Assembly: GCF_011075055.1 (NCBI RefSeq)
Contig: NC_058153.1
Location: forward strand, 8,184,001-8,248,000
DNA from: Mangifera indica
Lineage: Eukaryota > Streptophyta > Magnoliopsida > Sapindales > Anacardiaceae
DNA: 64,000 bases
Direction of reading: 5' to 3'
The translations under genes were made by a program, and so were the position numbers. The notes below the pieces were generated by a model. That model ran no database searches. It saw only the letters and a program-made list of their open reading frames with translations, and was not told the origin of the DNA. Numbering within the stretch: position 1 is the first letter of the stretch; each line of letters opens with the position of its first letter. This document shows, piece after piece, positions 1 to 64,000 of the stretch.

Positions 1-869
1 ATATAGTTACTCATACAATTCAATCCTTCTACCATATAATATCTCTTCGAGGCTAAGGTATAGATAATGTCTTCCTTAGGGACCCTCAAGTTACATAGAA
101 TAACTTTTGTTAACAATTAAAAAATCAGATCAAGCATCAATTTAATCCTATTATAACCATAAGTTTAATTGGTTGTTGATATCTGTAAGGAGGCTCTAAC
201 TGACATATCAACTCTTATGCTTGGGAGTGATGAATTCTCTATTAATCCACCATAGCTTTCATATAGATCCTAATATGGTCAATCACCAACTTTTGGCAAT
301 CCTCTAATTAAACTATATTGGGTCTGTGTCAAATCATACTATTCCTTACACAAACGATCCCGTGACCTCAAGTCCAAATATCACATATACCTTCATTCCT
401 GAGAGGGTGTATTCCATAGATGCTAGAGCAACCATCCATATGAAATCCTCTCGATCGGTCAATCCAATGAACACATTTACAATGTGCACCTATATGTTAC
501 ACCAATTTGTCAACAAACAACTTTGACACATGAGAATTATCATCATTTTTGATAAAGTAATTCAAAACTATAAAAACTCTATCACTATTACTCATACCCT
601 TTGTCATGGTAATATCAATATTACAAACATTTTAAGAATAGTCACCTACTATGCACATGAGGTTCTCACAATCAGGTGTCATGCACTAATCATTTGATCA
701 TGGTTAAACTATTCTTGGGATATTTATCAGAGCATATATTAATATTTTATGAAAAAAGAATGGCACAAGACATTAAAAATATTACCTTTATTTATCTAAA
801 CTTGGATCGTTATGGGGATTAGCTTTAAGGCACTAACCCCAACAAAAGGTTTGTTGAGGGGTTTACTCA
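1..869. other. No recognisable gene
   Basis: AT-rich sequence with only short open frames. The longest, about 66 codons at 326-526, has no family motif I recognise. The 3' end runs into a decayed gypsy reverse transcriptase/RNase H remnant, so the stretch is probably older retroelement sequence, but I cannot assign it. Confidence 0.4.
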
Positions 870-1378
870 GCTGGCAAGACCTTTCACATCTATCAAATAA
901 AAAAAAGAAACTCAATTTTAGTCGTTAGATGCTTATAAGGAGAGTTTTCAAAAGTTAAAGAAGAGATTGACTTATATTCTAGTGTTAGCCTTACTTAAGG
1001 ATAGGGTCAAGTTTGATTTATACAAAGATACTTCTCATAATGGTTTGGAAGCAATGTTGATATAGCAAGCTAAGGTGATAGTATATGTCTCAAGAAAATT
1101 AAAAGATTTCAAGACCAAATACCCTACATATGATTTAGAGTTGGTTATTATAGCGTTTACTCTCAAGATATGAAACACTACTTATAAGGGGTGAGATGCA
1201 ATATTTACACCAATCACAAGAGTATAAGGTATTCCTTCAGTCGAAAGAGCAAAGTATAAGGCAAAGGAGATGGATTGAATTAGCGAAAAACCATAACTAT
1301 GATATCAAGTATAACCTGGGCAAAGAAAATATAGTAGTAGACACCCTCAATAGGAAGATATTCTTTCACAGTTCATGA
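870..1378 (+). pseudogene. Ty3-gypsy RT/RNase H remnant
   Basis: Translated across frames, this stretch gives the usual gypsy order: the end of the RT thumb (a KLKKRLTSAPVL-like segment near 955), an RNase H start resembling KFDLYTDASHNGLGAML (here with frame breaks), then VIVYVSRKLKDFKTKYPTYD and a YDIKYNLGKENIVVDTLNRK-like segment ending at 1378. Frame changes and stops such as TAG for CAG show it is dead. No integrase follows. It is followed directly by gypsy-type LTR sequence, so this may be the internal edge of a deleted element. The Ty3-gypsy assignment is fairly sure; the clade is not. Confidence 0.65.
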
Positions 1379-1561
1379 TTTAGAAGGAGATTTAGATAGA
1401 TCTAGATCAAAAGCAAATAAAGACTATTATTGGGGCTTTAACAAGGTTAGAAATCAAACCAACATTAACAGAGGAGATTTGGCTTGCTTAGATGGAGGAT
1501 AATTGATGTAAGCAAAAGTTTAGAGAGTTTAGGATGGTCTCAAGTTAAAAATTTAGTTTGT

Positions 1562-1866
1562 TGTAACATCCACAAGTAAGACTAAAGGTAAAATAGTTAT
1601 TTCAAGTATTATCGGTTAACCTATGTTGACCGTGGACTAGAATAAATTGAAATTAAACAAGAATAATTAATTTCAACCTATGAATGAACATTCATAAGTC
1701 CATGAACATGCATGCATAGTCTTTCATGTTAGCATAGTTTAGAAGATCTATGTACACAATTTTAAAGGAAAGAAACAAACATTTGCCCAAAAGAAGAACG
1801 TTTGTTTGTGTTATTATGGAAATTTTGTTTAAAAGTGACATCTTATTGTGATTTGGGAAACTATAA
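1562..1866 (+). repeat. Partial duplicate of gypsy LTR 5' end (about 306-bp period)
   Basis: The sequence starting TGTAACATCCACAAGTAAGA at 1562 recurs with substitutions at 1868 (TGTAACATCCACGAGTAAGA) and stays alignable through the motif gaacattcataagtcc / caaatgttcgtaagtcc. This is a head-to-tail duplication of the first ~305 bp of the LTR-like sequence. It may be a truncated second LTR or a local tandem duplication. Confidence 0.7.
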
Positions 1867-1867
1867 A

Positions 1868-4241
1868 TTGTAACATCCACGAGTAAGACTAAAGGTAAAA
1901 TGATCATTTTAAGTATTATCAATTGACCTATCTTGACCAGGGACCAAAATAAGTTGAAATTAAACAAGAATAATTAATTTTAGCCTATGAACAAATGTTC
2001 GTAAGTCCTTGAACATTTATGCATAGTCTTCAACATCAACGTGATTTGGAAAAGCCAAGTATGCAATTTTAAACGAAAGGAACAAATGTTTGCCTAAAAA
2101 AGGAATGTTTGTTTGTGCCATTATAAAATTTGCATTTAAATGTAGCATGTTATCATGATTTTGGGAATAATTTCCCAAACATACAAAACATCAAACCCTA
2201 GAGAAAAGGTGTACTAGAGAGAAAAAGTTAAACTTCGCAATTTCCTATTGTAGGTAGTGATTTCCAACAAATCTCTTAAGACAAAAATCATAAAGAGAGA
2301 GAAGGGATTTGACAACCTTGGCTGTTTATTGATTTTGTGCAAGAGGTAAGTAGGAAAGTTGATTATGCTTTTTGAGTTACGTGTTTTGATAATGATTTAA
2401 TTAATGTTGTTGTTTATTGTATGATGCCATGTTTGTATGTTGAGTTGATATCATATGTATGTATATATAAGTGTGTATATATGAATTAATATGCATGAAC
2501 TTGATGATTTTGTGATGTAGCACAGTCAAAAGGTTCCTAGGTATGCTTAAGATTACTTTGTGCCTTGATGATATGTACATGTGTATTGCTTGTTGTTCAT
2601 GAATTCATGTATGTCTTGTGATGATTAGAAGCACGAACTAAGGTTTTGTGTTTATTTGTGTGATCTAAGATGAGTTTGTGTTACTTTTATCATATTTGAT
2701 GTGTTGTTGGTGCTAGAAACTTGTTTGGAAAAATTTTTACACATGGTCATATGTTTGGGTTGAATTTAAGCTCGATAACCAAATAGTTTTGACCTTATAA
2801 ATGCCATGACTGTTTATTTGTCTGAGATAAACAAATGTTTCATGCCTAAAATATACTTTCACATGTTGTCAATGTTTGTTCACGTGATAGCGAATGTTCA
2901 TTCATAACCTATAATTTTCCAAATGAGGTTGGACAAACATGCATGTGTGTTGCTCATCATTTTTATTTGTTGGAAAGATGTTATGCCCAATCATTTATTA
3001 TGAAGGAATTAATGTGTCTAGTGTCAAAAGACTAGGATACCTTCAGGACCTAGGAGCGAGCATAATAAAGGGTAATGGACATTCATCAAGGGATGATGAA
3101 CGAATGTTCATTAGAATAAAAATGTCAATTCATCATGAATAAAGAATTAACAAACTTCATATAGAATGAATGACCATTTGTCATGTTGTATAAAAAATTA
3201 AGAATAAGTAATGAATCTTGAAAACTCTTAAGGGAAAAGTATGACCTATAGAATAAGATACTACCTTAAAAGTCCAAGTTACATCATGAAAAGGTGAAGG
3301 CATAACAAGCACATAACAAGGTTGCTCGAGTTAGGATGCATGCATAGTAGAATGATATCATAGTTTGAGGTATAAGTTTTAAGGTTGTTATGATAGGGTA
3401 TTTGTGAGATACTCCTTGTATTACCTACGTAGGGCACAACCCATAATTGGACCATTAGTTCATATTGAAACCATGATCACCTATAGTAGAGTATGGTAAG
3501 TCATAATAGGCTCGAGTTTAATCATAGTCCAATCGTAGTGGAAGGAGTTGATTGCACAATTATGACACTCATGTGATCAAAGTGTCAAATCTTAGTTTTG
3601 ACTTAGTCTAATCAACAAGTCAATTACAATTCAGTTAAGGTTAAGTAGGATTTCACTTGTAGTATGCCTAGTGAAAATAGGATCTCGAGGGATTATAATA
3701 TATAAGACATGAGAACCAAGCAAGCGAGGCAGGTTAAGAGACCCAGTTTGTCTTAAGGGTTTATATAGTCAATTATAGGTTCATGTCATCCAAGTGGAGT
3801 AAATAACTTATTCTCGATAGCCAATTTAATGTGAACCAATTCTAAGGACAAAATAAAAATTTGATAAAGTTTCAGTTATGTTCCTACTCACTAAGTGTTT
3901 ATCACTCATTCTTTCCTATTTTGTTTGTTTTGTAGGTGATAGGACTGAGCGATGACGATGGTGTGAGGCTTCGACAAGCGTGAGTTGAGGAGGGCAATAA
4001 TATTATTTCATATTTTCAAATTTTATGCTCCTTCATCATGAAATTATGTATTAGGTATTTTAAATGTTCAAAAAATTCCATAGCCTTTTATTATTTTTGC
4101 AATATTTTCAATAGAGACATCACTTGCACTTTTTCTGCTTTTGTTTTAAATAAAGATATTTCAATATTTTATTAATTGTGTTGATACTCAATATTAGTAA
4201 TGTTTTCCTTTTGAGGACAACACTTATGGAGAGTGTGTTAT
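1868..4241 (+). mobile_element. Ty3-gypsy type LTR, probably solo or fragment
   Basis: It begins TGTAACATCC, a common start of chromovirus-type gypsy LTRs. No coding is seen for about 2.3 kb. Near 3890-3990 it holds the usual LTR passage with a 'cactaagtgtttatcactc' motif and a T-rich tract ending TTTTGTAGGTGATAGG, followed by a short GA-rich piece. The end is placed at GTGTGTTATA near 4241, a decayed form of the expected GTGTTACA. No matching internal domain follows. The family call is from form, and the 3' boundary is approximate. Confidence 0.5.
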
Positions 4242-4729
4242 AGTTATCGATGGCGTGCTTAGATTTAGAGGCAAAATATGCGTTCCATGTTCATTAATTC
4301 ATAACATTCATTCTAGTTTAACTAATTTCATCATACAAATTCACAACATGTTAACATTGATTCATAACCAAGAAAAATTAGGGGAATAATAGCTTAGTAA
4401 ACTATAGGTCAACTGTTTTTCTTCACATGGCTATAAACGTTTTTGACGTCCAACTTCCTTTTTCCAACAACGAACAAAGACCTCTCAACTTTGGAAATTC
4501 TCTTTGTATATTTCTCTATTTTATAGATTTGTGAATATAAACTTTTATGTAAATCTTTGTCAACCATAACACTTTAGTTTATATAATTTTTTTCATGAAA
4601 TAACATCACTCACGGTAATGCTTTTCCTATGCATAGTTGTCTAAGTAGTTCCAACCATCCTTACCATGTTTACTCGTCCTACAAAAACATAGTTATCTAA
4701 TAATTGCTCGCATGAACGGTCATGCACTT
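4242..4729. other. Unassigned AT-rich spacer
   Basis: No open frame of note and no repeat recognised between the gypsy-type LTR and the following copia LTR. Confidence 0.35.
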
Positions 4730-6027
4730 TGTTGGACCCCTCGGTATTTTGATTATGTCAAAACTAAGTTTAAAGTTGTTGATTAATATTTAATAAGCTA
4801 ATTAAGTTCATGGCATAAAATTCTTATGACTAAAAGATAGGCAAAATTTATGTTTTCAGTTTTTCAAATATGGGATGCCTATCCCCTATGGGACATTAGT
4901 TTCTCTAACTATCCCATGCCCATCCTTGCAAGTTTAAAGCTCTCAAGAATTTTTGTCAAATGGATACGGATGCCTATTTCAAATTAAAGGACATCTATCC
5001 AAGATTGGAAGATGACCATATGATGTTTGTCCCCTCTCCAATGCACTTGAAAGCTAATTTGGGATGGTAAAAAAAGTCAACATGGTGGGACGCCTATTCC
5101 CTTATCTGTCCCTTCTCATTCTTTCATGTTTGAAGCATTCAAGAATTTTGAAAGTGTAAGACAAAACGCTCGTCTTGGAAAAAGGGACTTCAATCCCTCA
5201 AATGGTGCATTTAAAAAACTCAACAGTTGGATATCTAGTTCAAAGCCACCAAAGTCGGATGTGTAAGTAGACATCAATCCCTCAATATAGGATACCCGTC
5301 CTATCGTGATTTCAAAGCCAAAACATCATTTTCGTATTCAAAGAGTCATTTTACATCTTGTACTTATTCTTTATATCAGCCTTGTAGAGACATTTTACAT
5401 TCAATCTTTATGTATTCAAACAAACTTGGGTGAAATTCCAAATAACTATTGTGATGGGGTGAAATCTTCAATAACTATTGTGGTGGATGAAATCCTGAAT
5501 AACTATTAAGTTAGGCATAATCCCATATCAACTAGTGAACGTGGGCAAAATTGTGGAGAACTATTGTAAAAAGAGGATTCTTTACTAGTGGAATTTCAAG
5601 TGGATGGCTTGAAGAAGTGGATGTAAGAGGCTTAAAAGAGAAAACTCCAAACCACCATAAACTAATGAACATCTCTATCTCTTTACTTCGAGTTTATATA
5701 TCGATATTGTGTGCTTGAGAATTAATTAAATATTGTTTTTGTTTAACTATCCTTGTTGAAATTGCTTAAGTATTTGAGTTTGATCAAATATTTGTTTAAG
5801 AGATTTTACAATTGTATTGTGTTTGTGATATGTTGTTCAAGTAAAATTTATGCTTACATATGTGTTGTATGTTTTGATAAATTATTGAGCATAGTTTATA
5901 CTTAATTATTTGGACATCTTGTTGAATTTATTTGATTGATTATGTTTGATTATAAATTTGGTTAAAAGTTTTAAATAATCCTATTCACCTCTCCTCTAAG
6001 AGTATTAACCATTTGAGATTTTTCACA
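4730..6027 (+). mobile_element. Maximus/SIRE-type copia solo LTR
   Basis: It starts TGTTGGACCCCTCGGTATTT and ends CTATTCACCTCTCCTCTAAG followed by a TTTTTCACA terminus. These are typical edges of Maximus/SIRE copia LTRs and match the edges of the copia LTR at 37229-38564 (1336 bp against 1298 bp here). It shares the internal passage ending in 'aaaactccaaaccac' plus T-rich text. No PBS or gag follows, so I read it as a solo LTR. No clear target-site duplication is visible. Confidence 0.6.
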
Positions 6028-7333
6028 TTTATATTCGTGGTCGCGCATTGCAACCAAATTATAAAACTACCATTTCATGATCGTTCAAGTCTCCTGAACG
6101 ATTTCGGCTCATGTACAGGTGAGCAATCCATCATGCATGATCATACATCACATCAAAAATCAAAATTAAATAAAAAATAACTAAAATGCCCTTATAATGC
6201 ACCAATAGATGTGACAACTCAATTCGGTGTTTAGCTTGATTCAAACTAAATTCGAATTGAATTTAAACTAAAGTTTTAGCTTTACTTGAGTTTGACTCAA
6301 ATCTCTCTCCAAGAATGTTATTCATCTTATGATGATACTATTATTCATCAATAATTTTTTATCTTGTTATTGATGCTATTTATCCAACTGAGCCTCCACT
6401 AACATCTTTTACCAGTTCAAATTAGCTTCAAATCAAACTTAAACTAATCATTGTGAATTCAAACCAAACCCAAATCAATTTGTATTTGAACTTGGGTCAA
6501 TTTGAACCCCACTTTAGATGAAGTAAATAAGTGTCGAAAGTGAAAATACATACCATTTTATTCTTTTTCTTTTAAATCTAAGGGTTTAAACTACTAGATA
6601 AATAAAACTCACATAATTCTACGTTCGTAAAGTCAAATAAAGAGAAAACGGGTAATATTGGACTGAAACCTCAGGATGGATTAAACCTATCTCTCAACCT
6701 TATTACTGTCACTCCAAAGACTATATTGGGCCGACTGAAAAGAAAGAATTTTCAATAAAAAAATCTAGCACTACAGCATTTCATAAATTCAAAAGAAATT
6801 ATAAAATATTATTATGTAAATATAAGAAGACTATAAACATGCACATATTTTTAACATTCTTTTGTTGGTTTAAATTACAGAGATGCTGAATGAATGCAAG
6901 GGAGTAAGCATAACAAGAAACTAAACCCTAAGATATAAAATAACCTAAGCTTTCTTTCTAGCAAATACAAACTAGCCTACCAACAAAAATAGAGTCCATG
7001 TCCAACATTGTGTGCAGAGCAGAGCAGTGATGAAGAGGGGTAGTAGCAGTTTCACACAAAACCTTACAAAAACATAAACATGGTTTCATCAATTCACTCA
7101 TGGAATAAGTTTTCATCTCCCACCTACAACCTCATACAAGAATCTCCATAATAGTAGTCGCCTCATTATACCATTATCTTGTATGTCAAAAGAGGTTTTT
7201 TTTTAAATTATTGACCAGCATCGCAAGCTGGCTAACCTCCGACTCAATTGTGTCACAGTTATGATAGTTTGCAGTTTATGATACTTTATCATTCCCTGGC
7301 AGCAGTTTTTTGATATTTTTTGTTGGTTCACTC
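6028..7333. other. 3' flank of the ZTL-like gene
   Basis: No coding sequence. The part next to the gene (about 6880-7333) is the likely 3' untranslated region of the minus-strand photoreceptor gene. I cannot fix the poly(A) site. The 6200-6510 part is rich in aaattyraattyraa-type words on both strands, resembling an old AT-rich MITE, but I could not define ends. Confidence 0.4.
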
Positions 7334-11770
<4,437 letters not shown>

Positions 11771-13102
11771 TGTTATAAACAGCCCAACAGATATTGTTCG
11801 CTTTGGGCTTCAGACCCGCACAGTTTTGTTACTAAAACGCGTCTATTGAGTTAAGGGCTTCTGGCCCCTGCTTATGTACAAGCTCAATAAACAGAACGGG
11901 AGCGATGTGGGACTTCAGGTCACAACACACTCCCCCATCGCTATCGTGCTAATAACGTGTTATAAACAGCCCAACAGATATTGTCCGCTTTGGGCTTCAG
12001 GCCCGCACGATTTTGTTCCTAAAACGCGTCTATGGAGAGCAAGGTCTACGGGACCTGCATGGGCCACAGATATTGTCCGCTTTGGATCTGCAGGATCCTC
12101 ACGGTTTTATTACGCGTCTGTTCAGTTGAGGGCTTCTGGCCTCTGCTTATATACAAGTTCAGTAGACAAAATGGGAGCGATGTGGGACTTCATGTTACAA
12201 CACACCCCCCCATCGCTATCGTGCTGATAACGTGTTATAAACAGCCCAACAGATACTGTCCGCTTTGGGCTTCAGGCCCGCATGGTTTTGTTCCTAAAAC
12301 GCGTCTATTGAGTTAAGGGCTTCTGGCCCCTGCTTATATACAAGCTCAATAGACAGAACGGGAGCGATGTGGGACTTCAGGTCACAACACACCCCCCCAT
12401 CGCTATTGTGCTGATAACGTATTATAAACAGCCCAACAGATATTGTCCACTTTGGGCTTCAGATCCGCACGGTTTTGCTCCTAAAACGTGTCTATGGAGG
12501 GCAAGGCCTACGGGACCTGCATGGGCCACAAATATTGTCCGCTTTGGATCTGCAAGATCCTCACGGATTTATTACGCGTATATTGAGTTAAGGGCTTCTA
12601 GCCCCTGCTTATATACAAGCTCAATAGACACAACGAGAGCGATGTGGGACTTCATGTCACAACACACTCCCCCATCGCTATCGTGCTGATAACGTGTTAT
12701 AAACAGCCCAACAGATATTGTCCGCTTTGGGCTTCAGGCTTGCACGGTTTTAAAACGCGTCTATTGAGATAAGGGTTCCTTGCCCCAGCAGATATACAAA
12801 CTCAGTAGACAGAACGGGAGCGATGTGGGACTTCAGGTCACAACACACCCCCCCATCGCTATCGTGGTGATAACGTGTTATAAACAGCCCAACAGATATT
12901 GTTCGCTTTGGGTTTCAAGCCCGCATGGTTTTGTTCCTAAAACGTGTCTATGGAGGGCAAGGTCTACAGGACCTGCATGGGCCACAGATATTGTCCGCTT
13001 TGGATCTTCATGATCCTCACGGTTTTATTACGCGTCTATGGAGGGCAGTTCTACGAGACCTGCATAGGCCACAGATATTGTCCGCTTTGGATCTTCAGGA
13101 TC
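11771..13102 (-). mobile_element. TRIM-like LTR tandem array, block A (units 1-6)
   Basis: Six head-to-tail units whose LTRs, in the minus (gene-sense) orientation, begin TGTTGTGACCTGAAGTCCCA and end GGCTGTTTATAACA (TG...CA). LTR coordinates: 11771-11927 (157 bp), 11958-12202 (245), 12233-12389 (157), 12420-12664 (245), 12695-12845 (151, a 6-bp deletion), and 12876-about 13102 (truncated by a copia pol fragment). Each is separated by exactly 30 bp (for example 11928-11957). Each LTR carries a TATA-like TTGTATATAAG. Long and short LTRs differ by one 88-bp module. Open frames reading through the array on the plus strand are antisense artefacts. Confidence 0.85.
11928..11957 (-). other. 30-bp spacer: primer-binding site fused to polypurine tract
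   Basis: In minus orientation the spacer reads CGTTATTAGCACGATAGCGA, then a G-rich tract, then the next LTR. The same spacer, mostly with CGTTATCAGCACGA, occurs at 12203-12232, 12390-12419, 12665-12694, 12846-12875, 14666-14695 (inverted), 15026-15055, 19222-19251, 19496-19525, 19771-19800, 20046-20075, 20321-20356 (36 bp, longer homopolymer) and 20602-20631. It directly abuts the LTR 3' end, as a PBS should, and its G-run directly precedes the next LTR, as a PPT should. The complement of its first 14 bases matches the anticodon arm of cytosolic tRNA-Ile(AAU) as I remember it. Confidence 0.6.
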
Positions 13103-13990
13103 GATATTTGTTTGATTATTTGTCTTCCTTTTTCGAACAGTTTCCTTCGATCCGACAGGTCTACCACACTTTTGGCGTGCAGTAGATTGATCAGTCACGG
13201 CTCGAATGGACTGTTCAGTAGTCACATTGATTCTTGCTGGTGCATTAACAACTGGAACATGTGATCTTGTCACTTTTGCCGTATTTACAAATGCATCAGG
13301 TATTTGGTTGACAATAATTTGTAAACGCACTATCCTCTGTACTTCAGTTTCACTTTGGGATGTGCGAGGATCTAAATGAGACATGGTAGGTACATACCAA
13401 GCAAGTTCATGCCTAACTTTAGGATGCATTTTCTTTTCCCCTAAAGACGGGAAAGTTGTCTCATTAAAGTAACAATCTACAAATCGTGCAGTAAAAAGAT
13501 CACCTATTAATGGTTCCCGGTACCTGATAATAAATGGTAAATTATATCCAATATATATTCCCAAACGATGTTAGGGTCCCATTTTTGTGCGTTGAGGAGA
13601 CACAATAGAGACATATACAGCAAAACCAAATATTCTCAAATGAGATACATTAGGTTGGTAACCAAAGACCAATTGTAGGGGAGAATATTGATGATAAGAA
13701 GAAGGTCGCAAGCGAATTAACGCTGCAGCATGTAATATAACATGTCCCCACATAGAAGTAGGTAATTGACTTTTTAGTAATAAAGTGCGTGCAATTACCT
13801 GAAGTCGTTTGATAAAAGACTCAGCTAATCCATTTTGTGTGTGGACATACGAGACTGGATGTTCAACCTCAATCCCTATAAAGGTGCAACAATCATCAAA
13901 TGTTTTGGATGTAAATTCACCAACATTATCTAGCCGTATTGACTTGATTGAATAATCTGCGAAATGTGCTTGTCTGCTTAGCACATTTCC
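13103..13990 (-). pseudogene. Ty1-copia integrase fragment and linker to RT
   Basis: Reading the minus strand from 13984 gives the copia integrase core: an IRLDNVGEFTSKTFDDCC segment (second catalytic Asp), HTQNGLAESFIKRLQ (with the Glu of the DDE triad), PTSMWGHVILHAAALIRLRP and FGYQPNVSHLRIFG. From 13564 it continues in another frame as the GIYIGY...SLGEKK segment and the variable linker leading to RT. The first catalytic Asp and zinc-binding region are absent, and a frame break lies near 13567. The 13103 end abuts a truncated TRIM LTR; the 13990 end abuts copia 3' sequence in the opposite orientation. Confidence 0.85.
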
Positions 13991-14143
13991 TAGTAAGGTT
14001 TTAATTCATTATTTAAGCACATCCAACGCCAACTTACAAGATATTTAATAATTATGTTTCTTTGTTTTGGTTTTTATCCCATTGGGTTTTTTCTTAACAA
14101 AGTTAATATAATTATTTGTAAGTGGTGGAAATCCAAAGGGGAG
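13991..14143 (+). mobile_element. Copia internal 3' end with polypurine tract
   Basis: Matches, in the opposite strand sense, the sequence at about 20966-21110 (words such as taagcacatccaacgcc and aagttaatataattattt). It ends CCAAAGGGGAG, a polypurine tract immediately before the LTR. Its junction with the minus-strand integrase fragment near 13990 shows rearrangement. Confidence 0.7.
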
Positions 14144-14470
14144 TGTTGCATATCTAGTGAATTTTCCACCATATGCAGTAAATTTTGACATTAAATGGGA
14201 ATGCATTTAATGGAAGAAGATAAAGCTCAGCAGCCAATTTAGAAAATTTTGGTGGGAATGCAATAAATGAAGTCTGGAGGCCAGCAGGAAATTGGCTATA
14301 TAAAGGACCTTTCCCTTCTTCATTCGACTTTAACAATTTCACAATCTTCTTGCCTTCTGTTTCTTCACTCTTACTTTCTTTTTCTTATTTTGCAACCTTG
14401 AGTGAATAAAATTATCCTTCCATTCTTCAATTTACTCATCTTGTAATTTGTTTATTTTATATTTATAATA
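14144..14470 (+). mobile_element. Ty1-copia LTR (327 bp)
   Basis: It starts TGTTGCATATCTAGTG after a polypurine tract and ends TTATATTTATAATA. It contains a TATA-like GGCTATATAAAGG about 14294-14306 and a T/C-rich R/U5 region. Copies: 15418-about 15648 (3' truncated), 18769-18897 (3' part only) and 20632-20965 (minus, full length 334 bp). The LTR is flanked on one side by PPT and on the other by the PBS-type spacer, as at an LTR-LTR junction. Confidence 0.8.
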
Positions 14471-14508
14471 CGTTATCAGCACGATAGCGATAAGGGGGGG
14501 GGGGGGGG
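14471..14508 (+). other. PBS/G-tract spacer shared by copia LTR and TRIM unit
   Basis: Begins CGTTATCAGCACGATAGCGA directly after the copia LTR. It then has a G run of about 15, longer than in other spacers, and ends at the TGTTGCGACC start of the next TRIM LTR. It shows that the copia family and the TRIM-like family use the same primer-binding sequence. Confidence 0.75.
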
Positions 14509-15362
14509 TGTTGCGACCTGAAGTCCCACATCGCTCCCGTTCTGTCTACTGAACTTGTATATAAACAGGGGCTAGAAGCTCTTAACTCAATAGACGCGTT
14601 TTAAGAACAAAACCGTGCGGGTCTGAAGCCTAAAGCGGACAATATCTGTTGGGCTGTTTATAACACGTTATCAGCACGATAGCGATGGGGGGGTGTGTTG
14701 TGACCTGAAGTCCCACATCGCTCTCGTTCTGTCTACTGAGCTTGTATATAAACAAGGGCCAGAAGCCCTTAACTCAATAGACGCGTAATAAAACCGTGAG
14801 GATCCTGAAGATCCAAAGTGGACAATATCTATGGCCCATGTAGGTCCCATAGACCTTACCCTCCATAGACGCGTTTTAGGAACAAAACCGTGCGAGCCTG
14901 AAGCCCAAAGCGGACAATATCTCATGGTTTTATTACGTGTCTATTGAGTTAAGAGCTTCTAGCCCCTACTTATATACAAGCTCAGTAGACAAAACAGGAG
15001 CGATGTGAGACTTCAAGTCACAACACACCCCCCCATCGCTATTGTGCTGATAATGTGTTATAAACAGCCCAACAGATATTGTCCGCTTTAGGCTTCAGGC
15101 CCGCACGGTTTTGTTGCTAAAACGCGTCTATAGAGGGCAAGGTCTACGGGACCTGCATGGCCACAGATATTGTCCGCTTTGGATCTTCAGGATCCTCACG
15201 GTTTTATTACGCGTCTATTGAGTTAAGGGTTTCTGGCCCCTACTTATATACAAGCTCAGTAGACAGAACGGGAGCGATGTGGGACTTCAGGTCACAACAC
15301 TGATAACATGTTATAAACAGCCTAGCAGATATTGTCCGCTTTGGGCTTCAGGCCCGTACGGT
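14509..15362. mobile_element. TRIM-like LTR array, block B with an orientation switch
   Basis: LTRs 14509-14665 (plus, 157 bp) and 14696-about 14922 (plus, long type, 3' truncated) are followed, at an abrupt head-to-head junction near 14922, by minus-oriented LTRs: about 14923-15025 (partial), 15056-15299 (244 bp) and 15309-about 15362 (truncated by copia 3' sequence). Between the last two the spacer is reduced to a few bases (ctgataac), the only nearly lost spacer. The junctions suggest template switching or repair-based rearrangement after the array formed. Confidence 0.8.
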
Positions 15363-15648
15363 TTTTCTTAGCAAAGTTAATATAATTATTTGTAAGTGGT
15401 GAAAATCCAAGGGGGAGTGTTGCATATCTGGTGGATTTTCCACCATAAGCAGTAAATTTTGACATTAAATGGGAATGCATTTAATGGAAGAAGATGAAGC
15501 TCAGCAGCCAATTTAGAAAATTTTGGTGGGAATGCAATAATGAAGTCTGGAGGCCAGCAGGAAATTGGCTATATAAAAAACCTTTCCCTTCTTCATTCGG
15601 CTGTAACAATTTCACAATCTTCTTACTTCTTGTCTTCTGTTTCTCCAC
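15363..15648 (+). mobile_element. Copia 3' internal tail, PPT and truncated LTR
   Basis: The sequence cttagcaaagttaatataat, then AAGGGGGAG, then an LTR starting TGTTGCATATCTGGTGGATT at 15418. It parallels 14144-14470 but stops within the T/C-rich part near 15648, where gag-like coding begins without a PBS. It contains the TATA-like GGCTATATAAAAAACC. Confidence 0.75.
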
Positions 15649-15661
15649 ATTTCATCCCTCA

Positions 15662-16228
15662 AATATGCTCCTGCAGCCGCAATATAGGAAAAGAAATTTT
15701 AAAAAATATTCTGAACTAATATCTTGTTTATTGGTGGCTGAACAAAAAAATGAATTATTATTAAGGAACCATCAGACTCGCCCCACTGGTACTGCACCGT
15801 TCCCTGAAGTAAACGCAACTACTAGAAATAGTTATCGTGGGTGTAAACGAGGTCCTGGACGAAATAAGTTTCGATCCAGAGATGGTTATAATAGAAAATC
15901 TTTCCACCTTCAAAGGACCAAAGATGAAGCAAAACAGGATAAAGGGAAAATGATATAGAGTAAACCACAGAATCATGATAGTAAATGTTATAGATGTAGT
16001 TCTAAAGGTCATTGGCCGCGTACCTGTCGTACGTCAAGACATCTAGTAGATTTATACCAAGCATCTATTAAAAATACAGACCAGAAGATCGAATCAAATT
16101 GTGTTGATAATCCAAACCCTATAAATCTGGCAAACTTTGATCTTTCAGAATTTCTTCAAAACTAAGAAATTATGTTTATTATAGTGTATAATTAGTACTA
16201 TACGTTTCTTCTTTTCAAATTTTGTAAT
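15662..16228 (+). pseudogene. Ty1-copia gag C-terminal part with zinc knuckle
   Basis: From the ATG at 15665 the frame reads a copia gag segment (KYSELISCLLVAEQKNELL, then NHQTRPTGTAPFPEVNA and an RG-rich stretch). A TAG stop at 15956 interrupts it. The same frame then gives a perfect CCHC zinc knuckle, C-Y-R-C-S-S-K-G-H-W-P-R-T-C (15986-16027), and RHLVDLYQASIK. The family normally has a longer N-terminal capsid part, which is missing here. The MITE at 16229 splits it from the protease segment at 17105. Confidence 0.85.
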
Positions 16229-17095
16229 GGCCAAACGACTATTTCCCACCCAAGGTTTAGCGTTTTCTTAAATGTACCCCCTTTAACTATGGAAACACCA
16301 AACACCCACCCATGGCCGGTTAGATTTAACCAAACCCTAACGCCTAAAAATTTTAACTCCTTTTGCCCCCCTAAACTTTAAAAGCTAAAATTTTCCCCCA
16401 GCCTAAGTTTTAAAAAATCGCAGTTTCACCCTAGGGTTTGGTTTTGAAATCTCCGGCGACCGTTCCGGCTCCGTTGCCGACGGTCTCTCCCTCCCGAAGC
16501 AGCCTCTCCTTCCGACGAATGTTTTCCTCCCATTTGGAGGCTCGATCGGCGTCGGAAACGGGAAGAGGGACGAAGAACTTCGTCGGGGAAGATGAAGTTC
16601 TTCGTCTCCCCAGACGAAGACGAAGCCGTCGTCTTCGTCTGGGAAGACGATCGTCCTCCCACTGGGACGACGATTGTCTTCCCAGACGAAGACGACGGCT
16701 TCGTCTTCGTCCCTCTTCCCGTTTCCGACGCCGATCGAGCCTCCAAATGGGAGGAAAACATTCGCCGGAAGGAGAGGCTGCTTCGGGAGGGAGAGACCGT
16801 CGGCAACGGAGCCGGAACGGTCGCCGGAGATTTCAAAACCAAACCCTAGGGTGAAACTGCGATTTTTTAAAACTTAGGCTGGGGGAAAATTTTAGTTTTT
16901 AAAGTTTAGGGGGGCAAAATTAGATTCTATTTTAGTTTATTTTTAATATTATAGCAAAAATGATGATTTTACCCCTATCACCGTTAGGGTTTGGTTAAAT
17001 CTAACCGGCCATGGGTGGGTGTTTGATGTTTTCATAGTTAAAGGGGGGACATTTGAGAAAACGCTAAACCTTGGGTGGGAAATAGTCGTTTGGCC
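16229..17095. mobile_element. Palindromic Mutator-type MITE with perfect 9-bp TSD
   Basis: Flanked by TTTTGTAAT on both sides (16220-16228 and 17096-17104). It begins GGCCAAACGACTATTTCCCA and ends with the reverse complement. The inverted arms are very long, about 400 bp each, so both strands encode nearly the same 138-codon open frame starting MVLKSPATVPAPLPTVSP (16438 on plus, 16842 on minus); these frames are by-products of the palindrome. The centre is GC-rich and has its own internal repeats of CGAAGACGA/TCGTCTTCG words. The 9-bp duplication and long TIRs fit Mutator-like elements. It encodes no transposase. Confidence 0.88.
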
Positions 17096-17104
17096 TTTTG
17101 TAAT

Positions 17105-17249
17105 CACTAATGTAAATTTTAAAATGAAAGGAAATGGACTCCAAACTTGAAGTATTAACTTCAAAAGCTGGTGATGGAAACCTGTGTTTGGTCGATAGTG
17201 CAACCACCCACATTATATTAAAAGAAAAGAAATTTTTCTTAACTTTATC
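17105..17249 (+). pseudogene. Ty1-copia protease fragment
   Basis: The translation contains SKAGDGNLCLVDSATTHIIL, in which D-S-A is the aspartic protease active-site triplet typical of plant copia elements. It continues the gag sequence that ends at 16228 once the MITE is discounted. It breaks at about 17249, where a TRIM LTR piece begins. Confidence 0.75.
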
Positions 17250-17424
17250 AACTAATAAACGCGTAATAAAACCGTGAGAATCCTGAAGATCCAAAGCGGA
17301 CAATATTTGTGGCCCATGCAGGTCCCGTAGACCTTACCCTCCATAGACGCGTTTTAAAGCCGTGAGGGCTTGAAGCCCAAAGCTGATAATATCTGTTGGG
17401 CTGTTTATAACACATTATCAGCAC
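17250..17424 (+). mobile_element. TRIM-like LTR, block C (5' truncated, plus orientation)
   Basis: Contains the long-type module order with acgcgtaataaaaccgtgag, the gtccgctttgg-complement word and the end GGCTGTTTATAACA at 17412. It is followed by a spacer remnant (cattatcagcac) that stops before its G tract. The 5' part of the LTR is missing. Both ends abut copia sequence. Confidence 0.75.
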
Positions 17425-18768
17425 ATGTTAAAAATTATCCTTTTTTCTTCAGGCAATTTTTATCCTTTTGGGAGTTTCATATAAATTTCAATGTCCAAAT
17501 TTTCATACAAATAAGCAGTAACTACGTCCATTAGACGCATATCTAGTCCTTCAGAAACTGTTAAACTGATTAAATATCTGAATGTGATTATATTCATCAC
17601 AGATGCATATGTTTCATCAAAGTCTATACCAAGTCTTTAGGAAAAGCCTTGGGCTACAAGCTTGGCTTTATATCTAGTAATTTCATTTTTCTCATTTCTT
17701 TTTCTCACAAATACGCATTTATATCCAACGGGTTGCACGTCTTGAGGTGTTGGAACTACAGGCCCAAACACTTGACGTTTTGCTAGAGAAGCTAATTCTA
17801 CTTGAATTGTTTTTTCCCATTTAGGCCAATCATGTCTTTGTTTGCACTCAGCCATAGTACGTGGCTCAAAATCATCATCATTTAGAATTTCAGTAGCTAC
17901 TGCAAATGAGAATATATCATCAATTATAATTGTTTCACAATTTCATATCTCTCGTGTATGAACATAATTTAAAGACATTTCAATATTCTCATTTTCCTGT
18001 TCTTCAGGATTTTATACCACTTCAGGGGTTTGTGCCACTTCAGGGGTTTGTGTCTCTTCAGGGACCATAACCCCTTCTAGAGGAGTATAAGAGAGTGGAT
18101 TTTTCATTTACATTAGGATCATCAAGATTGATATTTGTTTGAGTATTTATCTTTCTTTTTCGAGGAATAGTATCCTTCGATCCGACAAGCCTACCACGCT
18201 TCTAGCGTGTGGTAGATTGATCAGTCACGGCTCGAATGGACTGTTCAGTAGTCACATTGATTCTTGCTGGTGCATTAGCAGCTGAAACATATAATCTTGT
18301 CACTTTTGTCGTATCTACAAATACATCAGGCATTTGGTTGGCAATAATTTGTAAACGCACTATCCTCTGTACTTCAGTTTCACTTTAGGATGTGCGAGGA
18401 TCTAAATGAGATATGGTAGGTACATACCAAGCAAGTTCATGTCTAACTTCAGGAGACATTTTCTTTTCCCCTAAAGACGGGAAAGTTGTCTCATCAAAGT
18501 GACAATCTGTAAATCGTGCAGTAAAAAGATCACCTGTTAATTGTTCCAGGTACCTAATAATAGATAGTGAATTATATCCAACATATATTCCCAAACGACA
18601 TTGGGGTCTCATTTTTGTGCGTTGAGGAGACGCAGTAGGTTAGGGTCTCATATACAGTACAACCAAATATTCTCAAATGAGATACATTAGATTGGTAACC
18701 AAAGACCAATTGTAGGGGAAAATATTGATGATAAGAAGGTCGCAAGCGACTTAACTACTATAAGCCGT
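17425..18768 (-). pseudogene. Ty1-copia integrase C-end, linker and RT N-half
   Basis: On the minus strand: an integrase C-terminal piece (18745-18613, damaged), a GIYVGYNSLSIIRYLE...SLGEKK segment (18612-18385), a variable linker with stops, then the RT start ECKQRHDWPKWEKTIQVELA and GYKCVFVRKRNEKNEITRYK followed by KLVAQGFS (17855-17637). RT then runs out of frame to a YMKLPKG-like word near 17450. The RT catalytic region is missing. It overlaps the content of the fragment at 13103-13990 (both carry the SLGEKK region), so two different copies or a duplication are present. Confidence 0.85.
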
Positions 18769-18897
18769 TCTTGCCTTCTGTTTCTTCACTCTTGCTTTCT
18801 TCTTCTTAATTTGCAGCCTTGAGTTAATAAAATTATCCTTCCATTCTTCAATTAACTCATCTTGCAATTTGTTTATCTTATATTTATAATACGGTAT
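18769..18897 (+). mobile_element. Copia LTR 3' part
   Basis: Matches the last ~130 bp of the copia LTR at 14144-14470 (ttcttgccttctgtttcttc to ttatatttataatac) and continues into a four-base spacer remnant (ggta) before a reverse-oriented TRIM LTR. Confidence 0.75.
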
Positions 18898-20601
18898 CAG
18901 CCCAACAGATATTGTCCACTTTGGGCTTCAGGACCGCACGATTTTGTTCTTAAAACGCGTCTATGGAGGGCAAGGTCTATGAGACCTGCGTGGGCCACAG
19001 ATATTGTTCGCTTTGAATCTTCAAGATCCTCACAGTTTTATTACACGTCTATGGAGGGTAAGGTCTACGGGACCTGCATGGGCCACAGATATTGTCCGCT
19101 TTGGATCTTTAGGACCCTCACGGCTTTAAAACGCGTCTATTGAGTCAAGGGCTTCTGGCTCCTACTTATATACAAGCTCAAGAGACAGAACGGGAGCAAT
19201 GTTGGACTTCAGGTCACAACACACCCCCCCATCGCTATCGTGATGATAACGTGTTATAAACAGCCCAACAAATATTATCCGCTTTGGGTTTCAGGCCCGC
19301 ACGGTTTTGTTCCTAAAACGTGTCTATAGAGGGCAAGGTCTACGGGACCTGTATGGGCCACAGATATTGTCGCTTTGGATCTTCAGGATCCTCACGATTT
19401 TATTACGCGTCTATTGAGTTAAGGGCTTATGGCCCCTGCTTATATACAAGCTCAGTAGACAGAACGGGAGCGATGTGGGACTTCAGGTCACAACACACCC
19501 CCCCATCGCTATCGTGCTGATAACGTGTTATAAACAGTCCAATAGATATTATCCGTTTTGGGCTTCAGGCCCGCATAGTTTTGTTCCTAAAACGTGTCTA
19601 TGGAGGGCAAGGTCTACGGGAGTTGCATGGGCCACAGATATTGTTCGCTTTGGATCTTCAGGATCCTCACAATTTTATTATGCATCTATTAAGTTAAGGG
19701 CTTCTGGCCCCTGCTTATATACAAGCTCAGTAGACAGAACGGGAGCGATGTGGGACTTCAGGTCACAACACACCCCCCCATCGCTATCGTGCTGATAACG
19801 TGTTATAAACAGCCCAACAGATATTGTCCACTTTAGGCTTCAGACCCGCACGGTTTTGTTCCTAAAACGTGTCTATGGAGGGCAAGGTCTACGGGACTTG
19901 CATGGGCCACAGATATTGTCCGTTTTGGATCTTCAGGATCCTCACAATTTTATTATGCGTCTATTGAGTTAAGGGCTTCTAGCCCCTGCTTATATACAAG
20001 CTCAGTAGACAGAACGGGAGCGATGTGGGACTTTAGGTCACAGCACACCCCCCCATCGCTATCGTGCTGATAACGTGTTATAAACAGCCCAACAGATATT
20101 GTCCGCTTTGGGCTTCAGGCCCGCACGGTTTTGTTCCTAAAACGTGTATATGGAGGGCAAGGTCTACGGGACTTGCATGGGCCACAGATATTGTCCGTTT
20201 TGGATCTTCAGGATCCTCACGATTTTATTACGCCTCTATTGAGTTAAGGGCTTCTGACCCCTGCTTATATACAAGCTCAGTAGACAAAACGGGAGCGATG
20301 TGGGACTTCAGGTCATAACACACCCCCCCCCCCCCATCGTTATCGTGCTGATAACGTGTTATAAACAGCCCAACAGATATTGTCCGCTTTGGGCTTCAGG
20401 CCCGCACGGTTTTGTTCCTAAAATGTGTCTATGGAAGACAAGGTCTACGGGCCCTGCATGGGCCACAGATATTGTCCGCTTTGGATCTTCAAGATCCTCA
20501 CGATTTTATTACACGTCTATTAAGTTAAGGGCTTCTGGCCCCTACTTATATACAAGCTCAGTAGACAGAACGGGAGCGATGTGGGACTTTAGGTCACAAC
20601 A
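18898..20601 (-). mobile_element. TRIM-like LTR tandem array, block D (units 13-18)
   Basis: Minus-oriented LTRs: 18898-19221 (324 bp present; lacking the terminal 9 bp it would be 333 bp, i.e. three modules), 19252-19495 (244), 19526-19770 (245), 19801-20045 (245), 20076-20320 (245) and 20357-20601 (245). Spacers are 30 bp except 36 bp at 20321-20356, where the C run on the plus strand is longer. The copies are visually very similar, suggesting recent or homogenised amplification. The array is followed at 20602-20631 by one more spacer, then a minus-oriented copia LTR. Confidence 0.87.
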
Positions 20602-20631
20602 CACACCCCAATCGTTATCGTGCTAATAACG

Positions 20632-20965
20632 TATTATAAATATAAGATAAACAAATTGCAAGATGAGTTAATTGAAGAATGGAAGGATAATTTTATTAAC
20701 TCAAGGCTGCAAAATAAGAAGAAGAAAGTAAGAGTGAAGAAACAGAAGGCAAGAAGCAAGAAGATTGTGAAATTGTTACAGCCGAATGAAGAAGGGAAAG
20801 ATCCTTTATATCGCCAATTTCCTGCTGGCCTCCAGACTTCATTTATTGCATTCCCACCAAAATTTTCTAAATTGGCTATTAAGCTTCATCTTCTTCCATT
20901 TAATGGGTTCCCATTTAATGTCAAAATTTACTGCATATGGTGAAAAATCCATCAGATATGTAACA
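20632..20965 (-). mobile_element. Ty1-copia LTR (334 bp)
   Basis: In minus orientation it starts TGTTACATATCTGATGG right after the polypurine tract AAGGGGGAG (20966-20974) and ends ATTTATAATA. It is then followed by the same 30-bp spacer used between TRIM LTRs. Internal text matches the plus copies at 14144 and 15418. It sits as the first 'unit' of the minus-oriented TRIM array. Confidence 0.8.
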
Positions 20966-21310
20966 CTCCCCCTTGGATTTCCACCTCTTACAAATAATTA
21001 TATTAACTTTACTAAGAAAAAACCCAATGAGATAAAAATCAAAGCAAAGAAACGTAATTATTAAATATCCTATAAGTTGGCGTTGGACGTGCTTAAACTG
21101 CCTCATTAAAAACCTTACTAGGAAAACCTACTGGGACAAAACCTAATGAAGGAAAAAAGAGTACAGTGTACCTTTTGTCCAATATTTGATAAACTACAAA
21201 ATTCTTTGCCTGATGAACGCTCTTCCTCTTTGTAGTAGGATTAACTTTGTTGCTTATTAAGCCGCCGCATACCGATGTACTCTTTGGGCTTCAGGCAAAA
21301 AAATTTTGTT
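20966..21310 (-). mobile_element. Copia internal 3' tail
   Basis: Non-coding tail on the minus strand, with words such as gttttcctagtaaggttttt and aagcacgtccaacgcc plus a final AAGGGGGAG PPT, parallel to 13991-14143. The upstream limit near 21310, next to an actctttgggcttcaggc word on plus, is approximate. RNase H coding is not found beside it. Confidence 0.6.
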
Positions 21311-21779
21311 AACAATCCCCTTCCCCTTCCACTTCCTCTTCCTCTATCTCCTGAAGAGAAAAGGAAGTCCTTAACAATCCCCAACTTCAAAAAATTTAAA
21401 ACTTAAATTATTTTGTTAAAATGCACAGTAATGGATGATTTTTATAGTTAAGGGCTAGATAACTATAAGAAAAATGATGAATACTACAACTTAAAATTTC
21501 AACATAAGCCCACCCTTTTCGGAAATTTTAAATGAAATTATCAATTATGTGCATCTATTGCACTCACATGCTCTCATCCCTCATCTTAAACATTAAACTT
21601 CATGATCACATTAAATATCTACATCATGTTGACACCATAAACCTCTATCTTCATAACCCTCACACCATCATGACACGCATGACAAGTGTAGTTGGTGTAG
21701 CAATCTCGTTCATAAGGAGAAATGTGTTGATATTGTTCAACAAAACGCAAGGATATACAAAACTATACACAAATTTGCA
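21311..21779. other. Unassigned intron sequence
   Basis: AT-rich with a short C/T-rich tract near 21320-21360. No gene, repeat or element ends recognised. Confidence 0.35.
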
Positions 21780-23250
21780 AAGCAATTCTTAAAGAAGACT
21801 CACTCTAAAATTTTTTTAATAAACTTGAATTGATGAATTACAGAAACTCATGTCCTTTATATAAGCTTCTAATATCTTACCATGTCACGCCACCTTGTCC
21901 CATCATCACACCACCTAAGCTATAATGTTTACATCATCCACTCTTGCTCCCTCTTGTTATGAGTCTTCAATGTTATCAATATCTTCCACCCAACACCCTC
22001 TTGCCATGATTAATTCTTCTCTTCATTCACCTTCTCCATCCAACCTCCATCTTGCCTTAAATCTTCCTTAAACCTCTTTTCTCTCCATGCCATAGCCTTG
22101 TTTTTCCTCTACAAGTCGAAGGCCTTGGTCCCCTATTATTCTCCCTCATTAAAAACGAAAATGAAACTTGCCCTCGAGTTGTCATCATGCAATGTACCCT
22201 TCACACATATAAAAGGATCAAACCACGATTTGATCCTTACCTTCATTCAAGGATGGAAATTTTGTTTCTAACGATCTATCCATTTAATAATAGGCTTTTT
22301 ATGTTGATGAAAAATTTGATGGTGATTATGACCTGGAGTTACAAAAAAGAGGGAAGAAAACCCATTAAAACAGTGAACCCTATAAACTGAAGGTTGATCT
22401 ACGTAATTTTAATGGTGTGATAGATATAGAGCAATTCATTGATTGGATGTACAAGGTGAAGCGATTCTTGGCCATTATGCAAATTGGGCCAGCACAAAAA
22501 ATAAGTTTAATAGCTTATAAATTAAACGGCAAAGCTTATAGTGAGAAGGACCAAGGCTTTCAACTCATGGAGAGAAAACAAGGTTAAAACATGTAGAGAA
22601 GCCAAGGCAAGAGAACGGAGAGGATCCAAAGCAAAAACTATGCACAACAAAACCAAACAACTAAAGAAAATTACAGTTTAGTCCTTTGTATAGGCCTTTA
22701 ATATCCTACTTAGGTTAATAGGAAAATTAGTTTAACTAGAAAGAGAAAACCCAATTTAACTAAGGCATAAACCCTATCTTTAATAAAACTAATCTAACAA
22801 AGACTCTATTACATTGAATTTAATTAACTTCCTAAACATAAAATATTGCTAAACACATTAGAACTGTTTAAAGAGTTATTAATTATAACTCCATAACAAT
22901 AAGAAATTGACTTTAAATAAAAGACTTTAAAACATTCAAAACTTGAATTAAAACTCTAACTAAAATTGTCCCACATGGTTTAGGAATTCCACATACACAC
23001 AACTCTACATCATTACGCCATATCACTTTGCCATGAAACATCATGAGTCTTCAATGTTGTTAATCATACCCTATCACCCTCTTGCCAAGGTTCTTTCTTA
23101 TCTTTATTCACTTTTTCCACCCAACCTCTCTCTTGCCTTAGGTATTTCTTAGATCTCTTTTCTCTTCATGTTTTAACCTTGTCTTCCCTCACTGAGTTTA
23201 AGACCTTGGTCCCCCATCATATTTTCCACTTTGAATCAGTCAACTAGAGC
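21780..23250. mobile_element. Decayed gypsy element: gag remnant between LTR-like repeats
   Basis: Two diverged direct copies of an LTR-like sequence (about 21840-22140 and 22960-23230) share words such as gagtcttcaatgttrt, accctcttgcca, ccttggtcccc and a CT-rich end. Between them, 22388-22550 (plus) translates as a gypsy gag start (LKVDLRNFNGVIDIEQFIDW, then IGPAQKISLIAYKLNGKAYS). This resembles the gag at about 28800-28960, so both may be one family. A third, inverted LTR piece appears to lie at 22545-22640. Ends are not defined. Confidence 0.5.
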
Positions 23251-23407
23251 AACCAACCCCTACCCTATCCCTAGAAAGAAAAAATAAGCCCTTAACGATC
23301 TTGCTTGGCATACTTGACAAAACATTAAATAACTAAATATTACACTATAACTCACAACTATGTTGATGACTCTTAATGTTAGGTGAAATATAACCATAAG
23401 GGTGCAT

Positions 23408-24232
23408 CTGGTTTGACTAGTCATTTGTCACCAAAAAGGAATAATTATCACAAAGATAAATTAGCTGAAAAATTATTAGGTATAAATTATTAGTATATTT
23501 GGTAGAAATGGTATATATAAATAATTATTATGTTTGATTGATAGTAATAAAATAATATTAAGATATTATTTTATTTAAATATCTTTGAAAGATTATTGGA
23601 TGGAAATTAGTATTGTATTTAGTTAAACTAATATGTCTTGTGTTAAAGTATTTACTTTGTGTATTTTCTAAAATATCCTCCATCTGAATAATATTTTTCG
23701 TGTTGTCAAATTATTAATTTTATTATTTTATTCCAAGTTATTATCTTATTGACAATATATTCCTTTTCTAAAACATTCGTCATCTTGTTATTTTAATTGA
23801 AAAAAAAAAAGAAAATTTTTGCCCTAAATTTTTAATAAGGATAAAACAGTAACAAAAATAAAATTATTTTGATAATCTTTTAATATTTAAGATATAAGTG
23901 TTGATCAAATAGTGTCTATATTATCTGTCATATCAACCTTACTAATTGAACATTATCAAATCTTTTACAATAAAATTATATGTACTCACTTTAAATATAT
24001 AAATTGGTACATATTTAATATGTCTCATCAAGTAATTAAGTGATTTACATTAAGGATAAAATAATACTCAATCATATGATGACATATAATATATATACTC
24101 ATTCATATACTAAAAAGTAAATACGTATAGTATTATTCAATATTTTATTATTTGGCAAACCAAACAAGAAAATGTCAATAATAAAAATTAAATTACTGGG
24201 TACTCTTTTGATTACCTCGAATCAAATGTCCC
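23408..24232. mobile_element. Candidate TIR element, very AT-rich
   Basis: The left edge AAGGGTGCATCTGGTTTGA and the reverse complement of the right edge, TAAGGGACATTTGATTCGA, form an imperfect inverted repeat, with AT-rich non-coding DNA between. A possible flanking TA/TAA duplication is too short to be convincing. Superfamily not assigned. Confidence 0.4.
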
Positions 24233-24641
24233 TTAAGAAAGATCACACTTACTACAACTTAAATTTTCAGTATAACCCAACCCTACCTGGAATTTTTGAA
24301 TCTATAGATCAACTATGAGCATCTTATATACGTCTTCATCACATAAAAAAATTTTTAGCTACATTCCTCACAGCATCTTCAAATATAAATCAGCAGAACC
24401 GTCCAGCTAAAACTCAGTTTTAGTCATCATACCATTTCTATCAACCAAAAAAACCAAGCTCATACTAAAAAAGAGATTAAAGTCTCTAGTTTAGACCCAA
24501 AAAAGAACCAAATCCAACATTTTGGCCAGCTATAATTGAACAAACTACAATCAAGCATAACCCCTATTTCTCTACATACAACAATTGACAAAATGGCAAG
24601 ACAGGTATTCAGAAATCAATAGAAGAACACACTACAACCTA

Positions 24642-25370
<729 letters not shown>

Positions 25371-26110
25371 AATGGATATTGTACAGTGTTGGGATAATCG
25401 ATGCATTTAAACCATTGAACGGATAATGTTACTTATAAGGTGGAGGTAATTCCAAATCGAATTAAATTTAAATAAAATTTAATTTAAATTTATAATATTT
25501 AATTTAAATATGAATTTATTAGAATTAATATATAGTATTATCAAAATATTATTAATAAGATAAATAATATTTTAAATAAAATAAATAATATCATCAAAAT
25601 AATATTATATAGTGTAATTGAAATGACAAATGAATAAAGTTAAAGTAGAACTACCAAACTAGTGTTTAAATTTGAGTTTGAGTATTTGAATCAAGTATAA
25701 ATTCATATCCAAACTGGGTCTATTTGAATGCACCCTTAAAATAATGTATCATGAATTTTAATACAAAGTCATACAAAAATGGATATAATGCAAAATAATG
25801 GGAGCATGACGTCCATTTGCAGTATTATTTTTAGGTTTATTTACAAAGATATTATTTTATTATTATCAAAGATTTATTTATGGGATGACTGATGACACAT
25901 TAACTGGGATAAGACTTTGATATGCGATCTATTATAGTTAATATTATTTATTTTTAATTGAGTAGAAATCAGATTTTTATTAGTTTTTATCTAAATAAAT
26001 GTTATTGTTATAATTTTTTATATGATTAATGATTTAATTAATATAATAGGTCATAAAATAAATTATCCAATTTAAAATGAGTGTCCATGGATTTAACTAA
26101 CATTACATGG
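25371..26110. other. AT-rich intergenic DNA upstream of the ZTL-like gene
   Basis: Strongly AT-rich, with repeated aaatttaatttaaa-type palindromic words around 25455-25520, probably an old MITE without definable ends. No coding sequence seen. Confidence 0.4.
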
Positions 26111-26270
26111 ATTATATGACAGCCAAAAAAAAAAAAAGATTTGATGAATTTGCCCTAATATATAAATAATATTTGGATATATATTTGGGTAAGTAGCAGT
26201 AGTCAAACATCATTTATATATTAGAGTAAATTCATCAAATTATTTTTTTTTTTTGGCTGTTATATAATTT
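26111..26270. repeat. Hairpin (inverted-repeat) element, about 160 bp
   Basis: Left arm 26111-about 26172 (ATTATATGACAGCC, A run, GATTTGATGAATTTGCCCTA). The right arm, about 26212-26270, is its reverse complement (TTAGAGTAAATTCATCAAAT, T run, GGCTGTTATATAAT). The arms are about 58 bp with a few mismatches and the loop is about 40 bp. An (AT)n tract follows at 26268-26288. This is the shape of a small MITE or a miRNA-type foldback; nothing shows transcription. Confidence 0.7.
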
Positions 26271-27143
26271 ATATATATATATATATATGACTATTGTTGA
26301 TCACATTCAAAATTCATTCTACGAAAACATTGTTTGTCAACGAACTAAGATAATTTTTAGCCAAGATAAATTCAATTTCTTCTTGAACTTTTGCTACAGT
26401 GGGTTAAAAGGTTAGAATGAAGTAGTTTAATAGTATATTTTAAAAATTTTTTTATGATTGTTATGATGTTTTGAAATTTAGGTTTGCATTTTGTACTTCG
26501 GTTTAAAGTTTAGGATTTTTTGTTTTTAATATTATGTTTTTTAAATTAAAATTGGTTGTTAGTTGATGAAAACATATTTGTTAAAAGTCTAGAGTGTTTT
26601 TGGTTTTAAATTCAGAATTTACTATGAAAATACTTGATTTCTCAAGTAGGCGTGAAATGTCTAATAAGCATAAACACACCTATCAACAATTTTCATTGGG
26701 CGTTGTGCCCAAAGGGTAATAATTGACATTTGATAGTAGGTGTTTTGAGGTTAATCTGATATTTTACTAAGCATTACACTGAGAGGGGAGGGGATAATTA
26801 ATATCTAAGTGTAGGTGTGTTAGTGGTCTTTGATAGGTACAACATCTAGGAGTGTTAACATAATATTTTTCACATGGAATAAATTGAGAGTAAACAAATG
26901 TGTTCCAAACAAGGAAAATGGTATTTTACATTTTAGGGTTTGTTTTTATTATAAATTAGGTTAAGGTTATTTTACTTTTTAAATAAGTGTTTTTAACTAT
27001 TTATTTGATTTGATGTTTGAATTAATTATAAGTTCTTTTTTTGTTTCCAAAGATCAATACTAGGATTTAAAAAAAAGAAGTCAATTTCACATGTACTCAA
27101 TCTCAAGAGATTCCATATGTTACACTAATTCAAGATGCAAATG
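26271..27143. other. Unassigned AT-rich DNA
   Basis: Starts with an AT dinucleotide run. It holds T-rich non-coding sequence and no recognised gene or element. Confidence 0.35.
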
Positions 27144-28040
27144 TGTAATATCCCACCCCAATAGTCCTATCCATTGGGATAAAATGTCACTTAATATTAA
27201 CCAATCACATGTAATGTTAATAATTAAATGCAAGCTCATAAAAATCCATTTATTGAATAACCTCAAACATGCATTAATTATCAAGGAAATTGACAACCAT
27301 CTATAATCCAAAGAAAATAAATGCATGTGAACAAAAATAAAAACTCAACAATAATCCATTAATATAAATCAAAGCAGACTATCTAATCATATCCTTGAAT
27401 TCACCCATCACCTATCGTTGCATCATTAATCGGTTGCCTCATCACCACATAACTGATCAACTACCTCGTCACCATCACCTCTATGTTTCTCATCTACAAA
27501 ATCAAGAAAATTGGGTAAGTGATAAACACTCAGTAACTATAAGTAATCTAACCCACATCAATCAATCAGATATTCCCCTTTCCATTTTTATTCCATGCAT
27601 CTCATATTTTCTTTTCTTTATAGTTCTAAGGTTGATCAAAAATCAACTGAACAAGGGAATTGATACCCTAACAACGTGATTCATCTCTAAGTCTAGGTCG
27701 TCCTACTATTTGCCAATCAACAAACTCCAAGTGTTGGCAATTTAGTTTATGGACACTAACTATCAAACTATCTCTTACCGTATTTACAGGAATTTGCCTA
27801 GGTCATGTTTTACTCCTTCATGTCAACCTAATATTACATGTTTTATATTCTGTTTTTTGTGAGTATCATCTCATTTTATATTCCACAAAATTGTCTAATT
27901 CCCCAATGATACATATTCCTCTAGAGCCATATCACTAATCCTTTAACTATTTCTATCATTCACCTAGTGTATTTATCCATTTCTTAAGCCCATTCTTGTT
28001 CCCTATCTATCAAGCATGTCCTGGCACCTTAATGCGCCTT
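27144..28040 (-). mobile_element. Gypsy-type LTR fragment, minus orientation
   Basis: The plus strand starts TGTAATATCCCACCCC, the reverse complement of a typical GGGTGTTACA-type LTR end. It contains aagtgataaacactcagta, which is the reverse of the tgagtgataaacacttagt passage in the LTR at 1868-4241. The other LTR end is not found, so it is truncated near the start of the next element. Confidence 0.45.
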
Positions 28041-28469
28041 ACCCTTATTCTAGTTCTCTAGTATGTGAAATAAGGATTCCTAGTCTATTTTAGTTAATAA
28101 AGACTTTTATTAATGTTAATTTTCCTAATAAGTCAAAAGTCTTTTCTTTTTTTTGGGGTAAGTATCCTATTTTAATTTAGGAAATAAAGAGTTTTAGGAA
28201 GTTATTTTTTAGAAAAGTTTAATTAAAATAATTTTCCTTATGTCTTTAGGTTTTCCTAGCTAGTTATGAGAAATAAGTCTATATGAAGGCATGAGTCTTG
28301 TCATTCAAACCAATCAATTCAAGTTATTAATAAAATTTAGGTTTGTGCTTTTAAGAATTGTCTTGCAAATTGCATTGACTTCTTGTTATCCCTTTGCGTC
28401 CGTTGAACGACATCAACCCTAAATGTTTTTGTGAACAATATCATAATTCCATCAGCCCTTGTCTTGTGT
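28041..28469 (+). mobile_element. Probable 5' LTR of a Ty3-gypsy element
   Basis: Non-coding and T-rich, lying directly upstream of a primer-binding-like TGGTACCAAAGTC (28473-28485), a decayed form of TGGTATCAGAGC for initiator tRNA-Met. The LTR start is uncertain. It belongs to the gypsy element whose gag-pol follows. Confidence 0.45.
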
Positions 28470-31313
28470 TAGGTGGTACCAAAGTCTTGTCTTAAGATGA
28501 CTACGCATGCAGAAAATCAAGATTGGTGTACTAGTTTTGAGCAACAAATGGCCACATTGGTTAGACCTGTGGAGGGAGTATTACACAAGTCGGTGGATAC
28601 AAACCAACCTATCCACATTACAACCTACACAAACCACTCCTAATCTACAAAGGATAATTTCAATTCTTCCTAGGGAAATGCAACCAAGGAGAGAAGAGGT
28701 TTCTACATAACCTGAGCAAGGTGTTGATGAAGAATCTAAAGGTGATTATAACCCAAAGCCATAAACAAGAGGGAGGAAAGCCTATTAAAATCGTGAACCT
28801 TATATACTGAAGGTTGATTTTCCTAGTTCAACGATGTAGTAGATATTAAGCAATTTCTCGATTTGATGTATAAAGTGGAGTGATTTTTTGATATCATGTA
28901 GATCAAGCCAACACAAAAAAGTAAGTTTGGTAGCTTATAAATTAAAGGGAGGAGCTAGTGCATGGTGGCAAAGGCATCAAGAACAATTAAGGATGAAGGG
29001 ACAACCAATTGTAAGAGATTGGGAGTCGATTAAAACTTTATTGAAGTCTCAATTTCTACCATTTGATTACAAGCAAACTTTGTTCCAACAACTTTAAAAT
29101 TGCTACCAAGGAACTAGAACCGTGGCGGTTTATATGAAGGAGTTTCTATAGCTACAGTCCCAACATAACTTGAGTGAGATCGAAGATCAACAAGTTGCGA
29201 GGTATGTAAATAGGTCAAATTATTCTATTCAAGATTACTTAGTGATGCAAATCATATAGTCTATAGATCAAGTTCAAAATTTTGCTCTAAGAATGAAAGA
29301 ATTTTGAAGAATAGAAGACTACCAAGGAGTAACATCAATAGGCAGCAAAAGATTGAAGTAAAGAAACCTATAGTCCAAAGTAATGCAAGAACATAAGAAA
29401 CCATGCCTAAATCAGCAAAATTAAAAAGGAATGAAAAGGTAGAGCTAAGCAAGGTTTTGAAATGTTTCAAGTGTAATGAAATTGGGCACAAATCAAGCAA
29501 TCACCCTAAAAGGAGATTTGTTAACATGTCATGACAAGAAGAGGAAAGAGAAAATTTTGATGAAGAAAGCATTAAAGAAGAAGAAATAAATGAAGTGACA
29601 AAGAGCAAGGTGAATGCTTAGAGTACATGGTAAGACAAATCTTATACCCCCTATTGAAGTTGATTATTCACAAAGTAAAAAATATTTGAAGAAAAGTGTT
29701 TTGTTAATTCAAAAGTGTGCAAACCAATGATTAATGGGTGTAGTAGTGAAATTCTAGTAGGAAAAGGCATTGTAGACCACTAAAAATTGAAACTAAATGA
29801 CACTCTCACCCTTATAATGTTAGTTGGATTAAAAAAAGACCTAGTGTGAGAGTAATTGAGCAATATAGACTATATTTGTCTTTAGGAAAAACTTATAAAG
29901 TTAAGATGTTGTGTGATGTTATGGAGATGGATGTTTGTCATGTACTTCTAAGGAGACCTTTGCAATATGATATAGATACAACTTGTAGGGGTTGTGACAA
30001 TACATACTTTTTTAAGTGGAAATAAAGGAGGATTATTGTGGTTACTAAAAAGAGAGACGTGAGTGGTCTAAAGAAAGATGGGAAGGTCTTGCTTTTGTTA
30101 CCCTTAGAGAATGAGGAATTCCTCGACACCATAAAAGAGATAAAAACTCCAATAGCCTCTATTATGGGATATTCAAAATTAGATTGATTCAATTCCTATT
30201 GCTACTTTACCAAATTTACAACATTATCATATAGGTTAAGTGAAAGAATTACTAAGGAAGGGACACATTTGAGAAAGTATTAGTCCATGTGTTGCACCTA
30301 ACTTGTTGGCCCAAAGAAGGATAAGAGTTAGAGGATATGTGTAGATAGTCGTACCATCAACAAAATAACAATGAGGTATAGATTTCCTATTTCTAGACTT
30401 GATGATTTGCTAGACCAAATGCATGGTACCAAAGTGTTTTCAAAGTTAGAATTGAAGAGTAGACGTCACCACATTAGAGTTCAACCAGAAATGAATGGAA
30501 AACTATATTCAACATAAAAGACAGTTTTTATGAATGGTTAGTCATGTCGTTTGGACTTTCAAATACACCAAACACATTTATGAAGTTGATGAATCAATTA
30601 TTAAGACCATTCTTATTTGGTTTTGTTGTGGTTTACTTTAATGACATTTTAATTTATAGTAAGAGTGATAAGAAGCATTTAAATCACATAAAACAAGTGT
30701 TTGTGGTTTTGAGGGAGAACAAATTATATGTGAAATCAAAAAACTGTATGTTCTTGACAAAAACAAACTATTATTCTTAGGCTTCATAATTAGTGATGGG
30801 AAATACATATGGATAAAGAGAAGATTTAAGCGATAAGAGAATGGAAGACACTAAAAAAATTAGGTAAGGAGTTTTCATAGGTTAGCTACATTCTGTAAGA
30901 GGATCATTTGTAATTTTACTGGGATTGTACAACCTATCACAAATTATTTGAAGAAAGTAAATTCCAATAGGGAGAAAAAGTAGATCATAACTTTGAATTA
31001 ATTAAAGAGAAATTAACAACAGCTCTTGTTTTATCATTGCTTGATTTTAGAAAATTTTTTGAGTTAGAGTGTGATGCTAGTGGAATTGGGATTGGTGGAG
31101 TATTTTCATAAAAAGGTAGACCGATTACTTTCTTCAATGAGAAGTTAAGTCAAGCTAGGAAAAGGTGGTCCACCTACCAATAAGAATTAATGTAGTATTT
31201 AGATGCTTGAAGGCATAAGAGCCTTATTTATTACCGAAGGAGTCTATCATCTATTTGGACCACCAAACCTTTCATCACTTTAGGACCCCAAAAGCATAAA
31301 AACTAAATGTTAG
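28470..31313 (+). pseudogene. Ty3-gypsy gag-protease-RT-RNase H (5' part of a split element)
   Basis: Order read on plus: gag (SLVAYKLKGGASAWWQRHQE at about 28925, QFLPFDYKQTLFQQL at 29052), a zinc-knuckle-like CFKCNEIGHKSSNHPKR near 29462 whose last Cys is His, a protease region around 29800-29960, RT from about 30230 with FVVVYFNDILIYSKSDKKHL at 30628, and RNase H from about 31000. The RT catalytic Y-x-D-D is Y-F-N-D here, and many stops are present. The frame is split at 31313 by an Athila-like insertion and resumes at 36677. Clade not certain (Reina-like or similar). Confidence 0.82.
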
Positions 31314-32847
31314 TGATAACATCGTTAATTGTTATTATTTTGATTTCTAATTCTCTTATGTTGTGTGAAAATTTAATTCAATCTAATGGAATTATTTATC
31401 TTTTTGTATTTAGGAAGCTTTGAACATTTTTAGAGTAAGTTAGACCAAGAAGATTCAAAATTGGAGCAGACCTATTAATCTACAAAATCTGTGATACTAA
31501 CTAGGCGTGGGCACGTAAAATGACAAAAGCATAATTCGAAATTTAAATCTAGACATCCAGATCAGCTGAGATATTCCACAAAAGTCAAGATTTACTTTTT
31601 AGAAAAGAGGTGATTAGTAACTAAAAAAGGGGATTATTTTAGATAGATAAGGAAAGATATTTTTAGAGGAAGAATATATATTAAAATATATATCTTTTCC
31701 TTTCTTTTTGGGAAGATATATATCACATTTATTTGGTTGGATTAAGAGATTATGATTGACCTTTTATTTCTAGATCTAAGTAAGGAGAAAATATATATAT
31801 TTTTATTTTTTATTTTGCGGGGGATCGATCATTGTAATTAGTAGAAACATTTTTCTAGAATTTTGGCTGGCCTAGGATGGTTTATAGTGGTTAAACTCTT
31901 TTCTCTTGGTTAAAGGGATCTGAAACCATGGAACTACAAAAATTGTGAGATTAAGTTTTGTTCTTTAATGCATCTTTTAATTATTCAAGTATTGATTATT
32001 TTCCTAGATTATTTATTGTGATTATATTAGTTGATTGCTAAAGTTGCGTGATTAGTTTATTGATTAATACGATCTAATGCTAATTTAGATGTTGAATCTA
32101 ATTGTTCAATCCATCTGATCGAAGTGGCAACTGAGATTTATTGTTTATTGTGTCAGAAACTATAATTCCTAGGGAAAATATTCAACTAGATTAAATGCAA
32201 CGTCATACACTTGTGTTTTCTTGTTTCGTTAGTCTTTATAATTCTTAATGCTACTATTTAATTAAATTCGAGATTGTATCCGAGTTGTTAACCGATAAGG
32301 GTTAATTGGAATACATGTTTTTGGCTAACTAATCATAATGAAAAACAGGTAATCAATACCATAACGAATATTTGAATAATTATTTTGATATTTTTTTGGT
32401 ATCAATGATCAATCGTAGTTCAATGGTAGATGTGACCATAGACCAAGGTTTGTTAAATTGATTAATTACATTCAGATTACTTTGCCAAATTTTTATTTAT
32501 TTACTGTTTTTAATTATAATTTGCATTCAATTCAAAAACCCCATATTCCTTGTTTTGATTGATTTGTGACGACGTACTAATTAAAATTCTTCGAGGGAAC
32601 AATCCCCACTTTCCTTTACTACATTTTTGTTATAGGAATTTAGGATTTTAATTTGGGTGTCAATGACAACACTTACCAAATTTTGGCACCGTTGGGGAGT
32701 TTTTAAATTGTATGTTCATTACATGATCTTCAAAACAAGCTAATTTACAATTTGATCCAGAGATTAAAAAGATTGCAAAAGGGTTGAGAAAAGAAGCCAA
32801 AAAGAGACTACAAGCACACAAATCTGCTTACGAAACAAAAGAACACA

Positions 32848-34060
32848 TGGCTGAAAATCAGACTTTAAGAGAGCTTGTTGCTCCAGATTTGAACCAATAA
32901 CCACACTGCATTACTTTTCCTAATTTAGATGCTAATACTACATTTGAATTAAAATCTAGACCGATCAATCTTTTACTTATTTTTCGTGGCTCCGCAAGTG
33001 AAGATCCTCATAAACATTTAAAGGAATTTCAGGTGGTGTGCACAAGTATGAAATCGAATAGAGTAACAGAGGAATAAATCAAGATAAGAGCTTTCCCATT
33101 TTCTTTGAAAGATGATGCGTAAGGTTGGTTTTATTACCTATCTACTGGAAGCATCACCATTTGGCATGAGATGAAGAGGTTGTGTCTACAGAAATTTTTT
33201 CCAACTTCAAGAACTGCTAGCATACGGAAGGAAATCTGTGGCATTAGGCAACATACTGGAGAGTCTTTATACTAATATTGGGAGCATTTTAAAAAACTTT
33301 GTGCAAGTTGTCTGCACCACCAAATTAGTAACTAACTCCTTATTCAATATTTCTATGAAGGATTTCCATCCAATGATAGGAATATGATTGATGCAATGAG
33401 TGGTGGAGCATTGGCTAACAAAACATCTAAGGCAGCCCGAAATTTAATTGCAAACATGGCATCAAATTCACAACAATTCAAGAATAGATTGGACCATTCG
33501 TCTCAACGTGTCAATGAGGTAAATGTCTCTTCTCTTGAAAAACGGCTTGATGATCTAACTTCTCTTGTATGTCAAATGGCTGTAGGAAAAATGGAGGAAG
33601 CAAAAGTTTGTGGAATTTGCTCAATTGGTAGGCATCTAACTGATACGTGTCCAACACTTCAAGAGGACTACTTTGAGCAAGCTAATGTAGTAGGTGGATT
33701 TCTAGGACAACAGTAGCAAAATTGTAATTATAATCCTTATTCGAATATTTACAACCCAGGTTGGAGGGACAATCCTAATCTTCGTTATGGGAATGCACAT
33801 GCGAATCAACCTGCAAATAACTTTCAACCATATTAGCAGTCTTATATTCCTAGATAACAACAACCAACTCAAAATTCTAATTCAAGTACATCTTTTGAAG
33901 ATATTGTTAAAACTTTGACTACTAATACTGTGAAATTTCAGTAAGAAACCAGAACTAGCATTCAAAATCTAGAAAATCAAATGAGCCAAATGGCTACTGC
34001 AATTAGTAGGCTGGAAACACAAAATTCAAGTAAACTACCATCACAAACTGTGGTGAACCC
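32848..34060 (+). pseudogene. Athila-like gag (element 1)
   Basis: Starts at the MAENQTLRELVAPDLNQ-like segment, then a retrotransposon gag domain with several stops (TAA for CAA, TAG for CAG). An open part at 33384-33716 includes RRVNEVNVSSLE-like text and a half knuckle CGICSIGRHLTDTC. It continues to [17 protein letters not shown] near 34065, where it joins integrase-tail sequence at a deletion point. Same family as the gag at 43640. Confidence 0.8.
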
Positions 34061-34380
34061 AAAGGAGAAAACAAAGGCATTTCATGACAAAATGATTTCC
34101 ATAAAAGAATTTCCAATTGGCCAAAAAGTTCTCCTTTATCATTCAAGACTTCGGTTGTTTCCAGGTAAATTGTGATCTCGTTGGATTGGACCTTTTGTTG
34201 TTACTAACATTATTCCGCATGATACAGTAGAGATTCAAAGCTTAGCGACCTTGAAAGTGTTTAAAGTGAATGGTCACAGACTCAAACCTTTTTATGAAGG
34301 ATTACAAATTGAAAATGTCAAAGAAGTGGAGCTGAGAGACCTCGTATACATTGATAAATAGACGGAGGCATTACGTCGAG
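34061..34380 (+). pseudogene. Integrase C-terminal tail of Athila-like element 1
   Basis: [20 protein letters not shown], then FPGKL, a stop, RWIGPFVVTN and VFKVNGHRLKPFYEG: the tail found after the integrase core in Athila/Tat-type elements. It is fused directly to gag, so about 3 kb of protease-RT-RNase H-integrase is missing. Confidence 0.75.
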
Positions 34381-36676
34381 CCGACGACAGTAAACAAAGG
34401 CGCTACTTAGAAGGCAACCCAAGTTTTTAGTCTTATTTTAATTGATACTTCAATTTTAAATTTTCTGGACATTTGTTTTTAATTTCAGTTTATATGATTC
34501 AATTTTGATTTTAAAAGTTTTAGGATCTTTGATATTTAATTGGCAACTATTTTTATAATTTTTTTTTATCAAGTTCATTTTAATTAATTAATTTTTTTTA
34601 CTATTCAATCATCTTCTTCCTTCTGCTAGGTTCTAGTTAGCCTTCTGTAAACTTTCACGGGAGAGCAATCTATATTTTAGTGTTTTGGAACTAGGTCATG
34701 TGTTTTTGTGAAAGTTCAGATCTTGCTACATTATTTTATTAAACATAAGGGGCCCACATGCTTAAGTGTAAGTATAATGTTAGGTTATATGTTTCCAAGA
34801 ATCATATTGGCCAAAACCCATGTACCACACTTTCTCTTCCACTTAAGCCCTAGCAACCTCTGTCCTTATTCTGTACCACCGTGGTAAGAACCCGCTCACC
34901 ACGGTTTATCTACTTTTCTATTATATTTTTTTTTCTATTTTGTTCTATGCTCTGTACTTTTTTTCTTTCTATTCCTCTTTATGTTTTTCTTCTTTTGATT
35001 ATGCCCTATTTGTCGTATTGATCTGTCTTTGTTGTTGTTCGCTGCTAGTTAAAGTTTGGTTTTTGTGTATGTTTTTCATTGATATGACAACTAGTGTATT
35101 CTCCCTTGTTTTAGTCAACCAAACAATTCCATTAATGTTATTTTGAATGAATTAAATTGTATGCATGTCATAGGATTTAGCCGATTAAATATGAGAGTAA
35201 TGTACACTGATTTGTTAGATTAACTAAGAGTATGCACTTAAACAAAATTTGATAATTAAATGATAAAGCTTTGTTTGAAGTTGAGGTGAATTGATTTAAC
35301 CCATGAGTTTTGAGTTGAAAAAGATTGAAACATACATATCAATCTATGTTTTCTTTGATAAGTGATATTCTCCTATGTGAATATGTCTCTAGAACTTGCT
35401 TTGAACCGTTTCAAGACTACATTGATATAGGCATGCATGAAAATGATAAAAGCATTCTTGTCTAAACCCTTTAGCTTAAAAAACCAACCTATTTTAATTT
35501 CCCTAGTTAGTCCTTTGAGCCTTACAAAACCTTGATTCTTTGAGATAAAACCAAATTACAAACCTAAGCTTTCAAGTAAAATTCCTCACCTAACCATGAT
35601 TGTTAGCAAGGCATTTAAATTGAATTTTGTTCTTTGGTGAGTTTACTATCTTAAAAAATTTAAGTGTAGGGGAAAAGAGGACTTAAATGCATTAGGATGA
35701 GATTATGAAAAGAAGTTGGCATAAAGATTTGTTATTGTTACTGCCTTATGTTGTGATCTTTACTCTCAAATTCTCTTAGTTATTTAAGAAAAAAAAAAAA
35801 AAGAGAGAAAAAAAAGAAAAAAAGAGAGAGAAGAGGAAGGCAGTAGCAAGTAGCCAAGAAATGACAAGAGAAATGTGGTGTTTTCAGTTTTAGATTTTTG
35901 TTCCCTTTATATGTTTAAATGTTTTATTAACACTCATAGTTCTAACCTTTCGTATCTATTAATCCTTACGTTTATCCGAAGCCCCATTATAACCTAAAAT
36001 AAAGTCTTTTTGATTTATGCATGTATATGATCTAAGTGGTGGAGATTTGATGCATAAGCAAGACTATGGTAGAATGTTTGCATTGGAAGAATTTGAGTGA
36101 AACACCGAACCATTAAACATATGAGTGTTATGAGCGATAACCGTGAGGAGATTCACCAAAACTTCATACATGCTTTAGAATGCGATTGTCTTGATTTGTC
36201 TTTGTGCACATCTCCTTGTAAAGTTTGATGATGATGTGTATTGATGCTTAAGTCTTGACTGGTTTGAATCTTAAGGTATGCACACTTTTTGGTATCATGA
36301 GAAAAGAGATTGATGGAACTTTTTTGTTTTTGTTTTTGTTTTACTCGAGAACGAGCAAAAGATAAGTGTGGGGGAATTTGATAAAGTCGTTAATTGTTAT
36401 TATTTTGATTTCTAATTCTCTTATGTTGTGTGAAAATTTAATTCAATCTAATGGAATTATTTATCTTTTTGCATTTAGGAAGCTTTGAACATTTTTGGAG
36501 TAAGTTAGGCCAAGAAAATTTAAAATTAGAGTAGACTTATTATTCAGATTATTTTGATTGATTTGTGATGATGTATTAATTAAAACTCTTTGAGGGAACT
36601 ACTTTCTTTTACTACATTTTTGTTGCAGGAATTTAAAATTTTAATTTAAGTATCGACAACAACACTTACCAATTAG

Positions 36677-37223
36677 CAAGATGGGCCACCTTAAGAGATT
36701 TAGTTATGTGATAGTTTATAAAACGAGTGCAACTAATAGAGTGGCAGATGCATTAAGCAGAAGAGCAACATTGTTAATCATAATTGCCATTGAAATAACT
36801 GTGTTTAAGAAACTTAAGTAACTATATGAGAAGGTTGAAGATTTTGACAAGATATGGAATAATTATTTACTTAATCTTCTTATGGATGATTTTATTGTTC
36901 AAGATGGGTATTTGTTTATAGGGAGTTAATTATGTATTCCAAAGGGCTCATTAAAAGATAAGTTTATTAGAGAGTTGCATTCAAGTGATTTAAATGAACA
37001 TATGAGTAGAGATAAAACTATAGTTGGATTGCAAGAGAGGTATTATTGGCCTAAATTGAAGCAAGATTTAGGGAAGTTTGTCCAAAGGTGCCTTATTTGC
37101 CAAATTAATAAGGGACATCAACAAAACACATGATTATACATGTTGTTAACCATCCCTAAAGTACCTTGGGATGATTTTTCCATGGATTTTGTGTTGGGTT
37201 TGCCAAGAACTCAAATATGATTT
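36677..37223 (+). pseudogene. Ty3-gypsy RNase H end and integrase zinc domain (resumed)
   Basis: Continues the gypsy element from 31313: YKTSATNRVADALSRRATL-like RNase H end, then HSSDLNEHMSRDKTIVGLQE, RYYWPKLKQDLGKFVQRCLI and CQINKGHQQN, giving the H-H-C-C zinc domain, and WDDFSMDFVLGLPRTQ with the first integrase Asp region. The frame stops at 37223, where a copia element is inserted. It resumes at 56976. Confidence 0.85.
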
Positions 37224-37228
37224 AATGT

Positions 37229-38564
37229 TTTTGGACCTTAATGTTTTGATGATGATAAAAAATTAAGTTTAATATGCTAGCATGTCCAAGGAATGCGTGA
37301 AAATGTCAAAAGATGGACAAAGTGTGAAATTTACAGAGTAATCCTAAAGCAAATAAAATATAGTCGTGCCTCTCCCTTGAATAAGTCATTCGTTAACCAT
37401 TCAATTTTCTGAAAAAATTACTGAAAAAGCAAAAATACAACCATGTCATTCATTGTCTAGTCATGATGATCAAAATGTCCCAACCGTATCGTTGTTACAC
37501 ATGTCCCAGTGGTGTTATTATTACACATGTCCCAGTCATGCAAACTATCTTCCAACCATGACTTTTGTGTTTTATCCTAATCGTGTCGTGCATCTCACAT
37601 TTTAGTTATGATAGTTACTCATCCAATCGTGTAGTTCGATCAATATTCTAGCATGCAAATATTGGTCCAGCTAAGTACATCATCATTTTGCCCAACCATG
37701 AAGATCAATGTTCCAACCCTATACTTCGTGGGTAGAAATTCAAGTTGTTCTTATACCATGCACAAGTCATGCCTTTGACATTCAAGCTTTAGGATTTTTT
37801 CAATAAACAAAGAAATGAAGCAAGCCACTTACGACAAAAGTTTATCGCCCATGTTGAGTGCATTTAAAAGTATCTGTTACAACTCTGATTAAGGTTAGTT
37901 TCATCAAATTTTTTAGTTACTTTTTTACGATAACTTAATCCCAATGGAACCCTGCTCAACCTTGTAACCTAACTCTATAAATTGAGCTTCATTTTAAGAG
38001 GGAAATGGTTAGACAAACAAAAAAAAAAAGATTATAATTTTTCATCTTCGTTCATTGCTTTCTCTCTCAAGAAAATCTCTCTTTAAGCTTTAATTTAACT
38101 CTATTAAGAGAACCAATGCACTCATTTTATATTTACAACCTTAGAAAGGCATTCAATACTTTTATCTTTTTATGATCAAACCTTTTGGGCATAATCTCAT
38201 ATCAATTAGTGTAGTAGGTTTAATCTCTAACAAACTACTTGTAAAAAGGTTTCCAAAAGATAGTTGAACTCCGAGACGAATTACTTGGAAAAGTAAACAT
38301 AGGAGATTTGCAAAAGAAAGCTCTGAACCATTTTAAATTGAGTTTTTCTAAAACTCAATCTTTAATTCCTCTTTGTTGATTAATTGTTTAAGTTGTTTGT
38401 TTGCTTTGCATTAATTATTCTCACTTACTTTCTATTAAATTTTACTCAGTTATTTATTATAGTTGTATATAAATTTAGCTATTGAGAAAGAATTTATTTG
38501 ACATTTTTTAAAGAACCTATTCACCCTTTTAGATTCATATTAGCTATTATAAAAGGGTTTCACA
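37229..38564 (+). mobile_element. Copia (Maximus/SIRE-like) 5' LTR and PBS
   Basis: Starts TTTTGGACCTTAATGTTTTG and ends AGGGTTTCACA. The PBS at 38565-38582 reads ATTGATATTAAAGCTTGG, a decayed form of the tRNA-Met site ATTGGTATCAGAGC. Matches the solo LTR at 4730-6027 at both edges and the 3' LTR at 56178-56970. The TG start seems lost or shifted (TGTTTTTGG overlaps the target duplication). Confidence 0.75.
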
Positions 38565-38734
38565 ATTGATATTAAAGCTTGGATTCTAGTTTTTTTTTAA
38601 TCTAATTATTTTTAAAGTAAACGATTTTCTTTCTTAATAGGTAGTACATCTACTCCTATTTTCGCTAAATGACAATGCACCACTAGACCACTTTTTTTTT
38701 TTTTTTTATGGAACAAATTATATCCAATAAAAAA

Positions 38735-40300
38735 TTAGAATAAGGCTTAATGTTAAGTCTGTTGACTTTAAATTATGGAGAATTATTGAACATGGTAATT
38801 TAGTACCAATAAACCCTAGGACCAATGAATAGAAAAATGAAATGGACTTTAATGATGATGATGAAAAGATGATGAAAAGATGATGAGCTTAAATGTTAAA
38901 GTTATTAATATCTTGTTTTGTGATCTAAATAGTATAAAATTTAATAGGATATCAACTTGTGAGTCCACCAAAGAAGTTTTGACCATACCCCAAACCACAC
39001 ATGAAATAGCAAGCCAAGTTAAAGAATCCAAGATCGAGTTTCTCTTCTAGAAATATGAATTATTTGAAATGAACTCTAGAGAGAAGATAACTGACATGTA
39101 CAAGAAGTTCTCTAACTTAATGAAGGATCTTAAAGGGCTTGGAGATTTGAGACAATTGAATTGGTAAAGAAGATTTTGAGATCATTACCAGATTTGTGGA
39201 CCATAAAGGCAATAGCTATTGAGGAGTCTAAGGATCTTAGCAAGATAAGAATGGATTAGCTTATAGGAAGTCTCCTAACCTATGAGATGAAAAGGAAACC
39301 AAAGGAAGATGAAGCTAAAGCTAAGAGAGATATTGCATTAAAGGTTATGATGAAAGGGAAGAAGAAGGAAACTCTTCCACGGATAAAGATGTATAAGTCT
39401 CCTAGCTATAAATTTTAGCAAATTCTTATCAAGATCAAAGAGGAACAAAGGAAAGGGGTTTGCAATACAAAGAAGAACAAACGAGGATGCTAAAAAGAGC
39501 AATAATGAAATAATTTGTTATAAATACAATAAACCAGGCCATATTCACCAAAATTACCCTTTAAGAAAAAAAAAGAGGGGTAAAAAGAAAAAGTGATTCA
39601 AGAAGAAAGTGATTGTCGATACTTGGAGTAGAAGCGACGACTCAAGTGATAAAAATGAATCAGAGGAAAAAAAGGCCAATATATACTTCATGGCCAAGAG
39701 TGATTCGGAGGATGAGGTAAATGATTTAAACTCATACTCTTTGCATGAATTATAAGATGCATTTGAAGCCTTCATGGATGAGTATGAAAACATTAAAGTA
39801 AAATATAAATCATTAAAGAAACAATTAGTTTGCATTAAAAAGGAACATGATATACTCTTGCATGATCATGATGACTTGACTAAGAAATATGATGTTGTTA
39901 GAAATGACAATGATTCATGCCTAAAAGAATTAACATGCATGAAATAGGGACATAAAGAATTAAAAGAAAAAGTTATCTAGTTCAAATGAATTATTCCAAA
40001 AATTCAAAATAGGTTCTAAAAGGTTGGATGAGATGCTTGCATCTCAAAGAAGTGGTTTTAATAAAAAAGGACTAGACTATAATAGAAGTAACCCTTTTTC
40101 AAATTCATATAGGTCTTTAAAGAAATCTCATACATTAGACATGAAATGCAAATTTCGTTCATTCATTAGGTATACTATTAGACATTTTCTAATAAGGAAT
40201 GATAAACGTTTTAAAGTGAAGAAGATTTGGGTTCCTAAAGAGACACTTAAAAGTAACATTGTTGGACCTAAGACCATTTGGACACCAAAAAGTGAATAAA
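38735..40300 (+). pseudogene. Copia gag and spacer (Maximus/SIRE-like)
   Basis: Scattered frames give gag features: a KKFSNLMKDLKGLG segment, ILRSLPDLWTIKAIAIEESK, then LIGSLLTYEMKRKPKEDEAK. A zinc-knuckle remnant follows, CYKYNKPGHIHQNYP (about 39515-39560), in which the second and last Cys are lost. Then an acidic, coiled-coil-rich spacer and KKIWVPKETLKSNIVGPKTI (about 40222-40281), the usual spacer before protease in this lineage. Many stops. Confidence 0.75.
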
Positions 40301-41650
40301 TGAATTTATCTTGTAGGCTTGCTTGCAATCTTTCTTGAGGTCCTCTAGCAAATGGTACTTGGATAATGGATGTTCATAACACATGACAGGAGATAAGAGT
40401 TCATTCTCTTCATTAAAGGCTAAAGATGGAGGTAATATCAACTTTGGAGATAACTCCAAAGGAAAGGTAATAGGCATTGATTCTATAGGTAACTCTTTAT
40501 TCTCCATTAATGATGTTCTACTAATTAAAGGTCTTAAACATAATTTACTTAGTAAGTCAATTATGTGATCAGACTTCAAGATTAGTTTTTATTCTTTATG
40601 TTATGAAATTGTTGATGCTAACATAAATGCAATTGCATTCATTAGTCATAAACCTTCAAATGTGTACATTATAGACTTGCATCACATTACATCTAGAGAC
40701 CTGTGGCTATGACATGGAAGATTAGGACAAGCAAGCATTGATGTTCTTCAAAAGCTTTCAAATAGAAACTTAGTAAAAGGTTTGCCAAAATTAGTTTTCA
40801 AAAAAGATCATGTCTGTGATGCTTGCATGAAAGGCAAACAAACAAGAATTTGCTTTAAATCTAAAAATTGTGTTTCAACCTCAATACCTTTTCAACTTTT
40901 ATATATAGATTTGTGTGGGTCATCTAGAACTACAAGCCTAGGTGGAAAGCATTATTACTTTGTAATTTTTTATGATTTTTCAAGATTTACTTGGGTTTTA
41001 CTTTTTGCAAATAAAAGTGATGCATTTCATACATTTGTTCCATTTGTTCGGAAATTGCAATACCAAATAGGTTATGCAATTGTATACATTAGAAGTGACT
41101 ATGGAAAATAGTTTGAAAATTTGAATTTTGAATTATTTTGTAATGAACATGACATTGAACATAATTTTTTGACATCTACGACCCCTTAACAAAATAGAGT
41201 TATTGAGAGAAGAAATAGGATACTTATAGAAATGGCTAGGACTATTTTTATTGAGAGAAGTATTTTTAGAGTGAAACCATTAATACTTTATATTATATCA
41301 TAAATAAGGTCATGATTAGGTCAATCCTCAAAAAAACTCCTTATGAGTTATTTAAAAGGAAAAGCCCTAATATTGCATATTCTTATCCCTTTTGGTGCAA
41401 ATGTTTTGTATTAAATAATGGTACGGATAGCTTAGAAAAATTTGATGCTAATTCAAATGAAGCAATTTTCCTAGGTTACTCTTTCTCATCTAAAACATAT
41501 ATAGTCTTTAACAAGAGAACTGTTTTAGTTGAAAAATTTATTCATGCGATATTTGACGAATCTTCTAAGTGTGTAGAAAATAGAAATGAAGATGAAGTCA
41601 TTAAGCTCATAAAGGATCTACAAATCAAAGACTCATCTCAATCAAAATAA
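40301..41650 (+). pseudogene. Copia protease end and integrase
   Basis: Protease start is out of frame (WIMDVHNT for a W-x-x-D-S-G-C site). MTGDKSSFSSLKAKDGGNIN at 40383 follows, then an HRRLGQAS-like zinc region with its His partly lost, CDACMKGKQT, the integrase core with YIDLCGSSRTTSLGGKHYYF (first Asp), YIRSDYGK (second Asp) followed by a stop, QNRVIERRNR (Glu) and a C-terminal part ending near 41650. Several stops; not functional. Confidence 0.85.
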
Positions 41651-42122
41651 GAGAAGCAATTAGGATATTGCTTGCATATGTATGTCATTTTGATTTCAAA
41701 TTATTTTAAATGGATGTCAAAAGTGCTTTTTTTAAATGTTTTATTCAATAAGAGGTGTATGTTGAACAACCTCTTAGTTTCAAAAATCATGAATTTCTAA
41801 ATCATGTGTTTAGATTGAGAAAAACTTTGTATGGTTTAAAACAAGCTTCTAGAGCTTGGTATGAAAGATTAAGTCTTTTTTTAATTGAAAATGGTTTTTC
41901 AAAAGGAAATATAGGTATCACCTTATTTATAAAAAGGCATATGCAAGACATTTTGATTGTTCAAATTCATGTTAATGATCTCAATTTCAATGCTACTAAT
42001 AAGTCCCTTTGTAAAGATTTTTCTAAGATGATGTAGGGTGAGTTTGAAATGAGCATGATGGGGGAGCTCAATTACTTGCTAGGACTTCAAATCAAACAAA
42101 CAAAGGAACAAAATTTGCTTAA
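41651..42122 (+). pseudogene. Copia reverse transcriptase, 5' part
   Basis: Contains VYVEQPLSFKNHEFLNHVFR, LRKTLYGLKQASRAWYERLS and ILIVQIHVNDLNFNATNKSL. The last corresponds to the catalytic YVDDIIF region, changed to HVNDLNF, so the first Asp is Asn. It ends GELNYLLGLQIKQTKEQNLL where the Athila-like element enters; the frame continues at 49629. Confidence 0.85.
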
Positions 42123-42127
42123 CCAGG

Positions 42128-43468
42128 TGATAAGGCCATTAATTATTACTATTTTGATTTATAATTCTCTTGTGTTGTGTGGAAATTTGATTCAATCTAA
42201 TAGAATTACTTATCTTTTTGGTTTTAGGAAGCTTTGATCAATTTTGGAATAAGTTGGGCCAAAAAGATGAAAAACTGGAGCAGATCTATTAATCTGGAAT
42301 TTTCGTAATGCAGACTAGGCGTAGGCACGTGAAAGATGAGAGCAGAATTCGGCAAACAGATCTGAACGCCCAGATCAACTGCAGGAGTCCATAAAATATT
42401 AAGATTTGCTTCCAAGGAAAGGGATAATCACCAGCTGGAAAAGAGGATTAATTGAGCTAGATAAGGAAGGATATTTTAGGAAGAAGGATATATATTAGAG
42501 ATACATATCTTTTCCTTTCTTTTTGGGAAAATATGTATCACTTTGCTTGATTGGATTAGGAGATTAGGATTGATTTTAATTTCCAGATTTTTAGTAGGAA
42601 GATAATATATATACTCTTATTTTTGTTTGAGAAGGATCAACTATTGTACTTAGAGAATTAGAGAGAAAAACATGGTCTACAGTGGCTGAATAATTTATCT
42701 TGGTTGAAAGGATCTGAAACCATGGAACTACAATGATTGTGAGATTTATTTTTGTTCTTTAATGCATCTTTTACTTATTTGAGTATTGGTTATCTTTCTG
42801 AATTATTTTTCATGATTGTGTTAGTTGATTTCTAAGGTGCGCAATTAGTTTATCAATTAATATAATTTATTGCTAGTTTAGGTGTTGAATCCGTAATTGT
42901 TCAATCCACCTAATCGAAGTGGCAACTAGGTTTATCGTTTGCTGCGTCAAAAACTTTAAATCCTAGGAAAATAATCAACTGGATTAAATGCAACGTCGTA
43001 CGTTTGTGTTGTCTTGCTTCGTTGGTCTTTCTAATTTGTAATGCTATTGTTTAATTAAATTCGAGCTCGTATCCGAATTATTAATCAATAAGGGTTAATT
43101 GGAATACATGTTTTTGGTTAACTAATCGTAAGGAATGACAGGTTAATTCAATACCACAACGAATATTCAATTAATTAATTTGATATTTTGTTTCGATGAT
43201 CAATCGTAGTTCCAATGGTGGATGTGACCGAAGACCAAGGTTTGTTAAATCGATTTATTCCTTTTAGATTATTTTACTGAATTTTTAATTAGTGTTTTTC
43301 ATTATATTTTGCATTCACTTCAAACCCCTTTTTTATTTATTTGTTTCGATTTATTTGTGACGACATACTAATCAAAGCTCTTCGAGGGAACGATCCCTAC
43401 TTTCCTTTACTACATTTTTGTTGCAGGAATTTAGGATTTAATTTGGGTGTCAACGACAGCACGTACCA
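42128..43468 (+). repeat. 5' LTR of Athila-like element 2
   Basis: TG...CA ended, 1341 bp. It directly follows target duplication CCAGG and directly precedes the tRNA-Asp-type primer-binding site. Confidence 0.92.
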
Positions 43469-43639
43469 AATTTTGGCACCGTTGCCGGGGAGTTTTTAAT
43501 TTGTATGTGCGTTACGCGATCTTTGAAACAAGCTAGTTTACAGTTTGATCCAAAAATTGAAAAGACTACAAAAGGGCTGAGAAAATAAGCAAAAAGGAGA
43601 CTGCACGCACACAAAGCAGTTCACGAAACAGAGGAAAAC

Positions 43640-44653
43640 ATGGCTGAAAATCAGACTTTAAGAGAGCTTGCTGCTCCAAATTTAAATCAACAACCACATT
43701 GCATTACTTTTCCCAATTTAGATGTTAATACCACATTCGAATTAAAATCTGGACTAATTCATCTTTTACCTATTTTTCGTGGTTCTGTAGGTGAAGATCC
43801 TCATAAACATTTAAAGGAATTTCATGTGGTGTGCACCAGAATGAAACCGAATGGAGTAACCGAAGAACAAATCAAGATGAGGGCTTTTCTGTTTTCCTTG
43901 AAAGATGATGCACAAGATTGGTTGTATTATTTACCCGCTGGAAGTATCACTACTTGGCATGAGATGAAAAGATTATTTCTGCAGAAATTTTTTCTAGCAT
44001 CAAGAGTAGCCAGCATAAGGAAAGAAATCTGTGGCATTCAGCAGCATACTGGAGAATCTTTATACGAATATTGGGAGCGCTTTAAAAAACTTTGTGCAAG
44101 CTGTCCACATCACCAAATTAGTGACCAGCTGCTTATTCAATATTTCTACGAAGGACTTCTATCGAATGAGAGAAATATGATTGATGCGGCAAGTGGTGGA
44201 GCATTGGCTGACAAAACACTTGAAGCAGCCCGAAATTTAATTGTAAATATGGCGTCGAATTCACAACAATTTGGAAATAGATTAGACCATTCGTCTCGGC
44301 GCGTCAATGAGGTAAATGTATCTTCTCTTGAAAGAAGACTTGATGATCTAACTACTCTTGTACGTCAAATGGCTGTAGAAAAAACAGAGGCAGCGAAAGT
44401 TTGAGGAATCTGTTCGGTAGGAGGATATCCAACTGATATGTGCCCAACACTTCAGGAGGACTGCTCTGAACATGCTAATGCAGTGGGCGAATTTTTAGGA
44501 CAGCAGCAGCAAAATCATAATTATAATCCCTATTCGAATACCTACAACTCCGATTGGAGAGATCATCCTAATTTTTGTTATGGGAATACAAATGCGAATC
44601 AGCCTTCGAATAATTTTCAGCTATACCAGCAGCATTATATTCCTAGACAGTAG
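43640..44653 (+). pseudogene. Athila-like gag (element 2)
   Basis: An open frame of 254 codons from the ATG at 43640 (MAENQTLRELAAPNLNQQ) covers the retrotransposon gag domain, with WLYYLPAGSITTWHEMKRLF and YEYWERFKKLCASCPHHQ. A TGA at 44402 replaces the first Cys codon of the knuckle (element 1 has TGT there). The frame reopens to 44653 (a half knuckle, then an N/Q-rich stretch), where a TAG for CAG ends it. The two single-base stops suggest a fairly recent death. Confidence 0.87.
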
Positions 44654-44707
44654 CAACCAACTCAAAATTTTGATTCAGGTACATCTCTTGAAGATATTGT
44701 TAAAAGT

Positions 44708-45825
44708 TTGGCTACTAATACTATAAAATTTCAGCAGGAAACCAGAACCAGTATTCAATATCTGGAAAATCAAATGAGTCAGATGGCTACTGCAATCAGC
44801 AGGCTGGAAGCACAAAATTCAAGCAAACTGCCGTCACAAACTGTGTTGAACCCAAAGGAGAATGTTAGTGCCATAATGTTAAGGAGTGGAAAGGAGCTGG
44901 AGATGCCGATTAAAGCACAACCTCTACCAGCACAGCCAGCAGAAAACAAAGAAAAATTGGCAGCAGAAAATAATTCTTCCGAAAAGGTAGCAATAGGTAA
45001 ATATCCTTCTTTCAGTGAATACAAACCTGTTCCTCCCTTTCCTAAAGCTTTAAAACTGAAGTACGAACATAATGCGGATTTATATGAGACCTTTCGAGAG
45101 TGTGAAGTCAATATTCCACTGTTTGATGCAATAAAACAAGTGCCTCGCTATGCTAAATTTTTGAAAGAGCTGTGTACATTGAAAAGAAAGCAAAAACTCA
45201 AAAGGTATGAAAAAATAAAGGTAGGAGAAAATGTTTCAGCCATAATTCGCAAAAATCTTCCTGAAAAATGTAAAGATCCAGGTATGTTTTGCATCCCTTG
45301 CACCATAAGAGGAACAAAAATTGAAAAAGCACACTGACCATGGAGTTTGATGGTGAAGCTGTCCAATTTAATATTTATGATGCTATGAAATATTCTGATG
45401 TGGATTTTCCTGTGTATTCAGTTGATTTAATTGATTCTCTAGCGCAGGATATACTTGATGATGATGATGAGTTAAAGATGGCTAACCATGAAAATATTTT
45501 GAAAGAAAGAGATGAATTTAAATTAATTTCATATGTGTAGAATGCAGGGACAAAGATGAATGAGTTCAGAAAGCTGAAAAATACAGGTAATTTATTTTAT
45601 ATTGAGTTGCCAGTGCCTAATGAAAAATTGTTACCTTCTATTTTGCAGGTACTAGTGCTGGAACTGAAACCTCTTCCAAATCACCTTAAATATGTGTACC
45701 TAGGAGATGGGAAAATATTACTAGTGATTATTTCCAGTAAATTAAATGAGCAACAAGAAGAGAAACTGGTGCAAATTCCGAAGAAGCTAGAGATTCAGAG
45801 CTTAGCGACATCAAAAGTATTTTAA
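44708..45825 (+). pseudogene. Athila-like gag-pol junction: gag end, protease and start of RT
   Basis: 44708-45337 open: [34 protein letters not shown], a PPFPKALK motif and the YAKFLKELCTLKRKQKL segment, ending in the protease start with FCIPCTIRG, where the active-site part is not preserved. 45340-45540 continues the protease tail (NIYDAMKYSDVDFPVYSVDL). 45556-45825 gives the RT entry LELKPLPNHLKYVYLGDGK, then jumps, with no RT palm, to an integrase-tail piece EIQSLATSKVF. A deletion has therefore removed RT through integrase. Confidence 0.8.
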
Positions 45826-48291
45826 GTTAATGGCCATAGACTCAAACTGTTTTACAAAGGAGTGCCAACTAAAAACATCAGAGAAGTGGAGCTGAAAGAT
45901 CCCGGATAAATAGATGAAGCCATTACGTCGGGTCAATGACTGTAAACAAAGGCGCTACTTGGGAGGCAACCCAAGCTTTCAATCTTATTTTGATTAATGT
46001 TGCAATTTTAATTTTCTAGACATTTGCTTTTAATTTCGGTTTATGTTTTCCAATTTTAGTTTTAAATTTCAGTTTTAGGATTTTTAGATATTTAATTAGC
46101 AATTATTTTATGATTTTCGCTTAGGTTTTTTTTAAAATTTATTTTCATGTTACTGTTCAATCGTCTTCTTCCTCCTGCAGGTCCCAATCAGCTTTCTGTA
46201 AATTTTCACGAATGAGGAATCTGTAGTTTGGTATTCTGGAACTCGGTCCTATGCTTTTGTTAAAAGTCAAACTTCTGCTTTGCTATTTTCTTAAATTCAA
46301 GGGGGCCATATGATTTAGTGTGATTATAAGGCTGGGTTATTTGCTTCCAGAGACCATATTCGCCAAACCTATGCCTCACAATTTCTCTCAAACTAAAATA
46401 AAAACCTAGCAGCCCCTTTCCTTATTCTGCAACGCCATGGTCAGAACCCGTTCACAAGCATCAAAAAGCAGCAAAACCCACCCATCAGAGGCCTCCTACA
46501 CCAAAGCTGTTATCAAAATCTGAAGAATCCTCCATCAATTGCAACTCTCCAAAAATTCGAACTACTATTCCTTTTCCCCAAATCCAGAGAAGTCTTCTTT
46601 CCTTTTTCTTTTAAATTTCAGTTCTCATTATATTTTGTTTTGTTTAAACATTGAGGACAATGTTTGGTTTAAGTGTGGGGGAGGGTTTATTTGTGTTTTA
46701 TTTTTCTGTTGTTTATTTTTCTGTTGTGTACTATTTTGTCCTTCAGTTTTATTTTATTTTATTTTTTTTCCTGCTCTGTTTTATTTACTTGTTCTGTTCT
46801 TCTCTGCTCTATTCTTCTTTGTTCTGCTTTTATTTTGTTCTGTTTCTCTATCAGTTTTTTTTTTTCTGTCTTTTTTGTGTTATGCTTATTCTATTATGCC
46901 TAAATTTTCTGCTTTGTTTTGTCTATGTTGTTGCTCCTTGCTGGATAAAGTTTGATTTTTATGGTAGCTAGTGTATCCTTCCCTGTTTTTAGTCAGCTAA
47001 ACAGTCCATTAATCTCACTTTGAATGAATTAATTTGTATGCATGCCTTGGAATTGAGCCGATTCAATAAGAAAGCATTGTACACTGATTTGTTAGATTAA
47101 TTAGGGGTATGCACTTAAACAAATTTTGATAATTGAGTGCTCAAGTTTGTTTGAAGTTAAGGTGAATTTAATTAACCCGTGAGTTTTGAGCCGAAAAAGA
47201 TTGAAACATTCATATCAATCTATATTTTCTTTGATGAGTGATATTCTCCCATGTGAATATATCTCTAGAACTTGCTTTGAATCGTTTCGAGACCACATTG
47301 AAATATGCATGCATGAAAATGATAAAGGCATTCTTGTTTCAAACCCTTTAGCTTAAAAAAGCCAACCTATTTTAATTTCCCTAGTTAGCCCCTTGAGCCT
47401 TACAAAACCCTTGATTCTTTGTGCTAAAACCATATTACAAACCTAAGCCTTCAAGTAAAAATCCTCACCCAACCATGAAAATTAGCAGGGCATTTAAACT
47501 AAAAATTTGTTGTTGGGTGAATTTGCTATCTTGAAGAATTTTAAGTGTGGGGGAAAAGGGGACTTAAATTCTCTTAGTTATTGCCTTATGTTGTTATTGT
47601 TACTACCCTATGTTGCTAGCTTTATTGTCAATTCTCTTAGTTATTCAAAAAAAAAAAATGCTGAAAAAGAAAACAGAAAAGAAAAAAAAAAGGAAAAAGA
47701 AAAGAAAGAAAGAAAAAAAAAAAGAAGTTGAAAAAGAGAGAAGAGAAAGGCAATAGCAAGCAGCAAAGAAATGTGGTGAATATGGTGGCTTTAGCTTTAC
47801 ATTTTTGTTCCCCTTAGGTGTTTAAATGTTTTGTTAATATTCATGGTTTTAACCTTTTGTATCCATTAATCCTCACCTTTACCCAAAACCCCATTACAAC
47901 CTAAAATAAAGTCCTTTTGATTTATGCATGTATATAATCTAAGTGGTGGAGATTTGGTGTATAAGCAAGCTTATGGTAGAATGTTTACATTGGAAGAATT
48001 TGAGCGAAACACTGAACCATTAAACACATGAGTGATATGAGTGATAACCGTGAGGATGATTCACCGAAGCTTTATACATGCTTTAGAATGCGATTGTCTT
48101 GATTTGTCTTTGTGCATACTTCCTTGTAAAGTTTGATAATGATGTGTGTTGATGCTTGAATCTTGGTTGGGTTGAATCTTAAGGTATGCACACATTTTGG
48201 TATCGTGAGAAAAGAGATCGATGGAACATTTTTGTGTTTGCTTTGTTTTTGTTTTACTCGAGGACGAGCAAAAGATAAGTGTGGGGGAATT
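45826..48291 (+). other. Athila-like element 2 3' non-coding region and PPT
   Basis: After the integrase tail (to about 45909) there is about 2.3 kb of non-coding DNA with a T-rich tract at 46670-46940 and an A/G-rich tract at 47646-47745. Matching tracts occur in element 1 (about 34900-35000 and 35790-35850). It ends in the PPT GTGTGGGGGAATT. Hydrophobic open frames in the T-rich tract are low-complexity artefacts. Confidence 0.75.
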
Positions 48292-49623
48292 TGATAAGGC
48301 CATTAATTGTTACTATTTTGATTTATAATTCTCTTGTGTTGTGTGGAAATTTGATTCAATCTAATAGAATTACTTATCTTTTTGCTTTTAGGAAGCTTTG
48401 AGCAATTTTGGAATAAGTTGGGCCAAAAAGATGAAAAACTGGAGCAGATCTATTAATTTGGAATTTTTGTAATGCAGACTAGGCGTGGGCACGTGAAAGA
48501 TGAGAGCAGAATTCGGAAAACAGATCTGAACGCCCAGATCAGCTGCAAGAGTCCATAAAATATTAAGATTTGCTTCCAAGAAAAGGGATAATCACCAGCT
48601 GGAAAATAGGATTAATTGAGCTAGATAAGGAAGGATATTTTAGGAAGAAGGATATATATTAGAGATACATATCTTTTCCTTTCTTTTTGGGAAGATATGT
48701 ATCACTTTGCTTGATTGGATTAGGAGATTAGGATTGATTTCAATTTCCATATTTTTAGTAGGAAGATAATATATATACTCTTATTTTTGTTTGAGAGGGA
48801 TCAACCATTGTACTTAGAGAATTAGAGAGAAAAACATGGTCTACAGTGGCTGAATAATTTATCTTCGTTGAAGGGATTTGAAACCATGGAACTACAATGA
48901 TTGTGAGATTTATTTTTGTTCTTTAATGCATCTTTTAATTATTTGAGTATTGGTTATCTTTCTGAATTATTTTTCATGATTGTGTTGGTTGATTTCTAAG
49001 GTGCGCAATTAGTTTATCAATTAATAGAATTTATTGCTAGTTTAGGTGCTGAATCCGTAATTGTTCAATCCACCTAATCAAAGTGGCAACTAGGTTTATC
49101 GTTTGTTGCATCAAAAACTTTAAATCCTTCAACTGGATTAAATGCAACGTCGTACGTTTGTGTTGTCTTGCTTCGTTGGTCTTTCTAATTCGTAATGCTA
49201 TTATTTAATTAAATTCGAGATCGTATCTGAATTATTAATCAATAAGGGTTAATTGGAATACATGTTTTTGGTTAACTAATCGTAAGGAATGACTGGTTAA
49301 TTCAATACCACAACGAATATTCAATTAATTAATTTGATATTTTGTTTCGATGATCAATCGTAGTTCCAATGGTGGATGTAACCGAAGACCAAGGTTTGTT
49401 AAATCGATTTATTCCTTTTAGATTATTTTACTGAATTTTTAATTAGTGTTTTTCATTATATTTTGCATTCACTTCAAAACCCCCTTTTTATTTATTTGTT
49501 TCGATTTATTTGTGACGACATACTAATCAAAGCTCTTCGAGGGAATGATCCATACTTTCCTTTACTACATTTTTGTTGCAGGAATTTAGGATTTAATTTG
49601 GGTGTCAACGACAGCACGTACCA
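48292..49623 (+). repeat. 3' LTR of Athila-like element 2
   Basis: 1332 bp, nearly the same as the 5' LTR, with the same TG/CA ends. Followed by target duplication CCAGG and then copia RT coding sequence. Confidence 0.92.
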
Positions 49624-49628
49624 CCAGG

Positions 49629-50212
49629 ACAAATATGTCAAAAACATTTTCAAAAGGTTTAACATGCAAGATGCCAAGAAGCAACCCACTCCCATGAGTA
49701 CTTCTCTAAAATTGGATGCGAATAAGGAATGTAAAAATGTCAAAACCAAAGCATATGGAAACATGATAGGTGCATTATTGTATTTTACCATATCTAGGTC
49801 CAATATCATGCTTAGTGTATGCATATGTGCACGTTTTCAAGCAAATTCTAAGGAATCATATCTCAATATCATGAAATGAATTTTGAGATACTTTAAGGGA
49901 ACCTCAAACATTATGCATAACTCTTATGGATGAGATAACAACTTATAGATTTTGGTTTTGAAATGAAAAACATCCCAATCTTTTACGATAATATAAGTGT
50001 TACTCAACTTTCCAAAAATCCTATCTTGCATTCTAGGACAAAACACATAGACATAAACATCACTTTTTGTGTAATCATGCTAGTAAGGGTGACATTCAGA
50101 TTTAATTCATTGATACTAACCATCAACTTGCTGACATTCTTACTAAACCTCTTGATAAGGATCTCTTTTGCTTTATTTGAAGAAAGCTTGGTATGATCAA
50201 TGCAAATCAAGT
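49629..50212 (+). pseudogene. Copia RT end and RNase H (resumed)
   Basis: Continues from 42122: KYVKNIFKRFNMQDAKKQPT, YGNMIGALLYFTISRSNIML, then RNase H with IPIFYDNISVTQLSKNPILH and HSRTKHIDINITFCVI, and a final tail near 50212. Small frame breaks between. Standard copia order. Confidence 0.87.
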
Positions 50213-50990
50213 AAGTTTTCAAAGCTCTCATTGATATAATCCTCAATTGTGTTAGTTTTATAAGTTATCTTGATTGATTGTGTGATATTTATGTTTGTTA
50301 TATGTCACTTAAGTTGAATATGAATGTTTGTGATTATTTGAAAATGAATTTACATTTACATAGCATAAAAATTTAATGCAAATTCGAGTCAAATCAATTG
50401 GAACTTGTGTTCACAATTGATCAAATCTTGAATTATATCAAAATATTCAAGATTAATGTTTTTTAGATATTTTGATCAGTGCAAACCTGAACCTTTCATT
50501 GCTAAATTCGGTCTTTGTAAAAACTGCATATACTGCAAAACTTGTTGTGTAAAGTTTTGGAAAACTTTGATATGAAAATTTTTTTAACGCCTACATGGTT
50601 GTGCTACTCATGGTCCAGGTGTGACAAATATCGATTCGACAAAATTTTTGAAAAATGCATCCAAATAATCATCCAAATTGATTGACTGGTGTACATCTGG
50701 TAAAAGTAATTTTTGGCACAATCGACAATCTGTGGTCTCACACCAAGCATTCAAAATGTTTATATGATTTTATTATTTTTGTGTATGTGTGTGTATATAT
50801 ATGCCAACAAGTAAGGATCATTTAGGCAGATATGAAAATGAAACAAATATATAATTGAAATTGAAATTGATTTTAATTTTGAAATTGATTGATGCAATGT
50901 AATTGAAATGTTGAAAACAAAATTTGAGAATTTTAACACTTACAACTTGCTAATCCAAAATCTTTAAAATCCAAATGAGCAAATTTGAGA
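50213..50990 (+). other. Copia post-pol region, no gene recognised
   Basis: Between RNase H and the pararetrovirus sequence. AT-rich, without open frames of note. The 5' part of the 3' copia LTR is not found here, so it was lost or replaced when the viral sequence came in. The boundary with the viral sequence is uncertain. Confidence 0.4.
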
Positions 50991-51475
50991 GAATTTTATT
51001 GATATCAAAGGAATGCTATTACAAAGGACTTGATTTTCATCCGAGAACATACATTGATTTTATAATACAAAAATTTGAACTATTGAAGAAACATCATGAT
51101 CACCATCCTTGAAATCTGGCATAAGAATAATTGAAGCTTGGACGAATCTTTGCAGCTTTGTACTGAATTTTATCTTTCTTAGAGGTATCTTGTAGCCATG
51201 AACAAATTATTGAGTAGCTTTGCAAAGTTTTGCAACTTTGCAGGAATAATTGAGCATCTTTGTAGGCGAATATTTAAAATTCTAGATTTTTGCAGATTTT
51301 TCTTTTGAAAATCATTCATGGGTGCAAAACATCTTTTGAAAACTTGAGACTTGAAGGAGCACACCATTTTTTACATTATCCTTTAAAAATATGTTTTAAT
51401 TTCCTTTCATGAAACATGCTTTTCTTCTTCTTTTTTTTTAAAATTAATCTTGTCTAACTTTTTTAATTTTGCTTG

Positions 51476-53110
51476 TCAGCGGGGTAAGTGATCGTCACCT
51501 TCTTTGAGTAATTTTGAAAAAGATTTTGACCCAATAGGCAATACTTGAACGAGTTTAAATGGCGAAAGATTTTTGTAGAGATTTCTTAATGCCAAATATT
51601 CCTTAATTTTTTGGGAATCTTCAAAGATTTTGAATTTGATATCTTGATTGAACAATTTCTTGCACCATCGTTTTGGGCTAGCAGTTGTTTGGGAAATTTG
51701 TCTTGATTGGATCAATTTGAAAATATTAGAGGATTCATAATAGTCCTTCTCATTGCTTTGAGCATAATTGACTGATGAATTTGAACTCCCACTACTTGAT
51801 TCTTCGTCATCCTATAATTGAGACAACAAATTTTTGAGTTAAAGTTTAAGTTCTTCTTTTGATTGGGCTTCAACTAAGGAAGATGAAATCATTAACTTGC
51901 TTTGTAGGAACCTTGCAATCTCTGAAGTGATTGCGTTTATCATTTAGGGGCTATTTTGCAAATACAGTTGAATTTTTTCTTTGGTTACACAAGAGTGGTC
52001 ATATTTTTTTCACCATTTGACCTTGAATTTTTTAAACAATCGGGGAATTTTGGTGTTTGATCCAACAATCTCATAATCCCATGAAAGAATCCATGAGAGA
52101 TGGAATCTTGATGAGAAATGGAGGGTTCGTTGGAAATAAGCTTCTTTTTAAGGGCATTTGAAATTTGATTTGAAAAATTTGTAAGATTCTTGGACAATTT
52201 CTTGAAAAATCTTTGGTATGAGGCCAAATAACCTCCACCACTGGAAAAACTAAAATGGGAATTTGAAAATTGTATTTCTTTTGAAGTAGATCATCCAAGA
52301 AGGCCTTGAATGGATCATTTTAACAAAGTAAGACATGAAACCATGCATTTTGGTAATCCAAATATGTATAAACAGGAGGGTCAAACATTTGAAAAAATTT
52401 TTTTGGTTTTAAAAGGTCTTTACCCTAATCAGAAGGATAAAGGACTTTCATGATTTACAGAGTTGAATGAGTTATAAAATTTGGGTCTTCTTTGCTTTGA
52501 TAATGTTTGAATTCACAAGAGTTAGAATCAACTAGAATGAATTCATAAAATTTTTGTGTTTTTCTTAAATCACTTGAGATAAAATGAAATCCCTTTGGGA
52601 AAAATTTTTTTATTAAAATTTTTGGATCTTTGGTTTGAAATTCTTCCTCTAATATTAGGACAGTGGGTGAAACTTCTTTTGAAAAAATATTTTTGTCCTA
52701 ATCTCAAGGTTTTTAAAGGAATTACAACTGTTTCAATTTCTTTGTTTTTGGAAAGAACAATTTTACCTGTTTTTTTCATGTCTTTATAAGAAATTTTTTC
52801 AATATTCTCATATTTTGAAAAAATATCTAGGTGTTCCAGAGTAATTTTGAGGAATTGTTCTGAAATTTTTTCTTTTCTTACTTCAACATTTCTTTCTTGA
52901 ATAGTGGCTAAAGCCATTTTTGGAGTTTGTTAGAGAGATTCTATCTAAGCTTGAATCTTTTGATCTTTGGAGCTTGGGGGAGAGCTGGTTGAGGCGATAC
53001 CTTTTTGTTTTTTATCTTTCTTTGGTGTTTTTTTCTTAAGAAACAATTTCAAACCAAGTTTTGACATTTTGGAAATTTTGGGCATATGATGCTTTTGATT
53101 GTTTTTGGGT
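51476..53110 (-). pseudogene. Second coding region of the endogenous pararetrovirus, function unknown
   Basis: Several lysine- and phenylalanine-rich open segments (52917-52570, 52298-51985 and 51715-51476) follow RNase H on the same strand and probably belong to one downstream ORF, now broken by stops. A Lys/Ser/Pro-rich linker precedes them at about 53110-52950. I do not recognise a domain. In florendovirus-like genomes a second ORF of unknown function occupies this place. Confidence 0.5.
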
Positions 53111-53179
53111 TGATGAGGCATGATTGTTACCTCTTTGGAAGAAATTCCCTGATGAAAAAGTCAGACAGAGAATTAGCTT

Positions 53180-53480
53180 CTCCTTCGATATATTCAATTT
53201 TGAAGTTAAAAACACATAATATGGCTTGTCATCGCACAAAATTTTATTTTAATGCAATATTTTGAACATCTTTTTGCAAAGCATTTTTTGCAGCTTTACA
53301 ATCAATTTGTAAAAGAAATTTTTTATTTAATAAATCACTTTGAAATTTTGAAATGCACAACACAATTGATAAAATTTCTCTTTTGATGGTAGAATAATTT
53401 TGTCAGGTTGGATTCTAACCCTTTGAAGTGAATTAAACTATTTCTTCCTTGTCATCTTTTAATTGTTTTAAAATTCATCC
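53180..53480 (-). pseudogene. Caulimovirid RNase H remnant
   Basis: Minus-strand translation shows the Asn-Tyr-Ser-x-x-x-Lys-Glu type start, a Lys-Phe-Gln-Ser region and an Asp-Cys-Lys active-site-like segment, ending with an Asp-Phe tail near 53180. Short stops occur between. Placed directly after RT, as in the virus family. Confidence 0.65.
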
Positions 53481-53759
53481 ATAACCTATATTGGAGACAT
53501 TAGCTTCTACAATTTTAAATGCTTGTGGGTCAGCTATGTGAAGACACGATAATTGGACAATTTGTTTCTTTATTTACTTGATTATATCAGTATGAAATTT
53601 TTTTTAAGGTTTTAGATTCTTCTTTAGTCGACTTAATTTTATCAGTATGAATTTGTTTCTTTATTTGTTTGATTATATTAGTATGAATTTTTTTTTTTGG
53701 ATTCTTCGTTCATATAAAAGTTTGCATAGTTGACTTAATTTTGGATAAAAATCCATAAC

Positions 53760-54560
53760 ATAATTAAGACTTTCTTTGAACTTCTATAATTGATTTTTGT
53801 CAGTTATTTAAATAGAAAATTTATTTTCAAACTCTATTGATCTTTTAGTGGGTATTATTGTATCATTGTATATGTTATGTCCTAAGAAACTTATGTCTAT
53901 TTGAAAAAGACTAATTTTTGTTTTTGACACAACTAATCTATTTTGTTTAATTACATGGATAAAAGTTCTAATATGTCTAAAATATTGATTTGTGTCAGAT
54001 GAAAATATTAAAGCATAATCTATGTCTATTATTAAAAGTTTTGAATAAAGATTGAAGATTTCATTCATTATTCTTCGAAATTTTGATGTGGTGTTTTTTA
54101 ACCTAAATGATATTACGTTCCATTCATATTGTCCAAATGATGCAGTGAATGCAATTTTGTATTTGTCTTTTTGGTCAATTTGTATTTACCAGATTCTGGG
54201 TTTCATATCAAATTTTAAGAATATTTTAGAATTGCATAATTTTTGTAACAAGACTTTTTTATTTGGGATTAGGTATCTTATCCATTTTAAAGCTTTATTT
54301 AAAGGTTTGTAATTTATGAGTAATCTTGGAACTCTTCTTTCTATTTCAGCATTTTTTTGTACATAAAAAGCTAAACAAGTCGATGAGGATTTGCTTGGTC
54401 TTATTAGTTTCTTTTGCAATAAATCATTAATTTCTCTTTTACAATGTTCTTCTTAGTAAGCATTCATTTGGATTGGCTAGCTTTTGTAGGAATATCTTTT
54501 TCATCAAAAAACCTTTCATAGGGTAATTCTACGATATGTTTCTTTCTTTCCCAAAAAGCA
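53760..54560 (-). pseudogene. Caulimovirid reverse transcriptase remnant
   Basis: Fingers and palm motifs typical of pararetrovirus RT are readable at 54419-54186 (entry motif and the Phe-Asp-Met active-site strand) and 54068-53808 (the catalytic-loop region and the following Leu-Gly-His strand). The catalytic Tyr-Ile-Asp-Asp box is altered, its second Asp being Tyr and its Tyr replaced. A stop ends the first segment. A (TA)n run lies just upstream at about 54680-54706. The sequence cannot encode an active enzyme. Confidence 0.8.
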
Positions 54561-54959
54561 TTTGGGACATTTGAATATATTTGGTTTTCTATTTCATTTT
54601 TCAAATTTGAAATTTTTGTTTGCATGTCTTTTTGTTGAAGTTGATTTTCAATTCTTTGTTGTTTTAATTTATCTTTGAGATATATATATATATATATATA
54701 TATATGTTTTTCTTTATTTTGAATAATATTATTTACCTTATTTTTCTGGATAGACATTTTCTGTAGTATATTAAAGTTTGTTTTATTGGTCTATGAATAA
54801 ATTCAAAAATGATTTCTTCTTCCATTATAGTTGTTCTTATTCCAATTTCATCACTATGAATGGTTGTATTAATTCTATGAAAGGTGTTCCTAGAATCATT
54901 GTTCTTGATAAGTCTTTTACAAGAATAAAAGTTGTTCTAAGGCAAATGCATTTGTTGCA

Positions 54960-55120
54960 GACTTTTACATTAGTTAATTTATATTTGATATGAAGTTTTG
55001 AACCATTGGTTGATCTTACTTATTTAAGAGTTTTCTTATAATATTTTGTAGGAACTAATCCTTTTTAAATATAATATAAATCTGCTCCAGAATCAAACAG
55101 AGCAATTGTGTCTAAAAAAA
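54960..55120 (-). pseudogene. Caulimovirid aspartic protease remnant
   Basis: The active-site triplet Asp-Ser-Gly-Ala is visible near 55085-55100 on the minus strand, followed by several in-frame stops. Downstream sequence (about 54780-54993) corresponds to the remainder of the protease fold. Confidence 0.65.
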
Positions 55121-55659
55121 TTCATCATTTATCACAATTTTTACTCTTTCATGTCATTTTTGATACGATATTAATGCTAATATGTTTAAAAAATATTCTT
55201 AGGTTTCTTCATCTTCAGATTTAGTTTCTTCTTTCTCTTTTCCTTTTCTTAATGAGCTAATTATTTATAAGTTAATTTTTTGTTGTTCTTTTAATTCTTT
55301 GATTTCAAATTTAATTTATTGGATTTCTCTTGCCAAGTCTTCTAATGTTGGTTTCTTTTTATCATATTTTTCAAATTTGTCTAATATATCTTTAAAACTA
55401 TAAGCTTTAATTTTTCTAAATATTCTTTTCAAAGATCTGGGGCTTTAATTTTCTTTACAACTTCTAGTAGAAATTTTTGGTCTTTTGTAAAAATATTTAT
55501 TTCATTTTCACTTGATCCTTTTATGTCATCTATTTGGACACTTGAATATGATGTTTTCTTCTCAGAGATTCATTGTCAAAAGATTCTATCATTAACATTT
55601 CTATCTTTGTTAGAATTTCTTCCTCTAATTCTAATTCTTTAATCTTTTAACTTAATCGA

Positions 55660-55712
55660 CAATATTGGGAAGTGTGATCTTGTTTTCCACATTTCCAGCA
55701 CGTGTATTGTTT
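55660..55712 (-). pseudogene. Caulimovirid CCHC zinc finger
   Basis: A complete C-x2-C-x4-H-x4-C pattern is readable on the minus strand, preceded by a lysine-rich linker and followed shortly by a stop. It is the RNA-binding knuckle at the capsid end. Confidence 0.78.
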
Positions 55713-55895
55713 ATAAGATTTTGGAGCTGGTTTTTGTTCCTTTTTTATTTGTTTTTCATGAGTGAATTTCTTTTTATTTTTTGTAAATTTTATTTCACTG
55801 TATGGTTTTGTTTTACTACATTGGCCATTACAATCTATAGATTTTTTATTTCTTCTGTGTCTCTTAAGATATGGGTTTTTATGTTGAGAATCAAA

Positions 55896-56144
55896 TTATT
55901 CAGAAAATGTTCCCAATTGTTTTCTTTCCTTTTGTCTTTGACAGGCTAATTTTTCATCTTTGCATATTTTCATTCCAACCTTTTGCACAAAACTATGTAA
56001 TTGTCCATATGTTAAATCATCATAAGGTATAACTCCATCATATTGTTTCCTAATATTTTCTTTAACCTTTTCTCCTAAGATATTTGGTAATCCTACTGAA
56101 AATTTAACTTTCCAATAAGCTTTGTCACTATGTGACATTTGCAT
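55896..56144 (-). pseudogene. Caulimovirid capsid C-terminal part
   Basis: An 82-codon open frame resembles the conserved C-terminal capsid region of plant pararetroviruses, with an aromatic-lysine rich start and a 'pyddltygql'-type motif in the middle. It runs toward a basic stretch and then, in other frames, to the zinc finger at 55660-55712. The rest of the capsid toward the N-terminus is missing. Confidence 0.75.
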
Positions 56145-56177
56145 TACTCTAATAAAGAAGATTCTCTAAGAAGATTC

Positions 56178-56970
56178 CTAATTATGCACAAGTAGTGCCT
56201 TTGTATTTCAAGTTTTTGGATTTTTTTTAATAAATAGAGAAATGAAGCAAACCACCTGTGACAAGAATGTGCTACCTATGCTGAGTGCATTTAAAGCTAT
56301 TCATTCCAACTTTGAACGAGGTTATCTTCACCAAATTTTTTAGTTACTTTTCAATGACAACTCAATCCGAACGAAATCCTGCTCAACCCCATAACTTAAC
56401 TTTATAAATTGAGCTTTGTTTAAAGAGGGAATGGTTAGACAAACAAAAAAAAAGGATTATAATTTTTCATCTTCATTCATTGCTTTCTCTCTCAAGAAAA
56501 TCTCTCCTTAAGCTTTCATTCAAATCTATTGAGAGAACCAATGCACTCATCTTGTATTTACGGCCTTAGAAAGACATTTAATACTCTTATCTCTTTATAA
56601 TCAAACTATTTGGGCGCAATCCCAAATAAATTATGTGTAAAAAGTTTTCCAAGGGATAAAGAAGCTCCAAGGCAATTTCCTTGAAAAAGTAGATGTAGAA
56701 AGCTTGCAAGAGAAAACTCTAAACCACTTTAAATTAAACTTTTCTAAAAATCAACTCTTTAATTCTTGTCTAGTGCTTGTTGATTAATTACTTAAGTTGT
56801 CTATTTGCTCTACATTAATTATTCTCACTTACTTTATGTTAAATTTTACTTTTTTATTTATTGCAGCTGTATATAAATTTGGTTGCTGAAAAATAATTTA
56901 TTTGACATTTTTTAAATAACCTATTCATTCCCCTCTAGGTTCATATTAACTATTACAAAAGGGTTTCACA
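56178..56970 (+). repeat. 3' LTR of the Maximus/SIRE-like copia element, 5' truncated
   Basis: Matches 37741-38564 (words such as agaaatgaagcaa, aatggttagacaaacaaaaa and ctttctctctcaagaaaatctctc) and ends GGGTTTCACA, then AATGT. The first ~500 bp are missing and pararetrovirus sequence abuts it. Confidence 0.82.
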
Positions 56971-56975
56971 AATGT

Positions 56976-57490
56976 GTTTATTGTGGTGGATTGATTTTCC
57001 ATGATGTCCTACTTTATTCCTCATTGGAAGGCAATCGATGCTCACCATATGGCCAAGTTATTTTTCAAGGAGGTTGTTCGTTTACATGGAGTTTTGTTAT
57101 CAATGGTTTCGAATAGAAATAACAAGTTTTTAGCGACATTTTGACTTACTTTGTGGAAGAGATTTGGGACTGAATTAAAGTTTAGTAGTATTGCATATCC
57201 ACAAATTGATGGACAAATAGAGATGGTAAATCATTCATTGGAAAATTTGATTTGATGCATTTGTGGGATGACAAAAGACAAATAGGACTTTGCCTTAGCA
57301 TAAGTTAAATTCATCAATAACAATTCGATGAATAGATCAACAGGTAAAAGTCCTTTTGCTATAATTTATATGAAGATCCCAAAATAAATGGTTGACTTAG
57401 TGAAGATGCCTATAGGGAGGGGAGCTTGTCATAGAGCCTTTACATTAGCCGATAATTATGTATCCATGTTTGAAAACAAGCTTTAAAGGA
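56976..57490 (+). pseudogene. Ty3-gypsy integrase core (resumed after copia insertion)
   Basis: Reads FIVVD, FSMMSYFIPHWKAIDAHHMA, KLFFKEVVRLHGVLLSMVSN (second Asp changed to Asn), LTLWKRFGTELKFSSIAYPQ, IDGQIEMVNHSLENLI (Glu region kept) and MNRSTGKSPFAIIYMKIPK. Several stops. Joins the segment ending at 37223. Confidence 0.85.
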
Positions 57491-57904
57491 AGGTAATTTG
57501 TCTTATAAAACCACCATTGATAAGCATAGGAGGAAACCATCATTGGAAGGAAAATATACCTTCCATTGTGGTGATTCAGTTGATAGATTGATGAAGAATG
57601 ATGAGAAGCATCAACAACTATAAATCAAAGGATAGGCAAATACTTTTATGTCATTTTTCATGATAGCAAACAAATTGTTATTGGGACATAAAATTCTAGG
57701 TAATTTGTCTTATAAAACCACCATTGATAAGCATAGGAGGAAACCATCATTGGAAGGAAAATATACCTTCCATTGTGGTGATTCAGTTGATAGATTGATG
57801 AAGAATGATGAGAAGCATCAACAATTATAAATCAAATGATAGGCAAATAGTTTTATGTCATTTTTCATGATAGCAAACAAATTATTATTGAGACATAAAA
57901 TTAT
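57491..57904 (+). repeat. 207-bp tandem duplication in the gypsy 3' coding tail
   Basis: Two copies in direct order, 57491-57697 and 57698-57904, start with aggtaatttgtcttataaaa and differ at only a few bases (aactat/aattat, caaagg/caaatg, ttgggacat/ttgagacat). It is the variable tail after integrase. Confidence 0.9.
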
Positions 57905-58023
57905 GGACTTGGAAATGCATTTTGTAACCTTTCCTAACCAATAGGTGTGTTACAAAAAAATGGTAAGAGTTCCCTTATTTTAAAGGGCTCGAGGAATTTT
58001 TTTTTTAATTTTTAATTATGCCC

Positions 58024-60254
58024 TGTAATACTTCAAATTAGCAATTCACATAAACCAGTCCTACCAACCTACTAGATTTTCATCAGTTTAATCATAATTA
58101 ACAAAATAAATACTTAATAATAACCATCATAAAAATTACCACCCATAGAAACTTTATGACCAATTTCAATGACTAATCATATATATATATACATATATAG
58201 ATATATACACAATCACATATATACATATAGGAAATACATATCCACCAATATTTATATCAAGTATATATTTATGCATATATTCATATATACATCAAAAATA
58301 TATAAATCAACAAAAATATGGTGTCTTCCTCCCTTAGCCTCATGTCTCACTAGTGCTCTTCGGGAACCTTTGCTGCAATTCTTTACCTGTAAAATATTAA
58401 ATTAAACGGAGCGAGCGACCACGGCTAAATAAGAAAATCATACTCAATACTCAAAGCATTTCATATCAGTACTAATCTCTTCCATACTCAACGTGTCTGG
58501 GCTATTCACATACAAAATAATTAACACAGAACACGCATTAAACACGTATCATAATTCTCTCCTTTCACACATTTATTCATTTTCTTACTATACAAATATG
58601 ATTCACTCGTTATGATTTATGCATGTATAAGTGTCATGACTTTTCTATTTTCTGATCATAGATATTTCTCAACTCTTTATCAACCACATAAGCTTGCATG
58701 CATGATTCTAATACAAATGACTTTCATTAAATATTTGCTAATTCTTTTTTTTTTGCTTCTCAAATATTTTCATTGACCGGTCTAGACTATATAAGACAAT
58801 ACTCACAGTCACCATACATGGTACAATCCTCTCTTACATGTATATTTCTCTTTTTCTTTTCCTTGTTGTCTACACAGTACAACTAACATCTTTATTTATT
58901 GTCCACACAGTATAGCTAATATCTTTTTTTCTTGTCCATATAGCATAACTGATATCTTTTTTTGCTGTCCACATAGTACAACTCGCGTGTAAGGATTTTA
59001 AGCATGCTTCCTGCTTTCCTGTATCATATGAGTCATTATAAAACCAAAAACACTTGTTTTCCATTTTCTGAAAACATGCATAACTTAGAAAATGTTTTTC
59101 CTCTATCTTTATTTTTCTGAAATCATGCTTATGCTATGATTCCTCATGTATACATGTATGATTATAATATAAAATATGTCAATTCATTGTTTTCCCTTAT
59201 TCTTTTCACTCCTTATCAAACATCATATTATTTTCTCATGCATTTATATATATCTCATGCATCAAATTAATTTCAAAATATACAATATAAGCTTAATATA
59301 AGGGTTATTCCACATATCATGTACATAATTAAGCAAAAATTAACCTACATCACATTCAATGACACTTTTACCCTTATGGTAAAAAATTACATGCTTACCT
59401 TCAGTGCAAATTCTTTCATCAATTCATCATTTCTTACATATTCAACACACAAAATCCACTAAGCTAACCCCAAGAATATGAAATGTCTAAAATACCCTTA
59501 TGGCAAAAATTACATCATAAGTCCTAATGAATTTCTTTATTCTTTTAAGCATAAATCACCTTAATTCTAATATCTTACACACTTATATAAGTAAATGTTA
59601 TTTGAATAACCTAACTCAAATTACTTCAAGTATGTAAAATATGAAATTCTTACATTTTTTTTTTGCTAATTAGGTGATTTAAGTCTATCCTCATTCTTTT
59701 CTTCTTCCTAGCAACCTTAATCAACCAAAAACATAATCATCTATCAAAACTCTAAATTTGACATCTCTTAAAATTTAAACTTTTTACCTTAGAACTTACC
59801 AGAATTGATAAATCTATACTTTTTATAATTAGAGGCTCTAGAAATTAGGTGGTTTAGCTAGGTCTTTTGATGAATTTTTGCTTAAAGAAAAAGCTTTAGT
59901 AAAACTATGGCGATTCTCGGCCAAGGAAGAAGAAAATGAATAGTTTGATGGTTTTATAAGCATTTTGGACTAATTTACCCTTAACCTTTTTCAAAAATGA
60001 CTATTTTATCCTTAGTCAATTACCAAAAACCCTTAGTACCATTATATAATTTCAAGTGTGCCATTCAATTTACATTCCCACTTTGTCTCTTAAATCCTTC
60101 TAAAATGACCATTTTATCCCCTTTGAAAATTATTGCTTATTTAGTAGTTTTCTATAATTCTTTTACAATTTTTTTAAACAACAAGTTATAAAATCAACTC
60201 TAGGGGTAATTTTGGAAGTAGAGCATACTAGCATATCTGAATCCGGGTGTTACA
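58024..60254 (-). mobile_element. Gypsy-type solo LTR, minus orientation (2.2 kb)
   Basis: Plus-strand ends TGTAATACTTCAAATTAG...ATCCGGGTGTTACA form the usual TG...CA LTR edges. The tttacctgtaaaatatt passage and GAGCGACC words near 58385-58425 are the reverse of the 3' part of chromovirus LTRs. Includes (TA)n-rich DNA at 58170-58310 and short tandem repeats at 58866-58990. No internal domain and no clear target duplication: the 5-bp flanks tgccc and cattt differ. Confidence 0.55.
58866..58990. repeat. About 38-bp tandem repeat, 3-4 copies
   Basis: Copies of a tgtccacacagtataactaa / tatcttttttt type unit follow each other at about 58866, 58898, 58937 and 58966 with drift. They encode a repeated WTxKKDISY pattern in a minus-strand open frame, which is only the repeat and not a gene. 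Confidence 0.7.
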
Positions 60255-60842
60255 CATTTGTTATATTTTTGCTTTGAGCAGTTTAATCCTAAATCTAATT
60301 TCTCTATGTTGATCGTGGTTATCTTTCCTTTATGTAAACAGAAGTTTGTACATGGAGATTGGAGTTGTGCTTATGTTAAATCACTGTACTTGTGGAATGG
60401 AATACTAGGTAAATCATATATTATAAATTTGTTCACTTCCGAAATGCGAAAATTGCCATCACACAACATCAGTTTGGGATGCTAGATCTTTTACAGCTCT
60501 TGAATGTGAATGTGGGTATGATATTGACCTCCTCGGTGAGGATTAGAGAGTAGGCGTTACATCTGGTATAATAATCTCAGACCAGTAAGATAGGGTTTGA
60601 AGCAATACAAAGTGCATTGGATTGTTAATTTTGTCTTTTTAGTTATAACTAAGGTACTGACAAGAGAATAGACATGAATATTTGCTACAAGATTGTTCTC
60701 TTCATAAACATAATCATAATACATGGTAATAGAAGTACAACACTGAGATTTCAAAGTACTGCATTGCTAGCTGAAATGTCTTGTTGGCTGGACATTCTAT
60801 ATTCACCATATCAAAGTTTAAACAAAGTTTCATTTGACAATA
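60255..60842. other. Unassigned sequence
   Basis: Short open frames only. It lies 3' of the small minus-strand gene remnant and may hold its 3' untranslated region. No family recognised. Confidence 0.35.
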
Positions 60843-61079
60843 TTAGTACTCATCGTTGCCTTTCGACCCAAAGAATCTTCTCACAACAGCAGCACCACTA
60901 CCAATAAACATAAATATAACCAAAAGATCGAATCCTCCTCCTATGCCAACAACAATGCTTGGACCAAGAGCAAAGAAGGAAAACGGGGAACAACCACAGC
61001 CACCATAGTATGGCACACCATAGCCAAAACATATCCACCAACCAGAGGGGCACCCTGTGGATTGATATAAATATTTGTC
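60843..61079 (-). pseudogene. Last exon of a small host protein, probably plastid, with a frameshift
   Basis: From an acceptor ...CTTTGCAG (ending at 61080) the minus strand encodes FGYGVPYYGGCGCSPFSFFA, PSIVVGIGGGFDLLVIFM and AVVRRFFGSKGNDEY followed by a stop at 60843: a glycine-rich, one-helix type C-terminus that I recall from small conserved, predicted chloroplast proteins of plants (name not known). Just upstream, the better match NPQGAPLVGGY lies in another frame; one base seems missing in ggatatgttttggctatgg, so the exon looks frameshifted. Alternatively the first frame is real and the resemblance of the second is chance. Confidence 0.5.
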
Positions 61080-61891
61080 CTGCAAAGTAAGAAAGATGAT
61101 TATATTCATACTCAAATAAAAGAAAAATATTTGTATGCAAACTCAGTTCCTACATGGTAAAAAATAAGTCATGCAAAACCCAAATTCAACATCAAATTTA
61201 GAACTGATCTCACTTAAAGCATATGAATTATTATTAGATGTTACATTATTGAAATGGTGCTCCCATAATTGTCTCTCGCAGGTACAATTATGTGAGTCCT
61301 AACACAGATTTACCAATTATCTCTAATTTTCTTCCATATATTACTTCACTTGCAAAAGAGTTGTATACCCTTTTCCATGTTCTTTCATATTTTTGTTATG
61401 CGGCTCAACTCCTTGGCCTCCACTTGTTGCAAATCAATCAATTTTAAAGTGTTTCAGCAGAATTTTTATTGGTCTTTCCTAACAACAATCACAATCTTCC
61501 AGCCAAACAAGAGACACATATTACAGAAGGTCCATCTTGATGTGCTTAAATGCAGATAATCATTAGAATAATACTGCCAACTAATTTGATTTAATTAGTT
61601 AAAAGCATTCTAGTAGTAGAGATGGCTCCAAATGTTACAGCTAAGAAAGAAATGGTTGCTTTATTCTAAAATTGCAATGAAAAATCCAAGCTGTGATCAC
61701 TTTGCAGAGAAATTAGTCCAACTCTAATTTTAAGATAATAGTCCGTCAATTATGGTTCAAGCAAAAGAACACTTTTAAAAATAAAGAAGATGGTCAATTA
61801 TGGTCCTACAGCTAACTTTGCTATTAAATCGCTGGAAAAATCAAAAGACTTCTCAACAAACTTAAACTAACCAACAAACTGCAACAACTAC

Positions 61892-62018
61892 CTGGTAGAA
61901 TTTTTGTGATCATCTGGTTGGAATTTGCAACAGAAGTACAAAGAGTCTTTGTCCGTGGTTTTGGGGTCGGTGAGAGAGCATTTGTTGGGAAGCTTTGCTT
62001 TGATGAAGCTATGGACAT
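61892..62018 (-). CDS. Candidate first exon (transit-peptide-like) of the small host gene
   Basis: From the ATG at 62018 a Ser/Thr/Lys-rich stretch of about 42 codons (MSIASSKQSFPTNALSPTPK, then ANSNQMITKILPG) looks like a plastid targeting peptide. It ends at a possible donor CCAG|GTAGTT. Its phase (1) does not fit the last exon at 60843-61079 in the intact frame, so a middle exon in 61080-61891 or decay must be assumed. The link between the two exons is inference. Confidence 0.35.
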
Positions 62019-62257
62019 GGCGAAGACTCCAGAATCAGTTTTTATGTTCAGGTGTTTTTTCCTTTCTATTGTTAGTAGTATTTCAATACAAGTCTGAATT
62101 GGCTTGGCTTCGCTTAGATATTTTCTGTACTTTGCTGTTTAAGAATTTCAAAAGTCCTCATCCATTTCTTGATTCTGAGTTTGCCGCGTGATGGGATTAT
62201 AGTGGTTGAATGGAAGTTTCAAGACTAGCATGTATGTCCTGCACTTCATTTCTAAAA

Positions 62258-62813
62258 GCCCAAAGGCCTCATCCCACCTCAAGATCATTGATTTTTCAAG
62301 TTTTCATTTTTTAATTATGAAAAACTTTTTTACTCGTCTATGAGTTATTATTAAGTCAGTTAATTTTAAAGATAAAATCATCATTTTATCTTTAATATTA
62401 AAAATAAACTAAAATTTTATTTCATTTTTCTCTCTAAATTTTAAAAACTAACAATTTCTCCACTAGACAAAGAACTCGTCTTTATCTTCCTGGCTTGGAA
62501 TGATGTCGATCGAAGGGAGAAATGCAGTCAAAGAGATTTGAGGGGGAGAAAGTGTCAGAAGGGAGAGGCTGCTGGTGATGGTTCTAAAGATTAAAAACTA
62601 AATCCTAAGCGGGAAAATATTATTTTTTTAAAACTTAGTTTAAGGAGAAAATTGTTAGTTTTTAGGGTTTATGAGGGGAAAAAAGATAAAATTTTAAAAC
62701 TGATAGATTTAATTAATTTTGATAGTCTATGGATGGGTAAAAGGATTATTCAAAATTAAAGGGTGGAAATTTGGAAAAACAACAATTTTTAGGTTGAAAT
62801 AAGTCCTTTGGCC
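62258..62813. mobile_element. Mutator-type MITE with 9-bp TSD
   Basis: Flanked by TTTCTAAAA (62249-62257 and 62814-62822). The left end GCCCAAAGGCCTCATCCCACC and the reverse complement of the right end, GGCCAAAGGACTTATTTCAACC, are imperfect inverted repeats related to those of the MITE at 16229-17095. Interior parts (tttaaaactta..., taaaattttaaaa) are also partly inverted. No coding capacity. Confidence 0.72.
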
Positions 62814-62822
62814 TTTCTAAAA

Positions 62823-64000
62823 CAATGAAATATATTGAGTTTGTATAAAATTAAGTACGAGATTAGAATATTTATGTTAACATTTAAGTCCTACCAAAAA
62901 TCTTTTGAAGTTGAAGCATGGTTTTTATCCTTGGATAAAACAATGACTAGGTGAAAGGATCAGTTCAGATCAAACAACAGTGAAACAATTAATCGATAGT
63001 CAAACCAATAAACTGTTTAGAGTGATATTATATCTTTTGTTTTGCATAGGGATAAATTAGTATGTGTTTAGGCATGATTTTGCTATTTTTATTTTATGAA
63101 GAGACTAAGTGAATTTTTTCCCCAAAAGTATATTAATCAGGTGAGAGGTTAAAAAACTCTAGCTACATGTTAGTCTCTTTTGGTCTTTCTCTCTGTCACT
63201 AATCTCCTCATCTGCAACTCCTTTTGAAAATCATAATTGTCATCTTCTTGTGGCCTCAATCTTATCATTTGATTCATTGGTGACGTTAAACTCATCATTT
63301 TCAATTACTCATGCCTACCATGAAATGATGATTCATTCGTGATTTGACACAAGTTTCTCAATTCAGTATGGTCTGATGGCTAAAGTCATTAGATTGTCAT
63401 CTAAAATCATCACCACTAATGGGTCTTGATTAGACAGATTAAATTGGCCACCCTAATCCAGGTCATAAAGCCTTGCCCTTATTCAATTTTCTTAATTTAG
63501 AATAAATTTTCAAAATACTACAATTTTTTTAAGATTTAAAACTTTTGAACATATTCTAATATATCTATTTATGGAAATGAATTAAAATGACCAAAATTGG
63601 GTGTGTATATAAAATTGGCCAACTCTTAAAAGACTATACAAATATAATCAAAACCCAAATTTAAATGTTAGAATATCTTTGTCCCTTTTTATATATGTGA
63701 AGGTAGATGATATTTTACTATATGGGAATTAAATTGATGCTTTCCAATATTCGTACTGAATACGATAAATGTTGAAAAATTATGGTTACATGGGAGTTTT
63801 TCTAATATTTTTTGTTAATAATTTATTTGCAAAATTATATATACCATTGTAGGATTGATCAACATGTAAAGTTTGATTATTGTTTTTGTTTGGCACATAT
63901 GGGAATGGATGGTAATAAAATGATAAAAATCCTTATGAACACAATGTTTGAGGGATTAGTTCAATTACCAAGCAAATGTCTCCGTATTAACTTAAGTGGA
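62823..64000. other. Unassigned sequence at window end
   Basis: AT-rich without a supported gene or element. A VDDILLYGN-like word at about 63705 could be chance or an old RT trace, but has no context. Confidence 0.35.

What the first reader, a model, noticed from the sequence alone, without database searches (positions are those of the whole stretch)
11928..11957. Primer-binding site matches the tRNA-Ile(AAU) anticodon arm, with the variable base at inosine-34
The complement of the spacer start is TCGTGCT(A/G)ATAACG. From memory, plant cytosolic tRNA-Ile(AAU) contains TCGTGCTAATAACG around its anticodon. Most spacers here have G (PBS C) at the one differing position, which is anticodon position 34. 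That base is inosine in mature tRNA-Ile(IAU) and is copied as G. The PBS would abut a primer 3' end at about nucleotide 40, close to the half-tRNA priming known for Drosophila copia (a 39-nt tRNA-iMet fragment). Two spacers (11928-11957 and 20602-20631) carry the unmodified A/T form. This would be a genomic footprint of reverse transcription of an inosine-containing half-tRNA primer.
Basis: partly seen in the sequence, partly recalled or inferred. Interest (0 to 1): 0.85.

Follow-up and report, generated by a model that had tools for sequence, protein, structure and literature searches.

The report
Plant jumping-gene array primed by half-tRNA
A plant intron carries a tandem cluster of tiny retrotransposons whose copying start site matches the anticodon arm of an isoleucine tRNA, including its edited inosine base; this way of priming was already described for the Bianca lineage in 2019.

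Summary
Observation confirmed. The spacers between tandem LTR-like repeats begin, on the element strand, with CGTTAT(C/T)AGCACGA, the complement of nt 27-40 of plant tRNA-Ile(AAU) (tRNA recalled; ARAGORN reads it as tRNA-Ile(aat)). Of 15 aligned sites 13 carry C and 2 carry T facing position 34. The outermost LTR ends exactly before this site, against non-repeat DNA, so the implied primer is a 5' half-tRNA ending near nt 40. Two sub-claims are not borne out: position 34 is no hotspot, and the T forms need no unedited primer (85 of 129 substitutions in the array are C>T or G>A). What is there is a tandemly arrayed miniature element (LTRs mostly 157 or 245 bp, internal region mostly 30 bp) sharing its PBS with degraded copia elements in an intron of an ADAGIO/ZTL-like gene. 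One oddity remains: a 16-nt complement of the same (recalled) tRNA's 3' end inside an LTR insert.

The parts
11928..11957 (-).
11771..11927 (-). Outermost short LTR_B (157 bp), ending TTTATAACA against unrelated DNA at 11770
11958..13102 (-). Rest of LTR_B array 1: LTRs of 245, 157, 245 and 151 bp with 30-bp spacers (PBS at 12219, 12406, 12681, 12862), last LTR truncated
14144..14470 (+). LTR_A of a copia element (327 bp, TGTTGCATATC...TTTATAATA), preceded by AAAGGGGAG
14471..14484 (+). PBS (C form) directly after LTR_A; the spacer runs to 14508 with a long G run and then LTR_B begins: LTR_A-PBS-LTR_B junction
14509..14925 (+). LTR_B copies on the plus strand with PBS 14666-14679; second copy broken
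14925..15363 (-). LTR_B copies on the minus strand with PBS 15042-15055 (2 mismatches) and a spacer cut to about 9 bp at 15300-15308
15418..15640 (+). Partial LTR_A (its 3' end and PBS are missing), followed by a gag-like zinc-knuckle remnant at 15959-16165 (below Pfam's cut-off)
17250..17426 (+). LTR_B fragment with a decayed PBS (17413-17426, 3 mismatches)
17460..18639 (-). Copia remnants: SH3-like integrase-end piece (18385-18639, below cut-off), then RVT_2 pieces 17637-17942 (below cut-off) and 17460-17636 (above it)
13028..14005 (-). Second set of copia remnants: SH3-like match in 13571-14005 (below cut-off); 13028-13570 has no Pfam match, but 13135-13434 is 92% identical to 18165-18464
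18901..20601 (-). LTR_B array 2 (PBS at 19238, 19512, 19787, 20062, 20343); complete LTRs 244-245 bp with the insert; spacer at 20321-20356 is 36 bp, the others 30
20602..20631 (-). Second T-form spacer (PBS 20618-20631), between LTR_A and LTR_B
20632..20965 (-). LTR_A (334 bp), preceded by AAGGGGGAG
12052..12067 (+). Example of GACCTGCATGGGCCAC inside the LTR_B insert, equal to the 3' end of the recalled tRNA-Ile; on the element strand it is the complement of that tRNA

Best explanation
The spacers are the whole internal region (PBS plus polypurine-like tract, mostly 30 bp) of a miniature non-autonomous LTR retrotransposon, here in tandem arrays of LTR-PBS-PPT units. Reverse transcription would be primed by a 5' half of tRNA-Ile(IAU) cut near nt 40: the 14-nt PBS pairs with nt 27-40 with its C facing inosine 34, and synthesis would start directly into the LTR. 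The proteins would come from a copia element that shares the PBS (LTR_A here), probably Bianca-like. Arrays would arise by LTR recombination or insertion of tandem cDNA and then decay by C>T change. Shown: PBS sequence, its place at the LTR end, its sharing by LTR_A and LTR_B, copia remnants nearby, C>T-biased decay. Inferred: primer use, trans-mobilisation, array formation, Bianca membership.
For: 10 exact PBS matches, 8 C and 2 T; LTR border at 11771/11770; 14-nt match to the recalled plant tRNA-Ile(AAU); no TGG at the border, so no ordinary tRNA 3'-end PBS (sequence); longest word complementary to the spacer is 7 nt in the LTR_B copy tested and 5 nt in LTR_A; the PBS is shared by two LTRs that are otherwise not alike (96 of 500 shuffles score as well); RVT_2 and SH3-like remnants; Neumann et al. 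2019 report this PBS type for Bianca; Kojima 2024 reports fungal TRIMs and Copia elements with anticodon-loop PBSs, tRNA-Ile included; Gao et al. 2016 report tandemly arrayed TRIMs in 35 of 43 plant genomes.
Against: The species' tRNA-Ile gene was not read; the tRNA was recalled after the window was read. No intact autonomous element with LTR-PBS-gag is in the window. No target-site duplication was identified. Only 1 of 6 coding pieces passes Pfam's cut-off. The PBS is not clearly more conserved than the LTR (5 of 154 against 120 of 2679). Lineage phylogeny was not testable; no RNA or cDNA data.
Confidence: 0.86

Rival explanations
1. The two T-form PBSs were copied from, or selected for, an unedited A34 tRNA half.
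For: T is the exact complement of the gene sequence; the two T copies are the outermost spacers of the locus on either side.
Against: 85 of 129 substitutions among 12 LTR_B units are C>T or G>A; the CHG rate is 26 of 326, and the C concerned lies in CAG, so about 1 of 15 is expected from decay alone. Inosine can pair with U as well as with A and C, as the 2019 paper notes.
Confidence: 0.12
2. Self-priming by a cut piece of the element's own LTR RNA, as predicted for TAR and Tcn1 elements.
For: Predicted for 12% of the elements in the 2019 survey.
Against: The longest LTR word complementary to the PBS spacer is 7 nt in LTR_B and 5 nt in LTR_A (one copy of each tested), below the 10-bp rule of the 2019 survey.
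Confidence: 0.02
3. The array is simply a satellite-like repeat whose 14-mer resembles a tRNA by chance.
For: The repeats are tandem and non-coding, and no dispersed copy was shown.
Against: The 14-mer also abuts unrelated LTR_A copies at 14471 and 20631, preceded by purine-rich tracts and with copia remnants nearby, and the same PBS type is published for Bianca.
Confidence: 0.04

Closest known systems
Bianca lineage of plant Ty1/copia (Neumann et al. 2019, PMC6317226; passages seen)
   Same: PBS complementary to edited half-tRNA-Ile with I34; copia coding remnants beside it.
   Different: LTR_B units have no coding sequence; lineage phylogeny not tested here.
Tandemly arrayed TRIMs (Gao et al. 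2016, PMC4717578, passages; Cassandra arrays, PMC7215508, abstract)
   Same: Short LTRs alternating with short internal regions, several units long.
   Different: Internal region mostly 30 bp; half-tRNA-Ile PBS; LTR_A-LTR_B junctions; inverted blocks mixed with copia remnants.
Fungal Helenus TRIMs (Kojima 2024, PMC10886601; parts 1-3 of 6 and passages)
   Same: Miniature elements with anticodon-loop PBSs, tRNA-Ile-AAT among them, shared with Copia partners.
   Different: Helenus LTRs carry a tRNA-like promoter; none is detectable in LTR_B.
Drosophila copia and yeast Ty5
   Same: Priming at the anticodon loop of a tRNA (cited in Kojima 2024); copia's 39-nt tRNA-iMet fragment is recalled and given in the finding.
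   Different: Other tRNA (initiator methionine for Ty5 by the title; for copia recalled); no inosine (recalled).

Membership tests
Bianca (Ty1/copia) | PBS complementary to edited 1/2tRNA-Ile | tested here: met
   against the description; tRNA sequence recalled
Bianca (Ty1/copia) | Placement by RT, RH and INT phylogeny | not testable with these tools
   only broken pieces in the window; REXdb not held
Bianca (Ty1/copia) | Copia domain order, integrase before RT | tested here: inconclusive
   an SH3-like piece at 18385-18639 (below Pfam's cut-off) lies upstream of RVT_2 pieces at 17460-17942 on the minus strand, as expected, but these are separate pieces in a rearranged locus
TRIM / TA-TRIM | Short LTRs around PBS and PPT, no coding capacity, under 1 kb | tested here: met
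   LTRs of 151-245 bp and spacers of mostly 30 bp with PBS and G-rich tract
TRIM / TA-TRIM | Target-site duplication and dispersed copies | tested here: inconclusive
   left border seen at 11770/11771 but no matching right end; genome search unanswered
Helenus (TRIM with tRNA-like promoter) | tRNA-like sequence with boxes A and B in the LTR | tested here: not met
   no tRNA by ARAGORN in the window and no tRNA match in Rfam up to E 1 over 8000-23000
Retrozyme | Hammerhead ribozyme in the LTR | tested here: not met
   no hammerhead match in Rfam up to E 1 over 8000-23000; family described in PMC4918200, passages

The most novel reading that the evidence does not exclude
LTR_B has touched the same tRNA twice: the 88-bp LTR insert is a diverged copy of the LTR 3' part whose homology ends at CTGT, where a 16-nt complement of the tRNA-Ile 3' end begins (GTGGCCCATGCAGGTC, with a further GACCTT after a gap). 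This could be a fossil of reverse transcription running into a full-length tRNA-Ile primer, hence a switch from 3'-end to half-tRNA priming on one tRNA, or a second tRNA contact site like those of Ty1 and Ty3 (recalled).
Probability: 0.12. Interest if true: 0.6.

Novelty: new member of a known kind. Interest (0 to 1): 0.3.

Why it matters
It shows a half-tRNA-type PBS in a miniature plant element whose internal region is little more than that PBS, matched to an inosine-bearing tRNA half, and which shares the PBS with copia elements. PBS finders that look only for tRNA 3' ends (TGG) would miss such elements. The priming principle itself is already published.

Tried and rejected
Own-genome search for tRNA-Ile genes and dispersed copies: six identical requests unanswered. 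Contig scans for plant-like tRNA-Ile sequence: the 16-mer TCGTGCTAATAACGCG occurs in 4 IMG/VR loci, in none of which ARAGORN finds a tRNA; the 3'-end pattern hit one IMG/VR locus that holds 19 tRNA genes and is not a plant tRNA-Ile; three further scans found nothing (in GTDB contigs, 39 in IMG/VR). Literature string searches: the PBS string gave 10 papers, none on retrotransposons by title, not opened; the tRNA strings gave none. Rejected: full-length tRNA 3'-end PBS (no TGG at the border), self-priming, hammerhead retrozyme, Helenus-type promoter, position-34 hotspot. The TGTT/AACA families of Rosaceae (PMC5659011, passages) are placed in the Ale lineage, and their two TRIM families have 1.6-2.0-kb interiors, so I did not pursue them. 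Supplementary files of the 2019 survey were not read.

Full report
What was checked. The finding's spacer 11928-11957 and its partner 20602-20631 exist as described. On the minus strand each starts with CGTTATTAGCACGA; other spacers have C at the seventh base. A scan allowing 3 mismatches found 18 sites (3.97 expected; 0 of 100 shuffles reach 18); 10 are exact, 8 C-form and 2 T-form. I aligned 15 of the 18, dropping 18892 (junction broken) and the isolated hits 50075 and 63751: C 13, T 2 at the column facing tRNA position 34.

Anatomy. Direct repeats spaced mostly 275 or about 187 bp recur in three blocks plus a fragment near 17250. Read on the PBS strand, each unit is LTR_B (mostly 157 or 245 bp, TGTTGTGACC...TTTATAACA) followed by a spacer, usually 30 bp (36 at 20321, 38 at 14471, about 9 at 15300): 14-nt PBS, TAGCGAT, then a G run. 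The outermost LTR_B ends at 11771 against unrelated DNA at 11770, which fixes the LTR 3' end directly before the PBS without appeal to any tRNA. The LTR 5' end is less certain: I take TGTTG, because at 14509 it follows the G run directly, but two more bases (TG) could belong to it. Of 12 units aligned, 8 carry an 88-bp insert and 4 do not. A second, unrelated LTR (LTR_A, 327 and 334 bp in its two complete copies, plus two partial copies; pairwise identity 92.8-98.4% in five of six comparisons, 79% over 62 bp in the sixth, between the two partial copies) precedes the same PBS at 14471 and 20631, and a broken one at 18892. Purine-rich stretches precede both complete LTR_A copies. Of six coding pieces searched in Pfam, five match something at E 0.01 or better (SH3_retrovirus twice, RVT_2 twice, zinc knuckle once), but only one, an RVT_2 piece, passes the curated cut-off; one has no match. 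LTR_A-PBS-LTR_B junctions could come from plus-strand transfer between co-packaged RNAs through the shared PBS, or from ordinary recombination; I cannot tell which. Both insertion of tandems and recombination are discussed for tandem LTR elements (PMC11899658, passages).

Primer. The PBS is the complement of nt 27-40 of plant tRNA-Ile(AAU), recalled and checked only in that ARAGORN reads it as tRNA-Ile(aat). The T form matches 14 nt of the plant, 13 of the yeast and 12 of the human tRNA (all recalled). The C form differs only at position 34, which is inosine in the edited tRNA. The match stops at nt 27; nt 26 is usually m2,2G in eukaryotic tRNAs (recalled), a block to reverse transcriptase, so the PBS length is what copying of the primer would give. 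That is suggestive only, as any mismatch would end it. There is no TGG at the border and no self-complementary word longer than 7 nt in the LTR copies tested.

Position 34. It is not a hotspot. Among 15 sites, columns 2, 7, 9, 13 and 14 vary in 2, 2, 2, 3 and 1. In 12 LTR_B units 85 of 129 substitutions are C>T or G>A; rates are 26 of 326 at CHG, 18 of 297 at CG and 41 of 891 at CHH sites. The C facing I34 lies in CAG, a CHG site, so two T copies fit ordinary decay. Substitutions are 5 of 154 in the PBS, 4 of 176 in the rest of the spacer and 120 of 2679 in the LTR (one unit's flank left out), so there is no strong conservation signal.

Prior work. Kojima 2024 (PMC10886601; parts 1-3 of 6 and passages) reports fungal TRIMs with anticodon-loop PBSs, tRNA-Ile-AAT among them, shared with Copia. 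Gao et al. 2016 (PMC4717578; passages) report tandemly arrayed TRIMs in 35 of 43 genomes, and Kalendar et al. 2020 (PMC7215508; abstract) tandem Cassandra arrays. I saw no report of a plant TRIM with a half-tRNA-Ile PBS in searches; the lists of 14, 41 and 42 were capped (20 of 36, 25 of 80, 25 of 68), supplements were not read, and most subscription papers are not held.

Oddity. The LTR_B insert is a diverged copy of the LTR 3' part; the similarity ends at CTGT, where a stretch equal to the complement of the recalled tRNA-Ile 3' end begins: 16 of 16 nt, then GACCTT after a 5-nt gap. None of 2000 shuffled tRNAs and none of 20000 Markov LTRs scored as well. Copies with at most 3 mismatches occur at 13 places, 5 of them exact. 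Against it: it rests on a 3' end recalled after the window was read; recalled human and yeast tRNA-Ile show no such match (1328 and 1299 of 2000 shuffles score as well); AGGTC-CCGTA-GACCT is itself a small hairpin like others in this LTR, which could explain GACCTT; 4 of 12 units lack the insert; LTR_A shows nothing like it (1538 of 2000).

Verdict. A new array of a known kind using a published priming mode. Interest 0.3.

Noticed in passing
8687-8941 and 24756-24866, minus strand: The locus lies in a roughly 15.8-kb intron of an ADAGIO/ZTL/FKF1-like gene: a recalled LOV-domain query matches in two parts. The F-box and Kelch parts were only read by eye.
   Followed up: partly
16226-17098: An approximately 870-bp stretch that aligns to its own reverse complement at 80% (foldback), with related pieces at 62373-62461 and 62591-62822; all 13 Rfam matches (miRNA families) lie in it and below gathering scores.
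   Followed up: partly
31264-49625: Several families of 2 to 4 dispersed direct repeats, about 61-98% alike, suggesting another repeated element or duplicated genes (20 of 32 families shown).
   Followed up: no
1561-2167 and 57491-57902: Two short tandem duplications, spacing 307 bp (79%) and 207 bp (98%).
   Followed up: no
18892-18905: LTR_A end joined to an LTR_B in the opposite orientation, apparently at a CAG microhomology: a rearrangement breakpoint (by eye).
   Followed up: partly
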